In this document: positions 1 to 47,065 of the stretch, piece by piece
Numbering within the stretch: the stretch's first letter is position 1
How the letters are laid out: each line of letters begins with the position of its first letter
Assembly: GCA_016188575.1 (NCBI GenBank)
Contig: JACPHN010000043.1
Location: 1 to 47,065, forward strand
Reading direction: 5' to 3'
Length of the DNA: 47,065 nucleotides
DNA from: Candidatus Schekmanbacteria bacterium
Lineage (GTDB): Bacteria; CSSED10-310; JACPHN01
Position numbers and translations under genes: made by a program
The notes under the pieces: generated by a model
Database searches by the model: none
Seen by the model: only the letters and a program-made list of their open reading frames with translations
Told to the model about the DNA's origin: nothing

Positions 1-122
1 AAATAGCGCAAGCACGGTTCCGTGAGGGGCCGATGGCAACCGGGTATGGACTGAATCTTGTGGCACCGCCGGGAAACCAGGCGGAAACAGAGAAAACAAA
101 CGCCAGATCTGTCACACCGGGA
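1..122 (+). mobile_element. probable 3' end of a group II intron (domain V/VI), cut by the window edge
   Basis: The first 20 bases look like the 3' half of a group II intron domain V: TAGCGCA could close a hairpin with an unseen upstream TGCGCTA, and GCACGGTTC would pair with the usual GAGCCGTGC on the 5' side. A G-rich linker and a further structured stretch follow, as expected for domain VI. The 5' half and any reverse transcriptase lie outside the window. This is inference from the domain V pattern. The exact 3' splice site was not located. Confidence 0.45.
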
Positions 123-191
123 GCCATCGGTCTACTCGACCACTCACTTCCTCCCGGGCGCGCTGGGGGCGACGGCGGCTGCACTGTCTGG

Positions 192-752
192 TTATCTGAC
201 TCCTTGCTCCTGGTTCCACTCACAGGATAACAGCCCGTAAACAATAACGTCCCTGTATTCATTTCCATGCCTCTCAGCCTGAATCAGAGTCCCTTCCCTA
301 CGAAAACCAATACGCTCAGGGATCGCCTGACTTCGCGTGTTTTTCGCAGAGCACCGTATCTCAAGGCGATTGAGTCCCAATACCGAGAACGCATGATCTA
401 CCATAGAGAGGCAACACATAGACATGATCCCCTTGCCCTCGAACTCCACGCCAAGCCAATAGCCAATGAATGCGCTCCGATCTTCATTGGTGATGTCGTG
501 AATACCAACCGTACCGGCAATCCGCCCTTGGTACCAGACTCCAAGAACAACATCTTTGCTTTCTGCAAAACTGCGGCGAGTCCCTTCAATAAACTTCAGT
601 GTGTCCGTCACTGACTGAGTCCGATCGACCCAAGGAAGCCACTCTCCAAGTCTCGCTCTCTCCCGGTCGACCATGGCAAACATTGAAGGAGCATGTTTCG
701 CTTCCAGAAGAGCAAGCCACAAGTCGTCATCTACAGTATGACAGAGCATCAC
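192..752 (-). CDS. RimJ/RimL-type GNAT N-acetyltransferase
   Basis: A 186-residue cytoplasmic protein with the RimJ/RimL layout. An N-terminal stretch has RARLGEWLPWVD (about 33-43). The acetyl-CoA pyrophosphate-binding region GYWLGVEFEGKGIM is at about 97-110, in the place of the family's Q/RxxGxG loop. The C-terminal strand RDVIVYGLLSCEW is typical of YdaF/RimL proteins. Length matches the family (about 180). The family acetylates alpha-amino groups of ribosomal proteins or other small targets; the substrate cannot be inferred here. It is a single gene running toward the intron remnant, with no partner. It starts at a double Met; either could be used. Confidence 0.85.
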   Translation of the reverse strand: MMLCHTVDDDLWLALLEAKHAPSMFAMVDRERARLGEWLPWVDRTQSVTDTLKFIEGTRRSFAESKDVVLGVWYQGRIAGTVGIHDITNEDRSAFIGYWLGVEFEGKGIMSMCCLSMVDHAFSVLGLNRLEIRCSAKNTRSQAIPERIGFRREGTLIQAERHGNEYRDVIVYGLLSCEWNQEQGVR

Positions 753-965
753 GCGTCGATCCCTCTCAGGTGCAAGAACGACCCTCCAAGTCCGCGGCGG
801 GGGGCAGAGGCAGCTTACTACCGCAGGGCGCCGCCCGCGACACCCGGTGGTTCTGCCGCGCGAATCGGCGCGGCGAAACGTCGGGGATCGGCAAGATGCG
901 GGGCGCCGGCCGAATGTCCGGTTTCGTCCTTTACACTTCTTCCCGCCGCAGGCTTCGGTGAGCAG

Positions 966-1068
966 GGGCGCGATTCATCGCGCCCAATGCCGGGCCGGGG
1001 ATCATCGGGCCGAGAATGATCCGCCCCGATTGCCGGCTGCGATGACCGGGCGCGATAAATCGCGTCCC
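966..1068. repeat. pair of REP-like palindromes
   Basis: GGGCGCGATTCATCGCGCCC (966-985) is a perfect 8-bp-stem palindrome. A close relative, GGGCGCGATAAATCGCGTCC, lies at 1048-1067. They sit about 80 bp apart in the 463-bp stretch between the acetyltransferase and the next gene, which otherwise shows no complete gene. Such paired short palindromes are typical of REP/BIME elements in high-GC proteobacteria. Confidence 0.6.
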
Positions 1069-1090
1069 TGCGTGGCGGCCTCAGGTGTAA

Positions 1091-1219
1091 AGCACATTCA
1101 GCCGACGCCAAAAAATAGCCGAAGATCTACTGCCGGGGCAGTTCCCACCGTCGGATCTCGACAAGTGCGCGTGGTACAAGGGAATCTGTTTTCGGGACGA
1201 GACGAGGATCCGTGAATGA
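1091..1219 (+). pseudogene. 3' tail of a truncated gene coupled to the TIM-barrel gene
   Basis: The frame opens after a TAA at 1088-1090 and has no start codon. It reads as protein-like sequence (IAEDLLPGQFPPSDLDK, then a segment with CAWYKGICF) and ends with a TGA at 1217-1219. That stop overlaps the ATG of the next gene by four bases (ATGA), the usual sign of translational coupling. The gene therefore appears to have lost its 5' portion, and its original function is not recognised. The alternative is a chance open frame, but the ATGA junction and the composition argue against that. Confidence 0.4.
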
Positions 1220-1785
1220 AGGCTTCAGCGAGTCGATACCAGCAAGCATTTCCGGGCCACCATGCGGTACTCCCGGTCATTCACGTTGACACGTTGGAGC
1301 AGGCCCAGCGGAACGCGCAGATCGCACGCGAGGCGGGTGCGGATGGCGCGTTCTTGATCAACCACGGGATGGCCGACGAGGCGTTGCTCGATATCCACGC
1401 GGCCGTTGCGGGCAAGCAGACCGGCCGGGATGCCCGCGTCCCCGGTTGCGTCTACTTCGGCGGGGTGGCGTTCAAGTACCAGCGGCACGTCGAAGACTTG
1501 GAGGCGGCGTGCCGGGTCGCCGCCCGGTACATGGATGTGGTGACCACCAGTGGTCCGGGCACAGGGCACGCAGCCGAGGTGGAGAAGATCCGGCGGATGA
1601 AGCAGACTCTGGGCAGTACGCCTCTGGGGATTGCAAGTGGCATCGCACCGGAGAACATTGGCCACTACCTGGCACACGCGGACTGTTTCCTGGTCGCGAC
1701 CGGGATCAGCCGCAGCCTCACCGAACTGGACCCGGCACGGGTGTTGGCATTGGTCCAGCGGGTTGCTAGGTTCAATGGTCAGTAA
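1216..1785 (+). CDS. BtpA-like TIM-barrel protein, apparently internally shortened
   Basis: A 189-residue protein resembling BtpA/SgcQ-type TIM barrels. It has an N-terminal VLPVIHVDTLEQA, a central YFGGVAFKYQ, VVTTSGPGTGHAAEVEKIRRMK (about 113-134), and a phosphate-binding-like GIASGIAPENIGHYLAHADC followed by FLVATGISRS near the C-terminus. Whole family members are about 230-270 residues. Strands are missing between IHAAVAGKQ (about 62-70) and the FGGVAFKYQ segment, so roughly 50 residues seem to have been lost in frame. The function of this family is poorly defined; BtpA itself is linked to photosystem I accumulation. The deletion makes activity doubtful. It is coupled by ATGA to the truncated upstream frame. 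Confidence 0.6.
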   Translation: MKASASRYQQAFPGHHAVLPVIHVDTLEQAQRNAQIAREAGADGAFLINHGMADEALLDIHAAVAGKQTGRDARVPGCVYFGGVAFKYQRHVEDLEAACRVAARYMDVVTTSGPGTGHAAEVEKIRRMKQTLGSTPLGIASGIAPENIGHYLAHADCFLVATGISRSLTELDPARVLALVQRVARFNGQ

Positions 1786-1889
1786 AGGCATGCCGAACCA
1801 GGCGCTGCATCTGACCCGGCGGGAATGTAGGTTGTTGGGAGCTCATGGCTCCCCGCACCTGCCGGGCCGGCTGATGGAGACGAGGGCTC

Positions 1890-2090
1890 GCACTGCGCCT
1901 CGCCAGCCTGCGGTCGCGGGCTGAGCCGCGAGGCCAGGCGGCCGAGGGCTTTCGGGACCAGCTTTTCGTCCCTTGGATCGGCGTGGTCGTTTTTCTCCAC
2001 ACCGGTCCGTGCGCACGGGGGGTCGGCAGGTGAGCCCCCGGGACATCGCCGGAGTCGCGCGCGAATTTGGTCCAGCCGTCGTGGCCTCGA
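1890..2090 (-). pseudogene. cmr1: decayed fragment of cmr1
   Basis: Minus-strand translation gives GWTKFARDSGDVPGAHLP then GPVW. This aligns with GWRDFVRDAGDVPWPHLP and GAVW of the intact Cmr1 at 22823-24079. After a frame change it continues as DPRDEKLVPKALGRLASRL with PRPQAGE, matching DPKDSTLLPQDHGRLASRL with LRPHAGD of the same protein. About 90 residues of Cmr1 between the two blocks are deleted, and no start or stop is retained. This is a relic of another Cmr operon about 21 kb from the intact one. Confidence 0.8.
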
Positions 2091-2567
2091 TCATCGTTTC
2101 GGTCGGGCGACAAGCACCATTATCGGGCCGCCCTCGTCGAGCAACGACCGGAAACGCGTGATGCATTCTGTTGTGCGCGCTGTGGGGAGCAGAGTGGAGA
2201 GAGGCGCGGGCGCGAAACGTCCCCGCGCTCGACGCCGGGGCGACAGGGGATGACGACGCCCCCGTCGACCCTGGCGAAGGTCGGCCGGCGCGATCCTAAG
2301 GCGCGATACTTCGGTGGGCTATCCGTGCGGCGCATCACATGTGAGCTTCGTTCCACATGCGGGGCGACCGCCCGTCGGGCTCGTCTCGCCTCCTTGGCCA
2401 GACCGCGCGATCCGCTCCAGCGGCCCACCGACCCCGCCGGCAACCGCCTGCATCGCCCCCTCTGTCCCCGCGCAGGCGGGAGGAGGTGAACACTTTCCTG
2501 GCATCGATGTTGCATTACAACGGCCGTTGCAAATCAGCGAAATAGCTCTGCTTCCGGAGAATTTACC
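2091..2567. other. intergenic stretch with one copy of the dispersed palindromic element
   Basis: No gene could be supported here. At 2454-2493 lies a copy of the dispersed element found elsewhere in this window: a CCCCCTCTGTCC arm, an inner GCGCAGGCG segment, then GGAGGAGGTGAACA. The last 75 bases are AT-richer and probably hold the promoter and leader of the next gene, but I could not define a clear -35/-10 pair. Confidence 0.4.
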
Positions 2568-3488
2568 ATGTCGAACCATCGTGAGACCGGCATTTGCCAA
2601 AAAGCCCCGTACGCCCGTGAGCTACCCCAGCTCTCGTCGCCGCGGCGACTTCGACGGTTCCTGCGCCTCGGCGCGCTCCTGTGGGCGGGTGCCCTGATCG
2701 CTACGAACCTGGCATGCGAGGACGCCACCGCACCGGAGCCGCGGGCGATGCTGGCCGTCAGCTCGACCATCTGTGGGCCCGAGGGCATCTGCGCGCACGG
2801 GCAGCAGGTCGACATCGACCCGTTCCAACCGCTCGAGGTCGCCCTCCGCAATGGCGCCACCGCCGAGGAAACCCTCGCCGTCCACTCCAGTATGTTCATT
2901 CCGAAGGATTCCCACGGTGGCTCCTGGTCCTTCACGCAAGGCACCTGCGCGAACAGCGGCAACCCGCTGCCGCTGGATCCGGGGAGCGAGTGCCGCGCGC
3001 AGTTGAGCTGCGACCATCCTGGCGGCGACACAGGAATCGTGTCGCTGCAGATCGCGCACGACGACCCTGCCTTGCCGTCGCCCTTCGTGCTCAACCTGCG
3101 CTGCCGGCCCCTGCCCTTGCCATCCTCGCCCGGGCTGCGGGTGACGTCGACCCACTGCCGTGCAGAGGACGGCTGCCGCGACGGGGAGGAGCTCTGGCTT
3201 CGCATGCCTGACAACAGCGCCATCGAGCTGCGGTATGCGAACGAATCGACCGCGACCCGCACCGTTCAGGGGGCGATCGCCCTCGACGCCAGCGACACGC
3301 GCCCGGCCGACTGGATCGCGGATGCGGGCTCATGCGCGTCAGCGTCGCTCGCGCCGGGCGAATCCTGCGCGGTACGGCTCACCTGCACGAACCAGGACGG
3401 GTCGTCTGGCTTCTACTACGTGCGGTTCACGCACGACGATCCCAACCAGCCGTCACCGTACACCCTGAAGGTGTGGTGCGCGGACTGA
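2568..3488 (+). CDS. secreted, possibly lipid-anchored protein with two Cys-rich repeats
   Basis: A 306-residue exported protein. A basic N-region (RRLRRFLR, about 27-34) precedes a hydrophobic segment and ATNLAC with Cys50. This resembles a lipobox, though Asn at -3 is unusual. The mature part is two homologous domains, about 60-175 and 180-306. Each begins LxVxST.C, holds five or so Cys, contains PGxxC(A/R)VxLxC and ends with FTHDDP/IAHDDP then PSP(F/Y) and a final Cys. The pattern suggests an Ig-like beta-sandwich, but no family is recognised. It stands alone on the plus strand with GGAG about 11 bases before the ATG. There is no visible tie to the defence genes. Confidence 0.7.
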   Translation: MSNHRETGICQKAPYARELPQLSSPRRLRRFLRLGALLWAGALIATNLACEDATAPEPRAMLAVSSTICGPEGICAHGQQVDIDPFQPLEVALRNGATAEETLAVHSSMFIPKDSHGGSWSFTQGTCANSGNPLPLDPGSECRAQLSCDHPGGDTGIVSLQIAHDDPALPSPFVLNLRCRPLPLPSSPGLRVTSTHCRAEDGCRDGEELWLRMPDNSAIELRYANESTATRTVQGAIALDASDTRPADWIADAGSCASASLAPGESCAVRLTCTNQDGSSGFYYVRFTHDDPNQPSPYTLKVWCAD

Positions 3489-3588
3489 GGTCCATCGGCA
3501 GGGTCGGCCCGAGCAGGACAACGGCCTGCAAAGGGCCTGCGGGAACCAGGCCGAGCCCGCCAGTGGCCGCGCGACCCGGTCGGCTCCC

Positions 3589-3690
3589 GAACGTTCGGGA
3601 TCGACAGAATGGCGGGTGACGTTCTTTTGCAGGTGTCGCAGTCGCCCCTCTCCCTGCCTCCCCCCGCAAGCGGGGGGAGGTCGGGGGGCG
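3589..3690 (+). repeat. dispersed palindromic element, copy A
   Basis: The core CCTCCCCCCG-CAAG-CGGGGGGAGG (3657-3680) is a perfect 10-bp stem with a 4-base loop. The preceding 65 bases, including CTTTTGCAGGTGTCGCAG, align by eye with the sequence at 27842-27945 on the opposite strand. This indicates a mobile or amplifying repeat of about 100 bp, not merely a chance hairpin. Confidence 0.7.
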
Positions 3691-3839
3691 AATGGCAAGC
3701 GCTTGTGCGCCCCACGGTCCAAGGGACATCTTGCCGAGGCCGGGACGCGCTACCGGGCGGCCGGCTCGATCCCCATCGGGGAAACGAGCGGGCGCGGAAT
3801 GGAGCGGTCGATGGTGCCAAACCAGTCGCTCAAGAAGGG

Positions 3840-4200
3840 ATGGGTACTGCCCTTGCGTCGGAGATTCCGCGAGCTCCTGGGAGCCGCTCCGCGGGGAGCC
3901 GCAGGAGAACCAGAGCGCGCGCCAGCGAATCGCTCCCCGCCGCGAGCGCTGGTAGCGCCCGAGCAGCGCCCGCTGGTTGGCGATCTTGCCGGCTACGAAG
4001 CGGCGTGCGAGAGCGCGTGCTCATGTCTCGTCGTCGAGCAGCCGGAACTGGTCCCGGCGCAGGATCACGTTGGGGCTCGCGCCCGAGGTCAACGAGCCGA
4101 GATACTGTCCGCCGGCGGTCAGCAGCGACACGTCGATGCCTCGCAGCAGGCACACGCGCCGCGCGGCGGTGTGCCGTCACCAGCGCACCCGGCCTGCAAG
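3840..4200 (-). pseudogene. cas1: decayed cas1 fragment
   Basis: Minus-strand translation reads CLLRGIDVSLLTAGGQYLG, then SPNVILRRDQFRLLDDET and a stop. One frame change later it reads ALARRFVAGKIANQRALLGR and YQRSRRG. This is the N-domain to linker region of the Cas1 integrase: the 'G-hydrophobic-V-hydrophobic-Gly-x-Tyr' strand, LRRxQ, and the K(I/L)xNQRxLL helix. The N-terminus and the whole catalytic C-domain are missing. The fragment begins within about 20 bp of the druH stop codon, so a rearrangement joint lies there. It is non-functional, but it shows an adaptation module once existed here. No cas2 could be found. Confidence 0.8.
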
Positions 4201-4206
4201 ACGACT

Positions 4207-7200
4207 TCAGCTCCTCGATGGCTCCGCTTCCACCGCTGCGAGCGCCAGCGCCACCATCACGCCGTGCGCCAGGTCGAACCACCCAGGGTCGAAGTCGCGC
4301 GTCTGTCGGATCTGAAACAGCTCAGCGGCTCCGAGCGCGACTCCGCCCCAGGCACAGGCGAGCGCCGCGAGTTGCGGTGCCCAGATGACCGCCTCGCGGT
4401 GGGGAACCTGGTGATCGACGAGCAAGCCCCGGAAGCCCGGTGGCGCGCTTGCCGTCAGCCGTTGCCGCAAGCGAGCTATGCCCGGCCAGCTCGGCCAGTC
4501 GTCGTCGGCGTGAGCGCGCAGGAGCCGCTGTCGCTCCGACTCCAGGACGCTCAGCAGGCACGGAGCTCCCCCCAGTGAGGAGGCCAGCGCCAGCATGCCG
4601 TTCTCCGGCCGTTCCCGCAGGAGGCGCTGCTGGACCAGCTCCGCGACGATCGCCATCCCCGGTCGCCGCGCCGACGCTCGCGCTACGAAGGCTCGCAGTG
4701 AATCGCTCGCCAGAGATTCCGCGAGCGATGGCTCGATACCCGCCTCGGTCATGGTCGCCAGGAGGGAATCTCGGTACAGGCGGCACGCCGAAAGCCAGGT
4801 TGGTGCCGGCACGACGGACCAGGAAAACGGCAGCTCCTCGAGCCCGGACCACAGTCTGGCGAACGCATCGGGATCGCCGCTGCGCACCAGCGCCATGGCA
4901 GCCGCGGCGGGGCAGTGCGCCAGGCGTTTGATGGCGTCGAAGGTCGTGGCGGGCAGGCCGTCGAGCGTCTGCAGGTACCGTTCGAGATGCTCCCATTCCG
5001 GGTGATCGGGGGCCATCGCCAGGCTGGCCATGAGCTCGTCGAACGCCGGCCTGCGCACCGCGGAACGCGCGATCGCGGCGGCGGCCGCCAGCGTTGCCGG
5101 GCGATCGGCGGGCCCAAACGGTGCGGCGGGATCCGTAGACACCGAAAGGCGCAGCGGCCGGAACCTGGCGAGATCGCCCTCCCACGCCTGCACCAGCCAG
5201 TCGCCGCTGCCGGCGGCAAGGCGAGGTAGCACCCACCCCTCGCCGGCCGCTGCGAGCTCGACGCGCGCTTCTGGCGCCGTCACCGCAAAGGCCTCGACAC
5301 GGATCGCCGCCCGCTGCTCCGGGGACAGCGGAAAAGGACGCGTCGCGGATTCCCAGCTCGAGGCTTGCTCCAGCCGAACGAGCTCGCCGTGGGGCCGCAG
5401 CACGCCGTCGTACCGGCAAACGTGGAGCCGCACTGCAGGGAACGCGGGGAGCTCGGGATGCTCCACGGTGAGCTCCAGGGCCGCGTCGATGTCCTCGCTC
5501 ATGGCCAGCAACAGTCGGGCCCGCGCCTGGACCCGTCCGAGGTCAAGCGCAAAGCGGCCTGGTGCGATTTGCTGGAGGGGTTCGCGAAGCGTCCAGTCGC
5601 CCGCGATGAGCTCGCCTGACGGTGCATCGTAGCTTTTCACGTGACCGCCCAACAGCGGGGGTTTCGCCCCAGGCGCGAGCGCCGCCTCGGCGGTCACGCC
5701 GTTGAGGCACAGCACCTGAACCGGGCGGCTCACGGTCAGTGTGGCTCCCTCGCGATCGCCAAACCAGGCGCCGCGGCGCGGAAACGGGAGGTCGAGGAGC
5801 ATGCTGGCGCCGTCCTGCCACCGCAGAAAAATCGGCACCGACTCGGGAATCGGGTCCGTCGCCTGCAGGTCGATCGTCCAGGCGCCGGTCGACGGATCCC
5901 GACTACAGTGAGCGGAGAAGCCCGCGCTGTCACCGTCGGCGTTGTCCGTAGCGCTGGCGACGGTCACGGCACCGGTGCCGGCCAGCCGGGCGACGCCGGT
6001 CGCCGTGCCCGGTGCTGGCGAGCGCCCGGGTTCGAGACGCAGCGTGCTCCCGGCGGGCAGCACCCGGATGCGCTCCTGAAAGCGCGTGCGATCGCCGTCG
6101 GGCCGGTGCGCCAGGATGCCTTCGCCCACCTGGTTCGCGTCGAGAGCCTGCCAGTCCCCGGTCGCCACTCTGTCTCCCCCCCTCTGTCCCCCCTGCAAGT
6201 GGGGGAGAGGTGAGCACCTACGCCAGAATAGCTCGGACTCCGGGACCAGTGACCGCGCTCCCGCGCCGGATCGGTGCTCGACTCCCGGCATGCCGAGGTA
6301 CACCCGCGTGCCGGGCAGCCCGCCGAGGTAGTGACCTCGCACCGCGTGCTCGTCAGCATCGTCGCCATCCGCCCCGGTTTCGATGCGCCACTCGCCGCCG
6401 AGCGCGTCGGTAATTCGGACCACTCCGCCGACTTCGACGACATCGCGGGGGAAGCCGGACAGGAGCTGGCCGATCAGCCTGGCGGTGCCCGCGGGCGGCT
6501 CCGCGGCCCATTGCGCGCCGAGCGGTGGAACGAGCAGAACCGACGACGCGCGAAAGCGCCCGGCGCCCGCGCGCAGCAGGCGCCACTCCTGGCGCTCGCC
6601 CGATTCCTCGGCGCCTGCATTGGCGAATACCAGCGGAGAGTCGAGGAGCGAACCCGCGCCGGCGACGTCGAGGTCCCAGAGCTCGCGCGCGGCGCCGGTC
6701 GCGTGCAGCTCGATGGCCGCCATCGCCTGCTCGCCACCCAGACGATCAACACCCGGTGCCACCAGCTCGAGCAGATAGCTGCCCGCGTCGTCTTCCTGGA
6801 AGGTGCGAGTGGCGAACGCGAGCAGGCGAGCGCGGCCTCCACCCACCGCGGCATGAACCTCGAAGTGGCTCGGCAACAGGTCGCCGGGTCGGTCGAGCCA
6901 TGTGGCGACCGCGGCGGGCGGCACCCTCCCCGGCAAGTCGATCCGGCGCTCGATCGTGTACCCCCCTGGCCCGCGGCGCAAGGCGGTGAGCACCCGCAAA
7001 CGCCGCCCGACCCCCTGCGCCTCGGCTACCGCGTCATCGACGAGCCCCCGAAGCAGGCCCGATGCCACCTCCGTGGAGAGGTTGAGCGGCAGGGTATCCT
7101 TCCAGCCCGGGGTCGTGGCATCGAGGACGTCGATGGGGTCACGAGCGGTCGTGGCCAACGAGCGACGGTACGACCAGATGGTCGCGACCAGCGTGCCACA

Positions 7201-7758
7201 CAGCTCGAATACGACGGGGTGCCGCAGGCTTCGGGGAAGCAACCCGGCGCACGCTGCCGCCAAGGCGGCCGGCGAGCTCGCGTCGCCGAAGAGCCGGATC
7301 TCCTCGAGCAGGGCGTGGAAGTAGCGCCGCAAGTGGGTGTGTTGCGCCGTGACCAGGCGCAGCGGCAGGCCCCCCTCGCAGGCCAGCGTCACCAGAAAAG
7401 CGCGGTTATCGCGGATGGTGAGCAACGGCCGTCGCCACCAGCGGAGGCCACCCAGCACGGCACGGTGGATCACCGAAAACGGAGCCGTCGCGCCGAGACC
7501 ACCCTCCAGCAGTATGGGCCTCCAGGTCCAGGGACCGCCGTCGTGGTTGCGGCGCCACCATTCTGCCCCGAGCAGGCAGAAGCCCGCCTGCCACGCCTCA
7601 TCGCCGCCGATCTCGACCTCCGCGCTGTCGTCGCGCAACGCCACGCCGAGCTGCGCGAGCTCCTCCTCGCCGCACCGGTATCGGTAGAGCGGATCTCCGG
7701 TCGGCGCGCTCAGCCCTCTTCGTCTCAGGAACGCGGTCACCCATGCTCGTGTTCGCAT
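4207..7758 (-). CDS. druH: Druantia type III protein DruH (STY4851/ECs_5259-like)
   Basis: A large 1183-residue protein directly downstream of druE on the same strand. Druantia type III is a two-gene antiphage system of DruE helicase plus a large DruH lacking recognised enzymatic motifs; this gene fits by size, order and the absence of motifs. It is acidic to neutral, Trp/Leu-rich, with no signal peptide or membrane segment. The ATG at 7758 is supported by an in-frame TGA two codons upstream and GGAGG about 13 bases before it. A palindromic repeat copy is translated in frame near residues 515-530. The assignment rests mainly on context and length, so the symbol is less certain than for DruE. 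The mechanism of DruH is unknown. Confidence 0.7.
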   Translation of the reverse strand: MRTRAWVTAFLRRRGLSAPTGDPLYRYRCGEEELAQLGVALRDDSAEVEIGGDEAWQAGFCLLGAEWWRRNHDGGPWTWRPILLEGGLGATAPFSVIHRAVLGGLRWWRRPLLTIRDNRAFLVTLACEGGLPLRLVTAQHTHLRRYFHALLEEIRLFGDASSPAALAAACAGLLPRSLRHPVVFELCGTLVATIWSYRRSLATTARDPIDVLDATTPGWKDTLPLNLSTEVASGLLRGLVDDAVAEAQGVGRRLRVLTALRRGPGGYTIERRIDLPGRVPPAAVATWLDRPGDLLPSHFEVHAAVGGGRARLLAFATRTFQEDDAGSYLLELVAPGVDRLGGEQAMAAIELHATGAARELWDLDVAGAGSLLDSPLVFANAGAEESGERQEWRLLRAGAGRFRASSVLLVPPLGAQWAAEPPAGTARLIGQLLSGFPRDVVEVGGVVRITDALGGEWRIETGADGDDADEHAVRGHYLGGLPGTRVYLGMPGVEHRSGAGARSLVPESELFWRRCSPLPHLQGGQRGGDRVATGDWQALDANQVGEGILAHRPDGDRTRFQERIRVLPAGSTLRLEPGRSPAPGTATGVARLAGTGAVTVASATDNADGDSAGFSAHCSRDPSTGAWTIDLQATDPIPESVPIFLRWQDGASMLLDLPFPRRGAWFGDREGATLTVSRPVQVLCLNGVTAEAALAPGAKPPLLGGHVKSYDAPSGELIAGDWTLREPLQQIAPGRFALDLGRVQARARLLLAMSEDIDAALELTVEHPELPAFPAVRLHVCRYDGVLRPHGELVRLEQASSWESATRPFPLSPEQRAAIRVEAFAVTAPEARVELAAAGEGWVLPRLAAGSGDWLVQAWEGDLARFRPLRLSVSTDPAAPFGPADRPATLAAAAAIARSAVRRPAFDELMASLAMAPDHPEWEHLERYLQTLDGLPATTFDAIKRLAHCPAAAAMALVRSGDPDAFARLWSGLEELPFSWSVVPAPTWLSACRLYRDSLLATMTEAGIEPSLAESLASDSLRAFVARASARRPGMAIVAELVQQRLLRERPENGMLALASSLGGAPCLLSVLESERQRLLRAHADDDWPSWPGIARLRQRLTASAPPGFRGLLVDHQVPHREAVIWAPQLAALACAWGGVALGAAELFQIRQTRDFDPGWFDLAHGVMVALALAAVEAEPSRS
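6172..6215 (+). repeat. dispersed palindromic element inserted in frame within druH
   Basis: CTCTGTCCCCCCTGC followed by AAGTGGGGGAGAGG and GTGAGCACC is a copy of the palindromic element also seen at 2454, 3589, 24626, 27842 and 43930. Read on the minus strand it encodes CSPLPHLQGGQRGGDR within DruH without breaking the frame. Confidence 0.65.
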
Positions 7759-8027
7759 CCTTCACGCCTCCCTCTTGCCCCGAATCCACGACTGCGGGCA
7801 GCGCACCGCTCGGGGCGGCTGCCGACGGTCCACCCGACACGTTCGCGCGCCGGCTTCTTCATGCTACCGACAGGCCGCGCGCCGCAAGCGCCGGGCGGCG
7901 CGGCGGTCCCCACGAAGCCCGGGATCGCTACTCCAGCGTCTCTGTTCACCCCCCTGCCCCCCGCAAACGAGCTCGTCGCCACGCCACGGTGAAGCGGCGC
8001 AGCGGGTGTGACCGAGCGCCTCTCGAC
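7759..8027. other. 270-bp druE-druH intergenic gap
   Basis: No open frame on either strand looks like a gene. DruH cannot extend into it because a TGA lies two codons before its ATG. I see no clear terminator or promoter. The gap is unusually long for an otherwise tightly packed two-gene operon. Confidence 0.4.
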
Positions 8028-11000
8028 TCAGGCGCCGGCCCCGGTCTCGACGCGAATGCAGCGGGTATCGGGGCGCGCGCCGCCCCACTCGGGCCCGGGT
8101 ATCCGCGAGAGCTCGTCGGTAACCACCCAGCTTATGGTTCCGGTCGGGCCCCGGAGCGCCACCGCCAGCTCGAGCGGTCGATCGCCGTCGTCGGTCTCGG
8201 CGACGCCGTGCAGCGCCGCGCCGTCAAGCTGAGCCGCGCGGAGGGCCGCAGCCGCTTCCTCCCGAGTATCGCCGAGCACGTGCACCGATACGGGACTGCC
8301 CGAGCGGAGCCGCTCCCGGAGCGCCGCCAGCGGTCGCCACGCCGCCAGGTCCCACGCCTCCGGCGGCCCCGCGAAGAACAGACGCACCGCGAGCTCACCT
8401 GGCCGATCCAGGGACCGCCGCACTGCGACATCGAGCGGCTCGAGCTCGAACGCGCTGCTGCCCTCGGGCCACTGGAGCTCGGGTGGTAGCGCATACGATT
8501 CGGCGCCCAGGGATTCGAGCAACCGCAACCCGGCGCTCCGATCCAGGCTCGGCATGTCAAACTGAGTATCAAACGAAAGCAAGCACCCATGGCAGGCGAG
8601 GTCGCAACCGCAGCTCGAGCAGCGCAGGATCTCCAGCGCGCGGGCCACGAGCTCCGGCTGTGCCGCCACCGCCATCTCCGCAAAGCCGGCGCCACCCTGC
8701 GCGGTATCGAAGAGCGCCACGGAGGTCGTGGCCGCCTCGGCGGGACAAGCCGCGCAAGACGGTAGGGCCGCGTAGCCGATTTCCCGCTCCGCGACGCCCG
8801 CGTGCTCGGCCAGGGCCAGGCGCAGCGCCACGGCTGCCGAGAGCACCGCGGAGTGCCTTGCGAGCTCCGGAAGCTGCGACGCGACGCCGATCTGCAGCTC
8901 GAATACGCCGGTATGCTGCGTGGCGCCGAGGCACAGATGGCGCCCCACGGCGTATGGCGATTCGCGAGCCGGGCACGGACCCTCCCCGCGCAGTCGGCGG
9001 TGGCCGAGCATGTCTTTGGGCACGGGCGGTGGCGGCTCCGAGGAACCGACCATCTCCGGCATCGCCCGCCCGCAGCTCAAACACACCGCATAGCCGTGAC
9101 CGAACGCCCCGGAAACCTGGTGGAAGATATGCCCGTGGGGGTCGTAGCGGTAGCGGCCGCGGTCAGGTCGCAGGAGACACCGCCAGGCCCCCCCGCCTGG
9201 CGACAACCACGTCCTGGTGCGCCCCGCGGCCGCCGTTGCGCCGATGAAGTTGCAGGTCTCATAGCGGAAGTCGACCGCGAAACCGGCGGGCCGGAGAAAT
9301 GTGCACGCTTCGGGGGCGGGCCGGCCGCAGGCGCGACAGGATGGGGGTGAGGCCGTGCCCGGGGAATCTCCGCCCGCACCGCAGGCCGGGCAGTGCCAGG
9401 CGCTGCGAATCACCTGGATCTCGGGCACCCCGTCGAGCGGTCCCGCAGGGAGGTGCCAGTTGAGCGTGACGCCACCGGACTCATACACCTTGCCGTCGAG
9501 CACGACGCGGGCACCTGGGGCGTACTCGCGGATTGCCAGGCTGCTTTCCCGAGTCGGGTACCCATAGCGTGCCCAGCGGCCGTCCTCGCGGTCGTTATCC
9601 GCATCCGCAGAGCCGATGGGAGCCGCCGCGCGACCGGTCTCCCGGGCGAGCTCCTCCTTGGTGGTAGTGACGAACGCGACCACATCCACGGGAAACCCGT
9701 GGGCCGGGAGAAAACCGCAGGCAACCAGCTCCCGGAGCAGCATTTCCCCCTTCGACCGCTCCATCTGGCGGCGCAGCCAGCGCACCTCCACGGACTCGGC
9801 CGCCAGCGGCGCACAGGTCGGGGACTGCGCCGTGGCGGCCGCCAGTTGTTGCTCGAGCGCGCGCCAGTTGCTGCGCCATCGGTCGCGCGCCTCGGCCGCC
9901 AGCTCCGCGGTGCGGCGAGCGAGCTGCGCCGGCTCGAAGCCGTCGAGCGAGGTTCCCGCGGCAATCCGGCGAAGGCCAGCCGCCAGCTCGCGGCGGAGCT
10001 CGAAGGCGCCGCTCTCGAGCCACTCGCGGAAGATATCGACCGGCGCCGTGCCCGTGCCGCCGGGGCTGCTCGCAGCCGGGAGGAAAAACCAACCTGCGGG
10101 CAGCCTGGCGACCTGGGCGTGTTCGGTGAGCAGGAAACGGGTGAGCAAGAACGCGTTGACATGTCGGATCGGAATCGTGGAGCTCTGCAGGGACACTGCG
10201 GGCGGGCGCACGGGGGTTGTCCACGGCCACGCGGGATTGGCAAAGACCGCGGCGTCGTGCGGCGCGCTGCGGCAGAAGGTGAGCGAGACCGAAGCCGCCT
10301 CGGCCCGCCGGCCGGCCCGCCCGGTGCGTTGCAAGAAGTTTGCCGGGTTCGGTGGCGCGTTGTTCAGCGCCACCGCCGTCAGTCCACCAATGTCGATGCC
10401 GAGCTCCATGGTCGTCGAACAGCTCAGGATGTTCAGCATGCCGGACTTGAACTGCGCCTCGAGCCGCCGCAGCCGCGCGGCGGACTGCTGCGCCGAATGC
10501 TCGCCGACCTGATGGTAGGCACTGAAACACGCCAGGCGGTCGCTGAGCTCGGTCCACACTGCGGCAGCGCGCAGCTTCTGGAGCTGCTCGTGGCGCGCGC
10601 ACCACACGCGCAGGCGCTGTTCGCCCACCTCGTGGCCGCTCTCGTCACAACCAAACGGAAAGGCGAGAGCGGGGATGAGGACTGGGGGCGCGCATCGCGC
10701 CGCCGCAGCGTCCGTTTCGGGTCTGGCAAACGGGGTGAAACCACCGAGCGCCACGTCCAGAAGCCGTGCGGTTGCCGGGCAAATCCACGCCTGCGCCGGG
10801 GAAAACAGCTCGGCGGCCCTTTCCAGGTCCAGTCGATAGCCGCGCGCTTCCGACAGGGCGACGTTGGCGGCGAGCACCGCTTCCCAGGCCGCGCCGAGGA
10901 CCTCGTCGATGCCGGTGCGGCCGGCGGCGGTGGCTGGGTCGAGGCCGAGATAGCGCGCCAGCAGACCGACGAGCCCGGTAGTGTGGGGTTGTTGGGCGGC

Positions 11001-13652
11001 GCAGGGCCAGCGGACCTGCCGGCTGCTCGGCGCCTCCCTCGCGGAGGGCGCCACCACCCACCGTGGCCGGATGGGCGTGCCGGCCCAGCGCGAGAAACGA
11101 TCATCCATGACCACCGCGCTGCGTCCGCGAAAGACCCGGTCCACGGCAATCTTGAGAAACTGGCGCCAGTCGGCCAGCGGTTTCTCGAGCCGATTCCACT
11201 CGGCCGGCAGGGAAGATGCCGCGGCGGCCGCCAGGCGCGGGTAGCGCATTCCCACCAGGCCGAGGGTCTCCAGCGAGTTTCCGCGCCGCGGCCGGCGAGC
11301 GAGCTCGCGCAGCAGGCAGAAGCTGGCCGCTTCGGTCGGGGTCGAGTCGCGACCCAGGTCGCGCCACTGCTGGCACAACCAGCCGATCTCGGGCAAGCTC
11401 TGCATGATCTCGCGCACCCGCGGCCAGCAGAGCGCTTCATTGTCCTTTGCGGGGCTGCTTGCGGCCGCGAGCCGCGCGCGAACCGACGCGATGGCGAGGT
11501 TTCTCTTGGCAGGGGGAAGACCAGACGCCTCGAGCATGTCGAGCGTGCGTTGCAGGTCTCGCACGCTGCCGGCCGCCGCCCCGTCGCCCGCGGCAGGTCG
11601 GCTGTGTTGGGCCACGTAGTGGTAGATCCAGCTTCGCGCCCAGTTCCGCTCCGCGTCGAGCTGCGCCTGCAACGCAAACCGCGCCGTCGCCGGACGACTG
11701 TCCGCGAACGTGATCAGGCGGCGGCCCGCGAAGGGCACAGCCGCTGCGTCGTGCGCCTGCCCCAGCGCGGGAAGGTGAGAAAGGAGAGCCGGCACGGCGA
11801 CGCGGAGGAAAAACGACGTGCCCGAGCTGGCGGGCCGCGCCGGTTCCAGCCGACTGCACCGGGTGCAGCGAAGGCGCTGCTTGGGGTCGCGGGCGTCCGG
11901 AAGCACCACGTGGACCGCAATCGCCGCCTCACCCTGCGCCTCCACGGCAGGCGCGGAGCCGCTGAGCCTGCCCGAGCCCCGAGCGACGAAATGAGGCGCC
12001 GACGCCTTGCCCTCGCCCGCCCCCACGAGCCGGGCCAGCGCCGCGCCTTCCCGCGGGAAGCCGGCTCCTGCCCCTGCGGGTGCTGACTCCGGCCGCAGAA
12101 TGCGCTCACCTCCGCCACGCAACTCGAACGCTCGCAAGTGCTCGGCGCCGCAGTCTTCGCAGACCAGAAGCTCCGACACCGGCGACTCGCAGGCAGAGCA
12201 GCTCTGGCGGCGCTCCAGGTATACCCGTCCGAAAGGCCACTGCTCGCAATCGAGTGGCGTGTCGGCGCGCCCGGAGCACTGGCGGTTCCAACAGATCCAC
12301 AGCCCGCTCAGGTCGCGGTGAAAGAAGTGGGCCCGCGCAGGCAGGAAGGCCTGCCCGTCCAGCGCGCTCTGGTGAGCCGCGTCGAGGAGCCGCAGGGTTG
12401 TGGCACGGCCGGCGGACCCGGCGGCCTCCGGCCGTGCCGCTGCCGTTTCGGCCCGCAGCAGGTCCGCGATCTCGCCGAGGCGCATCGGCGCCTCGCCCAG
12501 CCGCGCGCGTAGCGCCCGCCAGCCCGGCGCGGACGCATAGGCCACAAACCGCTGCTCCGGGCTCAGGCGGTCGAGGTCGCTCAGAACCGGGGGTGTCCCG
12601 CGCGTGGCCGCCCACTGCGCCGGCAGCGCCGGCACCTCGCGCTGTCCCTCGACTACGGTCACGCGGGCCTCGGCTATCCCGCCGAGGTCCGCCAGGAAGC
12701 GCCGCAGCGCCGCCCGCGCCGCGCCCGCCTCGCTCGGGGCGCGCCCCCCGGCCAGCGTCGCCGAGGTCGCCACGAAGCGGACGTCCTCCGCCCGGCATGC
12801 GAACGCTTCGAGCACCCGGCGCAACAGCAGCGACAGGTCACTCGCCTGCGACCCCTGATACGCGTGAGCCTCATCGATGACGATCCACCGCAGCCGGCCG
12901 CGCGACTCCCGGACGATCGCAGCGTCCTCCGGGCGAATCAGCATGTACTCCAGCATCGTGGTGTTGGTGACGAGCAGCGGCGGCGGCGAGCGCCTGAGCA
13001 GCGCGCGAGACAGCACCTGCTCGGGACAGCGCGCCTGCTTCGTCTCGTTGACCTCGTCCGGCGTGTTACCATTGTACAGACAAAAACGCAGACGCCCCCC
13101 AAAAGGCGCCGTCCACGCCCGCAGCCGCTCGCGCTGGCTGGCGATCAGGGCGTTGAGAGGGTAGAGAAACAGCGCGCTGACGCCCACGAGCGGCGACGCG
13201 CTCGCCGTGGCGAGCCGGGCGAGATCGTTCAGAATCGGCACGAGAAAGCATTCGGTCTTGCCGGACCCGGTGCCGCTGGCAACCACGACCGACCGGGCTG
13301 ACGGCCCGCCGAGCGCCGTCCAGGCCTCCACCTGATGGCGGTAGGGATGGCGGCTCCGCGGAAATCGATACTCCGCGAGCTCGCCGGAAGGTGCGTCGAG
13401 CGCGTTCACGAGCTCCGCGCAGAGCAGTCGCTCGGCGAGCGCCTCCATCGTCGACTCGCTGCGGCGCCAGCCGAAGGTGCCCTCGATCACCGGCTCCGCG
13501 ACCAGACTGCCAGGCTCGCCAGCCATCTGCCCGAGCAGATGCTCGAGATAGTTTCTCAGCACCGGACGGCGGATGCCGACGTTGGAGAGGTAGGCCCGCG
13601 CCGAACGCAACGGCAGCTCCGTTGCCAGGTCGTAAAAGAGCTCACGCCTCAT
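8028..13652 (-). CDS. druE: Druantia helicase DruE: DEAD/DEAH superfamily 2 with DUF1998
   Basis: A very large (1874 residues) SF2 helicase. The Q-motif region has PYRHQVEAW (103-111). Walker A is SGTGSGKT (126-133), motif II is DEAH (260-263) and motif III is ATSATL (295-300). The second RecA domain carries [10 protein letters not shown] near 1105-1115. A Cys-rich zinc-binding stretch (CSACxxP...CEDCG) lies near 480, and more CxxC pairs near 1420-1450. The C-terminal DUF1998 part has CAACPAEA and [14 protein letters not shown] (about 1635-1700). The size and the helicase-DUF1998 fusion are diagnostic of DruE, the shared component of all Druantia types. It is translated from an ATG at 13652 and followed by druH. 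The alternative families DrmB and DpdJ lack this full fusion or the partner. Confidence 0.88.
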
Positions 13653-13773
13653 GCCTTTGGCCTTCCTGTGCGCGTCGCCCGCTGTCTCGAGAGACCCGCG
13701 CTACCGGCACAGTGCGACATCCTGGCATTACCCGTGCCGTCGCGCAAGCGTACGTGTTCTCCTCCCCCCGGCC

Positions 13774-13835
13774 CATTCGTTCCGCAACGAACGCTTGGTT
13801 TGGCGATCCCAAACAGCTCGCCGGCCCAATGGCCG
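13774..13835. promoter_or_regulatory. three consecutive short hairpins upstream of druE
   Basis: Within 62 bp lie three perfect hairpins: TTCGTT-CCGC-AACGAA (13774-13789), GTTTGG-CGATC-CCAAAC (13796-13812) and GCCGGCC-CAAT-GGCCGGC (13818-13835). They precede druE by 120-180 bp on the side of its promoter, so they could be operators, a leader structure or REP units. No -35/-10 pair could be fixed here. Confidence 0.45.
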
Positions 13836-13940
13836 GCATCCTCTTGCCCCGCGCACGGACTCATCCGATGAGCTCCGCGGATTCCATATTGAGACTCTTG
13901 AAACGCCTTCTCATCAAGGGCGCGAGGACCAGACGATGGT

Positions 13941-14120
13941 TCGGCCACTTTCCGATGAGACAAAACATCTAACGAGAATTTGGCCGGAGAATTCCCAAGA
14001 AACCGGCCATAATCGCTCCAGACACGGCCATCTACGCGGAAAGTGGCCGAAAACGCGGCGAATTGAGGCCAATTGGCGGCCAGAATCGCCTCAGATGTTT
14101 TATCTGCGGCAAGTATGGCC
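13941..14120. mobile_element. MITE-like element, about 180 bp
   Basis: The ends are imperfect inverted repeats of about 28 bp. The left end starts GGCCACTTTCC and reaches AAAACATCT. The right end, reverse-complemented, starts GGCCATACTTGCC and reaches AAAACATCT. Inside, TCGGCCACTTTCCG (13941-13954) recurs inverted without mismatch at 14037-14050, and GGCC recurs many times. It carries no coding capacity and is AT-richer than its flanks. No target duplication was evident. Confidence 0.5.
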
Positions 14121-14129
14121 GGTCCGGCC

Positions 14130-14504
14130 TCGACTCACCAGGCCCCCGCTGCCATCCACTCACCACCGCATCCAGGTAGTCGCGCAGCTCCGCCTCCGTC
14201 TCTTGCTGCGCCAGGTTCCACGGCCGATGCCCTTCGCCAGCTCCCCAAAACCCACAATGAGGCTTCATCGTTGCGGGACGAGTGGGCCCCGCGATGCCGG
14301 CCGGAGGAGGTGAACAGATACCGGCGCACAACCTCGCGTCCTCTCTCCGTCGACGCCGCTCTCGCCGAGGTGTTTCGCCGCGCGATCGGCCAGCTCACGC
14401 ACCGCCTCCGTCCCCAGAAGAAAGACGCGTGAAGCCTTCAGTGCGCGTGCGGACACCACCACCGGGAGGGGGTTGGAACCTACGGTGAGGATCAGATCAA
14501 CCAT
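14130..14504 (-). pseudogene. truncated CARF-domain gene
   Basis: From an ATG at 14504 the frame reads MVDLILTVGSNPLPVVVSAR, then ALKASRVFLLGTE. This is the first beta-strand and ligand loop of a CARF Rossmann fold (hydrophobic strand-TVGSNPLP, then LKP-x-RVxLLxT). The homology ends near residue 45-50, after which the frame is no longer protein-like. In another frame, GHRPWNLAQQETEAELRDYL followed by DAVVSGWQRG (about 14140-14240) may be the C-terminal end of the same gene. The second CARF motif and any effector domain are lost. It was probably a cyclic-oligoadenylate effector of a former type III system. Confidence 0.6.
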
Positions 14505-14819
14505 AGTCAACCTCCGATTGCGATCACCGGCGATCCGCCGGGGTTTCGAGAGAGGCAGATGCGCCCGCGGCGACGCCAGGATCCTTCGCCCCGGCCCCCA
14601 CGCGCTACACGTCGCATCTTGCCGCGCCTCGCCGGCGCTGTCAAGAGCGCGGCATCATGCTGAATCGCGCACCTGCTGGGGACTGGATCGCGGCGAATGC
14701 TTCATTCGTGGATCCGCACCCCGGTACCTGCCGACGCCGGAAAGCCGGGATCATCGCCGGCGGACGAAGGCAGCGGCCCCGCCTTGAGTACGCGAGCGCT
14801 CCCCGGCGAACCTCCGGGC
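14505..14819. other. intergenic stretch without a recognisable gene
   Basis: No frame here looks coding. A palindromic segment, GAAAGCCGGGATCATCGCC, lies near 14740. It is of the same type as the PAKAGI-encoding repeats in cmr6. Confidence 0.3.
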
Positions 14820-14849
14820 TTGGGCGCGGAACGAACGGCGCGCTACACT
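14820..14849 (+). promoter_or_regulatory. candidate sigma-70 promoter of the DUF1152-CARF operon
   Basis: TTGGGC (14820-14825) and TACACT (14844-14849) are separated by 18 bases and lie about 60 bases before the DUF1152 start codon. The match to consensus is moderate, so this is a candidate only. Confidence 0.35.
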
Positions 14850-14909
14850 GAGCGACAGCCGGCGACTGCTCGCCGGCCCGAGTTTCCCAACCTCGAAAGG
14901 AGGCGTCCC

Positions 14910-15746
14910 ATGGCCCATTCCGGCGGCGAAAACGACTGGCTCGATGCCGCGTTCGCCTGCCCGCCACTCGCGGGGCGGAAAGTCCTCGTTCTCGGCCTTG
15001 GCGGCGGGTCCGATATCATCGCGGCATACGCGGTCGCGCACCTGTTGCGCGCGAGCCGGCCCGCGTCAATGATCTACGCCAACACCAAAAAGCGCGACGA
15101 CGGCACGCTGCTACCGGTCACGGCGCATATCAGCCGGGTCGCGGCGGAGCCTTCGTCGCCCGCTGAGGCCAGCGGGCCCATCCACGGCTCAACCCTCATC
15201 GATCGCGCCGTGCCGCGTGGCGATGAGGGATGCCCGTGGATCTTTCTACTCGGGGATAGCGGCTCGAAAGCGGAAATGGAGCTTCCCGGCGAAATACGGC
15301 AATGCGGGTTCGACGTCGTTTTCGGCGTGGACATCGGCGGCGATTCGCTGGTCCCGAGCGCGAGCAGCGGCAAGCACGGCCGCGACAAACGGATGCTGGA
15401 GGTGCTGCAGCACACACGCCTGCCCCTGCTCCCCGTGGTGGTGTCCCCCGGAGCTGACGGCGAGTCCACATACGAGGAGCTGCTCGACGCCTTCCGCGCC
15501 CATCGCCGCCGCGTCCGGGGGAGCGTGCCGCTCGACGACCCGGCGTTGGAGCTGATGCGGTCGCTGAGCGTCTTTCTGGACCCCGATCGCACCCCGCGAA
15601 TTATCCTCGCGGCCGCGGAGGATCGGCTGCAGTGGAGCCCCCACGGCGGTGTCGTCGTGCCCCGAGGCCGCTACCCAAGCGTACCGCGGGCATGGTTGCT
15701 GCGGGCACTGGTTTTCGCGGACGACGACGCTTGTACCCAACTTTGA
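14910..15746 (+). CDS. DUF1152 family protein
   Basis: A 278-residue soluble protein. The ATG at 14910 is chosen because AAAGGAGG lies seven bases upstream; longer upstream frames read as low-complexity. The N-terminal Rossmann-like strand and loop VLVLGLGGGSDIIAAYAVA (25-43) and the central FGVDIGGDSL (138-147) are the two signature motifs of DUF1152. The biochemical role of the family is not established; the glycine-rich loop suggests nucleotide or sugar-phosphate binding. The gene ends 33 bases before a CARF-RelE gene on the same strand and probably forms an operon with it. That makes a link to cyclic-oligoadenylate signalling worth considering. There is no membrane segment or signal. Confidence 0.7.
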   Translation: MAHSGGENDWLDAAFACPPLAGRKVLVLGLGGGSDIIAAYAVAHLLRASRPASMIYANTKKRDDGTLLPVTAHISRVAAEPSSPAEASGPIHGSTLIDRAVPRGDEGCPWIFLLGDSGSKAEMELPGEIRQCGFDVVFGVDIGGDSLVPSASSGKHGRDKRMLEVLQHTRLPLLPVVVSPGADGESTYEELLDAFRAHRRRVRGSVPLDDPALELMRSLSVFLDPDRTPRIILAAAEDRLQWSPHGGVVVPRGRYPSVPRAWLLRALVFADDDACTQL

Positions 15747-15779
15747 AGTTGCACGTACCAACACCATCAGGAGCTCGTC

Positions 15780-16898
15780 ATGCGGTCAACGTGGTTCGTC
15801 CTTTCCCCCTGTGGAACCAGCCTGCTCAACAACGCCTGCACCGGCGACGAGGAGCGCCGGGCGGTCACTGACAACACCAACGTGAAGGAGCGGGACCAGG
15901 TATCACCCGCGGCTCGCACCGTCCTGGATACGCTGATCGAGCGCGTCGGCTCCAAGCTTCGTGGCGCGGACCGCGCGCAGGCGGCGCGGATGTCCGCCGA
16001 GCTCAACGGCATCACCGCGCTGTATCGCGAGGCCGGGGCAGGCGATTCACGGCCGGACATGCACCAGCTCCTGGCCACCGACACCTGGCTCGGTGAGACC
16101 ACGGCCCAGCTCGTTGCGGAGTGGCTGCGCGGCGAAGGATTCACCGTCGATCTCCGCCGGCAAACCGATCTGCGAACGGTAGAGCTGTCGGAGTTTCAAG
16201 CGGCGCTATCGGACGTCGTGCGCTGGGCGGAAGAAACGCTGCCGGGCTACCGGCAAGAGAAATACCACGTCATCTTCAACCTGACCGGCGGCTTCAAGAG
16301 CGTCCAGGGGTTCTTGCAAACTCTTGCCACGTTCTACGCGGACGAGGCCGTCTATATCTTTGAAACGGGGTCGCTGCTTCGCATCCCTCGCCTTCCCGTC
16401 AAGATGGCGGGCGAATCGACGGTGATGGAGCATCTCGTGGCGTTTCGCCGCCTGTCCTCGCGGCTTGAGGTTGCGGCGCGGGAAACGGAGTCGATTCCGG
16501 AAACGCTCCTGATGAAGCTGGATGGAGGAATCTGTCTATCTGAGTGGGGAGAGCTCGTGTGGCGGCAAACGAGTCGGGCGCTTTATGAGCAAAAAGTATG
16601 GCCGTCACCCAGCGACCGGCTGCGCTACGGCGAGCGATTTCGCAAGAGCGTCGAAGGATTGTCCGGGGAGCGGTTTCGGCTGGTGAACGAGCGCATCGAC
16701 CAGCTCGCAAAGTGCCTGGAGTCGGGTGGGACGTACAATCCCCAATCGCTCGACCTGAAGCCGCTGCGGGGCGACCCCGCGCCGCCCTCGACCCACGAGG
16801 CCGACGCCTGGGCGGACCAGGATGCGAAACGCCTCTTTGGGCATTACGTTGGCGAGGCGTTTGTTCTGGACAAGCTGGACCGCCCGCTTCATCACTGA
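15780..16898 (+). CDS. CARF protein with RelE-like C-terminal domain (Cami1-like)
   Basis: A 372-residue protein. The N-terminal CARF domain has the first ligand loop SPCGTSLLNN (9-18) and the second motif FNLTGGFKSVQGFLQ (166-180), both as in the APE2256/TIGR02619 CARF family that binds cyclic oligoadenylate. A linker region follows. The C-terminal 85 residues (about 285-372) resemble RelE/ParE toxins: a helix RLVNERIDQLAKCLESGG, then LDLKPLRGD, THEADAWADQDAKRLFGHY and a last strand FVLDKLDR. This matches the layout of Cami1, a CARF-RelE ribosome-dependent mRNA interferase switched on by cA4. It is co-oriented with DUF1152. The RelE call is by pattern only; catalytic residues in this family are variable. 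Confidence 0.75.
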   Translation: MRSTWFVLSPCGTSLLNNACTGDEERRAVTDNTNVKERDQVSPAARTVLDTLIERVGSKLRGADRAQAARMSAELNGITALYREAGAGDSRPDMHQLLATDTWLGETTAQLVAEWLRGEGFTVDLRRQTDLRTVELSEFQAALSDVVRWAEETLPGYRQEKYHVIFNLTGGFKSVQGFLQTLATFYADEAVYIFETGSLLRIPRLPVKMAGESTVMEHLVAFRRLSSRLEVAARETESIPETLLMKLDGGICLSEWGELVWRQTSRALYEQKVWPSPSDRLRYGERFRKSVEGLSGERFRLVNERIDQLAKCLESGGTYNPQSLDLKPLRGDPAPPSTHEADAWADQDAKRLFGHYVGEAFVLDKLDRPLHH

Positions 16899-17250
16899 CG
16901 GCGCGGGGCATGCGATGCCGCCGTTACCCGGGGCCGATGGACGCCGGGGCAGTGGGCGGCGCGAGCAGAACGCGGACGCCGATTTCGCCCCGTAGCGCGT
17001 CGTTGAAGCCCGGCCGAGGGCCCGCCCGCAACCTGCCGAGCGTTTCGGTTGAGGCTCGCCCGCCCCGCGCCGATTGGCGGATGCCTGGAATCGGACGGGC
17101 ACAGGTCAGCGGCGTGAGCATGTCTCGCGCCTCCGGTGACCGTGGGGGCAAGGTGACGACAACGCCGCTGTGGGTCGACGACGTCCGACGGTTTGCCGAC
17201 GACCACGAGCGCGGAATACGCGATCTTGCAGCCAGTGCGGCCGCGGCACC
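16899..17250. other. 352-bp intergenic region without a supported gene
   Basis: The plus frame open through this stretch continues in frame into the ATPase gene but lacks a ribosome-binding site, and its composition is not convincing. A short protein-like piece, TTPLWVDDVRRFADDHERG (about 17160-17217), could be a remnant. I see nothing else. Confidence 0.3.
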
Positions 17251-17287
17251 TATTATAGCGCATACTATAATGGCCCGCGCTATAATA
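17251..17287. promoter_or_regulatory. AT-rich inverted repeat (operator/promoter) in front of the ATPase gene
   Basis: TATTATAGCGC (17251-17261) and GCGCTATAATA (17277-17287) form a perfect 11-bp inverted repeat with a 15-base centre. The centre itself contains TATAAT (17266-17271), and a second TATAAT lies at 17281-17286. In this GC-rich region the element stands out as a likely promoter under an overlapping dimeric repressor. The start codon at 17294 is only seven bases away, so the transcript may be nearly leaderless. Confidence 0.6.
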
Positions 17288-17293
17288 TGCCGC

Positions 17294-18751
17294 ATGCACT
17301 TCCTCAACCGCCACTCCGAACGCCTCCGACTCGACCGACTGCTCGCCAGATCCGACTCGGCCCTCGCCGTCATCTGCGGCCGCCGCCGCATCGGAAAGAC
17401 GCGACTCTTGCTCGAGTGGCGGGCGGTTCATGGCGGCATTTACTTCGTCGGGGATCAATCAACCGCCCCCATGCAGCGAGAGCAACTCTCGCGTGCCATC
17501 GAGGAGTCCTTCCCCGGCTTTGCAAGCGTGGTCTATCCGAGCTGGCGAAGCCTTCTCAGCCGACTTGCGCGCGAAGCTGCCGCCAGAAACTGGCGAGGCC
17601 CTCTCATTCTCGATGAAATCCCCTACCTCGTATCCACTTCGCCCGAGCTTCCAAGCGTCCTGCAAGCGTGGCTCGACACGGAAGCGCAACAGGCTCGCCT
17701 CATTGTTGCCATTGCGGGATCAAGTCAGCGCATGATGCAAGGCATCGTACTGGACCAGTCAGCTCCGCTCTATCAGCGCGCACGCGAAATCCTCGATCTG
17801 CAACCATTGCCGCCCGTCTGTCTGCACGACGCCTTCGCGGTTGGAGACGCCGCCGCATGTGTGCCGCTGTACGCCGCCTGGGGAGGCATCCCCAAATATT
17901 GGGAGCTCGCCGCGGATCTGGGCATGAATGTCTTCGATCAGCTCGAGCATCTGGTTCTCGATCCACTTGGCGCACTGCACAACGAGCCCAATACGTTGCT
18001 GTTCGAGGAGGATCCACCTGCCATCCACGCCCGGCCTCTGCTCGAAGCCATTGGTGCCGGCGCGCACCAGGTTTCGGAGATCGCCGCACGGATCGGCCGA
18101 CCAGCTACCGCGCTCTCCGAGCCCCTCGCTCGCCTCCAGGAGCTTGGGCTCGTGCGCCGCGAAGTGCCGTTTGGCAAAACTCCCCGCGGCACCAAGGTGA
18201 GTCTTTACCGCATCGACGATCCGTTTTGCCGGTTGTGGTTTCGCGTCGTCGCCGGAAACCGCGCCGCGCTCGTTTCGGGTACCAGGGCAACCCGCCTGCT
18301 GTGGCTCTCCCGACATTGGCCAAGCCTCGTTGCCGCTGCCTGGGAGGACTTGTGTCGTTCGGCCGTGGCGCGCCTCCCGCCAGATCATCCACTCGGTCGG
18401 CTCGGGCCTTGGATGCCGGCGTCGCGTTGGTGGGCAGGCCGCGGCGAGCATCCCCCAGGCCAACCCAGCGCAGAATGGGATCTTGTGGCAGACTCATGCA
18501 ATGCCGACCAGGCTCTTCTCGGAGAGGTCAAATGGCGAGAAACGCCACTTTCAGCCAAGGATCTCAGGCATGAAATCAATCGGCTGCGCAAGCGCGTGCG
18601 GCCGCTCCTTGGTCCCAATTATGCCGCTCGCTCGGTGCGATACGTTCTTTGTGTCCCGCAAATCGAAGATGACACCGAACTGGATGACACCGAACTGGAT
18701 GACACCTTCCTTCTAACAGCGGACGCCGTATTCTCTAGCTTCGGAACATGA
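17294..18751 (+). CDS. AAA family ATPase (archaeal-type ATPase with DUF234-like C-terminus)
   Basis: A 485-residue ATPase. It begins MHFLNRHSERLRLDRLL as in this family, then has Walker A CGRRRIGKT (about 32-40), Walker B LILDEIPYL (about 98-106) and sensor-like IAGSSQRMM (about 138-146). A middle winged-helix region (ISxIAARIGRPATALSEPLARLQELGLV) precedes the C-terminal DUF234-type nuclease-like part with EWDLVADS and LLGEVKWR, which resemble a PD-(D/E)xK core (D...ExK). Such stand-alone ATPases are common on mobile islands and their role is unclear. The C-terminal tail holds a 15-bp tandem repeat (18668-18706) encoding TELDD. The start at 17294 fits the family N-terminus; 17270 is a possible alternative. 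Confidence 0.75.
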   Translation: MHFLNRHSERLRLDRLLARSDSALAVICGRRRIGKTRLLLEWRAVHGGIYFVGDQSTAPMQREQLSRAIEESFPGFASVVYPSWRSLLSRLAREAAARNWRGPLILDEIPYLVSTSPELPSVLQAWLDTEAQQARLIVAIAGSSQRMMQGIVLDQSAPLYQRAREILDLQPLPPVCLHDAFAVGDAAACVPLYAAWGGIPKYWELAADLGMNVFDQLEHLVLDPLGALHNEPNTLLFEEDPPAIHARPLLEAIGAGAHQVSEIAARIGRPATALSEPLARLQELGLVRREVPFGKTPRGTKVSLYRIDDPFCRLWFRVVAGNRAALVSGTRATRLLWLSRHWPSLVAAAWEDLCRSAVARLPPDHPLGRLGPWMPASRWWAGRGEHPPGQPSAEWDLVADSCNADQALLGEVKWRETPLSAKDLRHEINRLRKRVRPLLGPNYAARSVRYVLCVPQIEDDTELDDTELDDTFLLTADAVFSSFGT

Positions 18752-19038
18752 CGAGCTGCCGGAGCACCGCCGCCACGTGTTCGCCGGCGGCCGGGGATCC
18801 CTCCGACCACCTCGATGGCAGGGGTCCTCCGGCGCGGCGGCACACAACCTGGCTTGTAGGTATCGGCCTCCTCATCGTTTCGACCACGCCTGGGTGCGCG
18901 GGCCTCCGGTCCGCTCTTCTGACGAGCCGTAAGCGTGCCAGCCGAGAGCCCGCGCACCCGGAAAGTCTCACGCCGTATCGAGCGAGCCCGGCCGAAACCA
19001 TGAACGAGGCCGAATAGAGCATGGTCCCTTCTCGCGGT
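18752..19038. other. intergenic stretch between convergent ATPase and Cmr operon
   Basis: A plus-strand open frame (18748-19017) could encode 89 residues with a hydrophobic stretch WLVGIGLLIVSTTPGC resembling a lipoprotein signal. It lacks a ribosome-binding site and overlaps the ATPase stop, so I do not call it a gene. No obvious bidirectional terminator hairpin with a T-run was found. Confidence 0.3.
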
Positions 19039-20118
19039 TCACCTGCGCATGGTGCGCCGGATCCACCCGGCGACAAGCTCGCACTGCGCCTCGCCGGATG
19101 CAGTGGTGTCGACCCGCAGGGGCAGCGCCAGATTGTCGACGGCGTACCGCACGGCGATGACGCCGTGGTCGGCGTCGAGCACCTTGACCGCGGGTCCGCC
19201 GTAGGCCGCGTCATCGTAGGCGACCCGGCTCACGCAGTCGGCGTCGCAAAGGCGCTTCACGAGCCGTTCCCAGCCGTGCGGCCGGTGGTGGTCAATCACC
19301 GAGATTCCGTCCTTCTCCCGCGGCAAGCGGTCGGCATCAGGTGGCCAGGTGGCGCGCGGACCGCTGTCCCGGCGCTCGCGCGCCGCCTGGTAAAGCATGT
19401 TGCCGGCGGCATTGAGGTAGGCGTGGCCATCGGCATCCTCTTCCACGAGCGGCCGCAGCTCGGGGTTCGCCCGCAGCCAGCTTGCCACCTCGCCGCTGCG
19501 CCGCGGCTCGCTGTCGATCCAGGTGAAGAAATCCTCGTGCCGCAGCACCTGATCGATATCCCAGGCGAGTGGGAGTCGCGGCAAGCAGACGATTTTGCGG
19601 AACATCTCGTGCAAATAGTAGACCTCGACGCCGAGCAAGGCGCCGAGCAGGTTGAGAAACGCGATCTCGGCCTTGAAGCCGCCGGTCGCGCAAAACACCG
19701 GCTCCTCCGCGGCTGCCCGCGCCTTCCTTACCTCCGCGATCGCCAGGTCCACGAAGTGGCGCAGGCCGCGCTGGACAAACTTGTCCTGCTGGTAGCCGAG
19801 CGCCTCGATCTCGCGCACCGCCGCCTCCGCGCAAGGCACGACAGCTTCGTAGTAGCGCGCGAGCCGGGCGGCGCAGAAGCGCCCCTCCGCCGTCCCCGAG
19901 CACAGCAGTGCCACGCGGTCGGGGCCGCCCACGTCCAGCGCGCTCAGCGTGTTGGATTCGGCACACGCCTTGACGGGGTCGGCCTTTTCGAGCCACGCGT
20001 CGACGACGGCGGCGTCCGGCAGCGGCCGGCCGTCGCGGACGTTCCAGCCGCCCCACGGGCGCTCCTCGCGGTTAGTGAGCAACGACGTGCCGACAGTCGC
20101 GATCAGTCTTCGGGGCAT
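19039..20118 (-). CDS. APE2256/TIGR02619-type CARF protein of the Cmr operon
   Basis: A 359-residue protein. The N-terminal CARF domain has ATVGTSLLTN (7-16) for ligand loop one, LLCSGTAEGR (71-80), and CATGGFKAEIAFLNLLGA (143-160) for the second motif, diagnostic of the APE2256/TIGR02619 group. A winged-helix-like linker follows. The last 110 residues (HHRPHGWERLVKRL, then GVIAVRYAVDNLALPLRVDTT) form an effector region I cannot name with confidence; strand spacing is compatible with a RelE-like fold. Last gene of the Cmr operon; its start overlaps the cmr6 stop by 16 bases. It is expected to be activated by cyclic oligoadenylate from the Cas10 of this operon. A dead copy of its N-terminus lies at 44175-44296. 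Confidence 0.8.
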   Translation of the reverse strand: MPRRLIATVGTSLLTNREERPWGGWNVRDGRPLPDAAVVDAWLEKADPVKACAESNTLSALDVGGPDRVALLCSGTAEGRFCAARLARYYEAVVPCAEAAVREIEALGYQQDKFVQRGLRHFVDLAIAEVRKARAAAEEPVFCATGGFKAEIAFLNLLGALLGVEVYYLHEMFRKIVCLPRLPLAWDIDQVLRHEDFFTWIDSEPRRSGEVASWLRANPELRPLVEEDADGHAYLNAAGNMLYQAARERRDSGPRATWPPDADRLPREKDGISVIDHHRPHGWERLVKRLCDADCVSRVAYDDAAYGGPAVKVLDADHGVIAVRYAVDNLALPLRVDTTASGEAQCELVAGWIRRTMRR

Positions 20119-21560
20119 GGCGGGCTCCCTTCGAGGCGCACGGCCTTGAGCTTTTTCTTCGCCGAACCGACCAGGTCCGCCAGCACCATGACCGGATGGT
20201 CGCGGGTCGCGGCGTCGAGGGCTGCCCGGGTAGCCGCATCGATGTCGACGTCCTTCTCGTTTCGGCTCACCACGCTGCCCTCATATTCCACGTTCACCGT
20301 GGGCCGCTTCTTGTCGTCCTTGCCAGGCCAGGCCGGCAGCTTCAGCACCAAAATCCCCGCCTTGGCCGGGGCAACTGGAAAATAAACAAGCTGCGCGCCG
20401 AAGCCGCCCGGCAGCTTCAGCACCGAAATCCCCGCCTTGGCCGGCGCTGTCTTCGGGGCCTCGGCGGTGGCCGGCGCCGCTTCCGCCGTCGCCGGCGCCG
20501 CCGCAACCGTGGGGATCAGCCCGATCTCGCGGCAAAACGCCTGCGTCTCCTTGTCCTGCTTCTTCGCCCACGGCCCCCAGAACTCGGGATCCTTGTCACG
20601 CAGCCTCTCCGCCGCCTCGCGCACGTCCTCCGCCTTCACCCCTTGCTTGAGCGCGTCCCGCAGCTTCTCGACGTGCTGCTTCGCCGTCCCCGCGCCGTGG
20701 TGCTGGCCGGCCAGCGCCAGGAGCTCGGTCCGCCGCCGATCCACCAGCGCCTGCCGCGCCGCTCGCGACGCCTCCTCCTTCTTTTCCTCCTCCGACAGCC
20801 GCGGCACGAGCTTCATTCGCCCATAGCCGGCCGCCGTCTTGGCCCCGATGCCGTCCCTCTCGAGCCCGATTCGCAGCCACTCCGCCGCCGCCTCGACCCA
20901 GGCCGCGGGTCCCGAGATCGCCACCAGGTAGCTTCCCGACGCCGTCGCGAAAGCCACCGGGTTGGGCTCGTCCCAGTCCGCCGGGGCCGCGTTGCCGCCG
21001 CCGTAGTAGTCGACGTGGTGCACGGTCATGATGTCGAGCGCCACCGGCAACCGCTTCTCGCCCCCGCCCGGGATCCACCACGCATCGTGAAACGTGACGA
21101 TCCCGGCAACCGTCGTGTCGCCGAACATCTCCCGATGGTCGGCCGCCTCGCCGTGGCGGCGGGCGGTGGCCGCCGCCAGGCCCTTCAGCGCGCTGCCCGG
21201 CAGCACGGGCACGCCCCAGGTGTGCTGCAGCGCCAGGTTCGTCTCCCGCACCGACTGCGTGCCCAGGCCGATGATCAGCCGCCCGCGCGGCGCCTCCGCA
21301 TGCCACACCCGCGTCACGCCGCCCGTCACCCCCCCGTCGAGCATCCGCAGCTCTTGCTCGCGCTTCTGCAGCGCCTCCCGGTAGCCGTCCGGCACCTCGA
21401 TTTTCCCCGCGTCCTCGATTAGCTTGCGGATCGCCTGCTTGTCCTGGTCGCTCTCGCCCGCCATGACCCGCAGGTACTTGTCGAGCCACAACCCGGCGTG
21501 CGCCGTGGCATCCCATGCACCGCATTTCTCTAGCACCTCGCGCCGGCCGTCAGTCGCCAT
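20103..21560 (-). CDS. cmr6: Type III-B RAMP Cmr6 with long C-terminal extension
   Basis: A 485-residue protein. The Cas7-like RAMP core has GLGTQSVRETNLALQHTWG (98-116), the glycine-rich loop LPGSALKG (120-127) and a late GAKTAAGYGRM (239-249). These are Cmr6 signatures; the subunit caps the 3' end of the crRNA backbone. Ordinary Cmr6 ends soon after that motif. Here about 235 further residues follow: a charged helix, an Ala/Pro linker with two APAKAGI repeats (about 386 and 410), and a terminal domain with VNVEYEGSVV and VMVLADLVGSAKKKLKAV. The repeats come from a duplicated DNA segment (about 20341-20370 and 20411-20440). It overlaps cmr5 by 11 bases at its start. The role of the extension is unknown. 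Confidence 0.9.
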   Translation of the reverse strand: MATDGRREVLEKCGAWDATAHAGLWLDKYLRVMAGESDQDKQAIRKLIEDAGKIEVPDGYREALQKREQELRMLDGGVTGGVTRVWHAEAPRGRLIIGLGTQSVRETNLALQHTWGVPVLPGSALKGLAAATARRHGEAADHREMFGDTTVAGIVTFHDAWWIPGGGEKRLPVALDIMTVHHVDYYGGGNAAPADWDEPNPVAFATASGSYLVAISGPAAWVEAAAEWLRIGLERDGIGAKTAAGYGRMKLVPRLSEEEKKEEASRAARQALVDRRRTELLALAGQHHGAGTAKQHVEKLRDALKQGVKAEDVREAAERLRDKDPEFWGPWAKKQDKETQAFCREIGLIPTVAAAPATAEAAPATAEAPKTAPAKAGISVLKLPGGFGAQLVYFPVAPAKAGILVLKLPAWPGKDDKKRPTVNVEYEGSVVSRNEKDVDIDAATRAALDAATRDHPVMVLADLVGSAKKKLKAVRLEGSPPCPED

Positions 21561-21945
21561 CGTCGGACTCCCCCGCCTCGATCTTCAGCTCGCCCTGGAC
21601 GAATCGCCGGTACCATGTCACGCACGCGAGCGCCTCCTGCGTGAGGTGAAGATAACGCCTCAGCTCCGCCCCCCGGACCGCCTCGAGCAACGTGGCCGGG
21701 TCCTCGATCCTCGCGTCGACCCGCGCGAGCTGCCTGGCGAGATGCTCGAGCAGCTTCAGTTGGTTCTGGTCCTTGCGCGAGGCGACGAAATGGAGCGCCT
21801 GGCTCAACCCCGCCGAGCGCAACAGCGCGGGCATTGCGTGCACCATGGTGGCGTATTTCCTGCGCCCCGCCTCGTTGTTCCCGTTCTTCACCTCCTGTAC
21901 GTGCGCGAACGCGAGCCGCGCGCGTTCCTGGTCGAGCATGGCCAT
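21550..21945 (-). CDS. cmr5: Type III-B small subunit Cmr5 (Cas11)
   Basis: A 131-residue, almost entirely helical protein, the usual size of Cmr5. It begins MAMLDQERARLAFAHVQEV, the family N-terminus, followed by KYATMVHAMPALLRSAGLSQAL. The start at 21945 is preferred over 21972 because GGAGGGA precedes it closely and the longer version would only read through the end of cmr4. Cmr5 forms the inner filament of the Cmr complex beside Cmr4 and helps to position target RNA. It lies between cmr4 (2-base gap) and cmr6 (11-base overlap). Confidence 0.92.
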   Translation of the reverse strand: MAMLDQERARLAFAHVQEVKNGNNEAGRRKYATMVHAMPALLRSAGLSQALHFVASRKDQNQLKLLEHLARQLARVDARIEDPATLLEAVRGAELRRYLHLTQEALACVTWYRRFVQGELKIEAGESDDGD

Positions 21946-21947
21946 GG

Positions 21948-22826
21948 TTATCCCTCCATTCGCATGCGGCACAGGCCGCGGCCGACCGTCGCGTTACCTC
22001 CTACCTGAATGGCCTTCCGGCAGGCGATGTCCCGCACCCGTTCCAGCAGCTTCGCCGCGTCGGGCGCCGCGCCGTTCTTTCCGGGCACCGGGGTGGCCAC
22101 CACCAGCCCGACCAGGACGCTTTCCACCGGCAGCGCCTCCTCGGTCCACAGCGCGCCGGGTGCCACGGTCTTGGTCTCGGTGTCGAGCCGGATGCGGGCG
22201 GTGATCTCGGTCGCCGTCTGCAGCAGCACCGCCATCACGTCGTCGTGGATGACGCAGACGCGCGCGGCGAAGTGTTTTCGCTCCTCGTCCTTGTCCTTGT
22301 CCGTGCCGCACAGCCGCTTCGCGAGCTCGTCCGCGAAAGACCGCACCTCCTTCCTCTCGACAGCGGCAAAGTCCAGGTCCTCGAAGATTACCCGATCGCC
22401 CTCTCTCAGGCGCGTGCCGGTCACCCACGCCTCCCCCTCGCGCGGTTCGCCGGGCAGGCGTGCCAGGTCCTCGATGCCAGCGGCGCACGCATCGCGATGC
22501 AAGCGGCGCAGCAGCAGCGGCGAGGTGACCCAGGCGAAGGTCCCGCGCAGGCTGCGGACCGGGAGGAAGGCGAGCAGCGCATCCCCGAACTGGACGCTGC
22601 CGGCGTGATCGGCGGCGTTCTCCGTGTCGGGCCCGAACACCGCGAGGTGTAGCGCATCCACTTCGCCATCGGCGGCGCGCAGCACACCCTTGATGCTGGA
22701 GCCGGGAATCAGCGGCACCCCGGTCGCACGCTCGCGCGCGATCGGCAGGTCGATGCCGCCGATCGCCTGCCCGGTGCCGCAGTGGATGGGGGAGAGAGCA
22801 TGGACGATGAGTAGGCGAGCGTTCAT
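21948..22826 (-). CDS. cmr4: Type III-B backbone RNase subunit Cmr4 (Cas7)
   Basis: A 292-residue RAMP. The N-terminus has HCGTGQAIGGIDLPIARERATG (15-36). Asp26 sits in the loop position of the catalytic Asp of other Cmr4 proteins, which cuts target RNA at 6-nt intervals. The glycine-rich PLIPGSSIKGVLR (38-50) follows. The C-terminus ends with IQVGGNATVGRGLCRMR, also characteristic. Length and motifs are all in place, so target-RNA cleavage should be intact. Its start overlaps the cmr1 stop by four bases (ATGA). Confidence 0.95.
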   Translation of the reverse strand: MNARLLIVHALSPIHCGTGQAIGGIDLPIARERATGVPLIPGSSIKGVLRAADGEVDALHLAVFGPDTENAADHAGSVQFGDALLAFLPVRSLRGTFAWVTSPLLLRRLHRDACAAGIEDLARLPGEPREGEAWVTGTRLREGDRVIFEDLDFAAVERKEVRSFADELAKRLCGTDKDKDEERKHFAARVCVIHDDVMAVLLQTATEITARIRLDTETKTVAPGALWTEEALPVESVLVGLVVATPVPGKNGAAPDAAKLLERVRDIACRKAIQVGGNATVGRGLCRMRMEG

Positions 22827-24079
22827 TGGATCTCCTCGAGAAAGCGCTGGATGGGGTCGGTAAAAACCTTGTCGCCCTTCACCAGCGGCGATGGGCGGCC
22901 GTTTGCACCCAGGCCACGCGCCTCTGCGTCCGTCAGTCGCGTCTTCACTCGCGTCTTCACTTCGTCGTCGCCGAGCACGACCGCGGCGGGCGCCGGGTGC
23001 ACGAGCACGACGGCCATGGCGCGAACGGCGCCGTCGCCGGCGTGCGGTCGCAGGATGAGCCGCGAGGCCAGGCGGCCGTGGTCTTGGGGGAGCAGCGTGC
23101 TATCTTTCGGATCGCCGGCCTTGAGGTCCTTGAAATGAAAGATGATGGGCATGCCGAAGGCGGCGCGCGGGAAGGCGTCGACGATCGTCACCGGTTGGCC
23201 GTGAGCGCGGCAGGATTGGCCGGTCAGCTTGCGAATGGCGTCGGCCTCCGGCCAGTAGGAGCGCCCCGGGTGATTTCCGGCTCCGGACTCGGGGCCGGGC
23301 TTGCGTCCCATTGCCCCTTGGCGCAGCTCACGCAGCTTTCCGAGCAGAAAGTCCAGCGCTTTTCGCCCGTCAACCCAGTTTTTCGTGCCCCACACCGCCC
23401 CGTCCTCACGGCGGGCCGGCAGGTGGGGCCACGGGACGTCGCCGGCGTCGCGCACGAAATCGCGCCATCCCTCGTCGATCGTCGCCACTGCGGGCGCTCC
23501 CTTCTGTTGGATCGCGCCAAACCCGCGCCTCGTGCGGCCGCCGAGCCCCCCGAAATGGGTCCACGCCCACACCGCCGCGTTCACATCATTCGCAAGCGCT
23601 TCGGGATAGCGCAGCGAGATTTCCCATTCGCCATCGTAGGTGTGCAGCACGCCGTGGAGATTCTCGTCTTGGCCCCGAAGCGGAAAGGCTCCGTAGGCGA
23701 GCGCCTCGCAGCCTTTGACAGCGCCGAATTTTCCCTCGAGTACCGGGAGCGACGCGGGTCGCGCGGGCTGCCTGACGACCGTCACCACAAGCGGGCTCGG
23801 CGTCGTCACCGATCCGAAGACGAGCTCCTCGTTCGCGCGAAGCTCCGCGACGTCCCGGCAGCAGCGCGGGTTGCAGGCGCGCCACCAGAAGCGCAGTTGC
23901 CCGCGGATCGAGGCGACGCGGACCGGGGTAATCGGGTCGTAGGGTTTGCGCGCGCCGTCGATGGCGACGCCGCCGCCGAATACGGGAGTCAGGAAGCAGT
24001 AGCGGTAGAGATGCGGCGCGGGAGTAAGCGTCGTCACTTCCGGCACCAGGCCGGGATCGCGGGATGGAGGTGTTCTCAT
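22823..24079 (-). CDS. cmr1: Type III-B RAMP Cmr1
   Basis: A 418-residue protein. The N-terminal RAMP motif VASIRGQLRFWWRACNP (55-71) is typical of Cmr1, which caps the 3' end of the Cmr complex. Later segments are FGSVTTPSPLVVTV, a glycine-rich GGLGGRTRRGFGAI and the C-terminal HGRLASRLILRPH. The ATG at 24079 overlaps the cmr3 stop as ATGA. A longer open frame extends upstream but only mirrors cmr3, so it was rejected. The stop overlaps cmr4 in the same way. A decayed paralogue lies at 1890-2090. Confidence 0.93.
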   Translation of the reverse strand: MRTPPSRDPGLVPEVTTLTPAPHLYRYCFLTPVFGGGVAIDGARKPYDPITPVRVASIRGQLRFWWRACNPRCCRDVAELRANEELVFGSVTTPSPLVVTVVRQPARPASLPVLEGKFGAVKGCEALAYGAFPLRGQDENLHGVLHTYDGEWEISLRYPEALANDVNAAVWAWTHFGGLGGRTRRGFGAIQQKGAPAVATIDEGWRDFVRDAGDVPWPHLPARREDGAVWGTKNWVDGRKALDFLLGKLRELRQGAMGRKPGPESGAGNHPGRSYWPEADAIRKLTGQSCRAHGQPVTIVDAFPRAAFGMPIIFHFKDLKAGDPKDSTLLPQDHGRLASRLILRPHAGDGAVRAMAVVLVHPAPAAVVLGDDEVKTRVKTRLTDAEARGLGANGRPSPLVKGDKVFTDPIQRFLEEIQ

Positions 24080-25260
24080 GCGCCGACTCCGATGGCGGCG
24101 AGCCCGAAACCGTCTCTGCGGTCCTGCTCGCCGTCGCTGATGTTGCTCATCCACATCTGTTGCGCCCACCGCACGCGGTCGTCCGGGCGGCCGTGCAGGT
24201 CGAGCCAGTAGACGCTGCCCGCGCTGGCGGCGCGGCGTGTCGCCTTCGGCCGACGGGTCTCGAAGTCCCACCCGGAGACGGTCTCGGGCCGCGGCACGCA
24301 CGCCGCCACGAGTCGGGGCGTGACGCCGTGGCGTGGGGCGAGCAACTGTTCGCCCGCCGCTCCGGGCCGCCATCCGGCATAAAACAGCGCGGGCGTCAGG
24401 AGCACGAGGCGCACCCGCGCTGCCTCCCCGCGCTGCTTCTTCAGCCAGTCTCGAACCGGTTCGGGCATCCGCGGCAGCTCGAGCTCGGTCGCCCGGTGCC
24501 ACTGCACCAGCCGCCGCTCGCCCCCCGCGGGTGCCATCCCCTCGCGAACCGCGCGCCGCCTCCCCGCGATCTCCGTCTCGGGCACGTCGACGAGCAGCGC
24601 CAGCGGGCGAGCCGCCCCCCAATTCACCTCCCCTCGCCTGCGCTGGGAGGTAGGAGGGGCCGCGAAGCGGAGCCCCACGGTCTCGAACAGCATGCCTTCC
24701 GCCGCCGTCCCGCTCGGCCCGATCGCGACGTGCACCCGGTTTTCGGACGGCAGCGGTCTGATGCCTTCGCGGACAACGGCCGCGGCGTCGAGGCTACCGG
24801 GCGCTGCCAGCCACTGCGCGAAGTGTGCCCATCGCCACCACGCTGGCAGCTCCCGCGGGCCCTTGCCCGGCGGTGCCTCCCCGGCAGGGAGCCCCACGAG
24901 CTGCAGCCCGCCGATGTCGTCGGTCGCGGCACCGTCCGGCAGCTCGATGGGGCGCACCGACCGCGCCTCGATTCGCCCGTTGCGCGCCAGCAACTGGCAA
25001 TCCCGCGGCGCGGGCGCGAGCGCCTCGTTGGCCTCCGGGTCGGCCAGCAACGGCCCTCGTATGCCCGCCAGACGCAGCTCGTCGAGGTGTCCACCGAGCG
25101 CGAACGCACCGTCCTCGTCCGCGCCGAGCCGCGTCCGCGCCAGCCCCGCAACCGTGGACGGGTAGGGAAACGGGATGGTCCGGCTCTCGCTACGCCCGCG
25201 GTTCGGCCGGCCGTCGCGGACGACCAGCGGGTCGCGCGGTTCGATGAACCATAAGGTCAT
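24076..25260 (-). CDS. cmr3: Type III-B RAMP Cmr3 (Cas5-like)
   Basis: A 394-residue protein. The N-terminus IEPRDPLVVRDGRPN (6-20) and FPYPSTVAGLART are Cmr3 hallmarks; the C-terminal part has ETVSGWDFETRRPKATRRA and YWLDLHG. Cmr3 holds the 5' tag of the crRNA next to Cas10. The insertion APPTSQRRRGEVNWGA (about residues 200-216) is encoded by a copy of the dispersed palindromic element and interrupts an otherwise conserved region without breaking the frame. It starts with a four-base overlap on the cas10 stop. Confidence 0.93.
   Translation of the reverse strand: MTLWFIEPRDPLVVRDGRPNRGRSESRTIPFPYPSTVAGLARTRLGADEDGAFALGGHLDELRLAGIRGPLLADPEANEALAPAPRDCQLLARNGRIEARSVRPIELPDGAATDDIGGLQLVGLPAGEAPPGKGPRELPAWWRWAHFAQWLAAPGSLDAAAVVREGIRPLPSENRVHVAIGPSGTAAEGMLFETVGLRFAAPPTSQRRRGEVNWGAARPLALLVDVPETEIAGRRRAVREGMAPAGGERRLVQWHRATELELPRMPEPVRDWLKKQRGEAARVRLVLLTPALFYAGWRPGAAGEQLLAPRHGVTPRLVAACVPRPETVSGWDFETRRPKATRRAASAGSVYWLDLHGRPDDRVRWAQQMWMSNISDGEQDRRDGFGLAAIGVGA
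24626..24659 (-). repeat. dispersed palindromic element inserted in frame within cmr3
   Basis: CACCTCCCCTCGCCTGCGC followed by TGGGAGGTAGGAGGGG is a degenerate copy of the palindromic element. It is translated on the minus strand as PTSQRRRGEV inside Cmr3. Confidence 0.5.
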
Positions 25261-27113
25261 GATGTCACCTCCTCGCCCGCCTGTTCGGCGGCGCGCGCCA
25301 GCAGCGCGGCGACGTACAGCTCGCGCCCGAGCGCCTCCGCCGGATTGTCCTGGCCGTCACCTCTGAGCATCTTGCCCAGCTCCTCGAGCGTCTCCTTCGC
25401 GAGCGCTTCCCGTCCGTGGCAGGCGCGCTTGCGGCCGAGAATGCGCTTCGCCTCGGAAATCTGGATTGCCCTCATCGCCTTCCGGTCCTCGCCGGGCTCG
25501 ACGTGCTCGAGCAGGCGCGCGAGCCCCGCGAGCTCGTAGCCGGCGCGGTCCGGCACCGCTTCGAGGCGATGGAGCGTCGCGAGCATCTCCAGCCGCGCGA
25601 CGAGCCCTGCATCTACTTCCCACTTGCCGTGGACAGAAACCGCTGCCCCGCCGCGTTTTTTCACGATCACCGCGAGCGCGTTGCGCCCGGCATCGTCCTT
25701 CGCGGTACGTTCCGCCCGCCGCGCCAGCGCCAGCGCCTCGTCGAGCGGCATGAGATGGTGCGCCACCGCCAGTCCCACCGACAGCGTCGGCGCGTCTCCA
25801 TCCTCCGCCTGCCAACCGTCGAGCGCTTCGCGAAACGTCTCGGCGAGCCTCGCCGCACACGCGACCGCCGTGTGCAGCGGCACCAGCGCGAGCACGTCGT
25901 CGCCGCCGGAGTAGATGAGCCCGCCGTGGCACTGTTCCACCACCGCTTCGGCTTGCCGGGCGAAGCCGTCGAGCGCCAGCGACAGCTCCCGGTGGCTGGC
26001 GAAGGTGCGCTGAGCGTCGATGACCGCGCCCATCTTGTCGCCGTCGCCGAGCAAGATGGCGTAGTAGGGAACCGGCTCGCCCCGCCTCGCGCAGCGCAGG
26101 AAGCGCCGATACGCGCCATGCACCTGCTCGTAGGCGGTCTGCAGGCCAAGCTCCTCGAGCTCTTCCTGTAGGCGCATGGGAAACAGCACGGCGCCGTCGA
26201 TGCGGCCGAAAAACGACCGCCTCCTGGTGCTCTCCGGCAGGTCCGCAAGCGCTCCGCAGTCGGCGAGCGCGGCCGTGAAGCGCGCCCACTCGGCCGCGAG
26301 CTCGCCGCCGCGCTGCTGCTCGTCCCGTTCGACACCTATCATGAACGGCAGCGCCGCTACGTGCGAGGTGCTGGGGAAGCGTTGCCGCGCGCCGTCCTCG
26401 GCAGGCACGCCGTGGCGCTTGAGCAGCCCGACGCCGCACAGCCGCTCGCTGCCGTGCACGCCATAGGAGCGCCGCAGCCGCTCGCCGCGGGGCGTATCGA
26501 AGAGGCTCTCGTCGAGCACCGACTCGCGCACGCCGTCGAGCGACGACTTCGGCACGCCCGCCTTCGCCCAGGCTGGTTGCGACCACAGCTTGGTGTTCTT
26601 CCGCGCCGCCATGAGCCGCTCCGCTTCGGTTCTCGCCCGCGCGTATCTGTCGTCTCCGGGTCGCTCCGGCACCGACACCCAGCAATACTCGATGAGCGCG
26701 TCGACCTGGGCCTCCGCGACCTGCTCGTGAAAGTGCCGGACGCGCTCGGGGTCGCCGCGGCCGACCTGCGCGAACGCCGCCTGACGCAGCTCCTGCAGTC
26801 GTTCCTGGAGGGCGCGTTGGCCGGCCTCCGCCGCCGCCCGCGCCCGCGCTCCGTCGCCGGGGATGCGTGCAAGCAGGCGATTGGCCGCGGCGTTGTCCGA
26901 TCCTGGTTCGAGGCTCTTGCGCGCCAGCGCCCCCGGAAAGATCAGGCAGTCGATCGCGGCCGCGCCGCCAAGCGCGTCGACGATGCCGGCAGCGGCCGCC
27001 TTGCCGAGCTCGCTGAGCAACCACGACCCATACCAGAAATCCTGGCACCGCCGCGCCGCCGCGATGAAGTCCTGGACCGGTCCAATGGTGACGAGCAGCA
27101 ACTGATCGCTCAT
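25257..27113 (-). CDS. cas10: Type III-B Cas10 (Cmr2), HD-less, cyclase-competent
   Basis: A 618-residue large subunit. It begins MSDQLLLVTIGPVQDFIAAA, which in other Cas10 proteins lies after the HD domain, so the HD nuclease is absent and single-stranded DNA cleavage is not expected. The palm domain has ILLGDGDKMGAVID (about 350-363) and the cyclase core IYSGGDDVLAL with GGDD at 403-406, intact for making cyclic oligoadenylate from ATP on target binding. Length is shorter than HD-containing Cmr2 (about 850-1000). It is the first gene of the operon with a clear promoter upstream. The first 49 residues match the remnant at 44779-44928 in 44 positions. Confidence 0.95.
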   Translation of the reverse strand: MSDQLLLVTIGPVQDFIAAARRCQDFWYGSWLLSELGKAAAAGIVDALGGAAAIDCLIFPGALARKSLEPGSDNAAANRLLARIPGDGARARAAAEAGQRALQERLQELRQAAFAQVGRGDPERVRHFHEQVAEAQVDALIEYCWVSVPERPGDDRYARARTEAERLMAARKNTKLWSQPAWAKAGVPKSSLDGVRESVLDESLFDTPRGERLRRSYGVHGSERLCGVGLLKRHGVPAEDGARQRFPSTSHVAALPFMIGVERDEQQRGGELAAEWARFTAALADCGALADLPESTRRRSFFGRIDGAVLFPMRLQEELEELGLQTAYEQVHGAYRRFLRCARRGEPVPYYAILLGDGDKMGAVIDAQRTFASHRELSLALDGFARQAEAVVEQCHGGLIYSGGDDVLALVPLHTAVACAARLAETFREALDGWQAEDGDAPTLSVGLAVAHHLMPLDEALALARRAERTAKDDAGRNALAVIVKKRGGAAVSVHGKWEVDAGLVARLEMLATLHRLEAVPDRAGYELAGLARLLEHVEPGEDRKAMRAIQISEAKRILGRKRACHGREALAKETLEELGKMLRGDGQDNPAEALGRELYVAALLARAAEQAGEEVTS

Positions 27114-27152
27114 TGCGTTGTCCTCTCGGTTTCGTCTATCGCCTGCCGACCG

Positions 27153-27181
27153 ACCCTAGGCCGCTGCCGCGCTCGTCGCAA
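27153..27181 (-). promoter_or_regulatory. promoter of the Cmr operon
   Basis: On the minus strand, TTGCGA (27176-27181) and TAGGGT (27153-27158) are separated by 17 bases, with the -10 ending 40 bases before the cas10 ATG. The same boxes, the same spacer and the same 40-base distance precede the cas10 remnant at 44928. That conservation in a decayed copy supports the assignment. Confidence 0.7.
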
Positions 27182-27187
27182 CCCGCG

Positions 27188-27541
27188 TCAAAACACCGCG
27201 GCCTTGAGCTTGATGAACGTGGCGTTGTCTGTCGTTGCCAGCAGCTTTCGCCGATCCTTGAACTGGGCCGCGAACGTCACTTGTTTGCGCCTACCACCGC
27301 CAAGGAGCCCCGCCAGCACGCCGATCGGGCCGAATGCAAAAAAGCCGAGAGCGCTCCATCCGAGCATTCCGGCCAGCTTTTGCTTGTTTTCCTCGCTGGC
27401 GACCTCCAGAGTTAGCAGCTCGGACACCGGAATGGTCTCGCCGACTATCTTGTGTGCTGCTGTTTTGAGCGTGAAAGAGCCAAAGGAAAAACTTCCGTCA
27501 CCAACCAGGAAGTCCCCAGCATGAACCACGATCTTCGCCAT
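27188..27541 (-). CDS. small conserved protein with a hydrophobic glycine-rich segment
   Basis: 117 residues starting MAKIVVHAGDF after GGACAAGGA. A beta-rich N-terminal half (SFSFGSFTLKT, SELLTLEVASEE) is followed by a hydrophobic Gly-rich hairpin-like segment (GWSALGFFAFGPIGVLAGLLGGG, about 61-83). A C-terminal half follows with VTFAAQFKDRRKLLATTD, FIKLKAAVF. This strand arrangement recalls PH-like domains with a membrane-inserting hairpin; similar proteins occur widely in proteobacteria without known function. It ends only a few bases before the -35 box of the Cmr promoter on the same strand, but the promoter between them suggests independent transcription. Confidence 0.65.
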   Translation of the reverse strand: MAKIVVHAGDFLVGDGSFSFGSFTLKTAAHKIVGETIPVSELLTLEVASEENKQKLAGMLGWSALGFFAFGPIGVLAGLLGGGRRKQVTFAAQFKDRRKLLATTDNATFIKLKAAVF

Positions 27542-27841
27542 TCCTTGTCCCTCCGCGGCGGCGGTGTCCGGGTGCGGACGATACCGGGCACCCGCCATTG
27601 GTGCTCTGACTGCCGGCGTACGCGGCTGTGCCGCGACAGTCGATAGCAAGCCGCGCGCCACTCCCCCGAACGGCGCGCGACCGCGGCACCGAGCTGCTGC
27701 TCGCCGGTCGGGGGCGACGCCGGCACAAGATTTCTGGTAGTGGGAGCAAGAAAACGAGCGGCGGCCGGGGCACTGAGATTCGGCGTCGGTCGAATGTGGT
27801 TTACACCATGGCGAGCAGATTGGGCGTGGCATGCGGCCCTC

Positions 27842-27945
27842 CACCTCACCTCCCCCGCTTGCGGGGGGAGGCAGGGAGGGGGCGCCTACGACACTTGTAA
27901 AGGAGCATCTCAAGAGATTCGACCGACGCCCGAGATTCGGCGGCC
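27842..27945 (-). repeat. dispersed palindromic element, copy B
   Basis: The hairpin core CCTCCCCCGCTTGCGGGGGGAGG (27849-27871), with about 70 adjoining bases, aligns by eye in reverse orientation with copy A at 3589-3690. A 14-bp inverted repeat, GGCGTCGGTCGAAT (27782-27795) and ATTCGACCGACGCC (27917-27930), flanks this copy. Confidence 0.7.
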
Positions 27946-27957
27946 CCGAATTGTCGC

Positions 27958-28194
27958 TTGCAACGGCTGAGCGGGGCACCAGGTGAGCACCCGGTGCCTC
28001 GCTCACGGCGTGTAAGGGGCGCCACGTGGTCGCCGGGTGCCGCGCTCGAGCTTTGCAAAGGCCACCTCGTGGTCACCGGGTGCCTCGGTCACGGCTTGCA
28101 AGAGGCACCTGCCGCTCGGCCGGTGCCGCCTGCGAGCGCGGAGCGCTCCCCCAAGGCATCCGAGATGCCGGTTGCAAGGCGTGAGCGAGGCACC
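27958..28194. repeat. degenerate tandem repeat, 43-bp period, each unit with an internal dyad
   Basis: Units that begin GGTGCC and end G(A/G)GGC(A/G)CC or a close variant start at 27993, 28036, 28079 and 28122, exactly 43 bp apart. Related partial units end at 27980 and 28194. Each conserved part is 31 nt, followed by about 12 nt of less conserved sequence. The best unit (28079-28109) has perfect arms GGTGCCTC and GAGGCACC around a 15-base loop with GGCTTGCAA. The period is not a multiple of three, and no convincing gene covers it. The 12-nt gaps are too short for CRISPR spacers. Confidence 0.7.
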
Positions 28195-28242
28195 TCGGAT
28201 GTGCCCGGCGGTTTTTGCGCGGCGCACACGCCCCGCGCCGGC

Positions 28243-28920
28243 CTACTCTCCCTCGCCTTCCACGGCAGACGGCGTCGTGGCCTTGGGAGCGGGACGGCCG
28301 TCCCCGACGAGAAAGAACCGGCCGGGCCAGTCGCGCCCGAGGCCGCGTTCGCGCCCCCGGGCGCTCAGCGCTTCGTGGACCCCATCGCGCTCGCGGGTGA
28401 GATCCTCGGCGAGCGTCTCGCGGCCGAGCCACAGCTCGCCTCGCCGGACCGTCATGGCGCGCGTCTCGACCACGGCCGCGTCGGCGGCATCGACCCACCG
28501 CGACAGCTCGGCCCGGTGCTTTTCCAGCACGGCGTCGCCAGGACCGCTCAACCATCCCCGCACCACCGCGACCTGCTTGCCCAGTGCCTGGCGAATGAAC
28601 TGGCTCGCGGAGCGCGCGAAATACCGGCTCCAGCGGGGGCTGTCGCTGCTCTTGCCCGTGTCCAGCCAGAGCTCGTCGGCGAACCGGCTGCAGGCGTCAT
28701 CCAGGCGGCCATTGGCGATCACCCGGCGGGCGTTGGTGCGCATCGCCGCCTGGCGCAGCTCGCGGTCCGCGCCGCGCACCTCGTCGAGCCGTCCCAGCCA
28801 ACCGGCTGCCAGCGGTGCCAGGTCGCGGGCGTCCTCGTCGGATTCGAGTGCCGCCTGCGTGAACAGAATCTCTTCCTCAATCGCTTCCAGCGGCATCTGT
28901 GAGTGAATCTGTCGTGGCAT
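28243..28920 (-). CDS. helical protein of unknown function
   Basis: 225 residues, starting MPRQIHSQMPLEAIEEEI after AAAGGAG; a longer upstream frame lacks a good site. It is predicted almost wholly helical, charged, without signal peptide or membrane segment. Blocks such as AMRTNARRVIANGRLDDACSR and WSRYFARSASQFIRQALGKQ are rich in Arg and aromatic residues; a low-complexity tail (PAPKATTPSAVEGEGE) ends it. I do not recognise a family. It lies upstream of the Cmr operon in the same direction, separated by the 43-bp repeat array, so a link to the Cmr system is possible but unsupported. Confidence 0.6.
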   Translation of the reverse strand: MPRQIHSQMPLEAIEEEILFTQAALESDEDARDLAPLAAGWLGRLDEVRGADRELRQAAMRTNARRVIANGRLDDACSRFADELWLDTGKSSDSPRWSRYFARSASQFIRQALGKQVAVVRGWLSGPGDAVLEKHRAELSRWVDAADAAVVETRAMTVRRGELWLGRETLAEDLTRERDGVHEALSARGRERGLGRDWPGRFFLVGDGRPAPKATTPSAVEGEGE

Positions 28921-29209
28921 CTGTTGGATTGCTCCTTTCTGGGTAGAAACGGGGGCAAACGGCTTGCCGGCTTGCGGCGCGTGGCGGCGCCGCGACTGCC
29001 GGACAGAACCGCGACTGTAGCACCCGGTCGCCGCCGCGGGCAACGTCGCGCCGCGCCCTGAATCCACCGGCCCGCGGACGACTTTGCTCGGTTGCGTCCA
29101 GCTTGTGCCAAACGCATCCCTGGGACACGCCTGTGAGGCGTGGGCAGACGTTATGGTGGAGGGTCTCTGCCACTTTTCATGTCATCCCTTCGTCAGCCGG
29201 TCCGAAACC

Positions 29210-29322
29210 CCGCCCTTTAGGGCGGAATCGCCGCGGAACCCCGGCCTGAAGGCCGGGGTTTCAGCGGTGGTTAGGGCGGGGTCCAAACCCCGCCCTAACA
29301 TGTCGCCGGCCTAAAGGCCGGC
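29210..29322. repeat. cluster of four strong hairpins (REP/BIME-like)
   Basis: Four palindromes in 113 bp: CCGCCCTTTAGGGCGG (29210-29225), AACCCCGGCC-TGAA-GGCCGGGGTT (29237-29260), TTAGGGCGGGG and its inverted partner CCCCGCCCTAA (29271-29298), and GCCGGCC-TAAA-GGCCGGC (29305-29322). They lie between divergent genes, so they are not an ordinary terminator. The repeated GGCC-TNAA-GGCC theme is common in dispersed intergenic repeats. The rest of 28921-29610 shows no gene. Confidence 0.75.
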
Positions 29323-29610
29323 ATCCGTATTGGTTTTCGCCTCTTTTTCGCGTCGCGGTGTGCCTGATGGGGCGCGCCGCACACACCTGTCCGTCCCCAG
29401 CCTCGCCGGAGCTGCCGTGGATCTCGTCCCTGGGCCGTCAGAAGATTTCTTGTGCTCGCCGCGAGAGCGCTTGTGCTCCCCGTCCATGCCGGCGCGCGGC
29501 AAGCGGCCTGTGCATGCGTCGCCCGCCCCTGCCGCTGCTGGCACGCATCGTGCTGGTCTTCCGGTTGGACGAGTGGGTCTGTGACCCGTGGCGCTCAGGA
29601 GGGCGCATGC

Positions 29611-30429
29611 ATGTTCTGCTTCAAGTGTGGCGCACCCAACGGCGATGGAGCGACTTTTTGTAACCGCTGCGGGACTCGGCTGACGGCAGGGCCGCCGACC
29701 AGCAAGTCGCGTCACCCCAGCATCCTGCTCGCAATCGGCATCGTTTTCTGTCCGTTCGTGTTCGCGTGGGCAACGCTAAGGCGAGGTCATTCCAACCTCT
29801 CGCGCGCTTTGGCCCTCGGGTGGCTGGGGCTCAACTTCTTCGTGTTGATGGGGCTCGGGACGTCCCAGACGGTCCGCCCGCCGCAGACCGCACGCGGCCG
29901 CGAGGCGACCGCGCGCAAGCACGTACGCCCCGACCTCGGACAAGCGCCGGCGAGGCGAGAGGTCGAGGATGCCCCCGCGAGCCCGGAAGGCGCGGGTGAG
30001 CTGTCGCGGAACGCGAGGGAAGAGCGGTCGGCGGCCCTTCGGCAGGCGTCGCCGCCGCCTGCGGCCCCCCCACGCCCGGCGCCACGCACCTACGTCCGCG
30101 ACACATGCGCCGACGTCGCGAGAGTGTTTTCCGCGTCGGGCCCAATGACGGACCTGCAAAAGAAAGAGGCCTGGAAACAGTATTCGGGGAAGTGGGTATC
30201 CTGGACCGGCACCGTCGGGCAAGTCTCCGAAGGGTTGCTCGGCGGCCTGTCCGTGCACGTCAAGTGCCTGGAAACCACCCTGACCTCGGATGCGCACATC
30301 GCGTTCGGCGACGCATGGCGGGCCAGGTTGACCGGGGTAAACGAAGGTCGAGCGATCCAATTCAGAGCCCGGCTAAGGGACTACAACCAGTTGTTGGGCC
30401 TGTCCCTGAATGACGGCGAGCTTCAGTGA
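29611..30429 (+). CDS. zinc-ribbon membrane protein with C-terminal OB-like domain
   Basis: 272 residues; the ATG at 29611 follows AGGAGG by eight bases. The N-terminal zinc ribbon MFCFKCGAPNGDGATFCNRCG has two CxxC pairs. A hydrophobic stretch (ILLAIGIVFCPFVFAWATL, about 35-53) and a second (ALALGWLGLNFFVLMGL) make it membrane-bound. A Pro/Ala/Arg-rich linker follows. The last 85 residues (WKQYSGKWVSWTGTVGQVS, HVKCLETTLTSD, ARLTGVNEG) have the strand spacing of a tRNA_anti-like OB fold seen in other zinc-ribbon membrane proteins. Function unknown. It is probably co-transcribed with the next gene 34 bases downstream. Confidence 0.65.
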   Translation: MFCFKCGAPNGDGATFCNRCGTRLTAGPPTSKSRHPSILLAIGIVFCPFVFAWATLRRGHSNLSRALALGWLGLNFFVLMGLGTSQTVRPPQTARGREATARKHVRPDLGQAPARREVEDAPASPEGAGELSRNAREERSAALRQASPPPAAPPRPAPRTYVRDTCADVARVFSASGPMTDLQKKEAWKQYSGKWVSWTGTVGQVSEGLLGGLSVHVKCLETTLTSDAHIAFGDAWRARLTGVNEGRAIQFRARLRDYNQLLGLSLNDGELQ

Positions 30430-30462
30430 TCGACCGCGCAGCGAATAGACCGGAGGACAAAC

Positions 30463-31551
30463 ATGGTACGGACAGCCGCCGTTTCTCTTGCATCGCACCT
30501 CACCTGGAAGCCCAGGGAAAGGAACGTTCGAGCCATTGCCTACATCGCTCTCAGCGCTGCCGCCGTCTTCTTCCCACTCGCGACGGCGAGATCGGAATCG
30601 GCAGGTGCGAGCTACCATGCACAGGTTGCCCTCGATGCCATGACGGCGGCTCCGCCGCAGCTCCGCGCGCCGTGGGCAACCTTCCTCGACGAGACCCAAC
30701 AAGCGGCCATGGAGATTCACGCCATTCGCGGCCCGGACCATCCGGTGAGCGAGCTCCTGGACGAGGAGATCGACAGAGCCGCGCGCCTGCTGAAGGCCGG
30801 GGGCAATGCCTTCAAAGGCTTCAAGGCCATGATGCGCGTCGCCCACCTCGCTGCCGACCTCAACACGCCATGCGTCCACGATCCCGTTTTCATGGCGGAG
30901 CTCGACCGGCGGATCCGGGAGGCCGTGACGACCGGCCTGGGATTCGCGGTGGGTGTGGCACCACCCGAGCGGGATTCGCGTCCCCCAGCGCCGGCGCCCG
31001 GCGAATCGGCCTGCACCGTCGCGGCGGCGCAGGGCCGGTACGCGGGCGTGATCAGCGGCGTCTGGAACGCATGGGATACGATCCTGGAACGTGCGGGCCT
31101 GGAGCTGCGAACCACCCCGGTAGCGATCCGGCGATGGCCGGAACCGGAGAAATCCCTCGGTGCGGTGAGCGATGAGCTGGTTGAGCGCCGAACGGAGCTC
31201 GTTGGCGACGTCGCCGTGAAAATCTCGACCACCGTCGACACTTCCGTGCGGCTGGAGCCCAGACCCGACGAGAGCGCGGGATCGGCTTATGGAAAGCTGG
31301 ACGACCAGGGGCGCGACGAAGCGTGGTGGCAGGAGCAGCTCGCGTACCTGCGGCGAGGAATCGATCGCGCCTATCGTCACTATCAGTGGGCGATATCGCA
31401 CTACACCGAGTTCAAAGGCACGGCGGCGGAAGACGCCGCCCGCGCGGTCATGGAGGAGGCGGCGCGCGAATACGCGAGCGAAAAAGCGAAGATCCCCGCC
31501 CTACAAGAGGCCTGTCGGAGAGCAGGGTGCTTGCCGGGATGGGTGCGGTGA
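30463..31551 (+). CDS. exported protein of unknown function
   Basis: 362 residues, start after GGAGG. A basic N-region (KPRERNVR) and hydrophobic segment (AIAYIALSAAAVFFPLA, about 24-40) followed by TARSES suggest Sec export. The mature part is helical. VAHLAADLNTPCVHD (about 125-139) loosely resembles the H-x3-D...P-x-H zinc site of P1 nuclease/phospholipase C proteins, but the spacing differs, so this is only a hint. Cys pairs near 138 and 184 and near 353-358 could form disulphides. It sits 34 bases behind the zinc-ribbon gene and shares its direction. Confidence 0.55.
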   Translation: MVRTAAVSLASHLTWKPRERNVRAIAYIALSAAAVFFPLATARSESAGASYHAQVALDAMTAAPPQLRAPWATFLDETQQAAMEIHAIRGPDHPVSELLDEEIDRAARLLKAGGNAFKGFKAMMRVAHLAADLNTPCVHDPVFMAELDRRIREAVTTGLGFAVGVAPPERDSRPPAPAPGESACTVAAAQGRYAGVISGVWNAWDTILERAGLELRTTPVAIRRWPEPEKSLGAVSDELVERRTELVGDVAVKISTTVDTSVRLEPRPDESAGSAYGKLDDQGRDEAWWQEQLAYLRRGIDRAYRHYQWAISHYTEFKGTAAEDAARAVMEEAAREYASEKAKIPALQEACRRAGCLPGWVR

Positions 31552-31641
31552 GGGCTGAGGGCGAGTGGCCATTACCGCGCAGGGGCGGGGAACAGTCGCT
31601 CGGGCCATGCCCGGGCAACCATGGACAATCGCGCCAGGAGC

Positions 31642-32188
31642 TCAACTCGCCGAGGACCTCGCCTGCAGGACATCTGGCCAATCGAGGCCGAGAAAACCAG
31701 TAAGGTCTGGGAGCTTCGCCAGCATGTCGCGCGCCTTCTCAACAAGGGAGCGCTCGTTGATTCTCAGCGCCTCATACCGTGCATCCGCCAGCACATAGCG
31801 GGCGAAGTCCTCCACACGATCATCCGCAAGATCGACGATTTCGAAGTGACGCTCTCCGAGGAAGGGATGAAGCGCTGTGCTGGGCTCCGCTCGGATCTCA
31901 AGCCGAAGAGGAGCGAGGCATTCATCCGGGATGAGGACGTAATCGACATCGGCGGGGTCAGGCCGGCACGTGATCGCGAAGATTACGGCGGCGGTGTCAG
32001 CCTCATCGCGGTTCTGAACACGGAAAACCGATTGGCCTCGCTCGCCCCTGCGCCTGAAGAGATCCTTGGCAACGGCGGCGACGTCCTCGGGGCTCGAGGC
32101 GCTTCGGTTTACGCGCCGAGGGGGATTCCCGGGCACCGATTTCGTCCATCGGCTCAGACTGCCCAACCTCAACAGCCACATCGATCAC
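31642..32188 (-). pseudogene. third gene of an unknown operon, probably frameshifted near its 5' end
   Basis: The 3' two-thirds encode a convincing protein (VNRSASSPEDVAAVAKDLF, then DVDYVLIPDECLAPLRLEIR and a C-terminal RDMLAKLPDLTGFLGLDW). In that frame the first 25 residues look wrong. In another frame, a GTG at 32188 overlapping the previous stop as GTGA gives IDVAVEVGQSEPMDEIGAR, which looks right. The frames would join by a one-base shift near the GGGGG run around 32121-32125. This is either a sequence error or a real frameshift. If intact the protein is about 180 residues, soluble and unrecognised. It is translated last in the 33689-31642 operon. Confidence 0.5.
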
Positions 32189-33027
32189 GACCGTCGACTC
32201 AACCTGAGCTCGAGCTCGTCCCGAATGACGCGTTCCGTGTCAGAATCCATCTGGATCTCGACCAGTGCGCTTCGCAGCAGTCCTGCGGCAACGTCCAAGC
32301 TCAGGGCTCGCGTCGCGTAGGCGGCAGCCTCGCTGATACCAAAATCGGGGTGCCTCAGGAAGCGCTCGAGTAGCGCAGCCAGTCCGTTCTGCAACTGCAT
32401 GTCGCCCGGTGGAGCGATGCGTTTGAGAGCGAGCAGAAGAGTACGGACCTGATCATCGTTCGGAGCGCTGCTCAGCTCGCGGGCAATAGGTTCTATGCTC
32501 TCGAACCCGATACTGCCAAGGAAGTGGGCAATATCGTATTGAACGTCCGGATGCTCCTCATCACGAGCGCGCGCAGCAAGCCATAGAGCTCCAGACCGGC
32601 CCGAGCTCACCCAAAATGCCCGGATCGACCGCCGGCTGATATTGTCTGATGAGGGTCCCTTCCAATCCCCGAGAAGTGCGTACTCTCTCTCGAACATCGT
32701 CGACTCCGTCTGGGAACGCTTCTCGAGCAGGCTGAGAAGTGGTGCGGCGTCCGACATGTCCTGGCGTGGTGCTTCTGTGGGGTCGCACTGGCCCGCGGCA
32801 TGCGGTCCTTGCGACAGGCGAGCTGTGACATGAGCACCGCACGGGAGAAGCTTGTTCCTCAGAAGGAACCCATACGCGCGATCTCTAATCTCGGCGGCTT
32901 TGTCCGACGTCTCCATGAAGCTCTCGTGAACCGGATCTCCCTCCGCGCATCTGTCGAAGGCCGAATCTCCAACCAATCGGTATTGCTCTCGAACTGATCT
33001 GAGCGCGCTTGGAATCGCCAGAGACAT
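32185..33027 (-). CDS. HEAT-like helical repeat protein, middle gene of unknown operon
   Basis: 280 residues. The C-terminal half is built of paired helices with HEAT-like spacing: YDIAHFLGSIGFESIEPIAR, RTLLLALKRIAPPGDMQLQ, LAALLERFLRHPDFGISEAA and YATRALSLDVAAGLLRSALV. The N-terminal part has scattered Cys and no known motif. No signal peptide. It starts five bases after the preceding gene and its stop overlaps the next start. HEAT-type proteins are usually scaffolds; nothing here identifies a partner. Codon composition is less GC-rich at third positions than in the Cmr genes, which hints at separate acquisition of this operon. Confidence 0.6.
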   Translation of the reverse strand: MSLAIPSALRSVREQYRLVGDSAFDRCAEGDPVHESFMETSDKAAEIRDRAYGFLLRNKLLPCGAHVTARLSQGPHAAGQCDPTEAPRQDMSDAAPLLSLLEKRSQTESTMFEREYALLGDWKGPSSDNISRRSIRAFWVSSGRSGALWLAARARDEEHPDVQYDIAHFLGSIGFESIEPIARELSSAPNDDQVRTLLLALKRIAPPGDMQLQNGLAALLERFLRHPDFGISEAAAYATRALSLDVAAGLLRSALVEIQMDSDTERVIRDELELRLSRRS

Positions 33028-33032
33028 ATCTT

Positions 33033-33689
33033 CTATTCCCGTGCCGATCTGTTGAGCAGGTCGACCATGTTGTTTGCGTGCGCAATCGCTTCGGACAAGT
33101 CGCGAGGAAATGCGGCTCCGATTCTTGCGCCGAGATCGAAGAGCTCGAACGTATCAGCCGTGATCTGGTAGTGGAAGTTGTTGGACACCGAAACCATGTC
33201 TGTCGATTTTTCGGACGATGCGATTGTGACGGTAACGCTTCTGTCCGGGGAATCCCGTTTCAGCACGATTCGCGCCGAGCCCACGCCTGGCGCGACCAGG
33301 ACGGAGTGGAGCTCTCTGAGCATCGAAAAAAGCCGCGCGGGCACATCACTGAGAGCGGTCTTTCGTTGGAAATTGAAGTTGAGACCGAATGAGGACGTTG
33401 GAGTGTGCTCCAGCACCGCAAAGACACGCGATGAGATCGCTTGTATTCGTTCCGAAGCGTCCGGCTTCTCCGTCCGAATAGCCCACTTGCTTTCATCGCA
33501 TACGATCTGGAACTGATCGGTCTTGAATTGCGCCATCGGCTGAAGACATACGGTGTCTGGGGCTCTCGTGGCGGCTTCCATCTGCTCGTGGTTGAGAACA
33601 CCGATGTATTCGTACCAAAGGGGGTGGTGAATCCGCGGGTTCATGGCGCCTATGACGACGATGGAATAAAGTTGTTGTTCTTCAGCCAT
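33033..33689 (-). CDS. unknown protein, first gene of three-gene operon (TIGR04255-like pattern)
   Basis: 218 residues; the Met at 33689 is preferred because a longer start gives an unconvincing leader. It begins MAEEQQLYSIVVIGAMNP, with a middle strand QFQIVCDESKWAIRTE, FGLNFNFQRKTALS and a final acidic helix ending NNMVDLLNRSARE. The N-terminal strand plus mixed alpha/beta body weakly recalls TIGR04255 proteins, which are sporadic and of unknown role; this is a low-confidence resemblance. It is cytoplasmic. Tight spacing with the HEAT-like and frameshifted genes marks an operon that stands between the two type III loci. Confidence 0.5.
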   Translation of the reverse strand: MAEEQQLYSIVVIGAMNPRIHHPLWYEYIGVLNHEQMEAATRAPDTVCLQPMAQFKTDQFQIVCDESKWAIRTEKPDASERIQAISSRVFAVLEHTPTSSFGLNFNFQRKTALSDVPARLFSMLRELHSVLVAPGVGSARIVLKRDSPDRSVTVTIASSEKSTDMVSVSNNFHYQITADTFELFDLGARIGAAFPRDLSEAIAHANNMVDLLNRSARE

Positions 33690-33788
33690 TGTTGTCTGGA
33701 CCTCTGCACATTGAACACTGATGGAGGTGGCGGAAGAAACTCCCACTCGTCTCGGCGCATGTGGAAGGCGGACCGCCCGCTCGCCTAC

Positions 33789-33878
33789 TCAGTTGCGCGG
33801 GGTTGCGCCATCGAGCACATGGCTGGCATTGGGGTCGAGCCGTCGCTGCATGAGTGCCGGATTCAGCGCCTTGGCCAT
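33789..33878 (-). CDS. possible 29-residue small ORF
   Basis: An ATG at 33878, five bases after GGAGAGGAGGAA, opens MAKALNPALMQRRLDPNASH and ends after nine more residues at TGA. The ribosome-binding site is unusually strong for a random frame. It precedes the unknown three-gene operon by 100 bases, so it may be a leader peptide or the front end of a lost gene. No other gene is visible between 33690 and 34103. Confidence 0.3.
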   Translation of the reverse strand: MAKALNPALMQRRLDPNASHVLDGATPRN

Positions 33879-34103
33879 TTCCTCCTCTCCGCGCCCGAGC
33901 ATTCTAGCGCGAGCAACGGCTCCGATTCACCTGGTGCCGCGCGATGCGCCATGTCCGGCGCCACCGGCGAGCCCCTCGAGCGCGAGGCGGTCGTCGAGAC
34001 CCGTAGCACCGCAGTCCGACTTCTCCTGGGCGGCCAACTGGCAATGATCGTTGTCGGGGATTTCCCTGGTCTGCGAGTCACACCGATCTGATCTTCGCCC
34101 GCC

Positions 34104-35432
34104 TCAGACCGGCAGCATCGGAAAAGCCACCAGCTCCGCTTCGTCGAGCCCGAAGAACCGCAGCGCCTTCGGGAGCAGCCGCTCGAAGGTCTCGAGCCCG
34201 ACGTGGCGATACCCGTGTTCCCGCCAGCAATAGTTGCGCGCGTCCAAGATACCCTTGAGCTCCTGGCGCTGCGCCTGGTAGCGTTTGCCGTAGGCGTCCC
34301 CGTACTCGTCGAGCAGCGCGTAGGAGGCTTCCAGCGGGAGCTTCACGGTGACGCCGCCATCGTCCGAGTGCTTCTCCGAGAACGCCTCCCGCAGGCCACC
34401 GAGGCTGCTCACAGGGCACTTGCTGTTGTCGACTCCGTGGACGCTCAACAAGCGCCCACGCGCCAGCTTCTCGATGGCGGCATACAGGAGCATGACCCCA
34501 TCTTCGGGGTCGGTCTCGCGCCGAGCGCGGCGGCAGGCGGCGGCGCACAGATCCCGCGGAATGGCCAGACCGTCGATTCCGGAAAAGAGCTTCGACGCCG
34601 GTGCGCCGGGTCTTGCTTCGTACAGGTCGAAGCGGTGCCACTCGGTGTGCACCGCGTCGAGCCGCGCCGCGGCCGTTTCCAGAGCGGGAAGCGCGGTGGC
34701 GATCGGCGGGTGCCCCCCCGCATCTGCGTAGATGCGGAGCGCCGGGAGGGCCGCCTGCATCGCCTCGTGGGCCGGGCGGTAGCGCTGGCGGTCCCAGGCC
34801 GCAATGGCGCGGAAAAGCTGGCGGAGCGTGCCGGCGTAGGCGTTGCGCCCGTCGGCGCGCGGTTCGGGCACCAGCGCCAGCGCCGCTTCGAATCGGAGCT
34901 CGTTGAACGCCGCGATCGCCGCGCGGATGCGGTCCTCGGCGAGCTGTTGCCAGGGGTTCGGTTCCAGAATCAGCCTCTCGCGCCCGTCGATGACCACGCC
35001 GACGCCGCCCTTGGACCGCGCCTCCTCGTCGGCCGAACCGACGTAGGAGAAACGGGCGCCGCGATCGGCAAAGGCCAGCACCGCCGCTGCCGACATGACC
35101 TTGGTGCCGCCGGTGAAGTCCACGCACGCATCGGCGGGGTCGATGCCCCAGCGCTCGAGGATTTCGGTTACCCGCAGGCGCAGGGCCTTGTAGCATTCGT
35201 CGAGCAGCTCGGCGGACGGCGTCACCACGATTTCGAGGCCGAGGTGGTGGTAGTCGGGCGGCAGCTTCGGCAGGATGTCGGTTTCGATGGATCCCGCGGT
35301 CTGCGGCGAGGCGAGAAAGATCAGCTTGCGCGGGCGCTGCCGCGCAATGGAGGCGATGAGCGGCGCGGGTGCTCCGCCGACGGTGAGAATCATCGCGGCG
35401 GGTGCCGGCGCCCGAGACTCTGGAGGGGACAT
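34104..35432 (-). CDS. TIGR02710-family CARF-HEPN ribonuclease (Csm6-like)
   Basis: 442 residues. The N-terminal CARF domain has MILTVGGAPAPLIASIAR (14-31) and FLASPQTAG for the first loop, and ACVDFTGGTKVMSAAAVLA (102-120) for the second; this pairing defines the TIGR02710 (Cas02710) family. The C-terminal helical HEPN domain carries DARNYCWREHGYR, in which Arg399 and His406 give the R-x6-H ribonuclease motif. It should be a cyclic-oligoadenylate-activated RNase. It is the last gene of the III-D operon, 30 bases after the TIGR03986 RAMP. No truncation is seen. Confidence 0.88.
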   Translation of the reverse strand: MSPPESRAPAPAAMILTVGGAPAPLIASIARQRPRKLIFLASPQTAGSIETDILPKLPPDYHHLGLEIVVTPSAELLDECYKALRLRVTEILERWGIDPADACVDFTGGTKVMSAAAVLAFADRGARFSYVGSADEEARSKGGVGVVIDGRERLILEPNPWQQLAEDRIRAAIAAFNELRFEAALALVPEPRADGRNAYAGTLRQLFRAIAAWDRQRYRPAHEAMQAALPALRIYADAGGHPPIATALPALETAAARLDAVHTEWHRFDLYEARPGAPASKLFSGIDGLAIPRDLCAAACRRARRETDPEDGVMLLYAAIEKLARGRLLSVHGVDNSKCPVSSLGGLREAFSEKHSDDGGVTVKLPLEASYALLDEYGDAYGKRYQAQRQELKGILDARNYCWREHGYRHVGLETFERLLPKALRFFGLDEAELVAFPMLPV

Positions 35433-35462
35433 CGCTACTTCCTTTGAGGTGGTGGATCCTGG

Positions 35463-36569
35463 TCAGGCGGGCTTGAGCCGCCTACTGGAGGTCGCCCCGT
35501 CGTGAAACCACTGGAACGTCGGATAGCGAAAGTCGCGGGGGTCGCTCTCGTCGAACACCATCATGCGGCGCAGCGCGGCGTCGAACGTCGGGGAGCGCGT
35601 GGCGCGGAAGCGCGCGGCCTGCTCCGCGTGCCACGCGTCGAGCTCGGCACCCCGCAGATCCTGTCGCGGCACGCCGCGGCGGTAGCGCTCGGCGCCGTCT
35701 CCGACGATCGAGCTCTGGATGGCGATCTGGCACGACCCGAGGCCGACTGGCTTGCCGTGTCCCAGCTTGTGGCAGAGGTCGCCGCGCAGGCGAATGGTCT
35801 CCTCGCGCGTGCCGTTCCAACCGGTCACCGAGGTCGCCACGTCGCGTTCGAGCACCACGGCGTAGAGCATCATGGCGAGCTGTTCGGGGGCGAGCCCGAC
35901 GAAGCGGATGGAAAAGTCGAAGGCCGCTCCCGCCGGTGCAGGCTGTAGGGTCGCATTGGGTTTGATGCCGGCGTTCGGAGCCGCTGGTTTTGACATGCAC
36001 TTCGGTTGATGGTGGTAGAGCTTGCGGAAGGAGCCGGCGTCGCCCGGGTAGAACGCCTTGTGAGTCGGGTGTGGCGTGGCCATGTAGATCTCGCGCTGCT
36101 CCCACTTCGCCGGTGGCGGCGCCGTCTCCGCGACCAGCCGCGCGTCACCGATCGTGACGTGCCCCCGGTAGAGCGCGCCGGTGTTGCCGTGGCCGACGAA
36201 GCCGAACAGCGCGCAGACCGGGCACAGCGCCCTTGGATCCCGGCAGGCGTTTTTCCCTTCGGCCTTCTCGTCCGCCACGATCGCGCAACCGGGCGCCACG
36301 ATCTCCAGAAAGCTGCGCAGCATCCCCTTGAGCGAGGTTCCCGGAATGGTCGGCGTGCCGTCGTTCGCTTTCCAGAAGGCGCGGACGCTGCCCTGGCCAC
36401 CTCGCTGGTCCGCCACGAGCAACGCTGTTTTCGCCGTCAACCGGCATTCCAGGGTACCGGACAGCCCGGTCAGACGATGGTGGTAGGTGGGCGCCGACCG
36501 CGGTGGTGGGGAAGGGGCGCTCACCGGCACAAAGCGATAGGGGTTCCAGAACTTCTCTTTTTCCGGCAT
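35463..36569 (-). CDS. TIGR03986-family type III RAMP protein
   Basis: 368 residues. The N-terminal FWNPYRFVPVS (7-17) is the signature of TIGR03986, and IPGTSLKGMLRSF (75-87) is the RAMP glycine-rich loop. CRDPRALCPVCALFG (about 108-123) is a CxxC-containing RAMP motif that may bind zinc, and KLGHGKPVGLGSCQI near 283-297 is the second Gly-rich element. RAMPs of this family are Cas7-like backbone or capping subunits found with csx10 and csx19. It starts three bases after csx19 and precedes the CARF-HEPN gene. Confidence 0.85.
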   Translation of the reverse strand: MPEKEKFWNPYRFVPVSAPSPPPRSAPTYHHRLTGLSGTLECRLTAKTALLVADQRGGQGSVRAFWKANDGTPTIPGTSLKGMLRSFLEIVAPGCAIVADEKAEGKNACRDPRALCPVCALFGFVGHGNTGALYRGHVTIGDARLVAETAPPPAKWEQREIYMATPHPTHKAFYPGDAGSFRKLYHHQPKCMSKPAAPNAGIKPNATLQPAPAGAAFDFSIRFVGLAPEQLAMMLYAVVLERDVATSVTGWNGTREETIRLRGDLCHKLGHGKPVGLGSCQIAIQSSIVGDGAERYRRGVPRQDLRGAELDAWHAEQAARFRATRSPTFDAALRRMMVFDESDPRDFRYPTFQWFHDGATSSRRLKPA

Positions 36570-36572
36570 CGC

Positions 36573-37163
36573 TCACTCTCCCTCGCCAAACTGGAACGGC
36601 ACGAGCGCCTTCCAGCGGCAGAGCTGCAGCCCCTGGCCGGAGCGCCATTCCTCCTGTAGCAGCGCGACGCGCTCGGGGGCGTCGCCGTCGCCGTCGCCGT
36701 CGCCTCCACGCGCCTCGCCATCGCCAAGGCCGCCGGCCTCCGGCTCGTAACGCAGGCGGTGGGGAATCTGCTGCTCGAACCAGACCGGCTGCGACCCGCG
36801 CTCGAGCAAGCGACCCCAGAGCACCACCGGCGCCTCGGACCGCCGGCACCGCGCGAGCTCCTCGTCGCGCACGGCGAAGCTGGCGATCGCCGGCGGCGCG
36901 GCGTCTCCCAGAAATACCGCGCGCATGGCCTCTACACCATTTTTCGGATCCGCTCCGATCCGCCGCCAGCGCAGCTCACCCGCGCGGCTGAACAATCTCC
37001 CTTCCTCGGAATCCTCGGGCAGCGCCCCCGCGTGCCACCGGCGCAGGCGCCAGTCGCCCGCCGAGGTGCTCCACAACCACCAGCCTTCCCCGTCCCCGGC
37101 GAGCGCTTCCGCCACTGCGGCCAGCCGCTCCCGGTCGATATCCGCGCACCGCAGCACCGCCAT
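36573..37163 (-). CDS. csx19: CRISPR-associated protein Csx19 (TIGR03984-like)
   Basis: 196 residues. WWLWSTSAGDWRLRRWHAG (28-46) followed by FSRAGELRWRRIG and VLWGRLLERGSQPVWFEQQI matches the Csx19/TIGR03984 pattern. These single-domain proteins accompany subtype III-D effector operons and bind near the complex base. Near residues 150-162 a GCC-GTC run (36680-36706) encodes a GDGDGDGD simple repeat that looks recently expanded. It sits with 3-base gaps between two RAMP genes. Confidence 0.75.
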   Translation of the reverse strand: MAVLRCADIDRERLAAVAEALAGDGEGWWLWSTSAGDWRLRRWHAGALPEDSEEGRLFSRAGELRWRRIGADPKNGVEAMRAVFLGDAAPPAIASFAVRDEELARCRRSEAPVVLWGRLLERGSQPVWFEQQIPHRLRYEPEAGGLGDGEARGGDGDGDGDAPERVALLQEEWRSGQGLQLCRWKALVPFQFGEGE

Positions 37164-37166
37164 CGC

Positions 37167-38129
37167 TCACGCTCCCGCGCGCGCGTGCGCCCGCTGCCCC
37201 TCGACCGTTCCGCGTTCCTGGAGAAACGCCTCCAGACCTGGCACCAGTGGATCGAGCTGCGCTCGCCACTGCCCGGTCACGTCGACCACGTAGCGGATGC
37301 CGCGCCGCTCGCCGGCGGGCAGATCGGGCTGCGACCCGGGCCTCCACTCCGACAGCGCGTACGCGTTCCGCGTGGCCGGTTCGCAGAGCTGGCCGATGCC
37401 GGCGATGCGCTCCTGTGGCCGCAGGTAGCTCAGCTTCAGCGAATCCACCTCGGCCTTCACCGCGCCGAGGCCGCGGCTCGTCCCGGAACCGATCGCGAGG
37501 ATCCCGTCCGCGAAGTCCGCGAGCACGAGATCGAGCGCCGCGAGCTGCCACAGCTCGAAGTTGTCGATGCTGATTTCCGTCTCGAAGGCGCCTCCCTGCA
37601 CGACCACCTGATCGAACTTCTTGCCGCTCGCCGCGCCACCGGTGAAGCGGTCGATGGCGACGTTGTCGCGCAGCTCGGCCACGGGCTTCGCCTCGCCCGC
37701 CTTCGGGTAGGCGTCGGAGATCCGGATGCGGCCGATGAACCGCAGCGAGCCGAACAGGCGGCATGCCGCGCAGGCGGTGCGATACGCGGTGACGCTATCG
37801 ATGGCGGCCCCGCCTCTTCTCGCCGCCTCCAGACGATGGCTGCAGCCGATCCGCCGGTCGTTTCCATCCGCTGCAGCTTCCGCGCGCTCCAGATACGGTT
37901 CGCAAACGCTGTCCAGATGGATCGACCGCGCGATGCGCTCGACGTGCGAGCGGATGACCCCTTTCAGCGACGAGCCCGGGATGAAGAGCACTTCTTCGCC
38001 CGACCGATAGGTCGTCACCGGGGCCGCGTCGGGGCCGTGCACCGTCGCTCGGCCCGATTTCACCAGGAACGGGCCGTTCGGGCGAATGGTCAGCTTCGCG
38101 TTTACGTGGCAGAGCCAGTGCTTCAGCAT
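37167..38129 (-). CDS. Cas7-like type III-D RAMP (Csx7/Csm3-like), third in operon
   Basis: 320 residues; the ATG at 38129 follows GGAGG and overlaps the upstream stop. It has LTIRPNGPFLVKSGRA (13-28), then GPDAAPV with Asp34 in the position of the Cas7 catalytic Asp, VLFIPGSSLKGVIRSHVERI (47-66), a zinc-like CSHRLEAARR...CAACRLFGS (about 96-127), and SGTSRGLGAVKAEVD near 236-250. These are the hallmarks of the SSO1426/Csx7-type RAMPs that build the III-D backbone. It should bind crRNA and possibly cut target RNA. Confidence 0.85.
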   Translation of the reverse strand: MLKHWLCHVNAKLTIRPNGPFLVKSGRATVHGPDAAPVTTYRSGEEVLFIPGSSLKGVIRSHVERIARSIHLDSVCEPYLERAEAAADGNDRRIGCSHRLEAARRGGAAIDSVTAYRTACAACRLFGSLRFIGRIRISDAYPKAGEAKPVAELRDNVAIDRFTGGAASGKKFDQVVVQGGAFETEISIDNFELWQLAALDLVLADFADGILAIGSGTSRGLGAVKAEVDSLKLSYLRPQERIAGIGQLCEPATRNAYALSEWRPGSQPDLPAGERRGIRYVVDVTGQWRAQLDPLVPGLEAFLQERGTVEGQRAHARAGA

Positions 38130-38956
38130 GCGACACCTCCCAACCGCGCGGCGATCTTCGCGCCGGTCTGCTCCAGGAAAGCCCGGACGTCCACAACTTG
38201 CCACTGCCGGTTCACGAGGAAATCTTTGCGATGGTGGGGGTCGCCGAGATTGACCTCCTTCACCTCGAGCAGCTCGGCGGTTGCGTGGCCGAGCCCGCGG
38301 CTGGTCGCGCCCCCGACCCGCATGCCGTCCAACCACTCGAAGAGCGCGGCGCCAAGGAGCGCGCGGTCCTTGTCCGTCGGGTAGACCACCTCCACCGTCG
38401 TTGACAGCTCCACGCCCGATGGGGCGACCTCGAAATCGTAGAGCAGCCCTTCGCGGGCGGTGCGGCTGTCGCGGTCGAGCACCACCCCGCTGCGTAGCTC
38501 GATGCGCCCGTTGCCGGCGCTCGCCGCAGTCAGGTGCGCGTCGGCGATGGCGATGCGCCCGGCCATCGCGGTGGAGCCGAAGAGCTGGCACACGTCGCAA
38601 GTGTGTTGCTCGATCCAGGTCAACGGCGCCCCGGAGCTCCGCCCCGCGGCCTCCGCGGCGAGCTCCGCCTGCAGGTCGCGGTCGTCGATATCGCCAACGC
38701 AGCTCACGCCGCTGAGCCTCCGGTCGAGCATGCAGGCGGAGAGGCCGAGCGCCGATGCGAGCCGCTCGCAGGTCGCGCGCAGGTTCCCCTTCAGGCTCGA
38801 GCCCGGAATGAAGGGCTGCTGGCGCGAGTCGAGCAGGACCCCGAGGTCGCTGGTCTCCCCCTCGCGGCCCGAGCCGATCCGCCAGGCCGTCTGAAAGCGG
38901 AGGGCGAGTGAGATTCGCAAGCGATGCAGCGGTTGCTTTCTCGTAGGGCCGATCAT
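38123..38956 (-). CDS. Cas7-like type III-D RAMP
   Basis: 277 residues from an ATG at 38956 (GGAG upstream, ATGA overlap with the preceding gene). RISLALRFQTAWRIGSGREG (14-33) is the first RAMP strand and loop, SDLGVLLD with Asp37 is a likely catalytic position, and FIPGSSLKGNLRATCE (49-64) is the glycine-rich loop. HTCDVCQLFGSTAMAGRI (about 125-142) is the Cys-containing element and VGGATSRGLGHATAELLEV the C-terminal one. A longer upstream open frame only mirrors the neighbouring gene. It is one of at least three Cas7-type backbone subunits in this operon. Confidence 0.87.
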   Translation of the reverse strand: MIGPTRKQPLHRLRISLALRFQTAWRIGSGREGETSDLGVLLDSRQQPFIPGSSLKGNLRATCERLASALGLSACMLDRRLSGVSCVGDIDDRDLQAELAAEAAGRSSGAPLTWIEQHTCDVCQLFGSTAMAGRIAIADAHLTAASAGNGRIELRSGVVLDRDSRTAREGLLYDFEVAPSGVELSTTVEVVYPTDKDRALLGAALFEWLDGMRVGGATSRGLGHATAELLEVKEVNLGDPHHRKDFLVNRQWQVVDVRAFLEQTGAKIAARLGGVAC

Positions 38957-39435
38957 CTGTTCATCTCCTCCGGACTGGCCAACAGATACTGCAGTCGCGT
39001 GCAGAAGCTCTGCGCCCACGGGCGCACGAGCTGGCGCTGGATCTGGCGGATGCGCTCCGTGAGCTCCCGTTTGTCGGATCTCGACAGGTCTTTGTTTCCG
39101 GACCGTCCTTCGGGGTCCGCGATCGAGGCGGCGACATCCCAGAGCGTTGGGTCGGCGGCGGTGGCACCGTTCTTTTCCTCCATCGTCGCCTTGACCCGCT
39201 CCCAGAGCTTCCTGACGTTCTCGTCGAGCGTGGCGCGCTCGAGCTGCTTTCTCGCGAGCTCGCCGACCCTCTGGGGTGCCGACAGCGCGAGCTGTGCGAG
39301 CCCCGAGAGCTGGGACGTGAGCTTTGGGCGGCCCCGCACCTCGTCGAGCAGTTTTTTCGCCTGCCGTCTGGCCATCGGAGCGATCCGTTCGTCGACCACC
39401 CGGTCGAGCCGTGCAGGTGTCGGGAGCTCGCTCAT
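38953..39435 (-). CDS. small helical protein of the III-D operon
   Basis: 160 residues, start at 39435 with ATGA overlap to the preceding gene. It is predicted all-helical and basic (MARRQAKKLLDEVRGRPKL, ELARKQLERATLDENVRKLW, RELTERIRQIQRQLVRPWAQ). No Cys cluster or catalytic motif is seen. Its place between the Cas11-like gene and a Cas7-like RAMP suggests a structural or small-subunit role. I do not recognise a named family. It and the 156-residue neighbour may together replace a single Cas11. Confidence 0.65.
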   Translation of the reverse strand: MSELPTPARLDRVVDERIAPMARRQAKKLLDEVRGRPKLTSQLSGLAQLALSAPQRVGELARKQLERATLDENVRKLWERVKATMEEKNGATAADPTLWDVAASIADPEGRSGNKDLSRSDKRELTERIRQIQRQLVRPWAQSFCTRLQYLLASPEEMNR

Positions 39436-39902
39436 CGGCATGGCCTTCCCGGCACGGACTGCCAGTAGAGGTAGGCGGCGACCATGCGCCGGATCCAGGA
39501 GCGGGCGATGTAGATCGCCACATCGAAGTGCTCGTCTTGCTTCTCCGCCTGGTTCGCGAGCTCCTTGGCCTGTTTGCGGATCTCCCCGAGGCGCTCGAGC
39601 ATCAGGTCGCCGAAACTGCAGCGACCACGGGCGGTGCCCTCGAGCTGCTCGCGCCACAGCGATTCTTTCTGGGTTTCGCGGCCCAGGCGGCCCATGATGT
39701 AGTCTTCGATGTCGGCGAATCGCGCTCCCGACATCGCCTGGACCTGCAGGCCGCGAAGCTGGGACATGACTTTTTTGGCGATTTGGTCATCGGTGCCCCG
39801 GCCGATCTGCTCGGCGAGCCTTTGTCCGAGCTGCATGGGCTGCTCGGCGTGCTCGTCGAGATAGCGGTCGGCCTGCTTGCGGCTTTCGGGGGAGAGATTC
39901 AT
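39432..39902 (-). CDS. small helical protein, candidate Cas11/Csm2-like subunit
   Basis: 156 residues, almost entirely helical: SRKQADRYLDEHAEQPMQL, ADIEDYIMGRLGRETQKES, ERLGEIRKQAKELANQAEKQ and the C-terminal VAIYIARSWIRRMVAAYLYW. The size and the C-terminal aromatic/Arg helix are as in Csm2-type small subunits that line the inner filament of type III complexes. It is coupled by four-base overlaps to csx10 before it and the 160-residue gene after it. The identification as Cas11 is by size, fold expectation and position only. Confidence 0.6.
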   Translation of the reverse strand: MNLSPESRKQADRYLDEHAEQPMQLGQRLAEQIGRGTDDQIAKKVMSQLRGLQVQAMSGARFADIEDYIMGRLGRETQKESLWREQLEGTARGRCSFGDLMLERLGEIRKQAKELANQAEKQDEHFDVAIYIARSWIRRMVAAYLYWQSVPGRPCR

Positions 39903-41146
39903 CTGGCACCTCCTGGGTGCGAGCCTGGAGCGGCGGGGATGGCCGCGTCGAGGTGGAAGCGATCGCAGATGGAGACCGTGCCGAAGCCTTCCTCGCGACG
40001 CAGGCCGACGCCGTGCTCGGCGAGCGCCACGAGCTCGGCGGCGATTCCCGGCCACTGTGCGGCGGGCACGGTGTATGCGAACACCGAGCCGGAGAGGATG
40101 CCCATGTCGTCTTGCCGCGGAAGCTGATGCGCGACGTTCCAGCCGCGGACGAGCTGCAGCCGCGTGCGGGCGTACAGCGGGCGGATCCGGTCCGGGGGTG
40201 AGTCCCAGCGGTCGAGCGCCGGCAGCCACGGGATCGAGACGGCGGGATCGTTGGCGAAGCGCAGCACCTCGTCGACGAGGATGGCGCCGTTGGGGAAACC
40301 GAGCGTCAGGACCCGCTCGCCGGAGCGACGGGCGGCGGCGGCGAGGTCGCGAGCGGTGGCTTCGTAGTCCGCGGCGGATGGCGCGGCGAGCGTTTCGCGG
40401 AGTTTCAGGCACACCTTGCCGCGCCCGCGGCTGCGGGAGCGCCCGATGCGCACGATGCCGCCGAGGTCGCCGAGCAGGGCGTCGAAGTCCGCACGCGCCG
40501 CGTCGCCGAGCTCCACGACGCCTCGCAGCACGATCCGTGTCGGCGTCGGCTGGCGCGACGGCGCGCCCGCGTCGCCCGCGTCGCCCGCGATCGCCTCCTC
40601 GCTGGAGAAATCCGCGATGGCCTCCTCGCTGAAGAAGATGCTGTGGCGCGCGGCGCCCGTGTCGCGATCGATGCCGACGTGCATCGCGGTGGCCTTGGGG
40701 GCGCTGGTGCTCTTCGGGCCGGTAGAGGTGCGGTCGTACGCTTTCCCGAATGGTTTGAGCGGCTGGCCGCAGCCGGGCCGCGGGCACTCCTCGCGGCCTT
40801 CTCCCTCCGGGGCGCGCAGCACAGCGACGAGCAGATCCACGACGCCGTGCTCGTCCTGGCCGGAGAACCCGGGAGAGCGTTTGCAGCTCGCCGCGGTCAG
40901 CGGTGGCACGTGCAGGCCAGTGCGCAAGGTCGCCCAGCGCGCCTGCTGGGCGTCGAGGAACAGGCGTCGAAATGCCGCCTCCGCGGGTGTGCCTCCGAAC
41001 CGCAGGTAGGCCCCGGCGAGCGCGCCGCGCAGGGTCGTGCCGGGGATGCAGTCGAGGCAGTCGGACCGCTGCGATTGCCGGTTTCCCTTGAGGACCAGCG
41101 GCGCGAGCAGCTCCGCTTCGAGAACGATTCGGTTTCGAGTGCTCAT
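39899..41146 (-). CDS. csx10: Type III-D RAMP Csx10 (Cas5-like)
   Basis: 415 residues; the ATG at 41146 follows GAGGAGGAGGCGC. IVLEAELLAPLVLKGNRQ (7-24), then SDCLDCIPGTTLRGALAGAYL (29-49), is the Csx10 N-terminus. A CPRPGCGQPL element (about 140-150) is the family's zinc site, and GRSRSRGRGKVCL (about 259-271) is a second Gly/Arg-rich RAMP loop. The C-terminus has EHGVGLRREEGFGTVSI. Csx10 takes the Cas5 place at the 5' end of the crRNA. A short internal duplication (about 40600-40640) encodes SEEAIADFSSEEAIA. Eleven bases separate it from the upstream RAMP. Confidence 0.9.
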   Translation of the reverse strand: MSTRNRIVLEAELLAPLVLKGNRQSQRSDCLDCIPGTTLRGALAGAYLRFGGTPAEAAFRRLFLDAQQARWATLRTGLHVPPLTAASCKRSPGFSGQDEHGVVDLLVAVLRAPEGEGREECPRPGCGQPLKPFGKAYDRTSTGPKSTSAPKATAMHVGIDRDTGAARHSIFFSEEAIADFSSEEAIAGDAGDAGAPSRQPTPTRIVLRGVVELGDAARADFDALLGDLGGIVRIGRSRSRGRGKVCLKLRETLAAPSAADYEATARDLAAAARRSGERVLTLGFPNGAILVDEVLRFANDPAVSIPWLPALDRWDSPPDRIRPLYARTRLQLVRGWNVAHQLPRQDDMGILSGSVFAYTVPAAQWPGIAAELVALAEHGVGLRREEGFGTVSICDRFHLDAAIPAAPGSHPGGAR

Positions 41147-41157
41147 GCGCCTCCTCC

Positions 41158-42054
41158 TCAGTCGGCCGCCAGCTCGTCGACGGTGTCCCACGTGGTCGGG
41201 TCGTCCCACGGCCCTTCGCCCACCTCGTGGGCCATTTCACAGATCGCGCGGAGCCGCGACGGCCCCCTGTCGGTTCGGACCTTCTCGAGGCGTCCGAAGA
41301 GGACGTGGGCATTCGCCAGCCCCAGCGGTCTGAGCAGCTCCTGGGAGGCGATCTGCTGCCAGTCGCCCCGCCCGCGTCGCGCGCGCAGAGACTCGATGGT
41401 CACCGCGCACCCCCCGGCGCCGGTGGAACGGTCGCCCCCCAGGCGGTCGAGCGTCTGCAGAGCGGCCACGAGGAGGCTCCACTCCACCGGCCAGGGCGAC
41501 AGATCCGGGACGGAAACCACGGACACCCGTTTGGGCGCGTGCACCGCGGTGATCGCGCCGCGCAGGGTCATCGCGGCGGCGTGCTCGGTGATGAACAGGC
41601 GGTGCTCTTTCGCCCGGCCGAGCGCGCGGTCGATGCTCACCCGGGTCAAGACCGGCAAGTTGTCGTCCGTGGGCTGCTCGGTGGGTAACAGGTTGTCCAC
41701 GAACAGGCAGTCTCCCGCGAGGCAGGTTCCGAACAGACGTTCCGCGAGGTTGCCGCCGGCCGCGAACCCTGCCCGCCGCCGGGCGGCCGAGGCGTCGGCG
41801 ACATGGGGGTCGGTCGCCTCGCATCCCAGCGCCAGCGCGATCTGCTCGCACCGATTGCGCAGCAGACCCTTGACGTGCGAGCCCATTATCATGGGCTTTT
41901 TGTCGGCCGAGCGCAGCACTGCGCGGTCGGCCGCTCCCCGCGACTCCCCGCTGCCCGAGTGCCAGCGATCGGCGAGCGCCACCGCATACTGAATGTCCAG
42001 AATATATGGCGGCGCGGCGACGGATGCGCGCGCCGCCGACTTCGTCTCGATCAT
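41158..42054 (-). CDS. Cas7-like (Csm3-like) type III-D RAMP, second in operon
   Basis: 298 residues from the ATG at 42054, which overlaps the cas10 stop (ATGA). VALADRWHSGSGESRGAADR (25-44) is the first RAMP loop, with Asp43 a candidate catalytic residue, then PMIMGSHVKGLLRNRCEQI (54-72). It ends with an acidic tail, WDDPTTWDTVDELAAD. It is a backbone subunit of the III-D complex and may cut target RNA. Compared with the other two Cas7-like genes it lacks the Cys pair, and its Gly-loop has Met-Gly in place of Pro-Gly. Confidence 0.85.
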   Translation of the reverse strand: MIETKSAARASVAAPPYILDIQYAVALADRWHSGSGESRGAADRAVLRSADKKPMIMGSHVKGLLRNRCEQIALALGCEATDPHVADASAARRRAGFAAGGNLAERLFGTCLAGDCLFVDNLLPTEQPTDDNLPVLTRVSIDRALGRAKEHRLFITEHAAAMTLRGAITAVHAPKRVSVVSVPDLSPWPVEWSLLVAALQTLDRLGGDRSTGAGGCAVTIESLRARRGRGDWQQIASQELLRPLGLANAHVLFGRLEKVRTDRGPSRLRAICEMAHEVGEGPWDDPTTWDTVDELAAD

Positions 42055-43592
42055 CTCACCAACTGGTAGCATTCGTAGAGCTCCGTGAAGAACGTACCGG
42101 CACCGCTGCCGAAGGGGGGCAGGCCACCGCCGCAAAGCTCGTCCACCGCGTCTTCGAGAAGTCCTCGGTGGCTATCCTTCAGGTGCGCGAGCACCTCGAT
42201 GGCGCGAAACTCGGCGGCGCGGCGCGTCGGGGCCATCGCGGCGCCGGCGAGCGCCGCGGCCTTGCTGTTCGGGAATTTTCCCTGGCGCAGGTTGCTGGCG
42301 AGCTCCAGCAGCGTTTTCAGCTTCGCCGGCTCGTACGGGCGCAGGGTCCGGAGAAAGGACCCTGTGTTTCCCTTCGCGGGGCCATCGAAAACAAACTCGG
42401 TCTTGCGAGCTTCCGTGACCTCGCGCACCATGGAGCTCTTGACGATCTGGAAGTCGACGCGCGCCTGTGTTCGCGGATCGCTCGCCCCGGTGGTGCGCGC
42501 CGCGTCCTTCTTCGCCGAATGGAGGAGTTGCTCCGCCTGATCGAAAAGCAAGTGAAAGGGGTGGCGGGCGCGTCCGACGGCGACCCCGACGGAGATGCTG
42601 AAGCCGTGGCGACACTTTTCCCGGAGCCAGGGAGTCCCGTCCTTCGCCACCGCGCGCCCGGAGCGGCGTTGAAACGCCTCCGGCAGCTCGGCCGCGAACC
42701 GCAGCGCCGCGCTGGCGGGGAGCACCATGACGACGTCGTCTCCGCCGAGCAGCAGCGGCAGGGCCTGCAGGTCATGTTCGCGGATCACCTCGTAGCTCGC
42801 CTCTCGAACCGAGTCGTCCACGATTCTTGAGAACGCCCGGTAGGACTCCTTGTCGGGAATGTCCTGCACGACCTTGCCCATGGAGTTGCCATCCGCGTAG
42901 ACGACTCCGATGTAGCCATGCCGGCCCGAGCTCAATTCGCCGACCTCGTCGAGGGTATCGCAGGGGGGCCATCCGACCGCGTCCTCGAAGGCGCTCCACA
43001 AGTGGCTGTGCGCGGCGCCCGGCCGGCGAATCTCGTGTGCCTTCGCGAGCTTGCGGCGGGTGAGCTCGGATACCCAGCGCACGTCGTCGCCGCCCTCGGG
43101 GCGAGCGATGCCGGCGACGTTGGCGCACACGCGCGCCGGCCGAGCGCCGAGGCTCGCGCACTCGCGAACCAGCGGGGCGGTGGCGACGGCGGCGCGCACC
43201 GGCGCGGCCCACCGGCGGCGGCGCAGGTCGCGGTGCGCGGCAGCCACCGCTGCCTTGTAGCCTTGCCCGTCCAACCTGGCCAGACCGTAGACGAGCGCGA
43301 TGCCACCCGCAAACACCTCGTCGACATCGCACGCCACCCGCACCAACCCCTCGTCGAGGCGCTGCTCGTCAGCGCCGCCCGCCTCCAGCACGAGCTGACC
43401 ACCGCCGCCGTTCGCGTAGACCTCCTCCACCGCGGTCGCCCGCGGCAGGTGCCGGCGGATGCGCTCCACGAGCTCGTCGCGATTGAACGCGTCGAGTAGC
43501 GCGCTGGCTCCTTGTATCTCGCGCAGCGTATCAGTGGCGAAGACAAACTCCTTGATTCCGGGGAAGTCGATCACGACTACATGTTGCGACAC
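42051..43592 (-). CDS. cas10: Type III-D Cas10, HD-less with GGDD cyclase motif
   Basis: 513 residues, started by GTG at 43592 after GGAGGAGGAAGC. It opens MSQHVVVIDFPGIKEFVFAT, the first palm strand, so the N-terminal HD nuclease is absent. Later are HGYIGVVYADGNSMGKVVQD (about 226-245), the metal-binding Asp of palm domain two, and LLLGGDDVVMVLPAS with GGDD at 283-286, intact for cyclic oligoadenylate synthesis. The following HGFSISVGVAVGRARHPFHL and helical C-terminal domain D4 complete a Cas10 of the short, csx10-associated type. First gene of the III-D operon. It is clearly distinct in sequence from the III-B Cas10 of this window. Confidence 0.93.
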   Translation of the reverse strand: MSQHVVVIDFPGIKEFVFATDTLREIQGASALLDAFNRDELVERIRRHLPRATAVEEVYANGGGGQLVLEAGGADEQRLDEGLVRVACDVDEVFAGGIALVYGLARLDGQGYKAAVAAAHRDLRRRRWAAPVRAAVATAPLVRECASLGARPARVCANVAGIARPEGGDDVRWVSELTRRKLAKAHEIRRPGAAHSHLWSAFEDAVGWPPCDTLDEVGELSSGRHGYIGVVYADGNSMGKVVQDIPDKESYRAFSRIVDDSVREASYEVIREHDLQALPLLLGGDDVVMVLPASAALRFAAELPEAFQRRSGRAVAKDGTPWLREKCRHGFSISVGVAVGRARHPFHLLFDQAEQLLHSAKKDAARTTGASDPRTQARVDFQIVKSSMVREVTEARKTEFVFDGPAKGNTGSFLRTLRPYEPAKLKTLLELASNLRQGKFPNSKAAALAGAAMAPTRRAAEFRAIEVLAHLKDSHRGLLEDAVDELCGGGLPPFGSGAGTFFTELYECYQLVR

Positions 43593-43936
43593 GCTTCCTC
43601 CTCCTCCCAGAGCTCTCGATCATGCCTGCGAAGTCCAGCGATCACTGCATACCGCGATCTCGGTCCGCGCGCAAGAGCAAGCAAAGACTGCACCTCATGA
43701 AGCGGTATCTTGCAGTTTTCCACTCGACCCCGCAAGCAGATGATGCACCCAGAGAGAATGCCTGGTTTCTCCCCGGACCGTCTTGCATCTGGCGTGCCAT
43801 GCCGCAGAGAATGGGCGGAGGCCAGAATGACACCGATATCAGACGCTGCCGCGGCTGCGAGGATAAGGAAGATCACAACAAACTTTGTGCCAATGGCAAG
43901 GCAATACGTGCAGGCAGGTCTTTGGTACCTGTTCAC
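43577..43936 (-). CDS. possible small membrane protein overlapping the III-D cas10 start
   Basis: An open frame of 119 residues ends 16 bases inside cas10. It has an N-terminal hydrophobic segment (FVVIFLILAAAAASDIGVI, about 19-37) and a Cys-containing stretch (ILSGCIICLRGRVENCK), then a basic C-terminal part. Third-codon positions are much less GC-rich than in neighbouring genes, and no good ribosome-binding site is evident. It could be a foreign or decaying membrane gene coupled to cas10, or simply an open frame. Confidence 0.3.
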   Translation of the reverse strand: MNRYQRPACTYCLAIGTKFVVIFLILAAAAASDIGVILASAHSLRHGTPDARRSGEKPGILSGCIICLRGRVENCKIPLHEVQSLLALARGPRSRYAVIAGLRRHDRELWEEEEACRNM

Positions 43937-43975
43937 CGCTCCCTGCTTGCGAGGAGGGCAGAGGGGGAGAATGGG
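43930..43975. repeat. dispersed palindromic element, degenerate copy
   Basis: GTTCACCGCTCCCTGCTTGC followed by GAGGAGGGCAGAGGGGGAG resembles, in inverse orientation, the GGTGAACA-ended palindromic element at 2454-2493. The rest of 43937-44174 holds no supported gene. Confidence 0.45.
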
Positions 43976-44174
43976 AATGGCGCAACAGCGCGGTCACGCG
44001 AACGGGCGAAATCGAGCGCTGAAGGGTCCACGGGATTCCGGCGATCCTGCTCCAGTGCCCGCCGGGAAAAAGGGAAAACCGCCTCCAACCCGCTGAACCG
44101 CTCCCGCCACCAGACCACGAGCTGCTGGCACCGTGGCCGCAAAGCAGCGGCGGTGTCGAAATCGCGGTTGCGGT

Positions 44175-44296
44175 TCCTCGCCCGGCTGCTGCTGGTCGAC
44201 CAATAAATCGCCGCGCCGAACGTTCCAAGCCCCCCAGGGCCGGTCCGAATTCGTGAGCAGCGAGGTTCCGACGGTGGTGATCAGCAGTCTGGACAT
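44175..44296 (-). pseudogene. N-terminal fragment of an APE2256-type CARF gene
   Basis: From an ATG at 44296: MSRLLITTVGTSLLTN, then RPWGAWNVR. This aligns with MPRRLIATVGTSLLTN and RPWGGWNVR of the intact CARF protein at 19039-20118. The similarity ends after about 28 residues and the frame then runs into unrelated sequence. It follows the cmr6 remnant, so the relic keeps the cas10...cmr6-CARF order of the intact operon. Confidence 0.85.
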
Positions 44297-44297
44297 G

Positions 44298-44778
44298 ATG
44301 CTGGCTCCGACAGGGTGAAGGATGGCGTCCTCTCGTGGCTGATGCCCTACTGAGCCGCCATTGGCGGCGGGAGCTGGACGGCCAACAGCTTGTTGTGCTT
44401 CGGGTCGAGCTGCGCGAGGACCGGCGCAGGACGCTCCGGGATCGCGGCCTCGGGCGCGCTCGGCCAAAGCCCCGCGGAGCTGCTCGACGTGCTGCCTGGC
44501 GGTCGGTGCTCCGCGATGCCTGGCGGCGAGCCCAAAGAGCTCGTCCCGAAGCGCGTTCAACTTCTGCTCCGCCTCCCGCTTCGCTGGCGCGCTGGCGCGC
44601 TTGCGGCGCGCGGTGCCGCGTGCGCTGTCGCCGCTGCCGGCCGGTGCGGTTCGAGGCGCATGCGGCCGTAACCCGCGGCGGTTTTCGCCCCGATGCCTTC
44701 GACTTCCAGGCCCAGCTTTAGCCAGCCCGCCGCCGCCCGCGCCGAACAGGAGCTTCGCGAACGCCTCGGCGAAGCGTT
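44298..44778 (-). pseudogene. cmr6: C-terminal fragment of cmr6, frameshifted
   Basis: One minus frame gives GWLKLGLEVEGIGAKTAAGY and then GRM, as in residues 229-249 of the intact Cmr6. After a shift, EAEQKLNALRDELFGLAARH and TARQHVEQLRGAL match the helical segment that follows there (TELLALAGQHHG, TAKQHVEKLRDAL). The N-terminal RAMP part is gone, joined directly to residue 49 of the cas10 fragment. The relic lacks the PAKAGI repeats and C-terminal domain of the intact gene. Confidence 0.85.
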
Positions 44779-44928
44779 TCAGCCAAGCGCATCGACGATG
44801 CCGGCGGCGGCCGCTTTCCCGAGCTCGCTGAGCAGCCACGACCCGTGCCACAAGTCCCGGCACCGCCGCGCCGAAGCAATGAAGTCCTGGACTGGTCCGA
44901 TGGTGACGAGCAGCAACTGTTCGCTCAT
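44779..44928 (-). pseudogene. cas10: N-terminal fragment of a type III-B cas10
   Basis: From the ATG at 44928, 49 residues beginning MSEQLLLVTIGPVQDFIASA match the first 49 residues of the intact III-B Cas10 at 44 positions. A TGA follows at once. About 6 kb equivalent to the rest of cas10, cmr3, cmr1, cmr4, cmr5 and the front of cmr6 is deleted. The high identity suggests that the collapse was comparatively recent or that this stretch has been kept similar by recombination. Confidence 0.9.
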
Positions 44929-44967
44929 GTCCCGCTCCCTCAGACTGGTCACACGCCTCACCCGGCC

Positions 44968-44996
44968 ACCCTAGCCGGTACCGGCGCCCGTCGCAA
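44968..44996 (-). promoter_or_regulatory. promoter retained by the collapsed Cmr operon
   Basis: TTGCGA (44991-44996), a 17-base spacer and TAGGGT (44968-44973) lie 40 bases before the cas10 fragment, exactly as in front of the intact operon. It may still transcribe the short remnant. Confidence 0.65.
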
Positions 44997-45045
44997 ACCG
45001 CTCGCGCGCCTTCGACCCCCGGGGCCGCTTCGACCATGCCCGCGC

Positions 45046-46638
45046 CTATCGCGAACCGGCCGGCACGGCGTGTAGTGTGCGAATCTCGCCCCGCGGGATT
45101 ACCCGCGCCCTGCCGCCGACTTCGAGCACGACCTCGGCGACGCGTTCCTCGATGAGAAAGCCATCGACCAGTTTGCCATCGGTGAGCAGTGCTCGCATGA
45201 CGGGGCGCGGTGTCGCCGCGGGCGCTGCCTTCCCTTCGGTGCGCGGCGGCGTGGCCGTGGGCTCGCCGGCCCGGCTCATGGCGTCGCTAATGATTTGCTG
45301 GACGCGCTCTTCCGCGGCGGGTTCCGGAGTTGGAAAACCGTGCAGGGCCATCACGTCACCCATTCTCTGAGCAATTTCATGGGGATCCGGGGTCGCGGTG
45401 CTCGCCGCCTCCGCGAAGCTGACCTGGCAATCGAGGATCTCGATGCGCAGGTTTTCGACGCTGTATGCCGTCAGCCTCGAGTACTGGTCGGAATCGTCGA
45501 ACTGGTTGTCCTCAAAGTCGAACGGAGCCCGGCCCGTCGCTCCCGCGCCGAGGTCGGCGGTGCCATCGGTGAGGCGCGTCGTGAACAGCTCGTCGCCGAA
45601 CACGTTCTTCAGGCGGGCGGTCAGCTTCCACGCCTTGATTCTGCTGGACGAGGAGTTGCGGAGAACCAGGAGCAGGACGGCGTGCTTGCGGTCATATTTG
45701 TCTTCCTGCGTCGTGGTGTCGAATCTCGTGATCTCGAGCGGGCAATCCGCAGGCGCCGGCGGCGTCTCGGCGGCGGCCGGGGCGGCGACCGCCGATGCCG
45801 CATTGGGCGTGGCGGCTCCGGACAGGGTCGCGGACGGGTCCGCCGACCGCGGGCTCGCCGGGGCCGGGGCCGTCAGGTGCGGGATGCCGTACCTGTCGGC
45901 GAGCAAGCGTTGCTCGAGCATGGCGACGGTGTTGGCGAGGGTCGCGACGCGGGTGGACAGGAGTGCCTTGACCAGGCCTCCGGAGTACCTTTCGTCCTCG
46001 GCGCGGGCGGCGGCCAGAGCGGCGCGCTGTGCGGCCAAGTCCGCCTCGATGGCGGCGACTTGCGCGGGTTGCTGCTCGCGCGGAGTAGCGCCGGGAGCTA
46101 CGACCGCGAGATAAGGAATGCCGAAGCGAGCGGCCAGCAGACGCTGTTCGAGCATGGCGATGGTGTTGCTTACCATGCCCGCGCGCGCCGCGAGCAGCGC
46201 CTTCACCAGGCCGCTCTCGTAGCGGTCGAGCTCACTGCGCACCGACGCGAGCACGGCTCTCTGCTCGGCGAGCACCGCCTCGAGCGCGCGGGCTTGCTCC
46301 GGATTGGGCTCCGCGGCGGCGAGCGCCGGCCCCTCGCCCGCACAGGCGTCAGCCTGCCTCGTCTGGACTGCGGCGCGGCGGAAGCGCAGCATGGCGGCCG
46401 TGCTTCGCAGGTAGGCGACGCGCACCTCGGCGAGCGATTGGGCGAGCTCGCCACTGGTCGCACCTTCGGCCTGCGCTTCGGCGACCTCCTTGTCCACCCC
46501 GCGGATCGCTTGCTCCAGCTCGCCGAGCAGTCGGCGCTCCTCGTCGGTGTAAGGAAGCACCCAGGCGCAGGCCGCCACTACCCCGGTCAGCGCCAGCGCG
46601 GGGGCGAGCGCATGGTTTGGCCATCTCACGTGCTTCAT
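45046..46638 (-). CDS. lipoprotein-like exported protein with two coiled-coil repeats
   Basis: 530 residues from the ATG at 46638 (AGGAG upstream). The signal segment ALAPALALTGVVAAC ends in a lipobox-like VAAC at Cys23. The mature part is strongly helical: an Ala/Glu-rich coiled coil, then two copies of a 55-residue motif (RAVLASVRSELDRYESGLVK...AMLEQRLLAARFGIPYL and RAALAAARAEDERYSGGLVK...AMLEQRLLADRYGIPHL). A beta-rich domain follows from about 320 (LEITRFDTTTQEDKYDRKHA, FDFEDNQFDDSDQYSRL) and resembles domains that handle exposed side chains of secreted proteins. A C-terminal tail ends in VLEVGGRARVIPRGEIRTLH. I do not recognise a family. No neighbour suggests a job. Confidence 0.65.
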   Translation of the reverse strand: MKHVRWPNHALAPALALTGVVAACAWVLPYTDEERRLLGELEQAIRGVDKEVAEAQAEGATSGELAQSLAEVRVAYLRSTAAMLRFRRAAVQTRQADACAGEGPALAAAEPNPEQARALEAVLAEQRAVLASVRSELDRYESGLVKALLAARAGMVSNTIAMLEQRLLAARFGIPYLAVVAPGATPREQQPAQVAAIEADLAAQRAALAAARAEDERYSGGLVKALLSTRVATLANTVAMLEQRLLADRYGIPHLTAPAPASPRSADPSATLSGAATPNAASAVAAPAAAETPPAPADCPLEITRFDTTTQEDKYDRKHAVLLLVLRNSSSSRIKAWKLTARLKNVFGDELFTTRLTDGTADLGAGATGRAPFDFEDNQFDDSDQYSRLTAYSVENLRIEILDCQVSFAEAASTATPDPHEIAQRMGDVMALHGFPTPEPAAEERVQQIISDAMSRAGEPTATPPRTEGKAAPAATPRPVMRALLTDGKLVDGFLIEERVAEVVLEVGGRARVIPRGEIRTLHAVPAGSR

Positions 46639-47031
46639 CACAAAGGTCTCCTGGCGGTTGGACGATGCTCTCGGGTGGGCTCGGCCCAGACGCGCGGAGT
46701 TGCAGGAACTGTGCCAGCGGTCGCGAAGCGGGGAAGGCGTAGGTGGTGCAAGGGCAGCGACGGGCGCCACAAACTTTCTTCTCTCGAGGGTTATCGGCAT
46801 GCGGTGAGCCGCGTCAGGAGCGTGTTTTCAAAGAGCCCAGGGCCGCCTTCAACCGGGAAAAACGCGATGGCTGTGCGTTATCGGTTTGCTCGTGGGGCTA
46901 CCTGCTTGCCCGCAGGTTGGCCCGCTGGTGACCTCAGCATGGCGACATGACCCGCCACGGGCAACGCGGTTGCGAGGTCGCCACGGGTGGTACGAGCGTT
47001 CCGGATCGCGACGTGCTATCGTGCGTGCGTC
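46639..47031. other. intergenic stretch between divergent genes
   Basis: No gene supported. It should hold the promoters of the lipoprotein-like gene (minus) and of the gene at the window end (plus). I could not define boxes with confidence. Confidence 0.3.
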
Positions 47032-47065
47032 ATGGAAACCGTGCTCACATATCGCGGGCGCGACG
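47032..47065 (+). CDS. start of a gene cut by the window edge; possibly DUF4338/DruA-like
   Basis: The ATG at 47032 opens METVLTYRGRD. This resembles the beginning of DUF4338 proteins (DruA of Druantia type I, also carried by mobile elements), which typically start ME-x-VLxYRGR. Eleven residues cannot prove it. Confidence 0.3.
   Translation, partial: METVLTYRGRD

Follow-up and report, generated by a model that had tools for sequence, protein, structure and literature searches.

Does the proximity of two genes reveal a functional partnership, or only their common residence in a defence island? The question is raised by a contig of Candidatus Schekmanbacteria (JACPHN010000043.1 of assembly GCA_016188575.1), analysed over its whole length of 47,065 nucleotides and referred to here as the window, in which a gene encoding a DUF1152 protein (PF06626) closely precedes a gene encoding a CARF protein with a RelE-like C-terminus. 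No paper on DUF1152 or PF06626, and none naming a function, was found in the open paper library searched; a functional pair would therefore offer DUF1152 a role in CRISPR signalling that could be put to the test.

Organisation of the locus

The DUF1152 protein of the window passes the Pfam model PF06626 (40.2 bits for a gathering cut-off of 27, E 3e-10) and has no match among the PADLOC and NCBIfam models. Its gene carries the SD sequence AGGAGG 8 nt ahead of the ATG and a coding-type GC distribution by codon position (0.72/0.51/0.81), and the CARF-RelE gene is likewise preceded by an SD-like AGGAG and is of coding type (0.68/0.46/0.78). A scan of the gap between them for terminator-like and promoter-like sites was negative, so that a common transcript is possible. 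The coordinates, plus strand and 33-base spacing proposed for the pair by an earlier sequence-only reading were all reproduced (Table 1), and the motifs GLGGGSD and VDIGGD that it placed at residues 29-35 and 140-145 of the DUF1152 protein are present there.

Table 1. Features of the window, with the evidence for each assignment.
Feature	Position	Strand	Evidence
DruH homologue, Druantia-type	4207-7758	-	PADLOC E 1e-67
Large DEAD-box helicase with MZB domain	8028-13652	-	Domain match; DruE by inference
Divergent DUF1152 protein, 278 aa	14910..15746	+	PF06626, SD, coding GC pattern
Intergenic gap, 33 bases	15747..15779	.	SD-like AGGAG inside
CARF7 CARF-RelE effector, 372 aa	15780..16898	+	PADLOC PDLC01934 E 4e-125; 43% identity to Sll7062
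ATPase_2 / DUF234 ATPase, start approximate	17294..18751	+	Domain match
CARF7 CARF-DUF2103 protein	19039..20118	-	PADLOC PDLC01931 E 4e-126
Cmr6	20103..21560	-	TIGR01898 E 3e-32
Cmr5	21550..21972	-	TIGR01881 E 8e-14
Cmr4	21948..22826	-	TIGR02580 E 6e-70
Cmr1, start approximate	22823..24064	-	PADLOC Cmr1 E 2e-26
Cmr3	24076..25260	-	PADLOC Cmr3 E 8e-67
Cas10/Cmr2 (III-B)	25257..27113	-	GGDD at residue 403; HD dipeptide absent
Csx1-type CARF-HEPN effector	34104..35432	-	PADLOC CARF1--CARF_HEPN E 4e-56; RxxxxH present
Cas10d (III-D)	42051..43592	-	GGDD at residue 283

The contig encodes two type III systems, III-B (cmr genes, 19-27 kb) and III-D (35-43 kb), together with three CARF effectors. With the GGDD motif kept in both Cas10 proteins, synthesis of cyclic oligoadenylates (cOA) would be expected. 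Druantia-like genes lie upstream of the DUF1152/CARF pair and divergent from it, and DUF1152 sits between this Druantia-like operon and the CARF gene; the DruH-like gene and the DEAD-box/MZB helicase probably form a Druantia type III system adjoining the CRISPR island.

The III-D cluster (34104-43592, minus strand) comprises Cas10d, Cas7-type RAMPs, a Csx19-like gene and the Csx1 effector. At about 43994-45037 a Cmr6-like C-terminus runs into a truncated CARF7-DUF2103 N-terminus, an apparent remnant of another III-B locus, to which a 147-nt stretch (44782-44928) that matches the beginning of the intact cas10 (26967-27113) at 89% identity appears to belong as well. Within the C-terminal extension of Cmr6 a 40-nt sequence occurs twice in near-identical form at a distance of 75 nt (20333-20447, minus strand) and gives protein repeats of the form PAKAGIxVLKLPG.

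The CARF-RelE effector

The CARF domain of the protein is recognised by PF09651 (E 3e-30), by TIGR02619 over its cut-off and by PADLOC as CARF7, and the whole protein spans the PADLOC family CARF7--CARF_RelE (PDLC01934, E 4e-125) over its full length. Its C-terminal 108 residues alone align with positions 260-358 of the 359 positions of this profile, that is with the RelE part (E 1e-22), and are 40% identical to the same region of Sll7062 (SyCsm6) of Synechocystis PCC 6803. Since comparison of the C-terminal domain with Pfam and with the PDB sequences gave no direct match to a RelE model or to a solved RelE, the RelE assignment rests on the described PADLOC family; at this family level the sequence supports the earlier proposal of a CARF protein with a RelE-like C-terminus. 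Residues S14, E74 and K173 correspond to S12, E70 and K167 of SyCsm6.

From the membership in CARF7--CARF_RelE, the likeness to SyCsm6 and the presence of III-B and III-D systems on the contig, we conclude that the protein is an ordinary ancillary effector; the effector assignment is correct, and the kind of effector is already known. By analogy, it would most simply be a self-limiting, cA4-activated translation inhibitor of the kind represented by SyCsm6 and by Cami1, the CARF-RelE protein of Mogila et al. 2023, for which cA4 activation and ribosome-dependent cleavage are published. A Cas10 whose GGDD cyclase motif is intact would, on binding target RNA, produce cA4, which would bind and activate the CARF7 domain as in the published relatives; the RelE domain would then cut mRNA at the ribosome and halt translation, as does Cami1, and the CARF domain, if it is a ring nuclease like that of SyCsm6, would slowly cleave cA4 and so reset the system. 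Gene identity, domain order, the ligand and ring-nuclease residues and the GGDD motifs of this scheme are established here, and its activities are borrowed from published relatives.

Distribution of DUF1152 with respect to CARF genes

DUF1152 is carried by 10 of 386 sampled bacterial genomes, by 36 of 247 genomes sampled around an archaeal centre and by 2 of 386 Cyanobacteria, the phylum of this last set being read from the Synechocystis-type plasmids that it contains; CARF-RelE, by contrast, is found in 36 of the same 386 Cyanobacteria. Two further phylum-level samples comprised nine and five genomes.

The sequence-only reading had taken DUF1152 for a partner of the CARF protein in cyclic-oligoadenylate signalling, with adjacency in other genomes as the test set beforehand, and the counts from both sides do not support this proposal. 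Among 46 other DUF1152-bearing genomes, none has a CARF7 gene within 50 kb of DUF1152: CARF7 genes occur in nine of them and share a contig with DUF1152 in five of these nine, always more than 50 kb apart. In two other bacterial genomes with both families (G134 and G966), the DUF1152 and CARF7 genes are on separate contigs. Conversely, in a set of 49 other neighbourhoods of CARF7-type genes (5 plasmid and 44 genome, mostly about 5 kb per side), the DUF1152 profile, which gives the window protein 176 bits, found no DUF1152, no score exceeding 7 bits. By the rule of three, 0/49 places DUF1152 in less than about 6% of such CARF7 loci, which are mostly cyanobacterial and thus from a phylum where DUF1152 is rare. 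A cOA accessory would be recognised by its repeated occurrence next to CARF or cas genes, and DUF1152 showed none (0/49 and 0/46). Ten proteins directly flanking other DUF1152 genes gave one viperin-like match and no defence family beyond it.

Divergence and fold of the DUF1152 protein

The eight columns that are invariant in 41 DUF1152 sequences (GGGxD, DxGxD and D159) are all kept in the window protein, and these Gly and Asp positions are its common ground with the canonical archaeal members of PF06626. By contrast, it is only about 20-25% identical to them, is without G150, E152 and both the WER/DPxPGP and the C-terminal segments, and retains 21 of the 48 positions that are at least 90% conserved in the canonical family. 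The description of its glycine-rich motifs as intact thus applies to the Gly/Asp motifs and does not extend to its other conserved positions; the window protein may bind a related ligand or may have lost its activity. No close relative of the window protein was found in viral contigs, plasmids, phages, 98 genomes (protein search) or the GTDB species genomes, the last of which contain at least three confirmed archaeal canonical DUF1152 members among the candidates listed.

Elsewhere in the same genome (L005, G000:C265, 10170-11825, minus strand), adjoining hydrogenase-type genes, a SLOG-cluster-4 protein resembles the window DUF1152 in part of its C-terminal region (32% over 114 aa, E 6e-6) and is possibly a SLOG/DUF1152-like fusion.

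Structure prediction, also called for by the sequence-only reading, succeeded for an archaeal DUF1152 protein (AlphaFold, mean pLDDT 86, pTM 0.89) and gave for the window protein a model too poor to interpret (pLDDT 46), so that the Foldseek list of the latter was used only for the recurrence of PIG-L enzymes in it. The archaeal model has an alpha/beta Rossmann-like fold, and its top structural neighbours are PIG-L/LmbE N-deacetylases (best Z 10.7, 184 aligned residues, rmsd 3.4), which form one consistent group (Z 8.4-10.7 over about 185 residues) above unrelated entries at Z 6.8 or less; the closest solved folds are MshB, teicoplanin Orf2 and the archaeal Dac. These enzymes are 10-17% identical to DUF1152. 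PIG-L enzymes carry an HPDD motif with the zinc histidine, whereas the GGGxD motif of DUF1152 has no His; judged from the aligned ranges alone, GxGGGxD at the end of the first strand would take the place of HPDD. With the zinc histidine missing, the likeness does not point to a zinc deacetylase mechanism. A CARF-like origin of DUF1152 is not supported (profile-profile comparison with CARF-RelE, probability 1%); the Csa3 CARF appears among the fold matches to the archaeal model with Z 6.3 only, in the background range, and indicates no special CARF likeness.

Interpretation of the gene pair

We think it probable that the CARF-RelE protein serves the type III systems of the contig as a standard ancillary effector and that DUF1152 is most likely a bystander: the two are probably accidental neighbours because their pairing was seen in no other genome examined, and the proposed partnership was drawn from a single adjacency. 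DUF1152 is itself most likely a rare, divergent member of a presumed-enzyme family whose Rossmann fold is PIG-L-like, and one that came to lie in a defence island. This island, with its Druantia-like DruH and Druantia-type helicase, and the PIG-L/LmbE N-deacetylases as best structural neighbours of canonical DUF1152 would also suit the capture of a second gene, for defence or metabolism, that has no connection with CARF and might encode a PIG-L-like hydrolase or a nucleotide-sugar enzyme; the GGGxD motif, however, is without the zinc histidine of HPDD, and we give this explanation little chance.

Counting against a bystander, the genes share a strand, stand 33 bases apart and each have a good SD, an arrangement that resembles an operon of two genes, and the intact reading frame of DUF1152 suggests that it is of use in this lineage; moreover, the counts concern mostly cyanobacterial CARF7 loci, and the branch of the window DUF1152 is one for which no close relatives were found. 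A lineage-specific accessory, co-expressed with CARF-RelE and modulating it, for instance as a protein that breaks down or sequesters cA4 or restrains RelE, would fit the tight co-directional spacing without a terminator, the Rossmann-like fold and the conserved pocket of Gly and Asp residues, which the window protein has not lost, and a precedent exists in Cam3, which is always directly downstream of Cami1 (PMC11229360). We nevertheless regard such a role as unlikely, as the DUF1152-CARF7 pairing recurs in none of the other sampled genomes, many conserved DUF1152 positions are gone from the window protein, and the CARF-RelE protein itself has ring-nuclease residues, a separate ring nuclease being present in only about 30% of Cami1 loci (PMC12409355). 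That a divergent DUF1152 of PIG-L-like fold should serve CARF-RelE as its lineage-specific accessory, as a cA4-handling enzyme or a RelE brake for instance, we consider improbable; an accessory role, if true, would be the first function for DUF1152. With DUF1152 as a probable bystander, the locus contributes, as the evidence stands, a further CARF-RelE effector, in a phylum that is poorly sampled and on a contig where two type III systems and altogether three CARF effectors occur, and is a warning against function inferred from one adjacency.

Comparison with known CARF-RelE proteins

A comparison with Cami1, proposed in the sequence-only reading, holds in part: the CARF domain of the solved chain 8phb is matched by the CARF-RelE family profile (E 1e-19) and the order of the domains is equal, whereas the RelE parts do not align at the sequence level and Cami1 forms a separate branch. 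The solved chains 8phb and 8phj we take to be Cami1.

Among named proteins, the nearest relative found is Sll7062/SyCsm6, 43% identical from end to end, the C-terminal domain included. It differs in being the last gene of a III-D operon, without a DUF1152 neighbour. Experimentally, SyCsm6 cuts cA4, as a ring nuclease, and cA6, K167 being required for activity, and in vitro, without ribosomes, RNase activity was absent (PMC9676260). The S/E/K ligand and ring-nuclease residues are common to SyCsm6 and the window CARF-RelE protein, and both have type III CRISPR genes and Csx1 nearby.

Follow-up and report, generated by a model that had tools for sequence, protein, structure and literature searches.

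In myxobacterial species, CRISPR-Cas systems are lost stochastically between strains (PMC11237760). The locus described here has the loss of a CRISPR-Cas system in common with these myxobacteria; in contrast to them, pieces of the lost system remain, and a parent-like intact operon lies on the same contig, which permits a direct comparison of pieces, reading frames and control regions. A survey (PMC11229360) deals with genomes that carry several type III loci, and the present genome resembles these in holding two III-B operons and one III-D-like operon across the window (the whole stretch of 47,065 nt analysed here) and the genome; unlike the present case, the passages of the survey considered here are not concerned with dead copies. 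Little literature was found on decayed cmr operons.

The intact type III-B (Cmr) operon of the window ends in a CARF gene of the CARF7-DUF2103 type. Relatives from Myxococcota, Chloroflexota and other groups share the order cas10-cmr3-cmr1-cmr4-cmr5-cmr6, mostly without this CARF gene. A further stretch of the window (44996–44195, minus strand), next to two CRISPR operons that look functional, contains a promoter-like element, the start of cas10, a piece of cmr6 and the start of a CARF gene in the original operon order. This remnant is very probably a dead paralogue of the adjacent III-B operon that lost its middle and is now inert. The features are as follows.

19039–27113, minus strand: intact III-B operon of cas10, cmr3, cmr1, cmr4, cmr5, cmr6 and CARF (Pfam, NCBIfam, PADLOC)
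27153–27181, minus strand: promoter-like element of the intact operon, matching that of the remnant
34104–43592, minus strand: III-D-like operon of cas10, Cas7/RAMP genes and Csx1, directly downstream of the remnant
44968–44996, minus strand: promoter-like TTGCGA-N17-TAGGGT of the remnant, an exact layout common to 27153–27181 only
44929–44967, minus strand: leader of 39 nt with a GAGGGAG Shine-Dalgarno-like stretch
44782–44928, minus strand: cas10/cmr2 codons 1–49, then TGA; 44/49 amino acids identical
44743–44781, minus strand: junction filler, weakly cmr4-, cmr5- or cas10-like
44596–44742, minus strand: cmr6 piece, intact residues about 222–270, end of the RAMP domain, GIGAKTAAGYGRM
44429–44590, minus strand: cmr6 continuation, intact residues about 262–316, in another frame
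44195–44296, minus strand: CARF gene codons 1–35, truncated; of the CARF7-DUF2103 type in the intact copy

The remnant and the intact operon have in common the order of the pieces, the promoter-like element and 44 of the 49 cas10 residues; the palm domain of cas10 and the genes cmr3, cmr1 and cmr4 are missing from the remnant, whose frames are all broken.

The preliminary description had read this stretch as a collapsed cmr operon with cas10, cmr6 and CARF pieces in operon order, and this core reading is well supported. When the remnant was aligned to the intact operon by blastn, four colinear same-strand blocks emerged, and the pairwise alignment revealed colinear similarity also outside the cas10 N-terminus.

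44782–45001 with 26967–27186: 82% identity
44646–44737 with 20801–20892: 68% identity
44475–44543 with 20659–20727: 74% identity
44217–44308 with 20036–20128: 71% identity

The stretch with the cas10 piece gave a tblastn E-value of 5.9e-29, and the identity of 44/49 residues described earlier was confirmed for codons 1–49. The cmr6 and CARF DNA blocks are only 68–74% identical, which would be a reason to regard the colinear blocks apart from the cas10 start as chance similarity in G+C-rich DNA. This reading, whose probability is negligible, was refuted by (i) whole-genome E-values of 1e-8 for cmr6 and 3e-6 for CARF; (ii) dinucleotide shuffles, 0/500 of which reached the real best score or the colinear chain score outside the cas10 block; and (iii) homologue-built profiles, which scored 76 bits for cas10, 37 bits for cmr6 and 26 bits for CARF (the last built from 6 sequences only) on the remnant, with controls near 0.

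Searches of the 9.2-Mb genome with the window Cas10 found, besides the remnant, only the intact copy, a copy on contig C85 and the III-D cas10; in the cas10 search of the genome contigs, a single Cas10 protein query gave no match and an alignment query matched. For cmr6, the sites besides the remnant were the intact copy and that on C85 only, and CARF matched the intact copy alone. All four remnant pieces were closest to the intact operon of the window when compared with 80 named loci and other fetched ones from other genomes; therefore, the parent was a paralogue or a close sister of this operon. A chimeric join of pieces from different cmr operons during assembly would be conceivable in a 275-contig assembly, with the remnant 2 kb from the contig end. 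However, the pieces match no other site of the assembly closely (82–89% for cas10, otherwise about 70%) and thus are not copies of assembled operons, and the breaks of the remnant have no long repeats at them; we consider such an artefact highly improbable.

What survives is the beginning of cas10, the last part of the cmr6 RAMP domain plus some of the tail, and the beginning of the CARF gene. Every reading frame is broken: cas10 runs into a TGA after codon 49, cmr6 changes frame near 44593 and has lost its stop, and CARF ends after codon 35; the remnant therefore makes no Cmr protein. Only codons 1–49 are left of cas10, and the Cas10/Cmr2 palm/GGDD domain is absent. Profiles built from 76–82 homologues found nothing above control for cmr3, cmr1 and cmr4 (Cas7) in 43600–45100, and the best match of the Cmr5 profile in this region, in the junction filler, was weak (2.2 bits). 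Pfam searches of the open frames of 43577–45037 revealed no alternative gene, and Rfam searches had no match in the window. Two open frames were rejected as genes. The 347-aa frame at 43994–45037 is considered a chance frame, as it spans three of the homologous blocks in differing frames and its codon GC is 0.78/0.65/0.66 compared with the 0.77/0.50/0.86 pattern of genes; a 119-aa frame before the III-D cas10 likewise lacks the coding GC pattern. No remnant-like stretch was found in relatives among 59–60 other genomes, including 7 from the same phylum.

The copy would have worked for most of its history, its middle would then have been lost through one or more illegitimate deletions, and what is left would now be inert DNA. 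Its promoter may still fire, with a transcript that would run towards the III-D-like operon and could encode at most a 49-residue peptide. That the cell could in principle make this short cas10 peptide speaks against a plain dead copy, and the filler together with the unequal synonymous divergence (described below) speaks against a plain single deletion in one uniform copy.

From its cas10 block to its cmr6 block, the remnant lacks about 6.07 kb that is present in the intact operon, in agreement with the previously proposed loss of approximately 6 kb. The single event proposed at the same time did not hold up equally well, given the filler, the cmr6 frame change and the cut in CARF. The filler of approximately 40 nt at the cas10–cmr6 junction has similarly poor matches to cmr4 (E-values of 0.003–0.017 in small searches), to the C-terminus of Cmr5 (2.2 bits) and to cas10, and more than one deletion is therefore possible. 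A further break lies at 44195, where CARF is joined to unassigned DNA upstream of the III-D-like operon. The shorter cmr6 tail of the remnant may reflect no loss at all, since the tail of the intact copy grew by a 75-nt insertion-duplication.

This insertion-duplication in the intact cmr6 tail consists of 37 nt (20333–20369), an insert of 38 nt (20370–20407) and the 37 nt again (20408–20444), the 2 repeats being identical at 36/37 positions. The insert is identical at 36/38 positions to the 5' coding part of the organism's own tpiA (C76:9839–9876) and lies antisense to tpiA in the cmr transcript. Contig C158, which also carries a cas1, contains a CRISPR array with 37-nt repeats and 35–39-nt spacers. 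The repeat and insert lengths in cmr6 both agree with this array, and the insertion site is unlike the C158 repeat (11/37 at most). Off-target spacer integration by Cas1-Cas2 is known from the adaptation literature. The cmr6 insert thus possibly represents an off-target (neo-CRISPR) integration of a self-derived spacer with site duplication by Cas1-Cas2, to judge from its lengths and its match to tpiA; the plain alternative is a templated insertion with duplication.

The substitutions between the remnant and the intact operon bear on the time of death. By codon position, the differences number 3/1/12 in cas10 and 4/5/20 in cmr6. The substitutions did not follow a neutral pattern, which would be expected only if the copy had died long ago; the third-position bias that persists in both genes indicates selection on the copy during most of its existence and a recent death. 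Most of the divergence would thus have arisen under protein-level selection, and death would be recent relative to the split of the two operons.

Synonymous divergence is distributed unequally along the remnant. Where both copies encode the same amino acid, the codons differ in 10/41 cases (24%) in cas10 compared with 35/58 (60%) in cmr6 and CARF together (Fisher 0.0005). The remnant may therefore be a mosaic, in which the promoter and the cas10 start came from, or were converted by, a copy near the intact operon, and cmr6 and CARF came from a more diverged cmr operon. Besides the unequal counts, the comparison of the intact and C85 copies points in this direction, as it revealed no general slowing at the cas10 5' end (0.53 versus 0.39–0.49), and so does a cmr1 scrap elsewhere in the window with similarly low divergence (7/30). 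By contrast, the leader just before the ATG is at chance level, and a conversion tract would consequently have to begin almost at the ATG; moreover, a constraint special to first genes is possible (the C85 cas10 is not a first gene), and the cas10 count covers 49 codons only. The mosaic is a tentative possibility, less likely than not. It is a refinement of the dead-paralogue explanation, not its opposite.

The -35 and -10 boxes with a 17-base spacer had been described as sharing one layout in both operons, and TTGCGA-N17-TAGGGT was indeed found in both; the exact motif has two occurrences in the 9.2-Mb genome, both upstream of these cas10 starts. The leader, described earlier as 40 bases, measures 39 nt from TAGGGT to ATG in both copies. 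Between the remnant and the intact operon, the boxes are identical at 12/12 positions, the spacer at 10/17 and the 39-nt leader at 11/39 (about chance), and on the upstream side the similarity reaches no more than a few bases beyond the -35 box. In 0.5% of the match-column permutations (0.005), two hexamers at 17-nt spacing were conserved at every position; this value gives an indication but is no clean test, the boxes having been picked in the preliminary description after their conservation was seen. The boxes fit the sigma-70 consensus at 4/6 and 3/6 positions with a spacing of 17, and a strict promoter scan reported none. Of the suggestion that the comparison itself is evidence for the promoter, the conservation of the boxes stood, while the poor consensus fit and the empty strict scan weaken it. 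The conserved boxes support an element that would have been under selection while both operons lived, and it is by this comparison that the remnant element is considered a putative promoter.

The III-D-like cas10 starts about 1.35 kb downstream of the promoter-like element on the same strand, which raises the possibility that the remnant promoter was captured and now helps drive the III-D-like operon. In addition to the shared strand and the conserved boxes (permutation 0.005), capture would be consistent with the lack of terminator-like sites in 43400–45300 and with the element being the sole loose TTG...TANNNT promoter-like match on this strand in 43593–45046. However, the boxes fit the consensus poorly, a long untranslated region lies between, and a lower-GC stretch of about 350 nt (56–59% GC) directly upstream of the III-D cas10 could hold a promoter of its own; this stretch is a more natural place for the III-D promoter than the remnant. 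Taken together, capture appears unlikely from the sequence features. That the collapse rewired regulation, with the kept promoter of the dead Cmr operon now supplying the transcription of the III-D-like operon, would likewise be distinctly unlikely. If capture were true, one defence system would have become the control region of another.

The two cas10 starts (26967–27113 and 44782–44928), each 147 nt long and 89% identical, are directly repeated at a distance of 17.8 kb. If they recombined, the III-D-like operon would be lost.

Two further scraps lie near each other towards the other end of the window.

1885–2082, minus strand: cmr1 scrap of two colinear pieces, 84% and 79% identical in nucleotides to 23018–23096 and 23390–23475
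3940–4173, minus strand: cas1 scrap, PF01867 positions 46–123, with a TGA inside, near the cmr1 scrap

The substitutions of the cmr1 scrap have no third-position bias. Together with the remnant, the two scraps indicate that more than one part of the CRISPR-Cas machinery was lost from the island, and the remnant belongs among several CRISPR-Cas fragments that system turnover left in this defence island. The remnant had been called that of a second Cmr operon; it is real, and the count was too low in view of the cmr operon on C85 and the cmr1 and cas1 scraps (1.9–4.2 kb). The C85 operon (about 39299–45944, locus L022) has the order cmr1, cas10, cmr3, cmr4, cmr6. No CRISPR array was found in the window. 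At 15780–18751, a CARF7-RelE-type gene on the plus strand overlaps the ATPase/DUF234 gene behind it, which has HTH domains. A G+C-rich element of 31–47 nt occurs in inverted orientation at 3646–3676 and 27852–27882 and also at C65:2304–2350, and may be a dispersed palindromic repeat.

The remnant is a new instance of an already known kind, a decayed CRISPR-Cas operon, and leaves the knowledge of type III systems unchanged. Wreckage of this sort is ordinary in bacterial defence islands, and this island holds more of it than was seen at first. The remnant is a fossil of CRISPR turnover with a living sister on the same contig. Setting the two side by side can show which parts have decayed and offers a comparative approach to a cas promoter from a phylum that has been poorly sampled.
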